A stretch of 64,000 nucleotides of DNA from contig CM049312.1 in NCBI GenBank assembly GCA_026874595.1, positions 23,429,956-23,493,955 of the forward strand, given 5' to 3'. The translations under genes were made by a program, and so were the position numbers. The DNA comes from Sipunculus nudus (Eukaryota > Annelida > Sipuncula > Golfingiida > Sipunculidae). The notes below the pieces were generated by a model. It was not told the origin of the DNA, made no database searches, and was given only the letters and a program-made list of their open reading frames with translations. This document shows, piece after piece, positions 1-64,000 of the stretch (position 1 is its first letter; every line of letters begins with the position of its first letter).

Positions 1-279
1 CTTCTCGTTTGTGGGACCTCCTGAAAATTATCTGCTGTTTTATCAAATGCCAATTCTCAATAATATATAGATAGATAAATAAAAAGGAAGTATGGATAAT
101 TAGTTAACGCTTTTTATTTCAAAATAAAATATATAAATTCACCTATTATGCCTATAATGCTGTTATATTTAAGTATTTAAACTCGAATCACGGGAAGCCC
201 TCGATTACCATTCCATTCAATGCATAAGGTTTTAATATACATTGCTGCTCTCAGTTGTTTTGTTTTATATTTTTGTAGT
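1..279. other. AT-rich intergenic DNA
   Basis: No exon, RNA gene or repeat structure can be supported here. It lies just outside the left end of the duplicated block that starts near 280. A short open frame starting at 220 begins with a hydrophobic stretch resembling a signal peptide, but it runs into duplicated DNA where the second copy (near 9285) does not keep the frame, so I do not call it a gene. Confidence 0.4.
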
Positions 280-945
280 TATACACCACCGAAGACCGTT
301 TGCTTGAATAAGCATGAACCAGAAGAAATCTTTAACTCAGACCTTATATTTAAAGCAAGCATACAGATATGCGTGTCACAATATCGGGGTTACATGCCCG
401 GATCCTCCACAGAGCATGATCACTAATAGATCTCATTCCACGGACATGTTCTACATATCTATATTAAATTTTCATAAAATTTATCATCACATTCTCTTTA
501 TAAACAGACTTAGACCCAATAATACAGAATCCAGAGAAATAAATTATTATTACATTTTGAAATAAACATTATTCACCCTAAGAGAATCTTTCTTGAACAC
601 ATATAGTATTTAAAGTACAAACATTTAATTAAATTAAAAAACCTTATGTCGGATTAATCAGATAAAGAAAAACTTCAAAACATTATTTTTTATTGATATT
701 TTCTTGCCCGCGGGTTTAAGACAAAATCGTATTAGTAAGAAAAAGATTTTGTTATTTTATAATCTGACAAGTAAAAGTGTTCTAACGAAGTAGATTACAT
801 TTTTATACAGGTCATATGTGGAGATACAAAGATGATCACCTGACCCTTGATGTAAAGATTAAATAATATAATTGTATAATTCATGACCTGCCTTTTCTTC
901 CACTCTTTGTTCTTCATAACATTAAGTTAACCTTTTTACACTGTA
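280..945. repeat. Left copy of diverged segmental duplication, downstream flank
   Basis: This stretch aligns, with gaps, to 9285-9880. Matching islands include the 'accgaagacc-tttgct' block, the 'agagcatgatyactaatagatc' block, the 'cacggacatgtt-tacatat' block and the 'cataacattargttaac' block, all in the same order. It is the 3' flank (minus-strand sense) of the receptor-like gene copies. Homology stops near 945, where the right copy continues into its tail exon and the left copy continues into unrelated sequence. Confidence 0.7.
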
Positions 946-2859
946 AAAAGCCTGATGCATATGACGCCGATTTTGATGTACGAACATATTCGTTGGTTTT
1001 ATCGGGATATTAGAACATAGGTCTCGATATAATTTTTACCCGGTCGTGCGACACAAGCATCGCCTGTCAATTCATTGATATGTCAACCAAATGTCGGCAA
1101 AATCGTGCGATCAACCATCGTTCACGTAGTTTGAACACAGAAGTTACATATGTTGGATATATCGTTCATCTTTTCGGTCAAGAGATCCTTCCAAATGGCG
1201 AACGTGGTGCATGATGATTGCTTTAGGTCCGATGGTCGCCAGTTGAAGAAGAAAATCGGCGGCAATTTGCACGTAAGAGCGGGTCAATATGAACACTGTC
1301 TACATACTGTCCCGTGCCTCGTCCCGATTTAAATATTCTGTTGCTGTTATATTATATGGGCATAAACCTATTCTTAAAACCAGAGTGTTGATATTCATAT
1401 GGACCGCAAAATAAGTTGTTTTCTGAACAAATTAAAACATAAATGAAAATCCCAGTTGTGAATATTCATTATAACCTAGACATATAATTTCTCTAGAATA
1501 GCTTTTGGCCGCTTATGAAAATTTAACACGCCCACATTTTTCATAGACAGGGAATCCCATGCAAAACATTTGTATGTCGGTTTGAATTAAACGTTGCTCC
1601 TTTGAGCAAGCTCCAGAGGTTTTAAATATAAAAATTATCATTTGTGAAGAATTGTTTCCTTTTCTTAATATATTTCATCTATGACTGTCCGAAATCAATC
1701 ATTTAATTCCGGTCATACAAAAGAAAAATGTAAAACTATATTTTTGTCTGGTGAACCCTAATAATGCTTCAACAAGTTACATGTCATGTGAAATTATGCA
1801 TCATTTTAAATATTTTTATGTGATAAGCACCGCTAACTTGAGCCCAAGATATCAAGTCCACTTCTTTCCCGTTTCAAGTATAAATTCATGTCATTCGTCC
1901 ACTTCATTCTCACTTGCAACGATGACTTTTGTTCATTGGACTCATGTTTCGTGACTTTCAGTTATAGCTGTGTTTTCTTTACAATTTTTCTTTATTTCTT
2001 TATGCTACTTCTTTTTCATGTAATCTTCTTCTTCGTCATACTTTGTGCTTATTGAAAATGAAATCTTATATTAAACATTAAACCATCAAAGTATGTTTAA
2101 ATACTGAGGAAAATACTAATATGTGCGAAAATAGTAAATGACTATTCCCAATATCTTAAAGGGAGCTACTCATGTACGAAGCATGTTGAATTAATACGAA
2201 AAATAGCGTCTCCTCTATAAAACATAATGATAACTGCCAAAATAATATACTGAAATCGTTTGCTTACGCCTGTCAACTAGTTTAAAAGATAAACCGGGCG
2301 TGATCACTGGCGCCAGCATAAACGTAGCATAAACGCCACGTGCGTGTTCAGTTTTCTTTTTAGGCTTGCAACTGGTTTTTCCCGACCGTGCACGTTCATG
2401 TATGGACTACACATTGTTTGGAATCTGACACGCAACAGAACTCCGGTCAAACGGCCTTTTTATAGAATACAGATACACATACAACGTGTTTACTCATATG
2501 CAGAACCATAACAAATGAAATAGAGGTACTGAGACGGTTTGAGTTGGGATGGTTTTGCTAGGGAAACATCTGTATGAAGCAAAACTGAACTGAGAAGATT
2601 GAATGAATATGGGTAACACTGCTCCCGGTAATGTCTCTTTAGAACTATAGTTTTGAACCCTATAGTGCATTATGCAATATATGAAAGAATAATTCCAATG
2701 TAACTATTTTAGGCATTTTTCACCAGTGAATCAATAAGGAAGAGTAACAATTTTAAACGATTTCAGATTCAAAGATTATAGTGTGGTCGGTGATCATATG
2801 GAAATATAAAGAAGAATTGATACTATATCACGATATCATGGTGATTTGACAACACATAC
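946..2859. other. Non-coding DNA where the left receptor copy should have its tail exon
   Basis: By comparison with the right copy, the cytoplasmic-tail exon should lie here on the minus strand, but no counterpart of the right-hand tail is readable. The block at about 960-1335 is visibly richer in GC than its surroundings and looks inserted, but I cannot classify it. On the minus strand, about 1960 down to 1840, a short frame ends in a stop after a Leu-Gly-Ser-Ser end. It does not connect in frame to the membrane exon through an evident acceptor, so it is not called. Confidence 0.35.
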
Positions 2860-3100
2860 CGTCTACATAGAATCACCAATGCTACAACAGCAGCAGTAAT
2901 TACTGTCAGCACAGGCACAAGCGTGGCGATGATAATAACGCTCCTTTTGTCCAGTACACTTTCCGGCATAGTTCTTGGTCCACTTGCGCTATTTGTGTCA
3001 CCGTTACCAGGCATAAGGGTAACATCATGCTTAACAGGAGTTGTAATCATTCTTAATTCATCTTTGTAGCACTTTACACTAACATACTTTTCACTGGTTG
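2860..3100 (-). pseudogene. Receptor-like paralogue A, stalk and transmembrane exon (intact exon of a decayed gene)
   Basis: On the minus strand an acceptor (tttcag) precedes base 3100 and a donor (gtatgt) follows base 2860. The exon is 241 bases, phase 1 at entry and phase 2 at exit, with no internal stop. It encodes a short cysteine-containing strand (Val-Ser-Val-Lys-Cys-Tyr), a Ser/Thr/Pro/Gly-rich stalk of about 40 residues, one hydrophobic segment of about 24 residues rich in Ile/Val/Ala, and a Cys-Arg-Arg stop-transfer. Layout and intron phases match the exon at 10486-10702, so the two are paralogues. The preceding exon at 3306-3622 is disrupted, so I annotate the copy as a pseudogene. 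It could still be transcribed, or act through alternative exons. Confidence 0.6.
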
Positions 3101-3305
3101 CTGAAATGAATATTATTCATTAAATATGAAACAAAACTGTTCAGAAACAATAACGTTCGAAACGAAAAAAAAAATCTACTTGTGTTTTTACGGCATAGTT
3201 AAATGATATACACAAAGCAGCAGTCGTTTCAGTACAGTATATTTGTGTGAAATATTTATTTCATTAAACATGTTCTTATATATCTTCATGATAAAACATA
3301 CTTAC

Positions 3306-3622
3306 CGTTCAAAAGAATATATATAGCCTGTTGGTCTGACAATATCAGACCATCTTCTGTGCTATTTAAGAGTTCCCTTTCCACTTAGAAATAGATGTTC
3401 CTCTTTATATACTTTGTATACCGCTATCCTTCAACATCTTTTGTAAATACCGAGGATAATGCTTTCATCACAGATTTTGTGTGTTATCGGGAAGATAATG
3501 ATACATGTGCATGTGCTCGCCTTAATCCAGCACTCTGTACATCACATAAACAATGCGATGCTGGTGACATGTTCTCTCTTTCCTTTATGACAGTTTCCTC
3601 CTTAGCGTTGACGTATCCAGAG
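3306..3622 (-). pseudogene. Receptor-like paralogue A, disrupted ectodomain exon
   Basis: Read on the minus strand this aligns to the ectodomain exon at 11815-12138. Shared islands include Gly-Tyr-Val-Asn-Ala, Val-Ile-Lys-Glu, Cys-x-Cys-(Asp/Glu)-Val-Gln-x-Ala-Gly-Leu, and Ile-Cys-Asp-Glu. The frame is broken. An in-frame TAA follows the sequence matching the 'ARILYV' part, the Ile-Cys-Asp-Glu block is in another frame and is followed by TGA, and a further length change precedes the 3' end. The donor (gtaag after base 3306) is kept. The acceptor AG used by the other copy is not present at the matching place. These changes point to loss of function after duplication. Confidence 0.65.
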
Positions 3623-3921
3623 GTGCAAAAGTGCAGAATATTATTACCTTAAAAGAAATGTTTGATACTTGTTTGAAAGGTATGAGTGAAAAACTCTTGA
3701 CATATAAATATGCCTATTTCATCACAAATAACATTATCAAAAAGGTCATCTATATATTGTATATCTCAATATAATAACCTCTTCACAAACCTTTTACCTT
3801 CTTCTGTGAGCCACGTAACTTAAAGTAGCATATTTCAATGGGTAATATAGATGTATCTGATCCGAGAGTAATAAGTAATTCAGTAGCTAAATAATGACAA
3901 ATCCATTAAATGTTAAGAGGC

Positions 3922-3983
3922 ATATCTTTACTAATAAAACTTCGGTTCGGATATATCTTTACTAATAAAACTTCGGTTCGGAT
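3922..3983. repeat. Perfect 31-bp tandem duplication
   Basis: The unit starts 'atatctttactaataaaac' and ends 'ttcggttcggat'. It occurs twice head to tail without a mismatch, which suggests a recent duplication. Confidence 0.9.
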
Positions 3984-4079
3984 ATAATCATGTATTTGTA
4001 TTTCCTCATTAATAACCAAGAAAAACGGTGTGAGTGTGGTTATACATAAATGCAGGATATGAGCGGTAATTTCCCTTTA

Positions 4080-4082
<3 letters not shown>

Positions 4083-4143
<61 letters not shown>
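4083..4143. repeat. (AT)n microsatellite
   Basis: About 30 uninterrupted AT dinucleotides. Long pure arrays like this recur through the window. Confidence 0.95.
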
Positions 4144-4147
<4 letters not shown>

Positions 4148-5305
4148 CATACTTGGCTTATTTCAGCATAAACCTTCCGGGAATTAGTTACATATATCGT
4201 TTCACGTCTGTATCACAAGCGTTATGGCAATTTGACTCACTATACGCCTGGTTTCTCCATTCCGTAGACGGCTCTATTAAACTTTCATGGATGCGTGTAA
4301 AATTATGGTCGTGAATGTAGGTTGTTTTTTTTTAACATAAGGTGGTAAAACCAAATATGTTTTTTTTTTAAACTGGAAGAATGAACCCCTCTTTATTTTT
4401 ATCTCACCTTCAAAAGGTATACCAATAACCAGGTATACCAGAAGATGAAGATTCATATTGAACGCCCAGACACCAATTCCTCCCGTCATTTTGTGTATCC
4501 GCAAACGGAATAGTGGGTGCAGTGCATATATTTGTTACGCTTAGTTCAGCTCGTCCTGGTCACTGAGCGACAATGGAGCTTGCCATGTACGCTCATCGAT
4601 AAAGAGATGCATTCACGTTTAATGCAGTGAACCGTGGATACTTTTAATATAGACTTTTAATTAGATGTGAAAATGTACATATACCTGTGCGATAACACAC
4701 CTTGAATATAGTATATAAAGAGAGAGAAAGAAAATTCTCAGAATAACTTGATTTCCAGTCTTTAAATGAACATGACAGATTTATGCTAATAACGACTGAA
4801 TTATCCAAGACAAGGGCTAACAAACTCTGCTTCGTGTGTTTTTTTTTTATTCCAGACAACAAGCACCATGTATGTGTTAACAAGGATGAATTGTGCACGA
4901 TGCACACAGAAGGTTTACTGGACAAGAGGATCTAGAAGTAGTGCAGCTCGTATCTCTATGACAGGCTCTGTTAGCAGGCAAAGTAATACACAGCTTCTGC
5001 TTTCTCTAAATGGTTAGCTCTCATATGGTCCTATGTGTATGATATGACGTATCTGGAATGTTCCAGGGCTTTTTTCCAGGCCCACGGAGAGTTATACCAA
5101 ATATCAACGCTCCGCACTATTTACCCGTAATAAATTATCATCATGTCTCTCTCTCTTTGTCTGTCTGTCTGTCTGTCTCCTGCAAGTTTTTACAACACTC
5201 CTGGGAAAATGTTTGATACCCTAATCGGTTATGACTACTCAAGGATTGACGGACAAGTCGTATTTGCCCAAATCTAACGAGTTAACCTGAATGCACCAGA
5301 AGTCT

Positions 5306-6160
5306 GAGTGCTCGCGTAAATCGGCAGTGTTAGTGTTGTTTACCTTGGGTACAAATGATACACGTGCTCGCGTTAATCGGCAGTGTTGAGGTGTTGTTGC
5401 AGTGCGCACAAATGATACATGTGCTCGCGTAAATTGGCAGTGTTAAAGTGTTGTTTACCGTTTGTACAAATGATACATGTGCTCGCGTAAATCGGCAATG
5501 TTAAAGTGTTGTTTACCGTGGGTACAAATGATACACGTGCTCGCGTAAATCAGCAGTGTTGAGGTGTTGTTGCAGTGCGCACAAATGATACATGTGCTCA
5601 CGTAAACCGGCAGTGTTAAAGTTTGGTTGCAGTGCGCACAAGTGATGCATGTGCTCGCGTAAATCGGCAGTATTAAAGTGTTATTTGCCTTGAACACAAA
5701 TGATATATGTGCTCGCGTAAATCGGCAGTGTTAAAGTGTTGTTTGCTGTGCGCACAAATGATACACGTGCTCGCGTAATTCGGCAGTGTTAAAGTGTTGT
5801 TGCCGTGCGCACAACGGATACATGTGCTCGCGTAAATCGGCAGTTTTAGAGTGTGGTTGCAGTGCGTACAATGATACATGTGCTCGCGTAAACCGGCAGT
5901 GTTAAAGTGTTGTTGCAATGCGCACAAATGATACATGTGCTTGCGTAAATCGGCAGTGTTAAAGTGTGGTTGCAGTGCGTACAAATGATACATGTGCTCG
6001 CGTAAATCGGCAGTGTTAAAGTGTTGTTTGCTGTGCGCACAAATGATACATATGCTTGCGTAAAACGGCGGTGTTAAAGTGTTGTTTGCTGTGCGCATAA
6101 ATGATAAATGTGCTTGCGTAAATCGGCAGTGTTAAAGTGTTGTTTGCCGTGCGCACCAGC
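5306..6160. repeat. Minisatellite, about 15 units of 55-60 bp
   Basis: A unit with the core 'gtgctcgcgtaaatcggcag' followed by 'tgttaaagtgttgttt' and 'gtgcgcacaaatgatacat' repeats about 15 times with unit lengths of about 55-60 bp and substitutions. The array stays open in more than one minus-strand frame (for example 5673-6098), giving repeated peptides such as STCIICAH. The frame drifts from unit to unit and there is no start context, no splice signal and no domain, so I take the open frames as a by-product of the repeat. It sits between the two receptor-like copies. Confidence 0.9.
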
Positions 6161-6401
6161 AAAAGGCTTTTTCCGGACCGCCAGGAGTAGCCGAAAACAA
6201 GTACAATTTGTTTGATTAAGGCCAATATATTGAAGAAAAAGCATTGTGGAAATTAATTTTTGTTCAGCATTTATATTATTTTCAATTTTCTGGTAGCGTT
6301 ATGCCAACACCCTCAGCCCTCTCCCTGCAGAAATTTGCCAGTCCTATGTTGATGTACATTGTGTTAAATTTATAGAAATAGTTATATATATTTTTTATAT
6401 A

Positions 6402-7230
6402 CAGTCGAACCTGTCTAATGCGACCACCAAAGGGACTGGGCACAAGTGGTCGTTATTGACAGATGGTCGTTATTGATAGGTTCTGAACATTAAGGAACTG
6501 CACAAAACTAGATGACATGTATGACGGAAATATACCTATTAAAACAGTATTGAAGTATTGATAAATAAAATGAATTTGCACACAGTTGATTAGAAGGTAC
6601 TCTACGTACTCATATTTATGGAGGTTCTTCTGACATGATGAATGTGCTCAAATGAACGACTCAAAATTGTGTGCTGACGTCACTGGTTACTAACATCACT
6701 TGCTTGTTAGGAACATCATAGTATCCACTCTTTGTAATAAAGCCTTTCATAAAACGCGTTTCATATAATACACTTAATAGATCAAAGACAATTCACAGGG
6801 ACACAGATCAAAGATTAACTTTTGGGGCACCTCCATTCCTGTTGATTAATAGGTCGTGTGAGCCAGTCACGTTGCCCGCATGGGTTCCAGGCCCAGGGTA
6901 GGCCAAAGGCCCAATAGTCACCAGTCTGTGCACCGTACACCGGTTAACAAACAGAGAGCGGTGCAAGTGACCGCGACTTCACGCATGGTCAATCAACCGA
7001 CCGGTCAGCGCTGGTCAGTCAGCAGCACAAAGAGTGCCCGCATTAGGCAGGTCAATTAATATGTCACTTTGGGCAGGGAAAATGCCCGAAATCCGTCATA
7101 GCCAGGTGGTCGTATTTCACAGGTTTTATCTGTAGATAATACAACGGAATTTTGAAAGGGACTGATATCTAGTGGTCGTAATAGCCAGGTGCCCGCATTT
7201 CACAGGTGGTCGTTCAGACAGGTTGGACTG
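6402..7230. mobile_element. Non-autonomous TA-flanked inverted-repeat transposon (MITE), 829 bp
   Basis: The left end reads CAGTCGAACCTGTCT followed by 'aatgcgaccacc'. The right end read in reverse complement is CAGTCCAACCTGTCT followed by 'gaacgaccacc'. The ends therefore form imperfect inverted repeats of about 25 bp starting with CAG, and TA dinucleotides flank both sides. This layout is that of the pogo/Tigger branch of the Tc1/mariner superfamily. Inside there are extra copies of the 'ggtggtcgtatttcacagg'-like motif near the right end and no transposase frame, so it is a deletion derivative that depends on an enzyme from elsewhere. Confidence 0.85.
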
Positions 7231-7525
7231 TATATACATACTTTAGACCCCAAGATAAGCCCTCTTTTCTTGAACACCTGCTGCAGTACCTACACATACA
7301 AAACACTACACTGATATCTCTCCTTAAGCTACCTGTAAGCCTCCCAAACCTTAATTAACATGTTGATGTAGCGTATCATATTATACTTCTATCAGTAAAT
7401 CCGGTCTTATTACAAAAAAGCAATCCAATTTTTGTATATTATTGCGCAGCAAATAAATATGTGTGTGAACTGCGATCTGGATCAGACCTTTCCTGCCAAG
7501 ATTGCTCTGGCTTAATCACTCTTTG

Positions 7526-7529
<4 letters not shown>

Positions 7530-7581
<52 letters not shown>

Positions 7582-7583
7582 TG
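7530..7583. repeat. (AT)n microsatellite
   Basis: A near-pure AT array. It is separated by about 70 bp of ordinary sequence from a second AT array at 7652-7700. Confidence 0.95.
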
Positions 7584-7649
7584 TATTAAGGTACGTGATA
7601 GATCTATGTCACTTCTGCAGGTTCGGCTCATCAGATGACTGACGTTCAA

Positions 7650-7651
<2 letters not shown>

Positions 7652-7700
<49 letters not shown>
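7652..7700. repeat. (AT)n microsatellite
   Basis: A pure AT array of about 24 units, partner of the array at 7530-7583. Confidence 0.95.
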
Positions 7701-7703
<3 letters not shown>

Positions 7704-8060
7704 ATAAACATTTCATCTGCTCTAATAATCAAGTGATCTCTCCCAGAACAAGCCGAAATCCCGTGTTGGGGCATGGTGACATAGAGATATAAAGATAGTT
7801 TTCATATTCATAAGATGACTTATTAACAACGCATTATTTTTTAATGAAATATTGAATTATTCAGGAGTGACTAGATATTGGAGTAAACGAATAATATATG
7901 CTGGTAAAACTATCAATGCTGGTTTTAGTAGTAAGTACGGCAAATACAATGAACATTTGTGAGACTGTGGTCTGAAAAATGGAATCTACTAAAACAGAGA
8001 TAAAATAATGGAGCTATACAGGGGAAGTTACCGGTACCCTTTCAGTATAAAGCGAACACA

Positions 8061-8490
8061 TATGCAGCACTCGCTATTTTTAGCCGGCGTTCTCCTTATT
8101 TTTTTTTTATTTTAGTTCTCTCTGAGTAATCGCAGCTGTGCACGAAATGTTAAAATCGTCTCTGGCTAGAATCATTTCCCAGGTTATTCAATGCCATAGC
8201 TGTATTTACAAACACTAGCAGTCAGCGCCATCTGGTCTATCAGAGGTAAATTAATTCCCCCCCCCCCCCGAAAAGTACGGAAAGCGGAGTTTTGTAAATG
8301 TGTACCCTTTTCATGCAATTTCTCGTCCGAGTAATCGCGTTTGTGCATGAATATTAAATTTGTGCATAAAATGTTTTTTAACCTGGCTAGAAACATTACC
8401 TAAAATTGAACATTATTATTCCGAAATTTTAATTTATGGCACAAGCAGTTATCGCCATCTAGCCATTGAGAGTTAAACTAATCTTTTATT
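8061..8490. repeat. Diverged direct duplication of about 200 bp
   Basis: Two related blocks lie in the same orientation. Both carry 'gagtaatcgc', 'tgtgca-gaa', 'ctggctagaa-catt-cc' and 'gcagt-a-cgccatct-g-c', then 'gagrgttaaa-taat'. The first spans about 8110-8255 and the second about 8325-8480. A run of 13 or more C residues follows the first block. They look like two ends or two copies of an old dispersed repeat. No coding content is evident. Confidence 0.6.
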
Positions 8491-9284
8491 ACTGGACTAT
8501 GTTTACGACCATTACCCTTACAAATCTGTTAAGGATATCTAATCTGCATATTCAAGTAAAATTTACTCGGCCGTAGAAAATAAAAAAGATTAACCAAAAT
8601 TACATACGATTAAATTATATTTTATAATGCCCTTAGAGAGCACATATCCCCAGTTAAGTTATAATAGTAAAGCAAAACAAGCAAGCGGATTCTCGTCTAA
8701 TAACTGACCGTGATAAATATTTAAATCATATTTATGGTGTTTTCTACATATTAAACGATTGTAGGTAACGATATCGTGTTTTAAAGTAAAGCTTGCTGCA
8801 CCCCCCCCCCCCCTTTGAAATCCAGAACCAAAATATGAGAAAATAAAAAGTGTTGTCATATATTAGACAAGTACATCCACCCCAATTTTTCATGTTTCAT
8901 GTTTATTAAAAACATCTTAACAGCCTTTCATAAGATAGTTCTTAGTTAGTGCATGAGGTAATGAATCGGTACTTTCTAACACTCCTCAGTCGTTTACAGT
9001 ATGGCATGTTTTTATATGTGTATCCGTTCATGAAGGTGCACAGAAGCATCAAGCTTTCCTCGTAATTAATGAATGATAACCCCTATTATTGATAAACCCT
9101 ACTCGTAGAGTGTACATAAAATCATTAACTAAAGTTTATTCATGACATGAGGTCTGGCAAACACTGTAAAAGGAAGATGGTCAACCCCTCCCCCCCCCCC
9201 TTCCCCGACCACCTTAAATCAACCCCCATAGCGATGATCAATTTATCCTAAGAAAATCGGATTTTACTGAGTGTTATTACACAC
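8491..9284. other. Intergenic DNA with poly-C runs
   Basis: Nothing coding is seen. Poly-C runs occur near 8802-8813 and 9188-9200. The open frame at 8659-8859 on the minus strand crosses a homopolymer run and is not convincing. Confidence 0.4.
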
Positions 9285-9880
9285 TACCGAAGACCATTTG
9301 CTAGAAAAAGCAAACAAAATGTTCAACCTTATATCAAATGCATGTACATCAACATTATGTGTCAAAATATCGAGGTTACATGCACGGAATCACCACAGAG
9401 CATGATTACTAATAGATCCCTGTATCACGGACATGTTGTACATATTTATGTTTAAAGCTCTTGAAATCAATCACCCAATCTCTTGATAGACACACTCGAA
9501 TACACTGACACAGAATCCAGAGAAAAAAAAATATCCATTTTTACATTGGAAATATATATTTTTACACACCAATCTACAAGAAAAAAAGTTTCCGGAATAC
9601 ATAAACGTATTTTATGCAGGAAAATTTAAATGACGTAATAGCTTAATCCGAATTCATCAGATCAGCAGACATTCAACCACATAATTATTAACATTTAATT
9701 ATTAACATTTGCTTTCCCCTGCTTTTAAAACAAAATCATTTTATCAAGAATTTTGGCTTGTAAAAGTGTCCAAAAGAAGACTCTTAGAATTCCATATGTA
9801 TATACCCGTATATAATTTATTACCTGCTTTTTTTCCACTTTAATCATAACATTAGGTTAACTTATTGTCTGCTCTATTTT
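9285..9880. repeat. Right copy of diverged segmental duplication, downstream flank
   Basis: Aligns in order to 280-945 (see that entry) and leads directly into the tail exon of receptor-like paralogue B at 9926-10112. The offset between copies is about 9.0 kb near the left end and about 8.5 kb at the ectodomain exons, so insertions or deletions have occurred since duplication. Confidence 0.7.
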
Positions 9881-9925
9881 CTTTGATAATACTCTCCTCA
9901 TGAATATTTGGAAAAGAGATATCCT

Positions 9926-10112
9926 CTACTGCCTGCTACTTCGGAGTACCTCATACTCATTTCTTGCATTATCAGCCACCTCCATGTGTTCATAATGTGT
10001 ACCTGTTGGCTCTGTTGTATTTTCCATAATTCCAGGACGTCTGGGGGATGTTGTAGCTGCTCTTGTTTCAGGATGTGCGTTACTTCCCGGAGAGTTTATT
10101 GGTTTCTGGAAC
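9926..10112 (-). CDS. Receptor-like paralogue B, cytoplasmic tail exon with two tyrosine motifs (terminal coding exon)
   Basis: On the minus strand the acceptor 'ctatattag' precedes base 10112. The single base before the first full codon completes the AG left by the donor of the membrane exon to give Arg. The frame then runs 61 codons to a TAG at 9926-9928. The peptide is polar, rich in Thr/Pro/Asn/Arg, and ends with YEHMEVADNARNEYEVL plus a short Ser/Arg tail. YEHM fits the YxxM pattern bound by PI3-kinase SH2 domains, and YEVL fits the YxxL pattern of immune tyrosine motifs or endocytic signals. The two are spaced somewhat wider than a classical ITAM. The exact frame match across the intron and the stop near the end make this a convincing last exon. 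Signalling function is inferred from motifs only. Confidence 0.7.
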
Positions 10113-10485
10113 CTAATATAGAGAAAATATGGTTAATATAAGGTATTACAAGGTGATCATGAGACATCTCATACCGGGGAACAACGACAAGGTTTTTAGT
10201 TATTATCCCTCTAACTTTATATTAACTTTTGCCGTCATCGGGACCAGAGTGACTTTTTAATGCAAAGTCCCCCATCAGATGTTAGCCCTATCTGCAGTGT
10301 CATGCATCGATATAGATATACAAACAGAGAAAAGGATCACCTTATTGCCCCCGTATAATCAGTTCTGATTTAATCAATCTCATTACGATTTTTGATTAAA
10401 TAGATAATTAACTCACAATTCATTGCTGATGTAGCCTATAATCGTATAATTATTTTTATATGTTTTATAAAATCTAATATTGTAC
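10113..10485 (-). other. Intron between membrane and tail exons of paralogue B
   Basis: A 373-bp intron on the minus strand. The donor is 'gtacaa' and the acceptor 'ctatattag'. It splits an Arg codon (phase 2). Confidence 0.65.
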
Positions 10486-10702
10486 CTTTGTTTGCATAGG
10501 ACCAGAGCAAGAATGATGACAAGAGCAAAAACTGTCATTACAAGTACCACGACAGCTATAGTCAGAATGGTAATTTGATCCTGTTCTCCCGGTGACTCCG
10601 TCCTTATGTTACCTTCTGTCGTCGGATCAGCAGCAGTAACGGTATTAACTTCGTTCAATGTATCACCATAACAGCGAACAGAAAAAAAATTATCTGAAGA
10701 TG
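10486..10702 (-). CDS. Receptor-like paralogue B, stalk and transmembrane exon
   Basis: On the minus strand the acceptor 'acattttcag' precedes base 10702 and the donor 'gtacaa' follows base 10486. The exon is 217 bases (2 + 71 codons + 2). It encodes Phe-Ser-Val-Arg-Cys-Tyr-Gly near its start, probably the last strand of the ectodomain. An acidic, Thr-rich stalk of about 35 residues follows, then one hydrophobic segment of about 27 residues (Leu/Ile/Val/Ala) and a basic Cys-Lys-Gln-Arg stop-transfer. This is a type I single-pass layout with the N side outside. Intron phases (1 in, 2 out) match the paralogue at 2860-3100. I do not recognise a named family. Confidence 0.7.
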
Positions 10703-11691
10703 CTGAAAATGTAAACGTCATAGGTCATATTCTGGGATTATATTTATGATTATGCCTAATGGATCTTTGCTTGGTATAATTTTGTCTAAAAGAATAAACG
10801 ACGGGCAAATACGTGGCGCTACTATTCCAATAATGTGACCTGGATAGGAATTAAAGCTTTCCACACAGCCATTAATACCATTTCCTTTAAAAGAAAAGGC
10901 AGGCGTCAGATAAAGTAATGTGTATTTTACAATTAGGAGTCAACAGTCGACTGAAACTGTAATAATGCAAGGCACTGGAAAGTTAAAATAATGGGTGAAC
11001 ATTGGAACATTTGAACCGTAGGATCTTCAGATTTAACAAAGTTTATATAAACTCGCAAGTTTGTGGTACATGGCAAACAATGCGAAATAAAATTTAATAT
11101 TGCAGGCACGATACACAGATATTTTTGGTTGGATATCGTCCTACGTAGTACATTTGACCCATTTTGCAAAATGCTAAGATATTTCCCTTTTCAGTTTATT
11201 CTTTTTTTTTTGAACATGTGTCATTTTATAGGAAGAAGTCGATACCTGTTCAACTTGAATTGTTTATAACCCATTACTCTCATTCTATCGTTTCTTTTTT
11301 TCTCTTTTTTTATAATTATATCAGAGATATATTGTGAAACCTTGTACTAATTTTTATTCAATATACTCAATTCAGTATTGCAGATCGTATTAACATACCG
11401 ACCATTAATGGCATTATCCATTCGAATAAGTTTTTTTTTTTTAGTTTTATGAGCCGTTCTTCTGATACTGTTTTATATTCTTCTGTTTTATACAACATAT
11501 GCATGTCATGGCTCTCTTTTGGGGCCATAACCTGAACCCTGTCTCACATGTTTACTCGAACATGTATAAAACATGTATGAACGTTCTCAATGGTACAATT
11601 CATATCACAATTGATTTGTGTTTCCGGGAAGGCAGTTGATAGCCTTACTCAAAGCATCCTAGCAGTCTGTACCTGACATGCACAAGTCGCA

Positions 11692-11762
<71 letters not shown>

Positions 11763-11814
11763 TTACTTCGTGACACATTTTCTTTCATACCGACATGATA
11801 CAACCTATACTTAC
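10703..11814 (-). other. Intron of paralogue B
   Basis: A 1.1-kb phase-1 intron on the minus strand, donor 'gtaagt' and acceptor 'acattttcag'. It contains the (AT)n array at 11693-11755 and poly-T tracts and no recognisable exon. Confidence 0.6.
11693..11755. repeat. (AT)n microsatellite
   Basis: A pure array of about 31 AT units lying in the intron just downstream (minus sense) of the ectodomain exon of paralogue B. Read through in frame it adds alternating Ile/Tyr residues to the open frame, which is an artefact. Confidence 0.95.
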
Positions 11815-12138
11815 TGGTTAGAGAAATTTCTATATAGCCCGTTTGTCTGACAATGTTGGATCTTTTTCTGTAATATTTAAGAGATCCTGTTTCTGTTTCA
11901 CTGTAGAAATGATATAACCCATCACCATTGCTACGTAATTCGTAATATGAACATCTGACGTAGAGACCGATGGTAATGCCTTCATCACATATGTTCTGTG
12001 TTTTTGAGAAGACATATAATATACGTGCTTGGATCAGTCCAGCATTCTGTACCTCACACGTACAATTCGCAGCCAGTGACGCGGTCTCTATTTCCTTTAT
12101 GACTCTCACGTCTGTAGCGTTGACGTATCCATGGCTCT
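11815..12138 (-). CDS. Receptor-like paralogue B, ectodomain exon
   Basis: On the minus strand this exon ends at a strong donor (gtaagt after base 11815). It most likely starts after 'ctccaag' at base 12138; an alternative acceptor four bases further in gives a start at 12134. It has no internal stop over about 107 codons. The donor leaves one base, and with the first two bases of the exon at 10702 this forms a Thr codon, giving a continuous protein. The peptide contains Asn-Ala-Thr and Asn-Cys-Thr N-glycosylation sites, a Cys-Thr-Cys pair, single Cys in 'NICDE' and 'YVRC', and alternating hydrophobic residues typical of a beta-sandwich. I cannot assign it to Ig, CUB or another named domain by eye. 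The exon(s) with the start codon and signal peptide, expected at higher coordinates, were not found. Confidence 0.65.
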
Positions 12139-14346
12139 CTTGGAGTACAGAAGTGAAGAATTTTCTCACCTTCAAGAAAGGAGCTTCCCATAAATGATAG
12201 CAATTAATAATGTGAAATAAGGTATGATATATTGATTGTCTAGCGCATGTGTTCCAGCTTGTTTTTGAGCACTTAGTCTACCACTAATTACTCTTTATAT
12301 ACTTTTCAGTCATATTTGTATGTTGAACACTTGGACATAACGTTATGAAGTCTTATAGAACGTATACTGGTTCCCTACGCAAGGAAGGGTATGTACTCTT
12401 TCCAGTTCCCATACGTGTGTGTTAGTGTGTGTTTGTTCACAACTTAAATAACGCATTCATGAACCAATCCCATGACATTTTCAGTAAGTGGACCAATGTT
12501 GAATCGATTTGATTTTGGTGTGGGTCCGCCTCATGATCCAGATCCAGGAAGGACTTTCATGAATATTCACAAATGTGCAGTCATATATAAAGGATTGAAC
12601 AAGGGAATAACAGGCCAGTAGAATTAATTAAAACAGGTAAAAAGATGCACAATGCATTTTCATAAGGTATGTAGTTTGACATACTGAAAGTCTACCAAAA
12701 TCGACCGATCTGAAATATGAAGATTTATTGGTTTCTTATATCCATTGTCGCAATTGTTAAAAATATAAGATTTTTACATAAGTGACATTTGTTACGGAAC
12801 ATAATATCAACAGATCACGTAAGCGTGATGAACATAAATTTTGTAATGGAAGAAAATCAGATTCTGTAACACTAGGCAACGTGAAATGTCTTGGGGAATG
12901 AATAAAGAAGTCAGTGGCTTTTTGTTAACAAATAACCATAATTTATTCTTAAAACAACCCTAACATTACAATACACTAAATAAATACAACGACACAGTAT
13001 AACAGCAGTATAACAGCAAATCAATACAACCACACAGTGAAAAAAAAACAAAGTGCACAGTACCTGGATACCACCACTGTCACAGCGACAAATCCTTTAA
13101 AATGTATTCTCTCGGAGAATAACAGTCCAATGTAAAGCTCATGTAACAATCCCGAAAGTAAACTGAAGATCAAATAAGATTCGTCACAAATCCAGAAGAA
13201 AATCTGAAGAAAATCTATAATTGCCGCACCTATCGGAATAGGTCCCACAAACTGATAACACGCTTCTATGTCCGCTGGAATATTCTCTCACCTCTCTCCC
13301 GGCTCTAAAACACAGCCTCTTTATATAACTTTTCACCTCAAGCCGAGAATTTTCCATTTCTCGAACAATCTAAAGAATATAACACAGTACATACGTTCAA
13401 AGAGCATAATAGAACAAAGAACGTTGTGTATCTAGGGTTCCACCAATGCGGATTAAACCGAGCCTACAACATCCAGCCAGGCGAGGCCGCTACAACACGA
13501 GCTACGCGTGGCACACAAACAAAATGCCAACAACACATGGAACATCCATGTGCACAATAAAACAATCATCTGTAAGACCGCTGCACACAATAAAAGGGGC
13601 ACCTGTAACACATTACAAATCCTCATTTTAGTTACACCAGTTCGTAAACACGGTACTAAGGTTTGCAAAACTAATGGTATGATAAAATTGATACTAAAAA
13701 GTGTCAAATGAAATGTATTTCATATAAAAAATATGATTTAAGTGATTTTATTCTTAAAATATTGCATATATATAAAGTCACTTTTCCGACGTCTTTCTCA
13801 GTCCTTACATCCATGCACATATTGTTGTATGCTATACTGAGATACATAGTTTATGATTTGCCCTCTCTCTCTTGCCAATCTTATAATACCTGCTATGGCC
13901 AGTGATGTAGTCATCAGCATATACAGGTAAATCAGTTGACGGAAATCTGTTGTGATCAAAGAAACCCCATATCCTGCGGCAAACATGTTGTCTTGGTTGA
14001 ATATGTGTGTGGTTGAAGGTGAATGTGAAGATACCTTGTGACTATCATTACTTCCTCATCTACACTTGTGTCTTTAAAGCAGCTAAATTTAGATTGTCAT
14101 GATTATATTTTGCTCAACAGGCTCATACATGTTAAACGCAGTGGACCATGGCGATTTTTTAAGCGTGTATCCACTCATTAACAAAGTATACTATTATTAG
14201 CCCATCACACCGTCACAACACTTTCTAAAAAACATGAACCATGTTGGACAATGATTGATGAACCGTCAGTCAACTGCGACGGTGTTAGGTTCTATTTTAC
14301 AATATAAACAAATCTACGCCGAAAACATGATATTTATATATATATA
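12139..14346. other. Non-coding DNA upstream of paralogue B
   Basis: The 5' exon and promoter of the minus-strand receptor-like gene should lie here or beyond. The one suggestive spot is a minus-strand 'tataaagagg' near 13320, followed 200-250 bp downstream by an open stretch without ATG (about 13274-13062) that ends at a possible donor ('tatccag|gtactg') near 13062. The phase would fit the alternative acceptor at 12134, but without a start codon I do not call an exon. No other exon is supported. Confidence 0.3.
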
Positions 14347-14640
<294 letters not shown>

Positions 14641-14743
14641 AAGATTGATTAAATGACCCTAAAAATGCTTAAGTACTATTGCACGGCATCTTGATGTTGT
14701 TATTATTGTATTATATGACAGATATTGTATAAATAAATATGTA

Positions 14744-16435
14744 TACCGTATTTGACGTTAATAAGCGCCCCGAGCGCTCTCATAATTTAATTTGACCTTA
14801 CAACTTGCGCGATAGCCCATCATTCCCCTTGGCTCAAACAACTGTATACATGAGGCTCGATAAGAGCCGATATTACCTAGATAAAGCTCTGTTGATACAG
14901 TCAACCGAAAGGACCAAGAGACAATTCATATACTAACATTTCGGAGGAACTAGGCAGTCGGGCGTCAGCTGTAATTGCTGAAAAACAAACACGGTTTCCA
15001 CGTGTCTAAAGAACCAAACGTTTATGTAGACTGGAACTTTTGTTCATAACGATCGACGTAATTTTTATTCAATTGAATCCGGCCAAACTGTCATATTTTA
15101 AAGTAAAACTCGGCAAAAATGGGTGAACTCGCGTGAAATATACGACGCAGTGTTCCTCGAAATTAATGCAGCTGGCAAGAACGCTGATAAGTCCGTGGGA
15201 GAACACTGACATTCCCTTCCATGGACGGTACAGATCGTTTAGATATAATTAGGACGGAAAGCGGCGATGTAAATAGAAAATATGGTTTGGACGATTCCAT
15301 CGTATAAATGTGGTGATGCATGTTCTAGGCTAAGATTTGTCATGGGAGCAGGACATTGAATTACATTGACGTCATGGAAACTTGTTGCACGGAATAGAGA
15401 GCAAGCTCCCTCAAACGACAATAACTGGAAAACACGCCTTATCATGCCAATACACATTAATTATGTTTACAAATCGTTTAAGGGTGTTAATTTTATCAGT
15501 TTTAGAGAAGAAATGCTGTTCACTCGACTTAATTCTTCCTTAACTCACTGTATTATTACCCATTTGTCGACTGACGGCTATCACCATTCGTGTAACCTTC
15601 TGACCATGCAAGCATATAATAAAGTGGTAGGGCCTTTTCACACCTTAGCCCTCTTCGGCCTAAAAGTGCGTGTGTATCTAAATATGTGTAAATTTTATCA
15701 TTGCAAGTTTTCAGTGAATCGCTTGGCGGGCTATAACAATCAGTTATCAGTCAGATCGCTTTATTCACGATATACGGCTATGATCTGACCTTTTTTTTTA
15801 TTATTTAATGGTAAACTCCCGCGTTGTTAGAAATGCGTGTGTTTGTTGTCAAAATATCCATTCAAATGAGGCAGCTCGTTGTGAGACCCTGGCCAAAAGG
15901 AAAAAGGCTTGCCGAGATAAAGGAAAGTAGAAGGATCGAGATCTGAGAAGTCTATTTTGAGTTATAAAATTAGACGTTAACAGTTTCAGATACCGTGGCA
16001 AGTATAATTTTCTATCCAAACTTTTAAAGTATTCATGGAAGGAAAATGATGTATTATTTACACCCTTGTGCCTTTTTTATAGAACATTCAGGTCGCGCAA
16101 GTTTATTTTGCTGGACGTATTTTGCTCCTCGAAAAATGAAAGCTTTTTCCAAGATTGAAGTAGCTTAGTCACTTCAGTCTTGACCGAGATTAGGTTAAGA
16201 TATGACTTTTAAGAGGATTATTGGGGAAACTTGAAGGTGCTAAATTGAAGAAATTCCATTTCACAAGCCAATATTTATGGGCTTGGGATAATTTCACGCC
16301 CTAAAAATCATCAAGCGAGGTAGGGAAAATAACTGTTCCTGCCATCGCTTTTTATGTGAAAATCGCTCATTCCTTCCGTTTTCTTAAGAAGAGCCCTAAA
16401 AAACCCATTGGCCGCTTATTACGCCAATTACGGTA
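14744..16435. mobile_element. Inverted-repeat DNA transposon remnant, about 1.7 kb
   Basis: The left end reads TACCGTATTTGACGTTAATA followed by 'agcgccc'. The right end in reverse complement reads TACCGTAATTGGCGTAATAA followed by 'gcggcc'. These form imperfect terminal inverted repeats of about 26 bp, with TA at the outer edge of both ends that may be the target duplication. The interior is somewhat richer in GC than its flanks and has one moderately long open frame (15366-15788, plus). That frame has no transposase motif I can recognise, so the element is probably non-autonomous or decayed. I cannot place it in a superfamily. Confidence 0.65.
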
Positions 16436-16440
16436 TATAT

Positions 16441-16462
16441 GTGTGTGTGTGTGTGTGTGTGT
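16441..16462. repeat. (GT)n microsatellite
   Basis: Eleven GT units directly adjoining the right end of the inverted-repeat element. Confidence 0.9.
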
Positions 16463-16838
16463 TTTTACCTGGCTCTTGGCCTGTGAATGACCTTATATAT
16501 CTGGTCCAAATATATCATTATTTATGCATCTAAAATTTGTTTAACCCATCAGTTATTCACCTTCCTCATTTGAAAAATTTATGTTTTTTTTTTGTGGTCT
16601 ATTATCCGTACCTGTTAATATATTTCTGAGCTTTTTCATGAGCTGTTTTAACCTTTTTTTCATTTTTTAAATCGTTAGTAAATACAATACGTCACCGGTG
16701 TTGACAAACAGAAAAACCCTGGTAACCGAAGACGTTTTTTTTTTGCATTTATGATAAAGCTGAAAAGTTACTTGTTGAAAAACACCTGTTGCAGAACTAT
16801 AGTTACCCTCAGATGTTCATCTTGAATTGTTTTGGCGG

Positions 16839-17230
16839 GCCCCCACCTGTTATTTGCTCGTAGACATAAATAAAACGAACAGCCTGCGTACCGTATACGC
16901 TTGGCGATTTTTAGCTTATTTTTATAAAAGTTTAAAATGATAACAGTTGGTGAATAGACAGCAGATATCGCCCCCACATGTTATTTGCTCGTAGACATAA
17001 ATAATACGAACAGCCTGCGTAGTGCGTACCGTACGCTTGGCGATTTTTAGCTTATTTTTATAAAAGTTTAAAATGATAATAGTTGGTGAATAGACAGCAG
17101 ATATCGCCCCCACATGTTATTTGCTCGTAGACATAAATAATACGAACAGCCTGCGTACCGTACGCTTGGCGATTTTTAACTTATTTTTATAAAAGTTTTA
17201 AGTGATAATATTTGGTGAATAAACAGCAGT
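16839..17230. repeat. Three tandem copies of a unit of about 130-136 bp
   Basis: The unit begins 'cccccacatgttatttgctc', continues through 'gtagacataaata-tacgaac' and 'cgtacgcttggcgattttta', and ends 'ggtgaatagacagcagatat'. Copies start near 16840, 16971 and 17107, and the third is slightly more diverged at its end. Similarity is high, so the amplification is fairly recent. Minus-strand open frames over the array repeat the same peptide (MGAISAVYSP) and are not taken as genes. Confidence 0.9.
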
Positions 17231-18215
17231 TAAGCATTTGTCTCTTTCAAATCCAAAGCGTCTCAGAAATATGTTCAAGGCAATAATCAGCAACATTTAA
17301 AAATTAATATGATCTTGTGACATTTTATAAACTAAAACATACGGAAGCTTTCGTGAAAACACTCTTAATGTTTGTGATTGATTCTTCACAATAACCCTTG
17401 ATACTTACTTCCACACATGCATTACCTTCTCTCCATGCAGTCTACATTCCCAGTGATCAGATGAAGTATAAACATTTAATCCGATGTTTGAAATTGGCCA
17501 TATGCTTATGGTATGAAAATAGGTTGATTGAGAGAGTCTGTGGTTGTCATGGTAATATTTTATTCAAACAGTGAAATAGGATCCGACTTCAGGTTCTTTT
17601 AAAATGTATCAAGGTTCGGATGAAAAGAGGACTGACTTTCATACCATCAAGGTTTCAACAAAAAGAAAAGCCAAAAAGCTTAATAATACGTTTATTCACA
17701 CTAATTACATGAAGACGTGAAATTTGAACGACATCAGTCTTTTTCAGCAGTTACCTTTCAGAAATACATAAGCCCTTATCGTCGGAAGCATTACACAATA
17801 CAGGTAGACTAAACAGACCAAAGCTTGTAAAATAAACAATGTACTGCTATTACAAAGATTTAAAAAAAATCTACACCATTTACTTTTAAGGATCTTTACA
17901 TAAAATTCCTATCGACAATAATCTGATACTCTGAGCAAAAATAAAAGAAACTCGGGTCAAACCTACAGATATTGCCCGGTGTACCACTGGACTTCCTATA
18001 TAACGATTAATCGGAGTCTATACTCTCTATTTTAGAGTGGCAAAAGGACATGCCAGAAACGCTTAATAAGCTGGTATCCAGCCGAACTTTAATAATAATA
18101 AACGACTGAACTACCAAGTACATGCAGGGATGGTTCATGCATGTAATATGAAATACCGAGCTGCATAAATATAGGTTGTATTGGGTTTTAAAGCAGTAAA
18201 TGTATAAAGGCTTAC
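17231..18215. other. Intergenic AT-rich DNA
   Basis: No exon, RNA gene or repeat structure is supported in this stretch. Confidence 0.4.
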
Positions 18216-18337
18216 CACGGAGATCGAACAAATGGCCTTCCACTGGTTTGCTACGCCACAATACTCCACCACCAGAAATTTGCCAAGACCAGAACAATAT
18301 CCCCCCTCACGGTTCCAAGGTCCGCCACCAGATGTCC
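18216..18337 (-). other. Possible orphan exon, minus strand
   Basis: On the minus strand an acceptor-like 'aactccag' precedes base 18337 and a donor 'gtaagc' follows base 18216. Between them one frame is open for 40 codons with four Cys, several Gly and two Trp (Gly-Gly-Gly-Pro-Trp, Tyr-Cys-Ser-Gly, Glu-Tyr-Cys-Gly-Val, Ala-Ile-Cys-Ser). The composition and borders look like a small extracellular-domain exon, but there are no partner exons nearby and no recognised family, so it may be chance or a relic. Confidence 0.2.
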
Positions 18338-19647
18338 CTGGAGTTCATGGCCACACTAGTTAAAGTATGCTTTTAACTGGCAAATAAATGTCAGTGATTT
18401 AGTTTTGCAATGTTGGCAACGGTTTCTGAAATAGCTGGTATCCCTTGCTTGTGTATATGATTATATGGTTATGGTGAATCCACTTGATACATTCTTAACA
18501 CATATTTGTTTTAATGATGATCGGACAAAAACGTTATGGTATGGTTTTAAATCTTCATTGATTATATATAAATGAAGATAATATACAATAACGTTAATTT
18601 AAAAGCAGGAAATTTAACCTGAAGTATAGTGTAGCAGAGAAAATGTATTTTCCACATTTTATTTAGCATGGCTAATCTCTTGATTTTTAAAAGCATGATC
18701 TGTCTCCGAGTGTTTGACTCAGTTTCAGGAACTGGTGTCCCAAGAAACAACTTAGTCATTAGTTCATCATTAATATTCAAAATACCTACAGTTATGTCAT
18801 TTGTATGATCAATCAAGTTTATTTTCTTATTCTAATTAGACCATATTTACCGGTGCTCCGTTACGGAAATGTTTAATTCATGTAAGCGAGGCTTGATGTG
18901 AAGATGAAATCAATAAATTATTAAATGAGGCCAAGACCACTGCTTTCCACTTGTTACACTACCTGTGTATCACTAATAGTAACATTAATCATCACGTCCG
19001 TGTGTATATTCCCTTATCTGAACATAGCTGTGTTTATTACATTTAATAGTTATATACTCATATTAAAGTTGTCATCGAGAAAGTATACTTTATATTTTAC
19101 ACAGTCCAATACAATAATCTTTCAGTTTTATAGGAAATTCTACTTTTTTAAATATCTCGAATATAAACAGCTAAAATATTTCCTAATGCAGTGATAAGCT
19201 CTCTGGTAAATGTAACAAATGTTAGGGACTTATATTTAGGGTAAGTTTAATCTACATAATGCTTTAACCTTTCACTTAAGAAAATACTGTGTTTATAGTT
19301 TGCTTTAGCGAATACCCCGAATATGTCTTGCTAATTTGTTAATGGTATTTATTTTCTAGACAGATTTATATTTAGTGCTGAGTACGAGGACCGCTATAAA
19401 AGAAATATCTAACTTACAATAGACCAAATACTGGGCCAAGTCTAAGCAATAAAATATAAATTGTGAGAAATCATAGTTAAGCCCCTTGCCTGATTTCAAG
19501 TAAAAAAATCGGGGACAAAAATAAAGCATGAACCTCTTTCCAGCTTAAAAAAATTACTGCTTCGTATACAACGTTATACCCTAATAGTACTCTTAATTAA
19601 TGAAAACCCTGCACTTGGTATTAGTTCTTAACTAATGGCAGCGCTGT
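18338..19647. other. Intergenic AT-rich DNA
   Basis: Nothing coding or structured is seen. Confidence 0.4.
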
Positions 19648-19932
19648 TTATTGACAGGTGCTAAAACCCTTAAGACCGTTGGTATGTGAGCGATCGGTTG
19701 AGTTGCCCTTGTATAAATTGCTGCTTCTTTCCGCCGGAGTCACATTTCCTGGCCACATATCGGCGATGATAGATCTAGACGCTGGTGTAATTGACGTAAT
19801 GTCTCGGATATAGAACGCCTTTGAGCTTCCCGGTGAAGCTTCTTCCGGGCCGACACTGAAGGGTCTAAAGTGTTCGAACCTGAGGACAACAGCTAAACGC
19901 CCTATGTGCCTGACTGTATGCCTTCTATTCAT
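19648..19932 (-). other. Unrecognised open reading frame, 94 codons
   Basis: A minus-strand frame starting at ATG with a composition more like protein-coding DNA than its AT-rich surroundings (mixed Arg/Ser/Gly/Pro/Asp, no homopolymer runs). It has a Met-Asn-Arg-Arg start, a Phe-Arg-Pro-Phe-Ser-Val segment and an Asn-Val-Thr site. It has no signal peptide, membrane segment or family that I recognise, and no flanking splice partners were identified. It may be a relic of an exon or transposon, or chance. Confidence 0.2.
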
Positions 19933-22900
19933 TAAACTATTAACAATAATATGTATAACTTCAAATTTTCATACTAGTTTATACTTGATTGTATGAAAAG
20001 CAGTGAGGCCGTCTGATACGAACGCAGATAACTTTAATACTAAGTAAAAATGATTTAAATAATTTTTCTGTTCTTCTTTGCGAAATTCATAAACATTTAT
20101 TCTCTCTCCCGGTAGTAATGGTTGATAAATTTATTTTATATCGATAATTTCTTGGCAGTACAATGATCTACGTGAATTTTCTATACTTTGCCGTGTTTTT
20201 CTCCCAAAGCCCACCTAATTTTTTTAGCCGTTGTTGGCTTGTTGGTCAGTTTGTCCGTTAGCATGGTATACCTGTCATAAATATTTCCTATTGTCTGTGT
20301 AACATCGTCCCATGTTTATGAGACTTCTTTATGTTTACGTTTAGCTGATACTGCACATATAGACATCTATTGCATGTACACAAACAAATACTTTAGACCG
20401 TGTAGACCAGAGGACATGCCCCCACTCCCCCTCCTACTTAACATCAAACTGGATCTTTTTTCCAGACTCTTAAAAAAATATTTTTTTGAAAATAATTTCT
20501 CAGAACATTGAAATATCAGTCACGTTTGATTACTGTGTACTATCATTCGTAAAAACATTTACAGAGACCTACTACATAGGCATAGTTTATCAATCTTTCA
20601 TTAGAAAACTACGAAATTGGACTTTTTCTCACATTCTTAATTTTTCATTTATGATGTGACATCTGTGCTTTTTGTTTGAGTATTAAAAGGTTAACAGTTA
20701 TATTGGAATTCTCGAATGCTTCTTGGAAAATTTTACATTTCTATGATTTCCAGCATTGACTATCTCATACAAAAATAATTTTATACAAACGCGTATCTAT
20801 GTGCCTGTGTGTATAGGTGTGTCAACCATTTGCAAACTGGGTATGGATACAGTTACCCTCACCAAACGCTTCATTTATTCCTGGCTAGGCCCCTTTAGTC
20901 CGGTAGCCAAAGGTCAACTTTTCCGCTAACCTTGTTTTATGAACTTAAGTTTTTTAATCCCTGGAGGATTTTGTTTGCCTACTTATCAGAAGAAAAAATA
21001 TTGCGTTGGCCCGCTGTCAGCCTGGACAATTTTAACTATGGGCATAAAACAGTATGGCCACCACAATACTCAAATAACAGAAATACCATAATTACCTTAA
21101 TATTTGACATCTAGGATTAACCAAAACATTTATTTTAGGGTATTGTGACCCATAGAATTAACGTTTTATATAATCGTAACCATAATGACGACCATTTTCA
21201 AAACGGCTGCCCCCCCCCCCCTAAACGTCAAGTATATGAGCGTATCACAGTGGAAGGACATTAATGCAGACGACATTACTCTACATGACCACCGCGATGT
21301 ATACATTTTCTTGTACGATAAAGGAATCTTTGTGGTTCATTTCATGATGAAATTTGTTGATATGAACGGACAAAGCCAGCGCATGCCAAAGCAACCCTGT
21401 CTCAATACCATTTCTCTATGAATCGCACTTTAAATCACTCATCCTTCTCCGCGACCTTTCACATTGTTACTTATTTGTTCAAATAGTTCACAGGAAATAA
21501 AGTCATATATATTATTACAACTTGAGCCAGGTGGCGAGGTATTGGTTTGCTTCCCTGATTGGTTCGTTGGTTGCTGTCTCTCAGCATCTTCAATATGAAT
21601 TTTGTAGGGGAATAATATGACACACAAGGATAATCCTTCAAAGGCAGTCTGGATCACCATTATGAGATATCTATATTCAAGACGAGGACCATTTACTTGG
21701 GCGCCTTTGTTCTAGAGTTGATCTGGGGTCCAAGCAGGTAAACCGTGACACACATTAATATGAAGCACACTGCAAACTCTGATGAGAATCCTGGCGAAAC
21801 ATGTGGTATGCGACTACCTACTACTTTCTGATAATGTCCTGCCAAAAATATAAGTGGCTCAGATCACATATGTCTAGCAACTTAAGGATCCATGTCCGGC
21901 TTGGTATACAAGGTATTTCTACCTGTGCCATCCCATTCCGACCTCTTCACAGACTATAGTATTGTCTTTGTGAATACATAGCAGCACTTTACCAAGAATA
22001 TCGATAAATATCTTTTGGATACACAAACCTCCCTCAGTCAATGAAAAATGGCTGTGAGTGGGGTTGCCGCTCCACGACACAGCAATGACAAGTTGACGCT
22101 GATTAGGGCGTGCAGGCGGTTTGATGGTGGGCTTCGGGATACAGAATCAACCACAACTCTTAACCCTATCTTGACTTCCACCCACTTCCACCCTGATTTT
22201 GCTGAAGCAAGTGTTATCTGCGGACTTTCGGAAGGAAAAGCATTATGCATTGGTTTTTATTTCTTGGCCGAGTCTAGAATCAATTTCTAGACAATGGGAG
22301 ATAAATAGGTCCAGTTTCAAAACCTGTAATATTTGATCTCAAGATGAACCTCACGATTAAGACCACAGATAATCACATTTAATAATTATACATTCAATCT
22401 CCTAGGCTAAATTAGAACGAGAAAAGGGTGAGAAAACTGAACCTGTTACATACAAGTTTGACTTCTCTATTCAATAGGTTAGTATGGCAACATGCATATA
22501 TTGATTCCTTATCATATAGAAACTAGAAAAAGAATATATATGGTGAAATAAAAAAAACTTTACTTGTATGCGACTTCAGTCTATGTTCTAGAACGTCAAT
22601 ATACTCGGCCTTAATGAATCCCAGTGGTGAACCCAGGCAGAGTATTCTTTATATTAGCAGGCTATGATCAATATCGCCATCAATATATATAACTAGCCCT
22701 TGTGATTATACCCCTGTCCCCTTTATGGGGTTGCAAAAGTAAATTGCCATTTTCTTTATTTTTTTATTTTCTGGGAAATGTTTTTCAGTCTTCATGATGC
22801 TTTAATTAGATTTTTAATTTATTAGAAGTAATTATTTAGTGATGTTCTAGCCAAAGGCTCTTCATAGCAGAATATACGTCCATGCTTTTCAGGTTTATAT

Positions 22901-23710
22901 TTTAAAAACTAATTTTTGGGGAGTGGGTGAGTGAGCATTTTATAAAACTGTATTACAACGCATTACATTAATATGCTCGTATAAAAAATTAGATTTGATA
23001 CTGAGGGCTGCAGGCGATCTACGGATATATGGTTAGTAGTTACAGACATGACGTCAGAATGATGTGTCCAAAGACATAATTATATATTTTGCGATGAATC
23101 AAAATTTAATGTTTCTGTAAGGATACCGTTTCATAATTATTTCCATTACCAATAAATTTTCTCTAAAACATAATACCACTTATATTAAACTTACATTTTT
23201 AGTCTCCTGTGCTAAATCTACTAAAAAGCGGTCAAATGATTTCTGTTTGCACAAGTAAGTCAATATTGGTAGCGCCAAATACAACTCAAATTCATTTTCC
23301 TGTCGAACAATCAATAAGATGCTGATGGTAGCCTGCAACCATACCTGAGATATTTTTTAAAGACAATATATTATAGTCAGACACATAAAACTGTTATATT
23401 TCCGATCGACCAAATTGAAATTTCCGTAAAGATGCCATACACATTTTATTAATTTGATTCAATGTATGCTCATTTAATTCGTCATTCATTCCCGCAATAA
23501 AAAAATCCAAAATTGTAGATAACTGCTGTACTGCACGTTTCGCTCTTATTGTATTCTAAAGGTCATTTATAGATAACCAAGAGGATAATATTCACATATA
23601 ACATACAATAACTGTTGTTTAGGACATGTGATCATCTACAGCGTTTAGTTAGTCATTTTATACCAAATTGTATACAGAGGAATCCATGTATTAACCAAAT
23701 CAATAGGTCA
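19933..23710. other. Intergenic AT-rich DNA
   Basis: No convincing exon is found. A poly-C run lies near 21212. Short open frames at 21185-21421 and on both strands at about 22040-22290 overlap each other or lack domains. No RNA gene is seen. Confidence 0.4.
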
Positions 23711-23945
23711 ATAATGTAAAACGGAACCTCTCTAAAAGACCACCAGTCTAATTAGGCCACCTGTCCATTAGGACTACGTTGGAGCAAACCATTTTGAAAA
23801 TGGTGGTAACTACAGCAAAAACAATACCAGAATTTATTTCTCTGGGTCATAATATTGCTTGTATTAATTGACCCTCCATGTCAAGGTTGATGAACTTCTG
23901 GTATTTTTGCTATTTTAGTAGTATTTTGGCGGCCATTGTTTTATG
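23711..23945. repeat. Imperfect inverted repeat with a MITE-like end
   Basis: The left part contains 'ggaacctctctaaaagacca' and 'ggccacctgtccattaggac', resembling the end of 'cross-over to gaccacc' type MITEs such as that at 6402-7230. It is followed by an arm (about 23790-23835) that is imperfectly complementary to about 23893-23940 ('ttctggtatttttgctattt' and on). No matching second transposon end was found, so this is a degraded fold-back or a solo end. Confidence 0.45.
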
Positions 23946-24779
23946 TTAATTATGCTAAAATTACCAAAGGCTAAAAACGGGTCAACCGCTATATTTTTTC
24001 ACACATAACATTCTGTCTAACAAAGTCCGCAAGGAAAAAAACTTAAGACCATCAAACAAGGTTGATTCAAGAGGCGGCCGGACTATGTCCAACTCAGTGG
24101 ACACGTCTCCTTCACAAAATCGAAATGCCCAAATTAGAAAAGCCAGCGCAAAACTGAAAATCCCTAAACATAAGGGGGCGGGGGGGGGGGGGGGGTCTGA
24201 AATTTGTCGTTTTACTTTGCCAATTGAACTTTTTTTTCTAAACAGTACGTTTGTTTTTTGTTTTTTTTTCTTGATGATCTCATGACAGTAACTCAAAACG
24301 TCTTCATGAATTGTGATGGAACTGGATAGAGGCTTAAGCCAGCTGCAACCAAGGAACCCATTTTCATTTTTGCTCAGGTAATTTGAATCTTCATGGAAAA
24401 AATTTTATTTGCTTAAACGTTTCCTCATCAATATGAAATGGAGCTTACGAGACCCTTGTCCTTCACTGATAATTGTTTTTGATTATTTAAGAATTCATGA
24501 CCCAATCAACCTACATCAATAGACCAGGTAGTCTAGGGGCCTAACTAACGATATTTATACTTGGATATTTACCTCACAAAAAATACATAGCTTTAACGTA
24601 CTTTTTAGTTTGATTTGCTTTTTTATTTGACAACTACGCCTACCAAAACTCGTTTGTTTAAAGTTTGTATTCAAACATCCTGCAACCTTACTCTAGATAC
24701 AAAATGCAATGTATGTATCCCTTGCGATTCTTCCATTCCTCGAAAACTTTGCTATTAATCCCCTATAAACGATATTACA
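23946..24779. other. Intergenic DNA with poly-G run
   Basis: A pure G run of about 17 lies at 24179-24196. Complementary open frames on both strands at about 24000-24290 cross it and are not convincing. Confidence 0.4.
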
Positions 24780-25200
24780 AGAGGGGATAAAATAAGGCCT
24801 CCGTTCGTCTGTGTGTCCGTCTTACCGTCCGTCCATCTGTCCGTTCCAATACTGGCTTGTGGATGCATTTAAAGCCAAATCATTTTACTAAATCTTTTTC
24901 ATCTTTTATTTTATAGCTCACTCACCCACAGGGGATAAACCCTATCGAATTTGAGGTCAAGGGGTCTAAGGTCAAAACCACAGGTTCGGCTTCTTGAAAA
25001 AGCTTGTGGAAGCATTCTTTGCCAAAGATTTCATCCCAAACCTTCAATCTTTCACAAAGCTCACATACACATAGAGTAAGAAACCTTTCGATTTTGAAAT
25101 CACAGGGTCAAAGTTGAAGGTCACAGAACTACCCTCCTGATTTTCTCCCTGTGTAATACAGTCTAATTATACTGCCGTGCGAGGGGTTTCTCGTCTTTGC
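24780..25200 (+). repeat. Dispersed repeat, copy 1 (TCCGTTCGTC / GGTCAAAGGTCA type)
   Basis: Begins near 'gaggggataaaataaggcct', then 'ccgttcgtctgtgtgtccgt' and 'ccgtccatctgtccg', then 'tggcttgtggatgcattt'. Further on come 'gaggtcaaggggtctaaggtca' and 'aaatcacagggtcaaagttgaa' half-repeats. The same order of motifs occurs at 54815-55200, so this is an interspersed element. No coding frame. Its last bases include 'tgcgaggggtttctcg', matching the 'cccctcgcaactt' start of the other copy in inverted sense, which hints at terminal inverted repeats. Confidence 0.65.
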
Positions 25201-25254
25201 GGTGTCCTTGTTATTCCATGGCATGTCCGTGTTATATAACACAACATCTTTCCC

Positions 25255-25420
25255 ACCTAGGGGTAAGACCTAACCTAGTGGTTAAAGCGTCGGATTTCGG
25301 AGTTGAAGGTCTTCGGGTCGGTGCCTCAATGCCATAATTGTGAAATCTCACTAAAACCTCGGAGATTCACCCTGTCTTAATGACAGATTATCATTTCTGG
25401 ATTATCACTAAACCCGTGCA
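25255..25420 (+). mobile_element. tRNA-like SINE fragment
   Basis: A block resembling an RNA polymerase III split promoter. 'tagtggttaaagcg' at 25276-25289 fits an A box and 'gggtcggtgcc' at 25315-25325 fits the B-box pattern GGTTCGANNCC at 9 of 11 positions. The spacing is close to that of tRNA genes. It does not fold as a clean tRNA cloverleaf by eye, so a SINE head is the better call. Confidence 0.6.
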
Positions 25421-25429
25421 TATTAAATC

Positions 25430-28400
25430 TGAGATCCAGAAGGCTTAATAATAACATATCATTTTAATCCTTTGGTTACTTACATCCTCATTCAATGATG
25501 GGTGCCACTATCAGACCAGGGACCATGTCCTTGCAAAAACGTTCTTCTTTTGTGGGAAACTTGACCTCGCTTTTGACGAGGCAACTTTTCAGACAATATG
25601 AAATATATTATTGAATGTCCTCTCATGAAATATTATCCGTTCCTGTGACTACTTTCTGGTCTCACAGGAAGCTCTCCTGTCTTTCTGTCTTCAATTCTTG
25701 AAATATTAATAACAATTAATTAATAATAACATTATCAATGTTATTCATATTTTTCCACTTGGGTATAGTAAAAGCCAAACTATAAACCCTGAACAGTCCC
25801 TGTTAAAATAATTGTATTTATCGCGGTATCTTGTAGCAGGAAATATTGTGTCATTTGATTATTTAAATAATGTTATACCCATAGGTTATGTGGAGTGTAA
25901 ATATATTATCCTCTATAACAAAATATTGTTCCAGATACACAGCGATCATGAAAACATAATAAGTTGTTGTTTATGTAGCATCGGTAAGTGGCAACGTGCT
26001 ATATAAAGTTGATGGACAGCTTCATCTCTGGGTGCATTAGTGGAGGTATAATAGTCGGGCAGTAAAAAAAAGCGCAGATTGCAGTCCCAAGAAAAAAATC
26101 AATGGTTTTGAAATATGAGTTTGATCCGAGCTTGTCATTAGGAGTTTGATCCGAGCTTGTCATTAGATGATTGGTATCCTATTTAACGCAGATAAAAATG
26201 TTTGTCTCGTCCACAAGACTTTCGCGTGAATGACTTATTATTACCTGAACACAGCTCATTAATCCGTACACATATCTTAATTATATCGTGCGCACTGATA
26301 CACTCGTGCGTATGAATGATTAATCCGTGCACATAACTTACTTTCTTGTTGTGCATTCGTAAGACTGTCTGTTAAACTCCACTTCTGGCGAACTCATTAT
26401 AGTTAGTGATCAAGGCATATTATTATCATTTTTTACATTATATATTATCGATTATAATATTATTTATGAAATAAATTATTCTGAAAAGGTTTTTTTCCGG
26501 GAGTGAAGTAGAGTATGCACTGATGGTTACACTGTAGTACAATTAACAAAAACAAATTATTAACCAGCTTACTTTAAATTGAATAGGTGTTTTGTAATAT
26601 GCTTCGCCAAACAGGTGCTTTTAGGTAACGTGTAGCCAACCGACTTGTATCTGAGTCCAAGCAAGAAATATAATTGAGCTTTCTTTTTAAAGTAAATCTA
26701 TTTTTTTTTCCAAACCAGCCTCAACTTAATGACAGAAAGTCGCCGGATGCTATTGCTGAGTTTTCATCAACTTCCTTCGCAGGTTCTTGGCACTGATCAG
26801 ATGGATCCAGCCTGGTAACACATTATTTACTTTCATGAAGTGGTGTCCCGGCTATAACGAAGACCATCAATAATCCTCTCAGTCTATCAGTTGTCTGGGA
26901 GGCGTGCGTCATTTAATCACCAACTACGCCGCTCCACGCGCGTATTCTTTTGATTATATATTGCTAAAACTTAATAAAAATTACAATCGTGACCAAATCG
27001 GCGTTTCGATAAAATGAAAGCAACGAAGAAAATACCAGTTCGACGAATTTTCTAGAAAACGGCATTTTTATAACATTTCATTGTAAATTCGTCGATATTG
27101 AAAAAAGGCAAACATTCGGCCAATACCCGGAGGCGATTCTAACATTTTTCTCCGGGGATGCTGCCTTAAAAGAATAACAAGTAACAAGTGATTAATTTGC
27201 TTGCTGTTTAATACCTATTATGTCGTGTGTAATTCATAATATTTTTTACAACTAAATGGCTATTTTACAGGTCATGATATTACATACATGCATTTAACAT
27301 GAAACTCTTTACTTCGCGTATTTACATTCACCTGTGAATTCCACTGAATATTCCCATGTAACGGGTTTCCACCTACGAGATCAAGGTTTTCCTGTTTTTA
27401 TTAACATTGCCTTCTGGAGGACTGGACAGCTAATTAACAATCTAATTTACCCGTCAGACTGTACCCTCGGTTATAAAGTTACCTTCAAGACCTGTCAGAC
27501 AAAGATCAAAGTCCCACGCCCTTTATTTTAACACAGACATTGGCGTCGTTTGCACAATGACTGTAATATTTTTACATAAATATATTGTACAAATTCAACA
27601 AAGCTGATATCAAGACATTTACATGCAGAAGAGATACAAAGATTGAATGGATAAAAATTAAATGGTATAGGCGCCATTAACTTAGCCGTATAAGAAAAAG
27701 AAAAAGTACCAATAATTCATCTTTTCGGTACTCTGATATTCCTTAAACAGGACATAAAAACTGTCAGAGATGCTGCAACATGGGACAAGAAATTTATTAT
27801 TTCTAATATAGTTAGATATAGTTAGGCAATTGACAGTCTTTTGATTTTTACTTCAGTTCTGAAGACCCACATACTTGGTTAAGTTAATACTTAATCATTT
27901 TAACGGTAAGTACCATAAAACCTAAAATTTCAAATAATTATTTAAAAGTAATGAAAGAAATTCACGTTTCTGTTTTACCTATATATATTTTAAAAGTTAC
28001 AGAAGGGCACCAAAACATTAATGCTAGCTCATAGAATTGTCATTCTACATATAATTAGTGGGGATGGCACTCTTCTTATATCGGAAGTTTAACCTCAATC
28101 TTATCGTGTAGGAGCAGGTATATGGCCCAGTCTTTGGTCATCATTCAGAGGTCTTCTAAAAACAAATTTACTGAATTCCGAAAGGAGAAAAAAACGCTTA
28201 TAAGAACGTTAGGTAATTGGCTGTAACTGCTATCCTGGCTGAGTATTTTATACCCCTTGATGGTTTCTTCTTTGGAGATATTTATTCTGGTCTAATTAGT
28301 GACACACAGGAAAGTAAGACATGTTGATATTTATGTTGGTTTAATAGGGCAACACGGAGGTAGTAAATGGTACGGTTACCACGTGCAGCTGGCCCTGTCA

Positions 28401-29504
28401 TGGAGGTTCTAATCACGGTGAACAATATAGCTGAGGTACTTAGTGTAAAATGTACAACCATCGGCTGTGTTAAATTATTCATACATTTCGTCCTACAGTA
28501 TATATTACAGTAATCAGAAAGGCCAGTGTGACAATTAGATCAGATAGATTAGACCAAAGTCATAATAAACTCAGGATGTTCTTTTAAGGTTTAGAAGAAG
28601 TTCGGTCATGTGAAAATAATGACTTAACATAGGCAAAGAATCACAGCACCATTTAAGGAACTCATCAGACAAAGCTATCTGTAGGCATGCCTACAGGTAA
28701 GCCTATTAACATAACACATAACAGTCAAACATATATCAACAGAATATATAAAGAAAAAAAAACCTCACAATTTATTATTTCCATAGGTATAAATTTGTCT
28801 ATATTTATCCTGAGATCAATTTATCTGTAAAATATCTTCTGAGTTAATAAAAGAATTGAAAAATCGGAAAGGCTAAAAGATAAAAAAAGTCCTTTGACAG
28901 AAACAGTCCTAAAAATTAATGTAAATATGTCTGTCCAGAAAAAAAGTCTACATTAACCCCCCCCCCCCCAAAGGACTAGAAATCTGTAACCTAAGGAATG
29001 CAACCCTCCGCATGGGAATATTCCCAAAAACGGAATTTACTCTCCCTTAATCTGTCCAAAACCCCAGGATCATCCGTGCCAACTGACTGTTCATTTGTAA
29101 TTATTCGTTGATGACGTTACCGAAACGGGATAATGTACCGAATACCCACCGAAATCTAATCGATTCTTCGCTGACTCATTCCCGAAATCATGAAAATTCC
29201 GTTCATGATTGCAGGAGGTATTGTGTGAGCAAAAATACACACAAACACACTCATGAACGGGGTTTTACGCAAACCCTCCTGGCGGAGGCAAAATGTGATC
29301 AACATTATATAACATATATTGTCTGATAAAGTACAAGCGTTTAGCAACCATACAATATCTGACCAAAACCGCGTTCAACATACGTCATCTCTGAACAAAA
29401 GAAAACTTCCAAGAAATTATATCAAGTAATCCTAACTTAACGGTCACGTAAATCCATTACCACTGATAAAAATTGGTGCACCCGGTCGGAAGTTTATCTA
29501 TCCG
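25430..29504. other. Intergenic AT-rich DNA
   Basis: No exon supported. It contains a perfect 25-bp duplication (26117-26166), a 16-bp perfect palindrome 'tgtaggcatgcctaca' (28680-28695), and a poly-C run near 28959. Open frames at 25812-26006, 27334-27531, 28282-28482 and 29108-29326 have no recognisable domain. Confidence 0.4.
26117..26166. repeat. Perfect 25-bp tandem duplication
   Basis: The unit 'gagtttgatccgagcttgtc' plus 'attag' occurs twice head to tail with no mismatch. Confidence 0.9.
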
Positions 29505-29830
29505 CTGTTCTCCGCACATTGAATACCTGGTAGTTGTTTATTTGGGGGTCTCCGCACTGTAAATACATTTCGGTACAGTTTGGGATATTGTTAGTATCCG
29601 CAAAATGAATACTGTTTCGGCAGTTTGAAATATTGCTGGTCTCCGCAAAATGTTTTTTTTTTTGGTATTTTAAGGGTTTTAATATTAAAATACTGTATCA
29701 AAAAGTAAAGCGGAATGTTGATGGACTCCACACAAAATTACTTTCCGGTAGTTTGAAATGTTAAAAGCTTCCGCACAATAAATACTGCCTCGGTAGTCTA
29801 GGTTTTATGCAAAATAAATACATTTTCGGA
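29505..29830. repeat. Degenerate tandem repeat, about 45-bp unit
   Basis: The unit is roughly 'tccgcaaaatgaatactgtt' followed by 'tcggtagtttgaaatattg'. Recognisable starts lie near 29511, 29551, 29597, 29642, 29729 and 29771, with indels and a poly-T insertion near 29650. It is old and diverged and has no coding content. Confidence 0.65.
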
Positions 29831-32800
29831 CGTGTATACGCTATGACTGCTTTTATGGGGAGAAACAGAATAAGCAGTACTTATAAACACAAGAAGTGAC
29901 TGAAACCTACTGCATATCTACAGGTCTCAAAACAATTTTTGTAATAATATGGCTATTCAATTTTCTTTAAAAAGAATAATATGCACACCAACGGTATTTC
30001 ACTGACCAATTCACAAGGATACGCTAGGGTCATTTTTTAGGCAGGTTTTCCCTTGTAACATAGTATGTCTCTAGGAATGTACCGTGTGTTTTAGTATATA
30101 GACATCCACAGTTCCACCCTCATGAAATCGTTTCCTCTATCGGTTGTCTACTGTCAAAACTTTTTATTTTGTGAAAAATAATAAAGTGTTGCATCTTACA
30201 GAATACGTGCCTTCCGTGGAGATGATAAATGCGTTTGTAATGCAATTGGTAAGGTGCATTGGTGAATAATAATAATGTTGGGTATATTTTGGCTGATGGT
30301 TTATGGAGTAAAATGTTAGGTGACTTGAAATGTTGTTGTCTTAAGGGAGAGCGTGGGAACTTGCTAGAGGCAACGATTGACTCTGATTGATTCAACCCAG
30401 GCGTAAAATACCCGAGCCAAGGGGAATGGTGGCCCTGCCGACACGGCGTCTGTCTGACCGACCTGAACAATTCAGCCTCCTCCGGTGGCGGAATTAGCAG
30501 AGCATGGCTACACAAATTCTGTTCGATTTCCTTTGAAACCGATTGTTTTCTCAATTGAATCACGTATAAGTTAGCCAGTTATCTGAGCTAGACGGCCATT
30601 TATAATCAGATCTTAGTGAATTCTGCCAGACGAGTAATGCAAGTCTTGTTGTGAAACGGAGTGCTTTGGTTCCACCCGTTCATCATGGGTTTACTTATGT
30701 AACATCAAGGTGATTCTTTGCAGCGTTTCATCCGCTGTCCCTCACGTTCGTAGCCTCCATTCGATTTTACATGTAATATTGAGGACAAACCTTTCCAGGG
30801 ACTAAATATAAGCTGATAAAATTGTGGTATAAGGTAATTTTGAAGATATAAAAGATATGTCCTATTTACATCTGTTATACACTGAACGAGATCCAGCTCG
30901 GGATCGATTTTTCTTAAATTTTCCTCATTTAACTGAGAAACAGAATATAATGAATCGTAGATCATTATAAAAAATGATTAATAAGTACACCTTTCCTCTT
31001 AGTTTGAGTCAAACATAATTAGGTATAAAAATGTACATTTTTTGGGAAGGGGATATACTGCAATCCCCTAGCCCCCACCGAACTCCCCTCAACGGCCCCT
31101 CCCCCAGGTGATTATAAGGTACCTTCAGTGCAGCTAGGAAGAAAGGTTATTCCAGATCCTTAAACTTAAAATGTTATTTATGATACCATTATAAGACATC
31201 TTAATGTCTATAATTACGACAAGTATTCAAAGGCAGATAAGACTGCATATGTATACATACCTACTCAAGCAAGCAAGCCTGGCTGTAAAGGATTTGTTTA
31301 AAATCAGCTGATCGGTAGCAGATTATTACGGTCAAAGCACCGAAACCGAGAACACTTTTCTTTCAATTAAAAATTCACCAGATTATCTGAAATTGTCACC
31401 ACATCTCCGAACAAAGTCGTGACCGAGACATTTTAAAATCCCCTTATCTAATTAGCTTTTAAATTGAGTGTACGGTTCATGTACCGATACAGAAGCAAAA
31501 TCTGAAGCACCGGTTACAGAGCACCGGGAACAGTAAAATGTATTACGTTTCTTTTTCTCAGTTTTCAGTTTAAACAATCTTGTCATCTTAAAGTCGCATG
31601 TAATGAAATAATAAACGAGTGTGTTTTATCCAATTTAAAACCAATTTGCCCTTGGCCTCCCGCGAACAGGTGACGCTAAACAGATTGTCAGGAAAAAGCA
31701 ACAGAAAATAAACGTTTATTGGATTAGACCTGGAGGTCCCATTTTCCCGGGCGAACGTCCCTGTGGATTCACGCAGACATATTTAGTTGCCTTCTCTCAT
31801 TGCCTGCAATGACCGATCTAGTTGTTTTCTTCACATTTAAATTTGCAAGAATCAGTATAATGACGAACCATAAACATTACAGTTTACCAGTGTAACTATC
31901 CTACACGACAAAAACAGTCAAAGTACCTGATTTCTTCTGACTCGCTTAATAACAGAGCTATAAAAAAAGACTCATGTACTTTCCACTGCCCATGCATGCA
32001 CTGTAATACCTGAACCGTACTTCTAAAGTTCACAGAAATGTGTACATTAACTTAGTTGAGAAGACCCGTATAATGTATTTGCAGATAAAAGTGCAACTGA
32101 ACAGCTAAAGAGATTTTTTTTTCGAAAGCCTAGTCATTCTTATACACAGCATCAATCTACGTTTTGCCCGTCATATCACCCAAATATTAAACAACGTTGT
32201 ATCTACTCAGCGCTCAAATCGGTTCCTCTATGTAAATTATCAATCATCTTACTTAATTAAGTACCGCCCACGTTGCTGGAACGTCACAATAAAGGCCGTA
32301 ACCTGAGAACAGGGCAGCAGTAGAGAGGATTTTTCGTATCAGGAGTTATCAATACATCACTCTACTACTAAAAGCTCTTCTTTTGATAACTTCACCAGGG
32401 TTATCTGGTGTCAGCGGTGAGTCGTCCATCATACCGAAACATAGGACGAGACATCGCTTACCGTTTACAACTCCATGGAACCGCGAGCGGAAATCTTGAG
32501 TAAAGTGGGTATCAATACTCCGCCTTTCAATTAAATGTGACAGCAACTGACAAATTGAGCTGTTGTCCAGGATATTTTTATTGCGGACACTTAACTGTTG
32601 GATGACTTAATACAAATAAAAAGGCGTTGAAATACCTGCGCCTTTCACAGAACAACGGTTCCTTGATAAGTTTAAGGAAACCCGTAAAGTTTACACAAGC
32701 AATATTTTTAAACTTGAGATATATATTGAGATATAATTATTTATTTAGATATTAAATTTGAAATTAAGATGAATGATTAAAAATGTCTTCACTTAAAATA

Positions 32801-35760
32801 TCATTTTTATGTGGTTTTCTGAAATACCCATTATATTCTTTCATTACCATTTGCAAACCACATTTACATTTATTGATAGGCCTCATCCATGTTTCCTCAT
32901 AAAGAAAACTGTCATCGAAATACTTTATTGTTTGCATTGTATTGTTTCCTCTCTTTGTCATAATGTCATGCAAGTACTTAAATGCATGACTTTATGCTAT
33001 ACCTGTAGAAACAAAGTGAAAGACACCATATGGTGTTAGGGTAAACTTACTCATTTAAGACAAGCAGCTTTTTTGGTTCTTTCCGGTAAAAACAGTAAAC
33101 TCCCAAAAGTGGTTGGCAACCCTTATGGTAGTAGCAAAAACAGGAAGTTCTGCTGGTCCAGCCAGAATTCAGTTTGTTCCATTTTATGATAGTTGCTGTT
33201 AGGTTTTCCATCGCCTTCATCACTGTTCATGTCGCACCGTACGAGTCTATGAATTTAGCTAGAATAGAAAGAGTCGTGGGACGGGACATGTCCAATATGG
33301 CAGATTATCGGTTAAGAGCGATTTATATTTTTAACTCTCAAGGGGATGATTATTTCCTAAATATTCTTAATACAGATAATTAAATTATTAACCTGCTGTG
33401 AAGGTCAGTGATTGCTTTACAGTTGGTAGAAATGTTTTACTATCAATACTGATTTTATAGTAGCACTTGGTTTTATTCACTGTAAAAATGAAACACGGTT
33501 AAGAGATCAAATACGTTTCAGACGTTAATCAAGCTCTCCCCCATGAACCATGCTTAACGATTGGGAAGAAAATTTTAGTTTGCCGCCATATCCCACGTCT
33601 GTCCCCATGAAATATAGTATGGCCTATAACCAATCAAAATCTCATTAAATGGATGTAGCTTTATTTATTTTATGTGAAATTTAAGACCATTAAGCCTATT
33701 TCAGGCCCAAGTGCCTAGTACAGCTCTCACTCTGGACGATTTCCCTTTCAGTCAAACCATGTAAGCGTAACGGACTGCGCGTTATCACTATGGCAACACC
33801 ATGCGCCGTACATTTATTGCTGCAACAAGAGCGAAGTAATATACTTGAAATGGCAGGGGGTTATGCCCATGATTGTATAACGGCTCTCCGCCCGAAATGC
33901 CGGAAACATTATACGCAGAAAAAGTGCTTCCTAAATGGCCAAGACGTCTGAGGCAGTTGGTTCGTTAGTTAACGGCTGGAAACGTGGCTCGTTAAAGTGC
34001 AATCTAGTAGTCTGTTCTGTGAAAGACCAAACAAGTATAAAGGTCCAAGATTTCCAAATCAAGGCGTATATGTGTTATTAGAGATGAGCTAAAGGAAGGG
34101 CGTCTAGCGGGAGACTATTCATTAAGAAAGGCCGGGGCAAAAGACGGATCTGTACAGACGGGACCTTATTTATTGAGGATAAAGCATGTTCCCCTCAGAG
34201 GGAATCAGACAGGATTTAAGCAGGCATGAAAGGGAAGCAGGGCGGCAATGTGGACCTGGCATGGTACAATAATCATGTAATCTTACCAACTAACTTGATC
34301 AGTCAGAGGCAGGAAACGCTCATCAGCGAAATCCTAACATAAAAGAATCCTGAAGGTTCGGAAAAAATTACTGAAGAATACTGAAAGGGCATTATGGGAA
34401 CTCGTTATGGGCTGGATCGATAATTGACTGATGTTAGGAAGTTTTCAAAATGGCGAGCATGTGAACAATTTCACCAGGTTGTTTTCATTATAAATGAAAA
34501 TTAGATTAGGTTTGGAAAAGGGAAGTTGATATTTTCAGATATGTTAAATAAAATAATTTCTTGTCTAACAGGCCGTACGACTTCCAAATGTTGTAATATC
34601 ATTTTTAATAATGAATAAGGCAAAGACTTGCCTTACAAATTAATGGCCACACAAGATACAGATTAATATCTTAAAACTAATAACTTTCTCCTCAGAACCA
34701 AAACCTTTTAGATATAACAAATCAACCCGAAACGTTTCTGTGCGTTTTCATCATTTACACAGTAACATGAAACAAACCAAAGACTCAATTGTAAGGTTCC
34801 AGTATCGATAAAAGATTAAAACATTACACAAATTCCATGCAATCTTAGATAAGTACTTTAACCAAATCCCATTAGTATTCGCATACCTTCAAACTTTGTT
34901 AACCACACTTTTTCACAAAATGTTCGTCATCCATTGGGAAAGCAAGAGTAATTATTATCAGATCACTCTTCTGACAGGAGGTTTACCATAAATAGCAAAT
35001 ACCAGTCTGGGCCATCGACTTTTCAATTTGCATGTCAGACGTCAAGAGAGAATAACCCGTTTTTTTATACATAGTTATTGCCTTGTCGATGACTGGTTGC
35101 TGTTGTGGTTAAAAAAAGTTCTTCTGAACCTTTCGTTAAGGCTGACGAAAATTAAAAACAGAGGTGTGTCGAAGACACTGACTTGAGTAATTTGTGCAGC
35201 ACCCGCATTTGAATTACAAATCAGCACTTTCATCAAATTACCAGACAATGTTCACCTAACCAGTAATGAAGGGAAAACGACCTCCCTGAGGGCTTTGAAT
35301 AAACAGGTCTATTAATGCTGTAATGCAGTGGCTGTGGAGGGAGGATGAAGAGCTCCAAAGGTCTATTTTAGTCAAGGTTGATATTGTGTCAGGTTTATCT
35401 TTGTCATCACGGAAAGCCTTGTCTTTAACAAGGTAACGCCACGGGAAATTCGCGTTCATATCTAATGATGCGCAGTTATTCAGTCCTAAGACCTTATTTT
35501 TGTCACGTTCACGCTGGTCTGCCCAAATGAATGAAGAACAAGGTCTTTATGTTAGGATTACCCGTCAGCCTTGAGCAATCTCCCACGAGGCTGCTTGGGC
35601 ACGATCGACATTATTATCTCCCGTTCATCTAGTGGACGAGTGCGAAAAATGAACCAAAAAAAGTAATACAGCCTTCAATCGTTTAGTCTCACCTTTAATT
35701 AAAACGTTCGAGGAAGAGACAGGAGAAAAACTAGAATGGCTTTGTTTTTGCAGTGTAAAA
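29831..35760. other. Intergenic DNA without recognisable genes
   Basis: I see no exon with both splice borders and a known domain. The longest open frame (30120-30563, minus, 147 codons) has no recognised motif. Several parts (about 30350-30560 and 33730-34300) are richer in GC than the average and could hold unseen regulatory DNA or relics, but nothing specific can be named. Confidence 0.35.
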
Positions 35761-35767
35761 ACAGATA

Positions 35768-36630
35768 TATGCCCCCCCCCACCCCCACCCCTAAGAGGCC
35801 ATCCTAAAACATTAGGTTTAAATTATGCACTATCTCAAAAAATTGATTTCAGCAGATTTGACTTTGAAATTCAAGGTCAAGGTGACCACTTTTCAAACTC
35901 CAATGAGATTGTGGCAGAAAGAACTTGTGTGTCAAATATGAAGAAAACAACTTCAGTTCTTCCAAAGTTAACGGGATTTCAATAATCCTAGAATTGCATA
36001 AATATAACCTTAAAGGTCAAGATCAAGGTCATTGGATTTGGACCTCTTTTGAGATTTTGGTAGGAACAATGAGTGTTTAACATTTTGGAGGAAAATTTGT
36101 AGCCCCTCAAAAATTACTTCGCCACAAGACAATAACTATAATTTGACCTTGAATATCCCGGACAAGGTCATCGGGTTTCGAACTCTTCCAAGATTTTGGT
36201 AGGAACAATGAGTTTTTAAAATTTTGGAGAAAATCAGTTATCGCGTGCACAAGACAAAAAACTATAATTAGGCCGATTTGACCTTGAAAATCCTGGTCGA
36301 GGTCATCGGGTTTTGGACTCGTCCGAGAACTTGGTAGGAACAATTGATGAACCAAATTTGATGACAAAATGATAAATACTTCAAAAGTTATGAGTTTCAC
36401 AATAATTTTACATTTCGGCAGTTTTACCTTGCAGATTAAGGTCTAGGTCATCGGGTTTCGAACCCGTCACAGATTTTGGGAACAGCAGTGAGTGTTTAAA
36501 ATTTTGGAGGAAAATATACAGCCCTTCATAGGTTATCGCATTCACAAGATATCCTACAGACAACGACGACAGACTACGACAGACAATGGCACTGAAAACA
36601 ACATGTATTCCCTGGAGGGGGGGACATAAT
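35768..36630 (-). repeat. Dispersed element with about five internal units of 120-150 bp (AAGGTCA motifs)
   Basis: Internal units carry 'ttgaccttgaa', 'ggtcatcgggttt-gaac' and 'agattttggtaggaacaatg' in fixed order, with starts near 35860, 36005, 36150, 36285 and 36425. The block is bounded by 'tatgccccccccc' on the left and 'ggggggacata' on the right, which are inverted with respect to each other and may be the element's ends. Just inside the right end is a 'gacaacgacgacagactacg' patch. The AAGGTCA half-sites are also nuclear-receptor-like half-sites, but their position inside a repeat makes transposon origin the simpler reading. Confidence 0.65.
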
Positions 36631-38097
36631 AAGTGGATGTTTAAAATAGCAAGACTGTGTTCAGGGGCCAAAATTTACCTACGCCAGGATAATGCATGAT
36701 CAAACTACATAGCAACACAGTTTGTGACAGTTCAAAATCTATATTCACTGGTTAGCTCTAGAACATTTGCGCTAGACTTCGATAATGGCAAAAGAATTAG
36801 CCTTGTATCATAATGGAAAGGATGTCTTTGATTGAAACAAAAACATATGGTGGGAATGATGATTATCTCCGAGAGTTATTTGATTCTTCCTTGTATTTTC
36901 TGACCCCCCTCGAAAATTTCAACAAAATCTGTTCAGAACAAAGTAAATGTGTAAATTTGCACAGCCAATCAGTCAACCACTTAAGAGTTAACCCTAGCGG
37001 AGGAATGAATATGGAAAGAAAGATAGCAGGAAGCTTCAGCGCTGCTACCATAATCAGGACCTAGTTATTTTTAATATTAGACAATTTCGGAGCATCTCCC
37101 AATATCCCAATATTTTTTAACAAAAATTTGGTTTCCCCGGGTTTGTATTTTATTGTAGTATTAAGAATTAGATAGAACAGTTTTCTTCAGATTCATGTTG
37201 AAAATACCTACAGGTTAATGAAGAAATCGAGGAGAATTTCTTTTAATTTGCCTGGTATATTGCCATTATATAAATACATATTTGACACGAAACAGTGTAT
37301 ACGTAAAAATTTAAGTAGACTGATAATTAATAGATGGCACCTGAGTATGTCATCAATCATAATGTAAACAACCACTGGGCTGTTACTTCACGTCAGTGGT
37401 GTATAATAAATTTGTCTCTGGTGTAAACTAGTGGCAAATAATGACAAGCGGGCCACCGATGCTGTCTTATCATCTCCGAACACGTCTGACAACAAATCCA
37501 CGGGGAAACGTAATGGGGAAGTTAGAATACACTACACCCAGACTAAATTGCCTCACTTGTAACTGTTTTGGGGAGCTCGTATTTCACTATGTCTTTTACT
37601 TATATTATGAATATGCCCGCGGCTGAGACTCCTAAACTCATATTTATATATTACGGATAAAGTTGCATCTAACGTTCTGAGAACCGCTGGTCGGGAAACC
37701 GCTGTGGGGAACTGTAATTTCACTGTGCATCAGACATAACCAACTTCTAAACAAGGCCCCTTACTAAAGACAAGGGCCACTTCTTTCAAATATCCGCAAA
37801 CAGTTAACCTGACTATATTTAACATACTTTTTTTTCGTTTTAACAAGGTGAACTTATAGTGTTCAATGGAATGATACGCAGGATTTACGGAAATACTTTT
37901 TCAGCTTTGGTCGATTTATTATAAAATAATGAAGGATGAAGTTAATGGTACTTGAACAAAAATATTGAGAACAACACTAGGCTTGTTGTCAATTATCACA
38001 GGCCTGTCATTTAGCAAGATGTATTTAAATTCCGGTCACTCACACAGAATAGGATAACCGATTTCTATACTAAAACATTTTCATTACGTAAAGATAA

Positions 38098-38103
<6 letters not shown>

Positions 38104-38152
<49 letters not shown>
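38104..38152. repeat. (AT)n microsatellite
   Basis: A pure array of about 24 AT units. Confidence 0.95.
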
Positions 38153-38155
<3 letters not shown>

Positions 38156-40189
38156 GTTAAGGACACTAAAATCAGACGAATTAACTATTGTAAATGTAAT
38201 GTAAATAATGTTGTTTTGTATTCTTCGATAGAAATTCCGTATGCTGAAGAAATCAATTCATGCAATTATATTTCAGGATTTTGACCGCAAAATAATTCTG
38301 GCGAAGATGAGCGCTTGTGAATACAAGTCATTTTTCACTGGGGATGGCAATAACAACCTCTAGATAATCAATAGAATTTCATTCAAGGCGTTAATTTCCC
38401 TATATCTGCTGCTTTGGTTAAAATGGACAACAATACCATACATTCCGTACTGGAACGTACTATCTATTTTACTTTGGCGAATTTTGGTTTGCCTGCACCC
38501 TTATCTGAGCAATATATTTTCTTATCAGGCACATGCTGATCAACCCACGCACAGACTGACATGTATTCGTATTGAGGCTCAGCTCTCTGGTATCCTGCCA
38601 GTTTATTTGTGATAATCTTAAATACACTTGTCCCTGTGGGCAATAGATGACCTTAATCAGCAATATTTCACATGCTGCATTTCCGTAAAATTGTTTCTTC
38701 TACATTCTGCCTTATAAAAAATGTGGGTTTTTTTAATAAATATTAATTGCCGTTAAGTAATGAAGTATGTAAATTATATGAAATAATTTCTCTCAAGAGG
38801 TCTCCCACTTGTATGGGATATACTTTGTTTTAACTGTTCAATTAATTTAAATTACGAGCTCGGTCAAACAACATACAGGAGTGTCCCATGTTTAAGTGTT
38901 TATTAATGATACACGTTTAGGTTTATTGTATTATTAATCACTCAACTTAATTAAAAGATATGTTGGGTGTTTCAAAATCTACTTGTTTCTACATTGATGG
39001 GGACCGTGAAGGCCTTTTGGTGAGCCTTTAAAGTGTCAGAATTGACAGAAAGGACTCAGATACAACAACTCACTAACTGATATTCTCTTCCACAAAATGG
39101 AAAATAAATCCTCTTCCTAGGGAGCAAGCGTTGATTTCTCATTTTGTAATTAATGATTTCATTTCGATTCTGAAGTAAATTTTTATTATCCGGGCTCTTT
39201 CTGAAATCTCCCCATCTTCTCTTCCCATGCTTTTCTGAACTTACTGAAGTTTTGATTTAAGGCATAATATAAGTAGAAACATGCTTCAAAACATTCTGAT
39301 ATGTCACAAACAAATATACATTTTATGCCATTAATTAAAGGGATCTCAACGTTAAAGAGGTATATGCCCCTTCATTAATTACATTACAATTATTAGTCAC
39401 AGCAAACAGGAAATATTGTGCACTTAACAGAAAATGTGCATGATTTGTTGAAAGCCATGTGTTATATTGAATTAATAATTTATATTTTGAGATGTTAAAT
39501 ACTGTTTAACCTTTTTCTTAAACACGTAAATAGACGAGGTCTTGTCAAATACTGATCTGTAAGTATTCCGTAAATTATCACCTTTAAAAGGAATAGTTAT
39601 ATCCATTGCTGCACTTTTGCTGACTGGTACATATAACTTTTACATTGTCTGGTATTATAAACATAAGTATTTACTAAAAACACTATTTATAAGAGACGAC
39701 AGGGGACCTTTGTTAAACGTATACACGAAAAGAAGCACACAATCAACGTAAATATTATGTTACTCAAGAATATTTAATGACTGAAAAAAAATTAAGTAGA
39801 TAGGCTTGTGCCTATTTATTCTCGTACGTGTTACCTATATTACATTTTAAACCTAACTAATGTTCAAAGTGTTATTATCGTATGTAACAGCGGGATTTGT
39901 ATATAAAGCACATCTTCTGGAATTCAATTGGGAGTTTTGGTGAATGCAGGTTTTAATCAAATATAACCGGAATCAATTCTATACATTTTCTTGTGACTTG
40001 TGATTTCTAACATTAAGTTACATGAGTAGTTAAAAAGCAGTTTATAGGTTTGGTGACACGGAACATGCTTATTTAATTCATTCCCCTTTGTATCACAGAG
40101 AATTCGGAGAGAAAATGTTGTTATCTACTCAGCAATACTCATGATATGAAGATGATCCTTGAATCTGGTTGCGGCACTTAGCGGACCGT

Positions 40190-40242
40190 ACTGCTAGTGC
40201 GGGACTGCTCCGGAGCCAGTCCTGAGCGATCCTGATCATATC

Positions 40243-40300
<58 letters not shown>

Positions 40301-40690
40301 GACTGGTCCTGAGAAGTCCGGTCCGGTCCGTTTGAATCATCTCTGTTTTCGGGGGTTTAGGACTAGGCAGGATCGGGAGTTCATCTTTTACCAATGAGAG
40401 CAGCTCTATAAATCACATGATGATGACGTGAAGACGGTGAATTAAGAAAAGGGAATTCGTGTCCACTTCAGTTGTCAATAGAAAAAAACTTGCTAATCAA
40501 ACCATTGATATTGTTTTTAAATATATGTATCCATTTATATACAGCAAATTTTATTAATAGTAATGTGTTATAAAGTAAAAGCATTATGTGTGCGACCCCT
40601 CTAGGACCGGATCGGACTGGGAAAATTGCGCCGAACTTAACAGGATTGCCAGTCTTGTCCGGTCCGATCCGGTCTCGTCTCGTCCGCTCT
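40190..40690. repeat. Degenerate GGTCC/GGACC-rich repeat split by (AT)n
   Basis: Patches such as 'agtcctgagcgatcctgat', 'aggactggtcctgag', 'aagtccggtccggtccg' and, further right, 'aggaccggatcggactgg' and 'cttgtccggtccgatccgg' make a low-complexity family of short GGTCC-like words on both strands. An (AT)n array at 40245-40297 interrupts it. No coding function is evident. The two complementary open frames over 40468-40822 come from this low-complexity DNA. Confidence 0.55.
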
Positions 40691-41715
40691 GCGCGCGGCC
40701 TACTGTACCTTGTCCATTGTCTTCCCGATGACCTGACGACCGTGGATGGGGCACACAACAGTAACCCTAACATCCAAGACGTTCATACTTTGCATGCTGA
40801 CAGACTCAAACGTTTTCGCTAACTGAACACAGAAAAAAATTAAAAAACATATTCATTTTTCGGTGTTAAGTAAATGCTGACTTTGTGTTATACTTGTCAC
40901 AGCAATATCATTCCGCCAGTGATATGTTTCAGACTAAGTCAACTAAGTAATTAAATTCCTGATGGTCCATGTGCAATTTTGCACTTTTCAAGATTAGCAT
41001 TACTACCGATAATTCACACATAAACTAAATTATCACATTCACAACTCACTTTTGATACCATTGTTAATATATGTATATATAATAACGCATGGTTTTCTAT
41101 GCCGTTGTATAAATGTGTTTATCGGAGTGTTTGATGCATTAGTCGCTCATAAAGACTTCATAATGTCCCATTTAACTGACGCTTCAGATGGATTTGTTCC
41201 GCTGTTGATTCCATGAATAACCAATTACCATGGATCACGCCGTCCTCAAATGTTAATGGACTGTTTGTATTTTAAAGCTCAGATGGAAACGATTTCCGCG
41301 TTTTCAAAATGGATGGAAGATAGATCGAAATAGGAAAAAAAATACCTAAAGCTGAATGCTAACAAGTATAGGTACTTAATTATTTACTTACAATAACAGT
41401 AATTCGTCGCTGTTGCCATCACTCAGAGTAGGGAGTGTACATGGCGATGAAATGTACCGTATTTATAGGCATGTCACGTAATTACACCTTTTGTGAAAGT
41501 ACAATGACCGCATAATCATTTTCGAGTCAGATTCAAAATCGATTTCATTGCAAATTTTTCAATTGGAATGTTTATGTGCTTTCTCTGTGACATTTACCTG
41601 TAACAATAAAACATCTAATACATTTTAACATCTTATTATTCAAACATCGTTGTTCATTAACAGTGGTTATTGATATAAACAGGGAACCAGACATATCACC
41701 AGACAGGAAGTTTTT

Positions 41716-41727
<12 letters not shown>

Positions 41728-41770
<43 letters not shown>
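41728..41770. repeat. (AT)n microsatellite
   Basis: About 21 AT units after a poly-T tract, some 500 bp upstream of the TMTC1-like start codon. Confidence 0.95.
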
Positions 41771-41772
<2 letters not shown>

Positions 41773-42237
41773 TTGATCTGGTAAGTTTAACTTCAATATT
41801 ACATGCAAAGTCGGAAAGGGTTGACATGTCGGGTAATGGGTATGGCTATGGGGGTACTATCGTTGATGTGTGACTACATTTACACTTCGAAAACAAAATA
41901 TCGGTCTGATCATAATTAAATAGGTAAACTCAATAGTAAAGACATTTTTATCGAAACAAACAGAAATATATGGATTAAATATAGAATAATTAAAAATAAC
42001 ACAAAATGTCCAATTGCTTCTCCATAATTCATTTAATGCCTGAAAAGACCACATTTGCAGTGCATTTGAACTTCGGTGGCTTTATACTTAACGTAGCCAG
42101 GTGGTGGCACAGGACAGCCAAGAGACACCGCCGGGGTCTTTTTAAACGAATAAGGCGTAAAGCAAATAACTCCATCAGCTGGTGTTCTCAGCTGGTTGGG
42201 CAGATATTGAATTGGCATCACGAGTATTTACAGCCAG

Positions 42238-42244
42238 TATAAAG
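42238..42244 (+). promoter_or_regulatory. Possible TATA element of the TMTC1-like gene
   Basis: The sequence 'tataaag' lies 79 bases upstream of the proposed start codon, at the edge of a stretch with raised GC and CpG content. It would place a start site near 42270. Many animal genes of this kind have no TATA box, so this is only a candidate. Confidence 0.25.
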
Positions 42245-42316
42245 CGCCTACTGGTGGTGATAGGATGAATTCCAGTGTTTACCTCAGGACGGGTCCGTTC
42301 ACTCATCAGAGTTGTG

Positions 42317-42690
42317 ATGGCTGCCAAGCCGAGCGGACCGGCTCTCCTTACGCGATGGTGTAAACTGTCGTCTGCTGGCGGGGGCGCGCAATTAGAGAAT
42401 AACAACTACCTGGTCAGTGAACACGTGCGACCGAGCCGCCAGGAGAGGTTCGATCCATGGATTAACAGACTTTCTGCTTATATTTTTGTCTCTACTTTAG
42501 CGGCTTTATGTTATTTTAACAGTCTACATGGCCAGCTCGTACATGATGACGTTTTTGCCATTAAGAATAATCCTGACGTCAGACAAGAGACGTCACTTGT
42601 CAAATTGTTTCGTCACGATTTCTGGGGCCGTGAGCTGACGGACAATACCAGTCACAAATCGTACAGACCTTTAACGGTCTTAACGTTCAG
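42317..42690 (+). CDS. TMTC1: TMTC1-like protein, first coding exon
   Basis: Encodes the N-terminus of a transmembrane O-mannosyltransferase with TPR repeats (TMTC family, ER membrane, acting on cadherin domains). The start ATG has G at -3 and +4. The frame is closed by TGA at 42266-42268, so this is the first in-frame Met. Residues 1-52 form a polar cytosolic segment and about 53-71 the first membrane helix. 'GQLVHDDVFAIKNNPDV' follows, in which Asp77-Asp78 is the conserved diacidic motif of the first luminal loop of GT-C glycosyltransferases. Then come 'HDFWG' and 'NTSHKSYRPLTVLTF', a hallmark of the family. The 'NSLHG', 'HDDV' and 'NNPDV' wording is closest to TMTC1 rather than TMTC2-4 as I remember them. 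The exon ends with the first two bases of an Arg codon at a consensus donor (gtaagc). Confidence 0.93.
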
Positions 42691-43494
42691 GTAAGCAGAA
42701 CCGTTAAATATCGGCTAGTTCTAATTTTTTTTACTGGGATAATAAAACTGAATAATTTAACAAAGCCCTAATGTTGGTGTGTGTGTGATATTTTGTGTGT
42801 AAAGCTCGAAATTTTTCATTGTATGTACTCGAAGAACAGTGCCAAATTAAAGTAGCTAGAAGCCCTGGGCCAGCAGACATGCAGGGCCAAATCTATAAGG
42901 ATTTGATACAGGGAAAGGAAACCTCGTTTTCTTATTTTCTCGTTTTTGAAAAGTCAAGAATTGATGAAATGATTGCGACTGTATTTGCCGTAAATCCAAT
43001 GGTGTACGTGTTTAATGTTACGTAGCAACTGAGCTTGACAGCAATTCAAGAACTGATGCGTTCAATGCTGAAATCAGTGCGTTTCTAAATTGTTTTGGGT
43101 TTCACTGTAACAAATAAAATCTATGGAAACATGCATTTAAAGAAGCATATAGTAAACATCTGTTAAGTAGAGATATTGTCACGAAACAGTTATAAAGAAT
43201 AAACAAGAAAATGTCGAACCTGCGGTACACATTGTGTTCCTTTTGTGTATATCCACTAATCATAAAGTGTGGACCCGCCAAAATAATCCAAATACATTTG
43301 ACAAGGGTATCTGGCGGCAAGTCAGACGAACCGGAGTCTTGCAAATGTCGTTTTGCATATATATTTTTTTATTTTTATTTGTCAACATTGGCGCAGGTAC
43401 CGTGTTTACTAACAGCGTATAGATAAACAAGTTCATATATCCGTCACAGAGACGTTATAAAAACCTTCCTTGACAGGAAATACCTATAGTCAGT

Positions 43495-44035
43495 GATCTA
43501 GGACTCCGAGTTCACTTTTTCAGGGACTCGGAATCGGACTCGCACGCGAGGGTCGTGGATTCGGACTTGGACTCGGAACTCAGGACTCTGACTTGTACTC
43601 GAACTCGGAACTCAGGACTGGAGAATACAGGCCGAGTCCATCTCGAGTCCAAGGAAAAATACCGTTACATAAACTAGGATGTTCAGATGCGGAACCCACT
43701 GATAGAAACTTATATTTGAAATATTAAGAGAGTATTTTGAGTAAAAAATCAACATGACTGTATATATACAAAGCTTTATCACTGCACCGGGGACTAACTG
43801 TATTTTAACATCAAAGTAAAGGCATGTGAAAACTTTAACTGAAATATTCTTGATAATCTCGAATATCCAGTTCAAAGTTTAAAAAATATATATATTCTTT
43901 CTGAACTAGGACCTGGACTCTAGCTTTAAAAGACTCCGACTTGTAGACGGTAGACTTGGGCTCCAATCTAAAAGACTTGGACTTGGACTCGGGTGACCTG
44001 GTTTCGGACTTGCACTTGGACTCGGATTGTGTGAA
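43495..44035. repeat. Degenerate GGACTC/GGACTT hexamer repeats, two patches
   Basis: Patches at 43495-43650 and 43905-44035 consist of short words such as 'ggactcggaatcggactcg', 'ggacttggactcggaactca' and 'gacttggacttggactcggg'. The roughly 250 bases between them are ordinary AT-rich sequence. This is an imperfect (GGACTC)n-type array, possibly split by an insertion. The open frame on the minus strand over it gives Ser-Glu-Ser-Lys-type repeats and is an artefact. Confidence 0.75.
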
Positions 44036-44448
44036 ATCGACTAGAGTAACTATGCAACAATGCCTACACTTTATTATTATGTACGCAGATAAGCCATTTA
44101 CAATGTTACAAAACATCTACACATAAGGCAGGAGAATAGCCTATGCGTGCATCCCGGTCAGCTCATATGTAAATCCGTCACTGTGGAGAAATTAGCCATA
44201 TCTTACAGGCACATGAAAGGATTAACAACACGGATAGGGTGGCGAGCAGATGTTGCACGCGGTACAATCCTTTTCATATAAGCAGCTGATGTCCCAGTAC
44301 TTAACCGTGAAGAGACAAATACCACTGGCCCCCGTGCACCCTCAGTGACGTGTATTTCCTGTAAATATCAAGATATGTATATATAGAGTGATAGATAAGT
44401 GTGAGTCACTGATATCACCACATGTTTTCATATAAACTATAAGTATAT

Positions 44449-44490
44449 TGTATATTCAAGGAAACCCCTTGTATATTCAAGGAAACCCCT
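44449..44490. repeat. Perfect 21-bp tandem duplication
   Basis: The unit 'tgtatattcaaggaaaccc' plus 'ct' occurs twice without mismatch, just before the (CT)n array. Confidence 0.9.
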
Positions 44491-44496
44491 CTCCTT

Positions 44497-44498
<2 letters not shown>

Positions 44499-44539
<41 letters not shown>
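44499..44539. repeat. (CT)n microsatellite
   Basis: About 20 CT units inside intron 1. Confidence 0.95.
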
Positions 44540-44541
<2 letters not shown>

Positions 44542-44661
44542 AATGATTTATTCGTTTTGATAATCGGAATGATTGTATTACAACAAAGGATTGGTCGACA
44601 TCGCAATATGTCTCTTCTACATTTCCTCTGAAATTTAAAATGTTTTATGTGATTTCGCTTC

Positions 44662-45130
44662 TTCTCTCTGCCTGCCTATGGTATCATGCTCTCACTCTGC
44701 TAGCCTCTGTGTATTATGCTCTCACTCTGCTAGCCTCTATGTATGTTGCTCTTACTCTCTGCTTGTCTGTGCGTATTATTCCTTCACTCTGCCTTTGTGT
44801 ATTTTGCTCTTAATTCTTGCTTGTCTGTGCGTATTTTTGTCTTACTCTGCCTGTTTTTGTGTATTTTGCTCTCACTCTCTGCTTGTCTGTGCGTTTATTC
44901 CCTCACTCTGCTTGTCTTTGTGTATTATGCTCTCACTCTATACTTGTCTGTGCGTATTTCGCTCTTACTCTAAATGCTCTCACTCTCTGGTTGTTTTTCC
45001 TCATTTTGCTCTCATTCTCTGCTTGTCTTTTTGTATTATGTTCTTACTCTGCCTGTCATTTATTGACTCTCATTCATTGTGTGTCTGGTTTGTGCACATT
45101 CATCTCTTACTCTCTGCCTGTCTTGGCGTC
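44662..45130. repeat. Minisatellite, about 30-bp unit with a two-unit higher order
   Basis: Units of 26-33 bp with the core 'gctctcactctctgcttgtc' plus 'tgtgcgtatt' repeat about 15 times. Forms with 'ctgtgcgtatt' and 'tttgtgtatt' alternate, giving a period near 62 bp. Plus-strand open frames over it (for example 44678-45148) encode Leu/Cys/Ser-rich repeats that resemble membrane protein only by composition. I regard them as artefacts of the T/C-rich repeat. Confidence 0.85.
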
Positions 45131-45384
45131 TATGGCACCAAACCATGACAGAGCGCAATTAGCTGAAACAATTAAATGCTGATATTCCATTGGTTTCTTA
45201 TAAAATGCTGGTCAGTTAGATAAAATTAATTCTCGATCAGATCGAACTGGGCTTTTCTTTAAGAAAGGTTGTCTCAATGACTAGATGCGAAGTGCAGGTT
45301 TTCTTATCTCAGGAACTCCCTTTTTCTGTCATTTGTTATCTAATAGACATCATAACAGTCAGTGTACCCGAAACACACAAATAC

Positions 45385-45388
<4 letters not shown>

Positions 45389-45431
<43 letters not shown>
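45389..45431. repeat. (AT)n microsatellite
   Basis: About 21 AT units in intron 1. Confidence 0.95.
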
Positions 45432-45433
<2 letters not shown>

Positions 45434-45498
45434 AGGTGGCGAGTAAACCACCTAGATAACATGTACCAAGGTCTGACGGGTTATTATTTATATACGAA

Positions 45499-45813
45499 TC
45501 AAGTAATGACAGCGGGCTTCATCAACGGTCCGGCCAGATACAGATCCGTAGACAAAATCTGAAAAAGCGTCCTCTCGACGGACCGCGCTTGGAGCAGGCT
45601 CATCCTTAAATCAAAGAAATCTCCCATGTCAAGTATCATAAAGGAAGCGGTAAAGCCGATTGAACGGTCGTGAATCTGATTTAAGTACCTTGAAATGTCG
45701 ACATAAGAACCTCCGCCACCCGAGTGAGCTGCCCTCGCCAGCATGGACCACTTGTTTATTGCGCTCCGTTTAAAATTTCTCATTCTTAAGTCATCAACTG
45801 TGGTTTCCGGCAT
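45499..45813 (-). other. Unrecognised 104-codon open reading frame nested antisense in intron 1
   Basis: A minus-strand frame that starts at an ATG with AAA at -3 to -1, is preceded in frame by TAG a few codons upstream, and ends at TGA. Its composition is balanced and coding-like (charged N-terminus, a Gly-Gly-Gly-Gly run, 'SYVDISRYLNQIHDRSIGF', hydrophobic Phe/Met/Leu patches) and distinctly richer in GC than its surroundings. There is no signal peptide, clear membrane helix or known family. It could be a small gene, a captured cDNA fragment, part of a transposon, or chance. Confidence 0.25.
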
Positions 45814-46570
45814 TTTTTTCTAAATCGGCTAACTTTTGGAGCAGGACGTCACGGCTGTAATTAAAGGCTTTTACTCTGTAGTGATCATCCACCGGTTATT
45901 GCACTCTATCCTTGATAAACCACAGGCCTAGATTTGCTATTCGTTAAAGTATAAGAGAACACAAAACCCTAATTTCTAAGCTCTGGTAACATTCGTCTGT
46001 AATTCATTTTCGTCTGCATCCAGTATTCGGCCATCCTGTAATTCTTCTCAAAGATTTGCGAAGTTGATGACAGAGCATTTGATTTACATCCTGATTTTTA
46101 AAATTCTGTAAAATGGTCACGCTCAGCTTAGTCGGATGTTTCTTAAATTCCTAAAATTTACTAAACATTTTTTTCTGTGCCATTTTAATATAATCAGGCT
46201 TTATAATAAAGATTATCCTGAACACTATTACGGAGGTACATATTTTAACTGAATAGTGTATTAACGCAGAAAAAATGGCAGGTTAACTATATTCAGAAGG
46301 CTACGGCATATTGTTGTAAACTTGCACAAGTTGTAAGTGAACAGAATATTTCACAGTCATCTTCCATCAGCCTATTCCTCTAGTAGAGCATAAACTAAAT
46401 GTGCCGATTGAAAAAAAAAAGATTATATAACTTATGATTATATTAAGAAATATTTGTAGATTACTAGACTTAGTTTATTTGACTAGTCAATCGGAACATT
46501 ATCTCACTAATATATAAGCTCTATAAGCTTGCTGCTGATTCATTGCGGCGAGGAACAACGCTGTCATACT

Positions 46571-46942
46571 TAAGTCGGATGTACATGTAACGCTACATCT
46601 ACAGTACTTCTGCGATCTCTTCCCCAGGTATGTAACGCAAACGTAGCGTTACGTATACACGATACTACGCCGAAATCACGATTAAACATGCACCGTTTAA
46701 GTAATTCCCACATTTTTCTGCCATCTGTTTGCCTTAATTTAAGTAAAATTAAGAACATGTTCTTACCTTTGCGTCTGCGTAAGGTTTCACGAAAACGCAG
46801 CATAATATTGTGTACACATAAGACTATGTGAGCGTTACGTGTGCGATTTCATCGAAACGTAAATCAGTATTGGTCAGCGTTCATCATATAGTTTTGGAAA
46901 CGTAACGCAGACGCATTGCAGCTGTCTGTAGATCCGGCTTTA
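46571..46942. mobile_element. Candidate MITE, 372 bp
   Basis: The left end reads 'taagtcggatgtaca' and the right end in reverse complement 'taaagccggatctaca', forming imperfect inverted repeats of about 16 bp. Near the middle is a perfect palindrome 'taagaacatgttctta' (46751-46766). No coding capacity. The right half, from just after the palindrome, is repeated at about 50455-50624 as the left edge of the second copy of the 3.7-kb tandem duplication. Confidence 0.5.
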
Positions 46943-49900
46943 GATTAACTTAACATAAAGAAGTATTGGTTAGCGCTTATTTCATGCAGGGCAGTTGGTA
47001 ACAATAAATTGGATGTATGTCTGTAGATAATAGTTCTCATTGTCTTTCTTATGTTATAAGTAGATAACATAAGATAAATGGAGATGTTGATGTAAGAGTG
47101 GCAAGTTCTTCTGCTTAGTCGATGTCACGTGGTACACTCCTGCTTTCAGCTTACTAGGCATACTAAGAGTTACTCCTGCACATTATGTAGTCTATCACAG
47201 TTTCATCTTCCACAATGGATATATAATCAGAAAAAAATAATCATTAATGACAAATTTGTGTTATTTGGAGAGGCCCGACGGTTAGGTGTTTTCTGTCCCT
47301 TCCCGTTCCTGCGATATCAATATTGATTCACTATCTACCCCGCCTTGAACAAGTATAAACAAACTTTCCTTTGTTAATCGTGTCTCATTAGGCTCCTAGA
47401 TAAAACATAATTCCCGGTGATTACAACGGGGATTTCAGGTTCTTTATATTTCTGCCCTTTGACTTATAATCTGCGACCGTTAATAGAACTCTCAATGTCA
47501 CAATAAAGAAAATGTTTATTACTGTTCTAAAGTAATCGTGCCCGAACCGAAAGGGGTATTGGGATCTTCAAGGTCAACTGGTAGTTCAGCAAGTGAGGCT
47601 TTTCTCAGATAAGTATATCTAAAAAGGCGACATCTTATTAAAACCGGACGCATTATATTCTTTAGTTGTGATTCCGTTCATACATGTGAAGCACTTTATT
47701 TAATCTAAATCTAGCAATTGAAAACGCATACGCGTACGATTCGATGAGTAATTTCACATTTTGACGTAAAGTACGGGGCATTCCGCTGGCAGATAATCCT
47801 CAAACATCACACGGAATTGAATCTTAGCTTTAGGTTTAAAAGATTGAGACAAATGTCAAAAACCTCTCCTATGATGAACTTAAGTTTATGCTTGTCTTTC
47901 ATAAACCAAATATATTTTGAAATAACATTAAAGCTCTCCGTAGGTAATTATATCATTTTAAACCTGGTAATTCCACAGTCTTCATACCGTATACATGAGC
48001 TAACGTGCAGCTTCGTCGGCGTCTGTTTTAATACCTGAGTTGTCTAATGGTCTGTTTTTCAGAGTAATGTGGAGGATAAAGGATGAACTTTAATACGTAT
48101 CATGACTTTAAAAAATCAATAAATATATTTCTTAAAATGTTTAAGTATCGCTGACGACATCATAAATAAAAAATATATTATAATTAAAACAATCAAATCT
48201 TTAATATTATTTATAAATAACAAACAGGAATTTTCTTTTTATGTTTTTTTAGATCCTTGTTGAATTGTCAAATTGTTATTTTTTTGTGCCTTTTAAATAA
48301 TTGATATGATAATGTATATACTTTGTGTCGGTTACTATATGGTGAATTCGCGAAAATGGAAACCGTGCGAAACATTGTAAACATGAAATCGCGAAAATGT
48401 AACCCTGTAAATATGAATCCTGCCTCAGTCGTTTATGTCTTGTATGAATAAACTGATATGTTATAACAGACGTTAAAGGCCGCGCACGTTTTAAAAGACC
48501 AGTAGTCCAGGTTTGGTTACAACCAGCTACAACCTAGCTACGTAAGGGGTCTTTTACGTTTCAAAGTGCCATACATAAAGTACCCTATACGTTAGGAAAG
48601 CCTCGGGTTTCATTAGCTGTACAAGACATTCATTCGCTGCTGTATTGGTCCGTAACAAAAATCCTTTCCAAATCCTGAAATTGTTCGTAGCCAGGACCTG
48701 ACGACACCGTCAGACAAATCGAATTAGACTCGTACCACGTCTGAACAACAGGACATTGTTGTCAGTCTCGGACTGAATAATGTCGCCATGACCGGACTCA
48801 ATGGTCCCTATACATGTCTGCAGCATACCACGCCGGAAGTATTGATTATATAAAAAACTTCCGGTGTAAAATATTAAAGCACTTCTTTTTTTTTAATTTT
48901 GTTCAACATACAGGCATTCAAATACATATACATACACGTACACATACACATATACATATATGCATATGTATGTACCATATCTCTGCCCTGTTCTTATTAT
49001 TCGTCTTTATATATAAAATCGACAAACCAAATGCCGTACATGCACGCGTAATTTAAGGCATTTGTTGTCATACCACCTAATAATATTCAGTACGTATAAG
49101 CTCCTGTCAACCATCTGTCCATTTTTACGATAGGCTTGCCAGTTAAATCGAAACTAATGCAGTCTTCATGTTAGCAATTAATCAGGCATGGTTGTTATCG
49201 AATAGCGGATCATTTCATTTTTTACAGCTTTGCCTTAATACGTATATTTTATGTAATTATGTATTTTGAGTTGTCATGTAGGTCTTTTAGTATAATCTCA
49301 TAAATGAAAAACTGGGGCTAACGCCAGAAGATAATCGTGTTGGGCTAAAATCTGGTTGAAGTTGTTCTTTTAACATGGCTCTCGTCAGGATTATACTGTA
49401 TAAAGTATTTCATCACATCAACACGTTAGGCTTAACGTGTAAAGTTTGCTGTGGTACACTGTCCTTCATCACCCCAGCTCGTAGCCCGCGTAGACGTGAT
49501 CTTTATCTCGTTAATACACATCTTGTAGCCCGCGTAGACGTGACTTTATTCAAGTTAATACGCACCTTGAAGCCCGTGTACACGTGCCTTTAATCACGCT
49601 AAAATAGACCTTGCAGCCAGCAAACATGTGTCTCTTATCACGCTAATACATCCCTTGCAGCCCATGTACACGTGTCTTTTATCAGGCTAACACGCACATC
49701 GCCGTCCGCGTACACGTGCCTTTTATCAAGCTCATACACCCCGTGCAGCCAGCGTACACACGCCTTCCATCGAGCTTTTACAAACCTTGCAGCCTGCGTA
49801 CATATGCCTTTTATCACGCTAATACGCACCTTGCAACCCGCGTACACATGCCTTTTATCACGCATACACACAACTTGCAGGCCGCGAACACGTCTTTTAT

Positions 49901-50452
49901 CACAGGAATACGGACCTTGTAGTCTGCTTTTAAATACCTTTCTTCACGCTGATACACACCTTGTAGCCCGTGTAGACGTGATTTTAATCACGTTAATACA
50001 CACCTTGCAGCCCGCGTATACATACTTTTTATCACGCTTATACGCACGTACCTTGCAGCCCGCGTATACATGCTTTTCATCACGTTGTTTCACCCCTTAC
50101 AGCCGGCGTACACATGCTTTTCGTCACGTTTATACACACCTTTCAGCTCACGTACACACGCCTTTCATCAAGCTTTTACAAACCTTGCAGCCTGCGTACA
50201 TATGCCTTTCATCACGGTGATACACACCTTGCAGCCCGCGTACACATGCCTTTCAGCACGCTGAGACGCACCTTGCAGCCCGCGTATACATACCTTTCAT
50301 TACGCTAATAAACACCTTGCACCCCGCGTAATCATACCTTCCATCACGCTGATTCACACCTTGTAGCCAGTACACCTTTTCTATCACGTCGTTACACACC
50401 TTACAGCCCACATACTGCTGCCTTTCATCACGCTGAGACGCACCATGCTGTT
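46765..50452. repeat. First copy of a 3.7-kb tandem duplication (2.7-kb unique part plus 44-bp array)
   Basis: The sequence from 'tgcgtctgcgtaaggtttca' (46769) through to about 49465 is repeated at 50461-53048 with high similarity and the same order of landmarks. These include 'aaaacgcatacgcgtacga', 'aattcgcgaaaatggaaacc', 'accatctgtccatttttacg' and 'ggctaacgccagaagataa'. The copy ends in a minisatellite (49466-50452). It lies entirely in intron 1. No protein of recognisable type is encoded in the 2.7-kb part. Confidence 0.9.
49466..50452. repeat. 44-bp minisatellite, first array, about 22 units
   Basis: The unit is close to 'cacgctaatacgcaccttgc' followed by 'agcccgcgtacacatgcctt' and 'tcat'. 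Because 44 is not a multiple of three, the frame rotates with each unit. All three plus frames happen to stay open over long stretches, giving up to 182 codons at 49672-50220 with repeats such as FITLIRTLQPAYTC. I treat these as non-genic. Confidence 0.92.
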
Positions 50453-53400
50453 CTGGCCTTTGCGTCTACGTAAGGTTTCACGAAAACGCAGCATAATATT
50501 GTGTACACATGAGACTATGTGAGCATTACGTGTGCGATTTCATCGCAACATATGTCAGTATTGTTCAGCGTTCATCAGAGTCTCGCAAACAGAACGCAGA
50601 CGCATTGCAACTGTCTGTAGATCCGGCTTTAGATGATTAACTTAATGTAAATTAGGATTGGTTAGCGCTCATCTTTCGCAGGGCAGTTGGATATCTGCCG
50701 TAGATAATAGTTCTCATTGGCTTACATATATTATAAGTAGATAACATAAGATAAATAGAGATGTTAATTTAAGAGTCATGTGGTACATTCCGTTCTGTTT
50801 TCAGCTTACTAGGCATACTAAGAGTTACTCCTGCATATTAAGTAGTCTATCAATGGATATATAATCAGAAAAAAAAAGAATCATGAATGACAAATTTGTG
50901 TTATTTTGAGAGTTCCGACGGTAAGTTGAGTTGCTCTCCCTTCCCGTTCCTGTGATATCAATATTGATTCACTATCTCTCCCGCCTTGAACAAGTGCAAA
51001 CAAACTTTCCTTTGCAAATTGTGTCTCATTAGGCTCTCAGATAAAACATAATTCCTGGTGATTACAACGAGGATCCAGGTCCGTTATTTTCCTGCTTTTT
51101 GGCTTGTAAATTGCGACCGTTAATAAAACTCAACCGAAAGGGTAGTTATAGGGATCTTTAAGGTCAACTGGTAGTTCAGCAAGTGAAGCTTTTCTCAGAT
51201 AAGTCTATTTATAGAGGCGACATCTTATTAAAACCGGACGCATTATATTTTTAGGTGTGAAACCATTCATGCATGTGAAGCATTTTTTAATCTAAAACTA
51301 GCAATTGAAAACGCATACGCGTACGAATCGATGAGTAATTTCACATTTTGACGTAAAGTACGGGGCATTCCGCTGGCAGATAATCCTCAAACATCACACG
51401 GAATTGAATCCTAGCTTTAGGTTTAAAAGATTGAGATAAATGTCAAAAACCTCTCCTATGATGAACTTAAGTTTATGCTTGTCTTTCATAAACCACATAT
51501 ATTTTGAAATAACATTAAAGCTCTCCGTAGGTAATTATATCATTTTAAACCTGGTAATTCCACAGTCTTCATACCGTATACATGAGCTAACGTGCAGCTT
51601 CGTCGGCGTCTGTTTTAATACCTGAGTTGTATATTGGTCTTTTTTTAAGAGTAAAACGGTGGATAAAGAATGAACTTTAATACTTATCATGACTTTGAAA
51701 AATCAATAAATATATTTCTTAAAATGTTTAAGTATCGCTGACGACATAATAAATAAAAAATATATAATAATTAAAACAATCAAATCTTTAATATTATTTA
51801 TAAATAACAAACAGGAATTTTCTTTTTTATGTTTTTTAGATCCTTGTTGAATTTCCATATTGTTATTGTTTTTTTTTTGTGTCTTTTAAGTAATTGATAT
51901 GATAATGTATATACTTTGTGTCGGTTACTATATGGTGAATTCGCGAAAATGGAAACCGTGCGAAACATTGTAAACATGAAATCGCGAAAATGTAACCCTG
52001 TAAATATGAATCCTGCCTCAGTCGTTTATGTCTTGTATGAATAAACTGATATGTTATAACAGACGTAAAAAGCCGCGCACGTTTTAAAAGACCAGTAGTC
52101 CAGGTTTGGTTACAACTAGCTACAACCTAACTGCGTAAGGGGTCTTTTACGTTTCAAACTGCCATATATAAAGTACCCTACGCTAGGAAAGCCTCGGCTT
52201 TCATTAGCTGTACAAGACATTCATTCACTGTTGTATTGGTTCGTAACAAAAATCCTTTCCAAATCCTGAAATTGGTCGTAGCCAGGACCTGACGACACCG
52301 TCAGACAAATCGAATTAGACTCGTACCACGTCTGAACAACAGGACGTTGTTGTCAGTCTCGGACTGAATAATGTCGCCATGACCGGACTCAATGGTCCCT
52401 ATACATGTCTGCAGCATACCACGCCGGAAGTATTGATTATATAAAAAACTTCCGGTGTAAAATATTACAAAGCACTTCTTTTTTTTAATTTTGTTCAACA
52501 TACAGGCATACAAATACATATACATACACATACACATATACATATATGCATATTTATGTACATTATCTCTGCCCTGTTCTTTTTATTCGTCTTTATATAT
52601 AAAATCGACAAACCAAATGCCGTACATGCACGCGTAATTTAAGGCATTTGTTGTCATACCACCTAATGATATTCAGTACGTATCAGCTCCTGTCAACCAT
52701 CTGTCCATTTTTACGATAGGTTTGCCAGTTAAATCGAAACTAATGCAGTCTTCATGTTAGCAATTAATCAGCATGGTTGTTATCGTATAGCGGATTATTT
52801 CATTTTTTACAGCTTTGCCTTAATATGTATATTTTATGTTATTATGTATTATGAGTTGTCATGTAGGTCTTTTAGAATAATCTCACAAATGAAAAACTGG
52901 GGCTAACGCCAGAAGATAATCGTGATGGGCTAAAATCTGGTTGAAGTTGTTCTTTTAACATGGCTCTCGTCAGGATTATACTGTATAAAGTATTTCATCA
53001 CATCGGCTCGTTCGGCTTAACGTGTAGAGTTTGCTGTGGTATACTGTCCTTCATCAGCCCACTTCGCAGCCCGCGTAGACGTGAATTTTATCTCGTTAAT
53101 ACACATCTTGTAGCCCGCGTAGACGTGATTTTATTCAAGTTAATACGCACCTTGTAGCCTGCGTAGACGTGATTTACTCACGTTAATACACACCTTGAAG
53201 CCCGTGTACACGTGCCTTTAATCACGCTAAAATAGACCATGTGTCTCTTATCACGCTAATACATCCCTTGCAGCCCGTGTACACGTGTCTTTCTTCACGC
53301 TTATTCGCACCTTGCAGCGCGGGTACACGTGTCTCTTATCACGCTAATACATCCCTTGCAGCCCATGTACACGTGTCTTTTATCAAGCTCATACAACCCG

Positions 53401-54550
53401 TGCAGCCAGCGTACACACGCCTTCTATCGAGCTTTTACAAACCTTGCAGCCTGCGTACATATGCCTTTCATTACGCTAATACGCACCTTGCAACCCGCGT
53501 ACACATGCCTTTTATCACGCATACACACAACTTGCAGGCCGCGTAGACGTGATTTTAATCACGTTAATACACACCTTGCAGCCCGCGTATACATACCTTT
53601 CATCACGCTTATACGCACGTACCTTGCAGCCCGCGTTTACATACTTTTCATCACGTTGTTTCACCCCTTACAGCCCGCGTACACATGCCATTCGTCACGC
53701 TTATACACACCTTGCAGCCCACGTACACACGCCTTTCATCAAGCTTTTACAAACCTTGCAGCCTGCGTACACATGCCTTTCATCACGGTGATACGCACCT
53801 TGCAGCCCGCTAACACATGCCTTTCAGCACGCTGATTCACACCTTGTAGCCCGCGTACATGTTTTCCATCACGTCGTTTACACACCTTACAGCCCACACC
53901 TTTCATCACGTCAATATACACATCGTGCAGCTCGCGTACACATGCCTTTAATCACGCTTATACGCACATTGCAGCCTGTAAACACATGCGTTTCCTTACG
54001 CTTATCTGAACTTTGCAGCCTGCGTACACATGCCTTTCATTACGCTTATACGCAAATTGCAGCCCGTATACACGCCTTTCTTTACGCGTATATATAAACG
54101 TAACAAATGGTATGTGTACACGGGCTGCAATATGCGTATAATTGTGCAAGCACCTTGCAACCCGCGTATACGTGCTATTCATCATTTTAATAAACATTTA
54201 TGCAGCCTGAGTACACGTATCATTCATCACGTTAATACAAATTGTGCAGCCTCAATAAACACACCTTTTCGGCACGCATACTTTTAAATTCCTCACGTTA
54301 ATATAAATTTTCAGCCCGAGTACACGAACCATTCATCATGCTAATGCATGCACACCGTAGAGCACGCGTACATGTGCCTTCAACCATGCCAATATATACA
54401 TGTGTCTTTCATCACGCCTTTCCACACGTCATTACGTACCATGAAGCCCGCGAATACTTGCCGTTCATCACGCTATGACGTACCATGCACCCGCGTATGA
54501 TCAATTTCCTTTCATGACGTCATCACGCACCATACTCTCGCGTGGTAAAA
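50453..54550. repeat. Second copy of the tandem duplication (2.6-kb unique part plus longer 44-bp array)
   Basis: Matches 46765-50452 in order and orientation. Differences are mostly substitutions and small deletions, for example loss of about 50 bp around 51130. The terminal array (53049-54550) is about half as long again as in the first copy and its last third is more degenerate. Confidence 0.9.
53049..54550. repeat. 44-bp minisatellite, second array, about 34 units
   Basis: Same unit as at 49466-50452. Units beyond about 53960 are more diverged. A short segment at 54110-54135 reads 'tgtgtacacgggctgcaata', the unit in opposite orientation, so a small inversion or fold-back lies within the array. 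Confidence 0.9.
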
Positions 54551-54814
54551 ACTTTATCACGAGGCTGCATAGTCTAAAATTGTCAAATATAAAGTAGTGA
54601 CCGTAATAACAACATCAGGGGACTTTAACCTCTTGGTCTAGTGATCTCTTCAGACTCAAACTATGTCACCCGTCCCTTAGAAACGGGACACTGTTGTTGG
54701 CGTACAAATGTTCAGCTTTAACAGTCTATATCGTTGTTGTTGTTTAATTTATTTCCTACGTCAAAGGAAGATCAAAATACAACATGTCAGTACAGAAGAA
54801 ATACAAGATTATTA

Positions 54815-55200
54815 TCCCCTCGCAACTTAGGGGGGGGGGGGTATAGTAACGCCTCCGTTCGTCCGTGCGTGCGTCCGTCTGTCCGGCCGGAATTGGCTTG
54901 TGGACCCATTTTAAGCTAAACCGTTTGACCGAAACCTTTCATCTTGCACATATGGCTTTCCAGTCCACAGATAAAGTATCCTGTCGGTGTTGAGGTCACG
55001 GGATCAAAGGTCAAGGCCACAGGAACCACTTCTTGAAAAAGCTTGTGGACCCATTTTAAGCAAACCGTTTGTCCAAAGCCTTTCATCTTGCTCATATGGA
55101 TTACCCGCCAAAAGATGAAGAGCCCTATCAATTTTGAGGTCACGGGGTCAAAGATCAAGGCCACAGGACAAACTTCTTGAAAAACCTTTTTTTCTACCTT
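54815..55200 (+). repeat. Dispersed repeat, copy 2 (TCCGTTCGTC / GGTCAAAGGTCA type)
   Basis: Same motif order as 24780-25200: 'cccctcgcaactta', a run of 13 G, 'gcctccgttcgtccgtgcgt', 'tggcttgtggacccatttta', then two 'gaggtcacgggrtcaaag' blocks each followed by 'atcaaggccacagga' or 'gtcaaggccacagga'. It inserted in intron 1 just after the second 44-bp array. Confidence 0.7.
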
Positions 55201-55984
55201 TCCTCTGGTACATGTTTATTTACGGCACAAATGTCTGGTGCGTTCGTTGATACTCAGCTTAGCGAAACATCTGAGAGAGATTCTGAAATTACAATAAACT
55301 AGCCGCGCAGGTGCAAGTACCGGTATAGAATACACATGTAGCTTTACTGGTTGCATTAAGGAAATGGAAACCGCCACCTCATGATCTTGCTAAAATTTGT
55401 TCTCAGGTGTTCTTGGTTCATTTTTACACCTGTAATAAAATGGTTACACGGAGCAACAGTAATGACAATAGAAAGAGGGAAACCGCCAACATCCAGATAC
55501 GGATAAAGATGGGAAGTCCGAAAATCCATAACTGATACTGGTCTGTGTGGGGTGTGCGTGAGCGTGTGGCACTGTATCGTTACCACGCATCTCCTCTTCC
55601 ACTACTCCTCGGAAATGGCCTTTTTGTGACCTTGAACAGTCGTAAACAATGACAAGTGTCTCATGAGAATGGTCATTTTCCATATTTTCCATAATTCCTG
55701 AGAAAGATGACAGCACAGCGCCATCTGTTAGAAACTGTGCCAGGTTACTCGGACCAACAGTGATCTAACCTCGTGGAAAATCCATCCCGTAGAAAGTGGC
55801 CGTGCAAAGTTGGCGGACCGGCCCACCTGGACACCGAGAAGTTTTTCAGTTAGCGGATGGCATAAACAAAATGTTGATATTCTGTGTCAGCAGTGTGGAC
55901 ATTGATGTCAGTGCACTGATGGTGTTAAATTTGGACTGTTTTCACTTAAATTTCCAGGGCCTATTTCTCACCTCAGTCCTCCCC

Positions 55985-55987
<3 letters not shown>

Positions 55988-56026
<39 letters not shown>
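55988..56026. repeat. (GA)n microsatellite
   Basis: About 19 GA units in intron 1. Confidence 0.95.
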
Positions 56027-56028
<2 letters not shown>

Positions 56029-56259
56029 CAGGAATAAGTACAGGAATAGATATAGAAATAGGTTACATTGATTTACATATAATCAGATACACACATGGTT
56101 AAGATAAAACTAGTATATTCAGGAGAAAAATGTGTATAATTATGTGTATAACTGTGCATTTGTGTTATATAAGATATATTTGTTTGCTGTTCTGTACTGA
56201 CGCCTGCCATAGTGTTCAGGTGGAAGCTGTTTTACACATAATGTCAATATGCACGAGTT

Positions 56260-57530
56260 CTTCATTTAATACCAGATTAATCATTTAATGATACAAAATA
56301 TCCATGCAAATCGTTGCGTTTTATGACAGTTTTATGCTTTAACTGCTGCTACACATAATTCGCGGCGCCTCGTGACCCGCTCCAGGGCTGGCTGAGTGGT
56401 GCTTCCAGCTCGTGGTTTACAGGAATTTAAAGACCACCGCAGCCCGGCCGCACGCTGATGTCAGTTCATTGTGGGTGTTGTGAAAGATAATTATAGGTGG
56501 CAGTTTTAAGGGACACAGTACAATAGCAACCGCATTCCAGGAACTGTAATAGTAGTAATTTGATAGAGCGTCATAGAGTATGGACAGGTCACTAAGTGCG
56601 TTAAGTTCCGCGTGATTTACAGTAAACTTTCATAAGCGATAGCAGCTTTTATAGGGTTTGCTTCTCGTCTGCAAGCGCTCATGGTTGTGTTATTGATAAA
56701 ATTATAACAGGGCAAAATGTGTGGTATTGTTGCCGGTTAATTGCTGGTTAATTATATCTCTCAACTCTCACTCTTGCTGGAGAATGACAGAAAAAAAAAC
56801 AACAATTGCACTGCCGCTGTCCAAATGCATATATATATATATGGATTCCTATATCTTAAATGAAATCAACAAATACTGTATTGTAACTTATATATATAGT
56901 TTAATGATACAGAATATCCATGCAATTCGCTGCGTTTATGACAGTTTTATGTTTTAACTCCTGCTACACACACACACACACATATATTTACACGAAGCAA
57001 TGTGACAATTGTGTGACAGATCCTGAAATCTGTCTTTTATATACAAGTTATATATTATTTGTGATGTTTCACGGAATCAATATGACAGAGGAATTAAACA
57101 CAGTGCATTACGGGGCTAAATAGGATACCACAGAATATAGAATATACGTATATATCAGGTTATAATATAGATGTGTGGGTGGAAGACTCATGTGGCTGGA
57201 CTAATGGATGTGTATAACCGGTTGTAAATACAGATTTTAGGAAGGGAGACCCCATGCAGCCTGTTATACTAAATGCATGTTTATACTAGGTTTTGCTTTT
57301 GGGAGTTCCGGATGTTTTAACATTGATTATTGTGTACACCAGGGAGGGCGAATGATTTACTAACCGCATACTTTTCTACTTCTGAAATTTGTAATTATAA
57401 ACACAAGTATATGTTTATATAATTTGCAACAGTAAATATATGAATATATATATGTATATATATATATATCATCCGAGACATGGATTCCTATATCTTGAAT
57501 GAGATCAACAGTTCATGTATTGTAAAAGTG
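56260..57530. repeat. Region with diverged internal direct duplications
   Basis: 'tttaatgatacaaaatatcc' through 'ctgctgctacacata' at about 56283-56357 recurs at about 56901-56972 with few changes. 'ggattcctatatcttaaatg' at about 56842 recurs at about 57482. Both pairs are direct and lie about 620-640 bp apart, so a single unit of roughly 630 bp was probably duplicated and then altered. A GC-rich patch lies at 56360-56460. No exon is seen. Confidence 0.6.
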
Positions 57531-59222
57531 TTTACATTAAAAAAGAGGTATTCATCCAAAACATGTCCCCCATCCCTCCTGGAAAAAATGACCATGCATG
57601 ATCAGTGATGCTTGCTGTAAGTTGTCAGTAAGACACGCTATCAGTTAGGCACAAGTCATCACTTCAATGTTATCAATTCGTCGTCGTCAACCATCAGTTT
57701 GCATTCTCTCTCGCTATCCATAACATATTTTATTTTCTCCTTATATAGTTAATTAATACTAATAACTGAGCGTCATCTCTTTTTGCATTTCCTGTTTATC
57801 GGCATTTGAGTCTAGACTTTTAAATACATTACATTGCAGTTATACCTTTCTTGAACGCTGTAGTACTTTTCATCTATGTTTTTAATCAAACGTCGTTCAT
57901 ATATTTTGCAACTTTGCTTGCATAGTGTTCACCACGTCACTCTAATATATACTCGATTTTAGCTGTGCTTACATTAGTTGTGCTTAAGTTAAAATCTTTA
58001 GATTGTATGACGTCATTTTAGTTTAATGGTCCTACAGGACATTATTTTGCTGTATTATATTTTTATTATTACATGGTGCTCATGTAAATAGATCTTTATT
58101 ATGATAAAGGATACCCTGTAAGATATTGTAATAAATTAACAAATAAAGCCAGTGTATAAGAACTGTATTGTACAGAACACGTTCAAACCATAGCAGCTTT
58201 TAAGAAAGTAATGGCCCTTGCTGTTTATCGAACTCGTGTCATCAGGTACATCAGCCACAACTGGCCCGGGAATGTTTGAACTATTCTTTCCGTTTCATAG
58301 TATTAACGCTTCATTACATGTTTATTGAACGTCTTCAGTGCCTTTTGTATCCTCTGCATTTTTCTCTCATTCGCCACTCTGATTAACCACAGCTGCTACC
58401 GCAGTTTGTTTTTGTTATTTTACACTCAAGTGCGTCTTTAATGCCCGTTCAGACTTTCAGAATTGCTTGCCTCTCAGAAATCAACTATGGAACAACAGTT
58501 AATGCATGCAGAATCCAATATATCATTGTCTTAATATCCGTATAGGAACACAAACACACCTTAACACGAGATGGGGGGGGGGGCAGGGAGAGAGACAGAC
58601 AGACATTAAACCTTCACCGCCCATGACGATGTATGATCTAGATATCATCTTGTGTTAACATTAGCTCAGGCAGATAATCTGCATTAGCTCTGTCTTTGAA
58701 GACTGTTTGATCTTTTCACAGTGTAAATAATAGAATTTATTCTGAAGAACATAAAAGCTGTCGAGGAACTGGAAGAAAATCTTTTTTAAGTTTGACCATT
58801 AACTTATTCCATATCTATTTTTTTATCAGTGGCACATTTTACAAAAAAAAATCTGAGAACATTTGCGAAAACAATGTCGTAATAAAAGCTTCACTGAATG
58901 TATTGCATGTTATAAAATACAATCACGAAACAGCAATGAATTTTGTACATATAGGCTTTCCTATTTTCTATTTTTGCTTAAGCGTTTGAGCGAGAAAAAG
59001 AAGATTACAGATCTAAATGAAATTATAAGGTCCAGATTAAAGGATATGCTGTATACATTTTTTATTATCTTTTTGTTAAATTACACAGTAAGGTTAAAAC
59101 ATGTAACCAGAATATTGATCACTCCCTTTTATCATCCAACTGACTGCGGGTCGTGGTATATATAGTGTATACCTAAACTTTCATATATTTGTAGTTGAAT
59201 ATCTATTCATGATTATTTACAG

Positions 59223-59400
59223 GCTGAACCATTACCTGCATGGCTTGAACCCATTGGGTTATCACGTGGTCAACGTGCTGCTACACGTGCTGGTCACGTG
59301 CTTATTCACTCACGTGTGTGTGACACGAATCTTCAAGAATGCTTTCCAGGCCACAGTTTCCGGCGGGATATTTGCTGTACATTCAGTGCACACGGAGGCG
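59223..59400 (+). CDS. TMTC1: TMTC1-like protein, second coding exon
   Basis: The acceptor 'tgattatttacag' precedes base 59223. The first base G completes the Arg codon of exon 1, and 59 codons follow to a donor (gtgagt) at 59401 in phase 0. The exon begins 'LNHYLHGLNPLGYHVVNVLL' in continuity with 'RPLTVLTFR', as in TMTC proteins. It contains the second membrane helix (about residues 138-156 of the joined protein), a short loop with Phe-Lys-Asn, and 'GGIFAVHSVHTEA'. The family motif here is normally His-Pro-x-His-Thr-Glu-Ala, and this copy has Ser (tca) for Pro (cca). The next exon should start with the 'GIVGRAD' region and was not found before the window ends, so the gene is truncated by the window. 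The first 184 residues are covered. Confidence 0.93.
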
Positions 59401-59675
59401 GTGAGTAATCGCATCTTCATAATATCCACTCTGTGGTTACGCTTTCACAGACGTTGATTCAGCGAGCCGCTCGGCCGTCTATTTCATGAACAAAAATTTA
59501 CAAGCTTGCAAGTGTTCGGGCCGAAATCACTACTGACAATCACATTCAATACACTCTTCCCCACGCCGTATGAACAAGCACACATGTACACGAAACAGGA
59601 CATACTGATATGGCTATATTTGATTGGTTAGATTCTCAATGCTTTCCCCGAAATGCAAAATGTTGGATCGAATCA

Positions 59676-59738
59676 CATCCTGGTACCTGGGCGTCTTCTA
59701 CATTTACATAATGTAGATGTCGCCCGGGTACCAGGATG
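59676..59738. repeat. Strong hairpin (29-bp arms, 5-bp loop)
   Basis: The left arm starts 'catcctggtacctgggcgtc' and the right arm reads in reverse complement 'catcctggtacccgggcgac', continuing as '-tctacatt' in both. There are about four mismatches in 29 bp and a 5-base loop. Weaker pairing ('atgttggatcg' with 'cgaaacatt') extends the stem outward. It may be a short fold-back transposon remnant or a structured RNA in the TMTC1-like pre-mRNA. It lies 276 bases downstream of the exon 2 donor. Confidence 0.8.
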
Positions 59739-61239
59739 ATCGAAACATTGCACCAGACGTCCGTGTGTACAACAAGTGAACGCGTATCATATAGTTAGTT
59801 CAATCGCTTTGTTAATTATTATTTATAAAAAAGACGGCAGAACGGCTCGCGGAATCAAGATCCATGAAAGCGCAGTACTTGTTAATATGATGTTGTCTCG
59901 TCCAAAGACGCTTTAATCCGATTTGCTCTGCTTGTCCACATCAACGTCTTGAGAAAGACCCGTATGATAAGGCATTAAAAAGGTCCCAAATAAAAGAATC
60001 CTTTGGAATCCTATAAGTGACTTTTTCTGCGATGACAAAATATGACACATTTCTCGTAGTTATCGTTTGGTTAATCTATGACACTTCCGGATGATTCTTG
60101 CACCGGTGTAATGCTCAGTTGCCCTTCACATCCACGATTTCACTGAGAGTCCTGATGTTTACATAGAAAGGAAGTTGCCATTTTGAAATGCTCCACCACT
60201 TCCCATAGTCCTTCTCAAGGTGCACTAGACTGGGACAAAGCTGATGCATATGTACAAAGCGGGCTTAATAGGTGATATATAGCGGGATACCATGCAGTCT
60301 ATCAATGTCCGTTCACAACAAGTTTATTAAAGTTTGTGATGTTTGAATCACAGCGGGCTTACATGATAGTTAGGACATTTTTTTTAATTAATATATTAAT
60401 GTCCGAATATGTTAATGTTGTCAGAAGGAATCATTTCCTACCAGAGACACGAACGGATGTATCTTGGTGTGTATAATTAGAATTTTTATTGCTATTTTAC
60501 CTAACCACTACATTTTATTATATAAACAGGTCATAAAGGTAAATTTGTGAATCATTCTAAACAATTTTTTATCACAATATCTTAAATAACAATGTGTATC
60601 ACCTAAATTTAATTAAACCTTACAGTGGAACTCGGTGTTTTTTAAGTAAATGACCGTAAAATTTATGATGTATCTATTATTATACCAGATAATAATTAAT
60701 TCGTACCACTTTGAATCAAAGGTAAAACATTTTCGACGATTTATTAAAACATGGAGATTTCAATTTAAAAAAAAAAACAAAATATTGTAGCACTAGACGG
60801 TTATCGACTATGTTTTATTTACCAATAGCAAAAATAGATGCCACCGTGAAAGATATTCATTTTGAATCCTGGGTTTGGCGTCTAATGCCTTCCTTCTGGA
60901 TTACCATTTGTTGTATGGCCTCGCATGGAAATGAAAAATCTTGGATACTCGCCTGGTGACCTTACAGAACAAGAGAGAGATTTGAAGCACACAAAACAAA
61001 GCGGCTCAGTGACGCATACCGGCACTCTGTGTGGTGTTTATACGCCTCAACAACAAAAAGGATTCAGCCCTGCCCGGCTTGTATGTTTTCTTTGTGAGCC
61101 TGCCCATGTAAGGCTCCGTGTCCAACTGATGAATAACTCCCCATCTGTGTATTAACTGTCCGATTGAGCGGGTGAATACCAGGGACGCTTGGTGGAACTT
61201 TAAACAGAATCTCTTCTTTTACAGACTTTGATGTGGAAG

Positions 61240-61340
61240 CCAAAATAAATGTAGTCGCTCGCTACATTTACTTCACCCTCACTCTGGCACCACCTTGCCG
61301 AGACCGGTATAGATCTACCGTCATACTGGCCGGTCTGTCA
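61240..61340. repeat. Two small inverted repeats
   Basis: 'aataaatgtag' pairs with 'ctacatttact' across a 7-base loop near 61242-61272. 'gagaccggtat' pairs imperfectly with 'atactggccggtct' near 61300-61336. Their closeness suggests a degraded fold-back element. Confidence 0.5.
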
Positions 61341-61799
61341 CTTATGCGTCATTAAGCTTCTTTTCAGGATAAAGATGTTATCACTAAAAAGTAATCTTAT
61401 TTGGTTATCTTAGTTACAGTGACAGTTCCGATTGGTTAAAATTACCAATTAATAATTGTCTCTCTATACCGGAAACATATATAGTAGACCTAAGTGGCTT
61501 AAGGCATTTTTATTTAGAATAGTGTTCTCATATTTTTTACATTCTTTAAATTGGGTAGCCGCCTCCATTTTTATGCCATCTAATCCATTTCTTAATCTAA
61601 GTATGTACATCTGTTGTAGTTCCATTTTGCTTTGGGACTACATGACAGGGCGGTAGCAGTCGCCTCATATCATATAATTTTATATCCTGGTGTCCCCTTG
61701 CCCGGTGTCTACCGCATCTGCGGTTCCTTGATGTGTATTCAGCCCGATTTTTTTTGTCACAGCACCGAGGGTCCCCCCCCCCCACCAAAACACACTCGT

Positions 61800-61980
61800 A
61801 TGTGAGTGATACATGGCTGTGGGGTACAGTCTACCCTTAAAGTCTGCAGACCTGGATGGGAGCCGACCGTGAAAATCTCACCGCTCCTCGGCTGAGATTT
61901 CAACTCACGATCTCCCGCCCTTCAAAGTAGTGGCACAACCCCATGACCACAGAAGACGGTTAATATTCTGATCTTAACAT
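61800..61980 (-). mobile_element. tRNA-like SINE fragment, minus strand
   Basis: On the minus strand, 'gtggtcatggggttgtgcca' (61930-61950) resembles an A-box region and 'agttgaaatct' (61895-61905) fits the B-box pattern GGTTCGANNCC at about 8 of 11 positions. A plus-strand poly-C run at 61774-61783 lies just beyond the distal end. It is a different sequence family from the SINE at 25255-25420. Confidence 0.5.
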
Positions 61981-63294
61981 TTCATTTTCTTTATCATTAA
62001 TATTATCAAATGTCTCCGTGTGGTGATAGCCAATATTAATATCATTATACCCCACGGCCTTTACACTGATTAGGTGTTAGTTTTGTTTGATTATAGTATT
62101 TTTATATTAATGTGCGGATACGGATTTATGCTGTCACAGTTAGGTGTTTTTTTCATAATTGCTCTGCTTTGTGTACATGTCATAATTCGACATTTCATTT
62201 GGAGGTTTTTGGTGTGAAGGACCCGAGTGAGCAGATATATTTTTATCCCGGCCCACGACCAAAGTAAGTTTTTTCGGACAAATCCAGTTAAGGGACCTCC
62301 AGCAAAGGTCAGCTATGTTTACTTCAGTGTCTGAGCTGGAGGTCGTTTGGTGCGGACATGACATTACAACATTTATAAGGAAAATGTGACTATTCTGGGA
62401 TTATATAACAGGAAAAAGACTGAATATTTCCTTTTGTAACATGGCGTCATTAAAATGTATTGGCACCTGAACGGAAAGTTTAGTTCAAATTTGGAAAGGA
62501 GGGTTTTTTAAACAGCGAGCCCGATCACCGTTTGTTAATGTCTCCTGCTGTTTTTGACTTGACAGCAGTAGAAACAGGAATCATGTGAGTCAGCCCTGCA
62601 TTCGTTTATGTGGGAATTCTTATTGTAGTAACAAGCACGATAGCATAATCTGAAGTTGTGGACTTGGCGCACGTCAGGTCAACTGGCGCCGCTGTCTACC
62701 GTGTTAAAGAAACGTGGCAGTCTACTCCGCAGGTTTAGGGGGTACAGTAGTTGACCGTGTGTGTGTAACTTATTTCTTTGTTGCAGCTACAAACAGTATG
62801 TTACTTGAACTTTTCGTTTGAAAACCCTAATAACGTTTGTGGTTTTGTTTTAAAATTGAAAAAAAAAACTTTTTGTAAAATACAAAATAATATCACATTA
62901 AATATTTGACACGCTGAGGAAGAGGAAAGAGCGATACTTGTATCTTATTTTTGCTAGTGGTATGTTTTCTTTCACTTGTGATGTTTTTGAGTTCTGTGTA
63001 TGCTGTCTTGGAATGTATATATATCCCAACCAGACAGGTCGCTCCATCCTTATGAACTGTTAATTCCGGGATTACATGACACAAGTTCTTAGTTCTGTAC
63101 ATGTCATTTAGTTTTGTGTCAATTTATACATTCCCTTATATATATATACTAATTTTCCCAATAGAAAGGTGTCCGTCTGCAACTGCATACTAAGGCCCTT
63201 TACTCCAGGTTAATTCACATTCAGTGTTCAGGTCGGCCGTCTGCTATATTTAACCTGAATTGTTTTTCACCCACTGCTTAAGACATCATTAGCC

Positions 63295-63540
63295 ACCCCC
63301 CCCCCCCCCAACCCACGTGTCTCACGAGAGATCCAGGAGCAGATCCAGAGAGGCGCAGAGAGCCCCCCCCCCCCCTTTTTGACCAAACCAAACTAATAAA
63401 ATAATTTATGCAATAAATTTGAAAAAAAAAACTCACGCACAATTCTTGCTCGGTATTCTTCCATATGTTCCGCTAGCACTTCCAACACTCTTTTAATCTT
63501 TGTCGGGGTGTTCACCCCCCCCCCCCCCCACACACACACA
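63295..63540. repeat. Cluster of three poly-C runs
   Basis: Runs of about 13-15 C each at 63297, 63364 and 63517 fall within 250 bases. The last is followed by a (CA)n stretch. Such runs may form i-motif/G-quadruplex structures, but they also occur singly across the window, so they may reflect a general mutational bias. Confidence 0.8.
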
Positions 63541-63933
63541 CAACATTTTTAGATCCTGTGTCAGCCCTTTTAAATCCGTTAGCTACCCTTTAACTGGTAG
63601 TTTTTGTTTAAACACTACAGATGTGGAAATAAAGTGAGAAGTTGTATTTATACGACTGTCGTAGCCTGGCTCCTGGCTACAGGTTCCGTCCTTCAGTCTA
63701 ACACAATCATTTGTGGCTTTACCGAAATGAGAAAGTGATAATTTTGTCAAATTAAAGCATTTTAACAATGGTATATATTGTAATTGATATTTACATCTCA
63801 GGACGTAAAATATGTGTCAGATGTTTCGCTACATTCACTGCTCTATATAAGTATTGATCATCTATAGTTACTCGACTAGTCACAGAAAACAGGCGATCGT
63901 CGCGAATCTGAATATTGGTAAAAAAAACAGCGC

Positions 63934-63958
63934 TATATATATATATATATATATATAT
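63934..63958. repeat. (AT)n microsatellite
   Basis: A short pure AT array near the window end, in intron 2 of the TMTC1-like gene. Confidence 0.9.
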
Positions 63959-64000
63959 AAGTTTTTTGTAAAAATATCATAACTAGTAGGAAAACAATCG

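Follow-up and report, generated by a model that had tools for sequence, protein, structure and literature searches.

Clusters of orphan single-pass membrane protein genes have been tied to parasite resistance in snails (PMC7494358). According to three reports, the Biomphalaria clusters PTC1 (GRC, grctm genes) and PTC2 are made of clustered genes for single-pass proteins whose ectodomains are mostly unrecognised; the PTC2 proteins have no known domains beyond the membrane segment, PTC2 carries whole-gene insertions and deletions with paralogues less than 50% alike, a gene of PTC1 is tandemly duplicated, and TMEM154 is named as a domain in several PTC1 genes (PMC7494358, PMC10875847, PMC5310918). 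The words "tyrosine" and "cytoplasmic" are absent from the main text of one of them (PMC7494358). In the oyster, the membrane receptor CgIgIT2 has five Ig domains and tail tyrosine motifs that are said to signal, in the form of a classic ITAM, in a review in which one of the cited titles calls it an inhibitory receptor (PMC11999971).

The window analysed here, a stretch of 64,000 nucleotides from Sipunculus nudus, holds a predicted receptor gene that can be compared with these systems and with the paired receptors of vertebrates. With a broken paralogue and a relic beside it, it may be likened, in kind only, to PTC1 and PTC2 as clusters of single-pass genes with divergent paralogues. As in PTC1, there is a TMEM154 match over the stalk and membrane helix, but it stays below the cut-off. 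In contrast to Grctm6, described as having extracellular and intracellular stretches of more than 200 residues each, the predicted protein has about 121 and 64; and some PTC1-type genes are reported to carry FN3, whereas none was detected here. With CgIgIT2, as the review portrays it, the protein shares the general character of an invertebrate membrane receptor with tail tyrosine motifs, but no Ig domain was detected and the tail departs from the strict ITAM. Vertebrate paired receptors have ITAM, ITIM or YxxM tails and combine a small ectodomain, one helix and two spaced tail tyrosines. All three of the latter features recur in the predicted protein; nevertheless, no matching ectodomain came up in the Pfam and PDB searches, and the tail fits neither the ITIM nor the strict ITAM.

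The gene consists of three minus-strand exons that join in frame, in phase 1 and then in phase 2, as confirmed in place by direct reading and by a scripted join. The first-pass annotation had given the same exons and phases; its junctions (11814/10703 and 10485/10113) were each one base off GT-AG, and the correction leaves the joined protein and the phases unchanged. The ectodomain exon lies between the acceptor CTCCAAG/AGAGCC and the donor CCA/GTAAGT (7.36 bits, in the top 1.6% of the GT sites of the window), and use of this acceptor gives it phase 1 at either end; an alternative AG two bases further on would make it start in phase 0. The exon with the stalk and transmembrane helix (TM exon) ends in phase 2 at the donor AAG/GTACAA, a mediocre site of 4.3 bits in the top 7.9% of GT sites. 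The support for the tail exon consists of its splice sites, its frame and its position before a 3′ block shared with the paralogue, and no second copy of it was found in the window. Two ATTAAA motifs also lie near the candidate polyadenylation signal.

Table 1. Features of the receptor gene and its relatives in the window. Exon limits of the intact-looking copy are GT-AG-corrected; a slash in a sequence marks an exon boundary.
Feature	Coordinates	Strand	Remarks
Ectodomain exon	11815..12138	-	107 whole codons; CxC...C...C; sequons NAT and NCT
Stalk and membrane helix exon (TM exon)	10486..10702	-	last ectodomain stretch FSVRCYG with fifth cysteine
Tail exon	9926..10112	-	YEHM and YEVL; end LRSSRQ; stop TAG at 9928-9926
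Candidate polyadenylation signal AATAAA	9816..9821	-	105 bases past the end of the stop codon; motif only
3′ block downstream of tail exon	9277..9750	-	common to paralogue 279-741; 3′ UTR or 3′ flank
Intronic ectodomain relic (intron that follows the ectodomain exon)	11604..11692	-	carries an in-frame stop
Paralogue signal-peptide exon	4408..4489	-	MTGGIGVWAFNMNLHLLVYLVIGIPFE/G; ends in phase 1; donor AAG/GTGAGA
Paralogue ectodomain exon	3306..3620	-	frameshift near 3514, and stops
Paralogue stalk/TM exon	about 2860..3100	-	open; starts in phase 1 and ends in phase 2, like the intact-looking copy
Paralogue 3′ block	279..741	-	blastn to 9277-9750: 68.9% over 492 columns, E 7e-41
Possible solo LTR, 799 bp	12746..13544	-	TGT...ACA, ATGGA on both sides; upstream of ectodomain exon
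Weak signal candidates (nested starts grouped)	13914-13986, 15300-15321, 18696, 19529, 21660, 26356, 26867-26912, 28461-28482		

The joined product, without its start, has 241 residues and one membrane helix, for which the best 19-residue Kyte-Doolittle mean is 3.42; 17 of 223 segments of that length exceed 1.6, and they form a single block. On the inner side the helix is followed by KQR. Cysteines occur at residues 25, 27, 50, 62, 118 and 177, of which the first five are outside and the sixth lies where the helix ends on the inner side, and the sequons NATD and NCTC lie outside at residues 6 and 24, with a third, NTTE, in the tail. The ectodomain is thus cysteine-containing and glycosylatable, as had been described; the "Thr/acid-rich" label given to the stalk is fair but mild (30 residues, with 9 S/T/P and 7 D/E). 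A single-pass, type I-like architecture is supported, with a convincing signal exon in the paralogue only. YEVL is present in the tail but is not its terminus, since RSSRQ stands between it and the stop codon. The five outer cysteines could form two disulfides and leave a fifth free, which could link two chains; the same five positions are found in both copies of the gene, which suggests that one cysteine is unpaired and may make the protein a covalent dimer.

Searches of Pfam, NCBIfam and the PDB gave no credible match for the ectodomain, which the first-pass annotation did not recognise either. The ectodomain exon alone matched 0 Pfam families at E values up to 10, and no Ig, C-type lectin, FN3, CUB or other Pfam ectodomain was detected. 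For the joined protein, TMEM154 (PF15102; residues 128-191, E 0.069, 13.4 bits against a gathering cut-off of 30.3) and CRIM1_C (E 0.14) were the only two weak Pfam matches, both below cut-off and both over the stalk/TM region. When four exon references of the window and the paralogue signal peptide were searched separately, the five proteins gave a single match, KIAA1549 on the TM exon alone (E 0.17, again below cut-off), and TMEM154 was not listed for either TM exon alone. Given this replacement of TMEM154 and CRIM1_C by another family, the weak names are likely compositional. RuvA in NCBIfam (E 0.041, 13.6 against 180 bits) was likewise set aside. The PDB was searched by single sequence and by two-sequence profile; SAKe6BE-L2 in the tail (E 0.019) and haptoglobin (E 0.77 and 0.64) had no stretch passing alone and were dismissed. 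A CUB-like jelly roll, which the cysteine pattern might suggest, was backed by no search. Viral contigs gave three pattern matches and no relative by tblastn, and Rfam gave 0 matches over the whole window at the gathering threshold; a bacterial-type promoter scan is not meaningful for this DNA. The eukaryote sequences compared were those of the PDB, of Pfam and of the window itself. Such a family is not named among the literature titles listed, and a nameless sequence is not findable by words.

On the same strand, at a distance of 8.5 kb, lies a second copy: a signal exon comes first, followed by the ectodomain and TM exons, ordered as in the gene, and by the 3′ block. Besides the gene itself, a tblastn search of the window with the joined protein recovered 3618-3514, 3535-3254 and a fragment at 11690-11589, and blastn paired 3238-3619 with 11745-12131, and 279-741 and 875-931 with 9277-9750 and 9811-9861. 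The ectodomain exon is 69.8% identical to 3619-3320 over 308 columns (E 3e-33), or 66% over ungapped columns in another alignment; the 3′ blocks are 72% identical over ungapped columns. The two TM exons share 27% protein identity (tblastn E 6e-8, with the paralogue protein as query). The signal exon of the second copy has a strong donor of 10.7 bits. Its ectodomain exon is without 10 bases that hold the acceptor in the other copy; a loss of the acceptor was considered and rejected, as an AG just before 3647 is in phase with the signal exon, so that splicing of the paralogue need not be lost, while the frameshift and stops stand. In the frame that matches the 3′ end of the other copy, the donor of this exon is reached in phase 2, not in phase 1. 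No tail exon was recognised by tblastn or blastn between 2860 and the 3′ block, and it is either lost or diverged beyond recognition. By its sequence, the second copy reads as a pseudogene.

A further ectodomain fragment lies within the intron of the gene itself, and is 69.7% identical to the ectodomain exon over 89 bp (E 1.6e-10; tblastn E 0.007). Three ectodomain copies, whole or partial, are therefore found within about 9 kb of the window, and about 12 kb hold the intact-looking copy, its broken counterpart and the relic. The suggestion that the receptor belongs to a family gains support from these neighbours; with a broken paralogue and a relic in its intron for company, the gene is taken to belong to a tandem family that is local and decaying.

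The differences that separate the two copies appear to favour synonymous changes weakly. On hand-chosen alignable codons, pS/pN is 0.295/0.203 for the ectodomain pieces, which were picked by hand, and 0.638/0.489 for the TM exon, and the synonymous excess has one-sided Fisher p values of 0.12 for the former, 0.036 for the latter and 0.028 for both combined. An excess of mismatches at third positions is absent (32/40/35 and 39/36/41 by codon position, counts for which one partner is broken and the TM exon alignment behind the second set is poor), and this speaks against strong constraint. At synonymous sites, divergence is greater in the TM exon than in the ectodomain pieces (0.64 against 0.30, p 0.0007), and when all sites are counted the TM exon also exceeds the 3′ block (p 9e-10); the divergence of the ectodomain exon is not significantly higher than that of the 3′ block (p 0.08). 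Such unevenness is as expected if exons were exchanged with a further member of the family, and, judging from this one pair, the TM exons of the two copies may differ in origin because of an exchange with another, unseen member.

The upstream part of the ectodomain ORF contains no Met in frame, so that a signal exon is needed. A signal exon upstream had been proposed as something to look for, and the search brought out a clear one in the paralogue and none convincing for the intact-looking copy. Between 12139 and 30000, where phases 1 and 0 were scanned, no exon comparable to 4489-4408 was found, only weak candidates. The region beyond 30000 was covered by a strict scan of the whole window, run on either strand and in every phase, for hydrophobic exons that begin with Met. 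With a donor score of more than 9 and a hydrophobicity of more than 2.3 required, it passed only 4489-4408, with two nested starts, and a phase-0 match at 59209 on the other strand. Four candidates of our own choosing were compared with the paralogue signal: the score of 26912 was reached by 3 of 500 composition shuffles, that of 13986 by 6, and those of the other two by 51 and 127 of 500, and we take none of the four as demonstrated. A hydrophobic open frame at 13626 on the minus strand, beginning MRICNVLQVPLLLCAAVL and adjoining the possible LTR, failed the signal-exon scan. The possible solo LTR is one of three pattern matches and ties with 12930-12211 on terminal match; no relative was found, and the solo LTR reading is weak. 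Lying at the expected place of the first intron, such an element could have displaced the signal exon.

The two tail tyrosines stand in the contexts GTHYEHMEV and RNEYEVLRS, laid out as YEHM-x9-YEVL. YxxM in a cytoplasmic tail is the docking rule for PI3K p85, and YEHM agrees with it. The ITAM rule is YxxL/I, 6-12 residues, YxxL/I; the spacing fits, but the first motif has M at +3. The ITIM rule is [S/I/V/L]xYxx[I/V/L], and the residue at -2 is T for YEHM and N for YEVL. Both motifs also fit YxxPhi, the endocytic signal read by AP-2 mu2. Among shuffled tails, 1.3% have a hydrophobic residue at +3 of both tyrosines and 0.45% combine YxxM with Yxx[LIV], both tests being post hoc. The first-pass annotation took the pair as the kind that couples receptors to SH2-domain proteins, which may hold for YEHM as a YxxM and does not extend to the ITIM or strict ITAM; three other points of its interpretation, namely the architecture, the unmatched ectodomain and the membership of a family, agree with our results, and its lineage-specific family is a conjecture.

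On balance, we think the gene probably encodes a ligand-binding receptor, an orphan type I single-pass member of a local tandem family. One alternative is an assembly of unrelated ORFs joined by chance, and ORF length is indeed weak evidence for a gene here. Counted from stop to stop, the TM exon frame has 103 codons; when the 8 kb around the gene were resampled 200 times with a first-order model, ORFs of that length or longer arose in 134 cases, and ORFs of at least 150 codons in 10. The ectodomain exon frame has 210 codons, including a stretch of TA repeats, against a resampling maximum of 202 (0 of 200 reach it), and its 169 codons before the repeat were matched by 3 of the 200; such ORF-length figures are inflated by the TA repeats of the region. 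The ranking of the second donor also suits a fortuitous join. For the ectodomain and TM exons, the second copy is a strong argument against it, because both recur there independently, in order and with similar protein sequences, and the 3′ block is found again; we consider a chance assembly very improbable. It is this copy that lifts the exon set above chance, and it is the best evidence for a gene. A more serious possibility, though one we still rate as less likely than not, is that the intact-looking copy is dead too, a 5′-truncated duplicate that lacks a signal exon and in which decay has yet to reach the open frames. The failure to find a convincing signal exon means that it may be so: nothing like 4489-4408 was detected upstream, a possible solo LTR sits where the first intron is expected, the neighbouring copy and the intronic fragment are both broken, and open frames as long as these are no great rarity in this region. 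Nevertheless, all three exons are open, in phase and flanked by usable splice sites, while the paralogue has meanwhile gained a frameshift and stops. If the copy is dead, the locus would be an ordinary case of receptor-family decay.

What, then, would a living receptor do? In our favoured reading of a ligand-binding family member, the intact-looking copy would be expressed from a signal exon lying further upstream or missed, the family would turn over by duplication, decay and perhaps exon exchange, and the ectodomain would bind a ligand. On clustering, a Src-family-like kinase might phosphorylate the tyrosines of YEHM and YEVL, and the phosphorylated tail could then recruit SH2 proteins, PI3K p85 at YEHM being the most specific guess. 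From the motifs, SH2 signalling by the predicted receptor is a tentative proposal that we would not call probable. The same receptor of the same family might instead use its tail for endocytosis or sorting, and so for uptake or recycling, which changes the last step only. A hydrophobic +3 residue at both sites and the departure from the strict ITAM and ITIM consensus sequences are consistent with such a tail; yet Src-type kinases and SH2 domains also favour the acidic residue that both sites have at +1, and YxxPhi and YxxM/L are indistinguishable by sequence. An endocytic tail is hence also a minority expectation, about as likely as phosphotyrosine signalling. An explicit YxxM/YxxL tail beside broken copies would make the locus a tractable place to ask about phosphotyrosine signalling. 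It is tempting to go further and to imagine a new, fast-evolving invertebrate receptor family, distinguished by its own ectodomain, whose long-tailed members (YxxM and YxxL) arise alongside others that lack the tail exon and whose copies trade exons, as an independent counterpart of the vertebrate paired receptors; this we regard as a long shot.

Several other features of the window were recorded. A repeat family at 5297-6144 has a 57-base spacing and keeps overlapping open frames; the units listed for it are one of 113 bases in at least 7 copies and one of 275 bases in at least 4. On the plus strand, exon-like frames occur at 42269-42691 and 59119-59454, which may be the N-terminal part of a TMTC-type membrane protein; neither has a Pfam match above cut-off, and the second is without a PDB match. 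Finally, an array of a 44-base unit at 49405-54099 forms two blocks inside an apparent direct duplication of about 3.6 kb, whose copies begin at about 46758 and 50449 and whose listed pieces are 90-98% identical.
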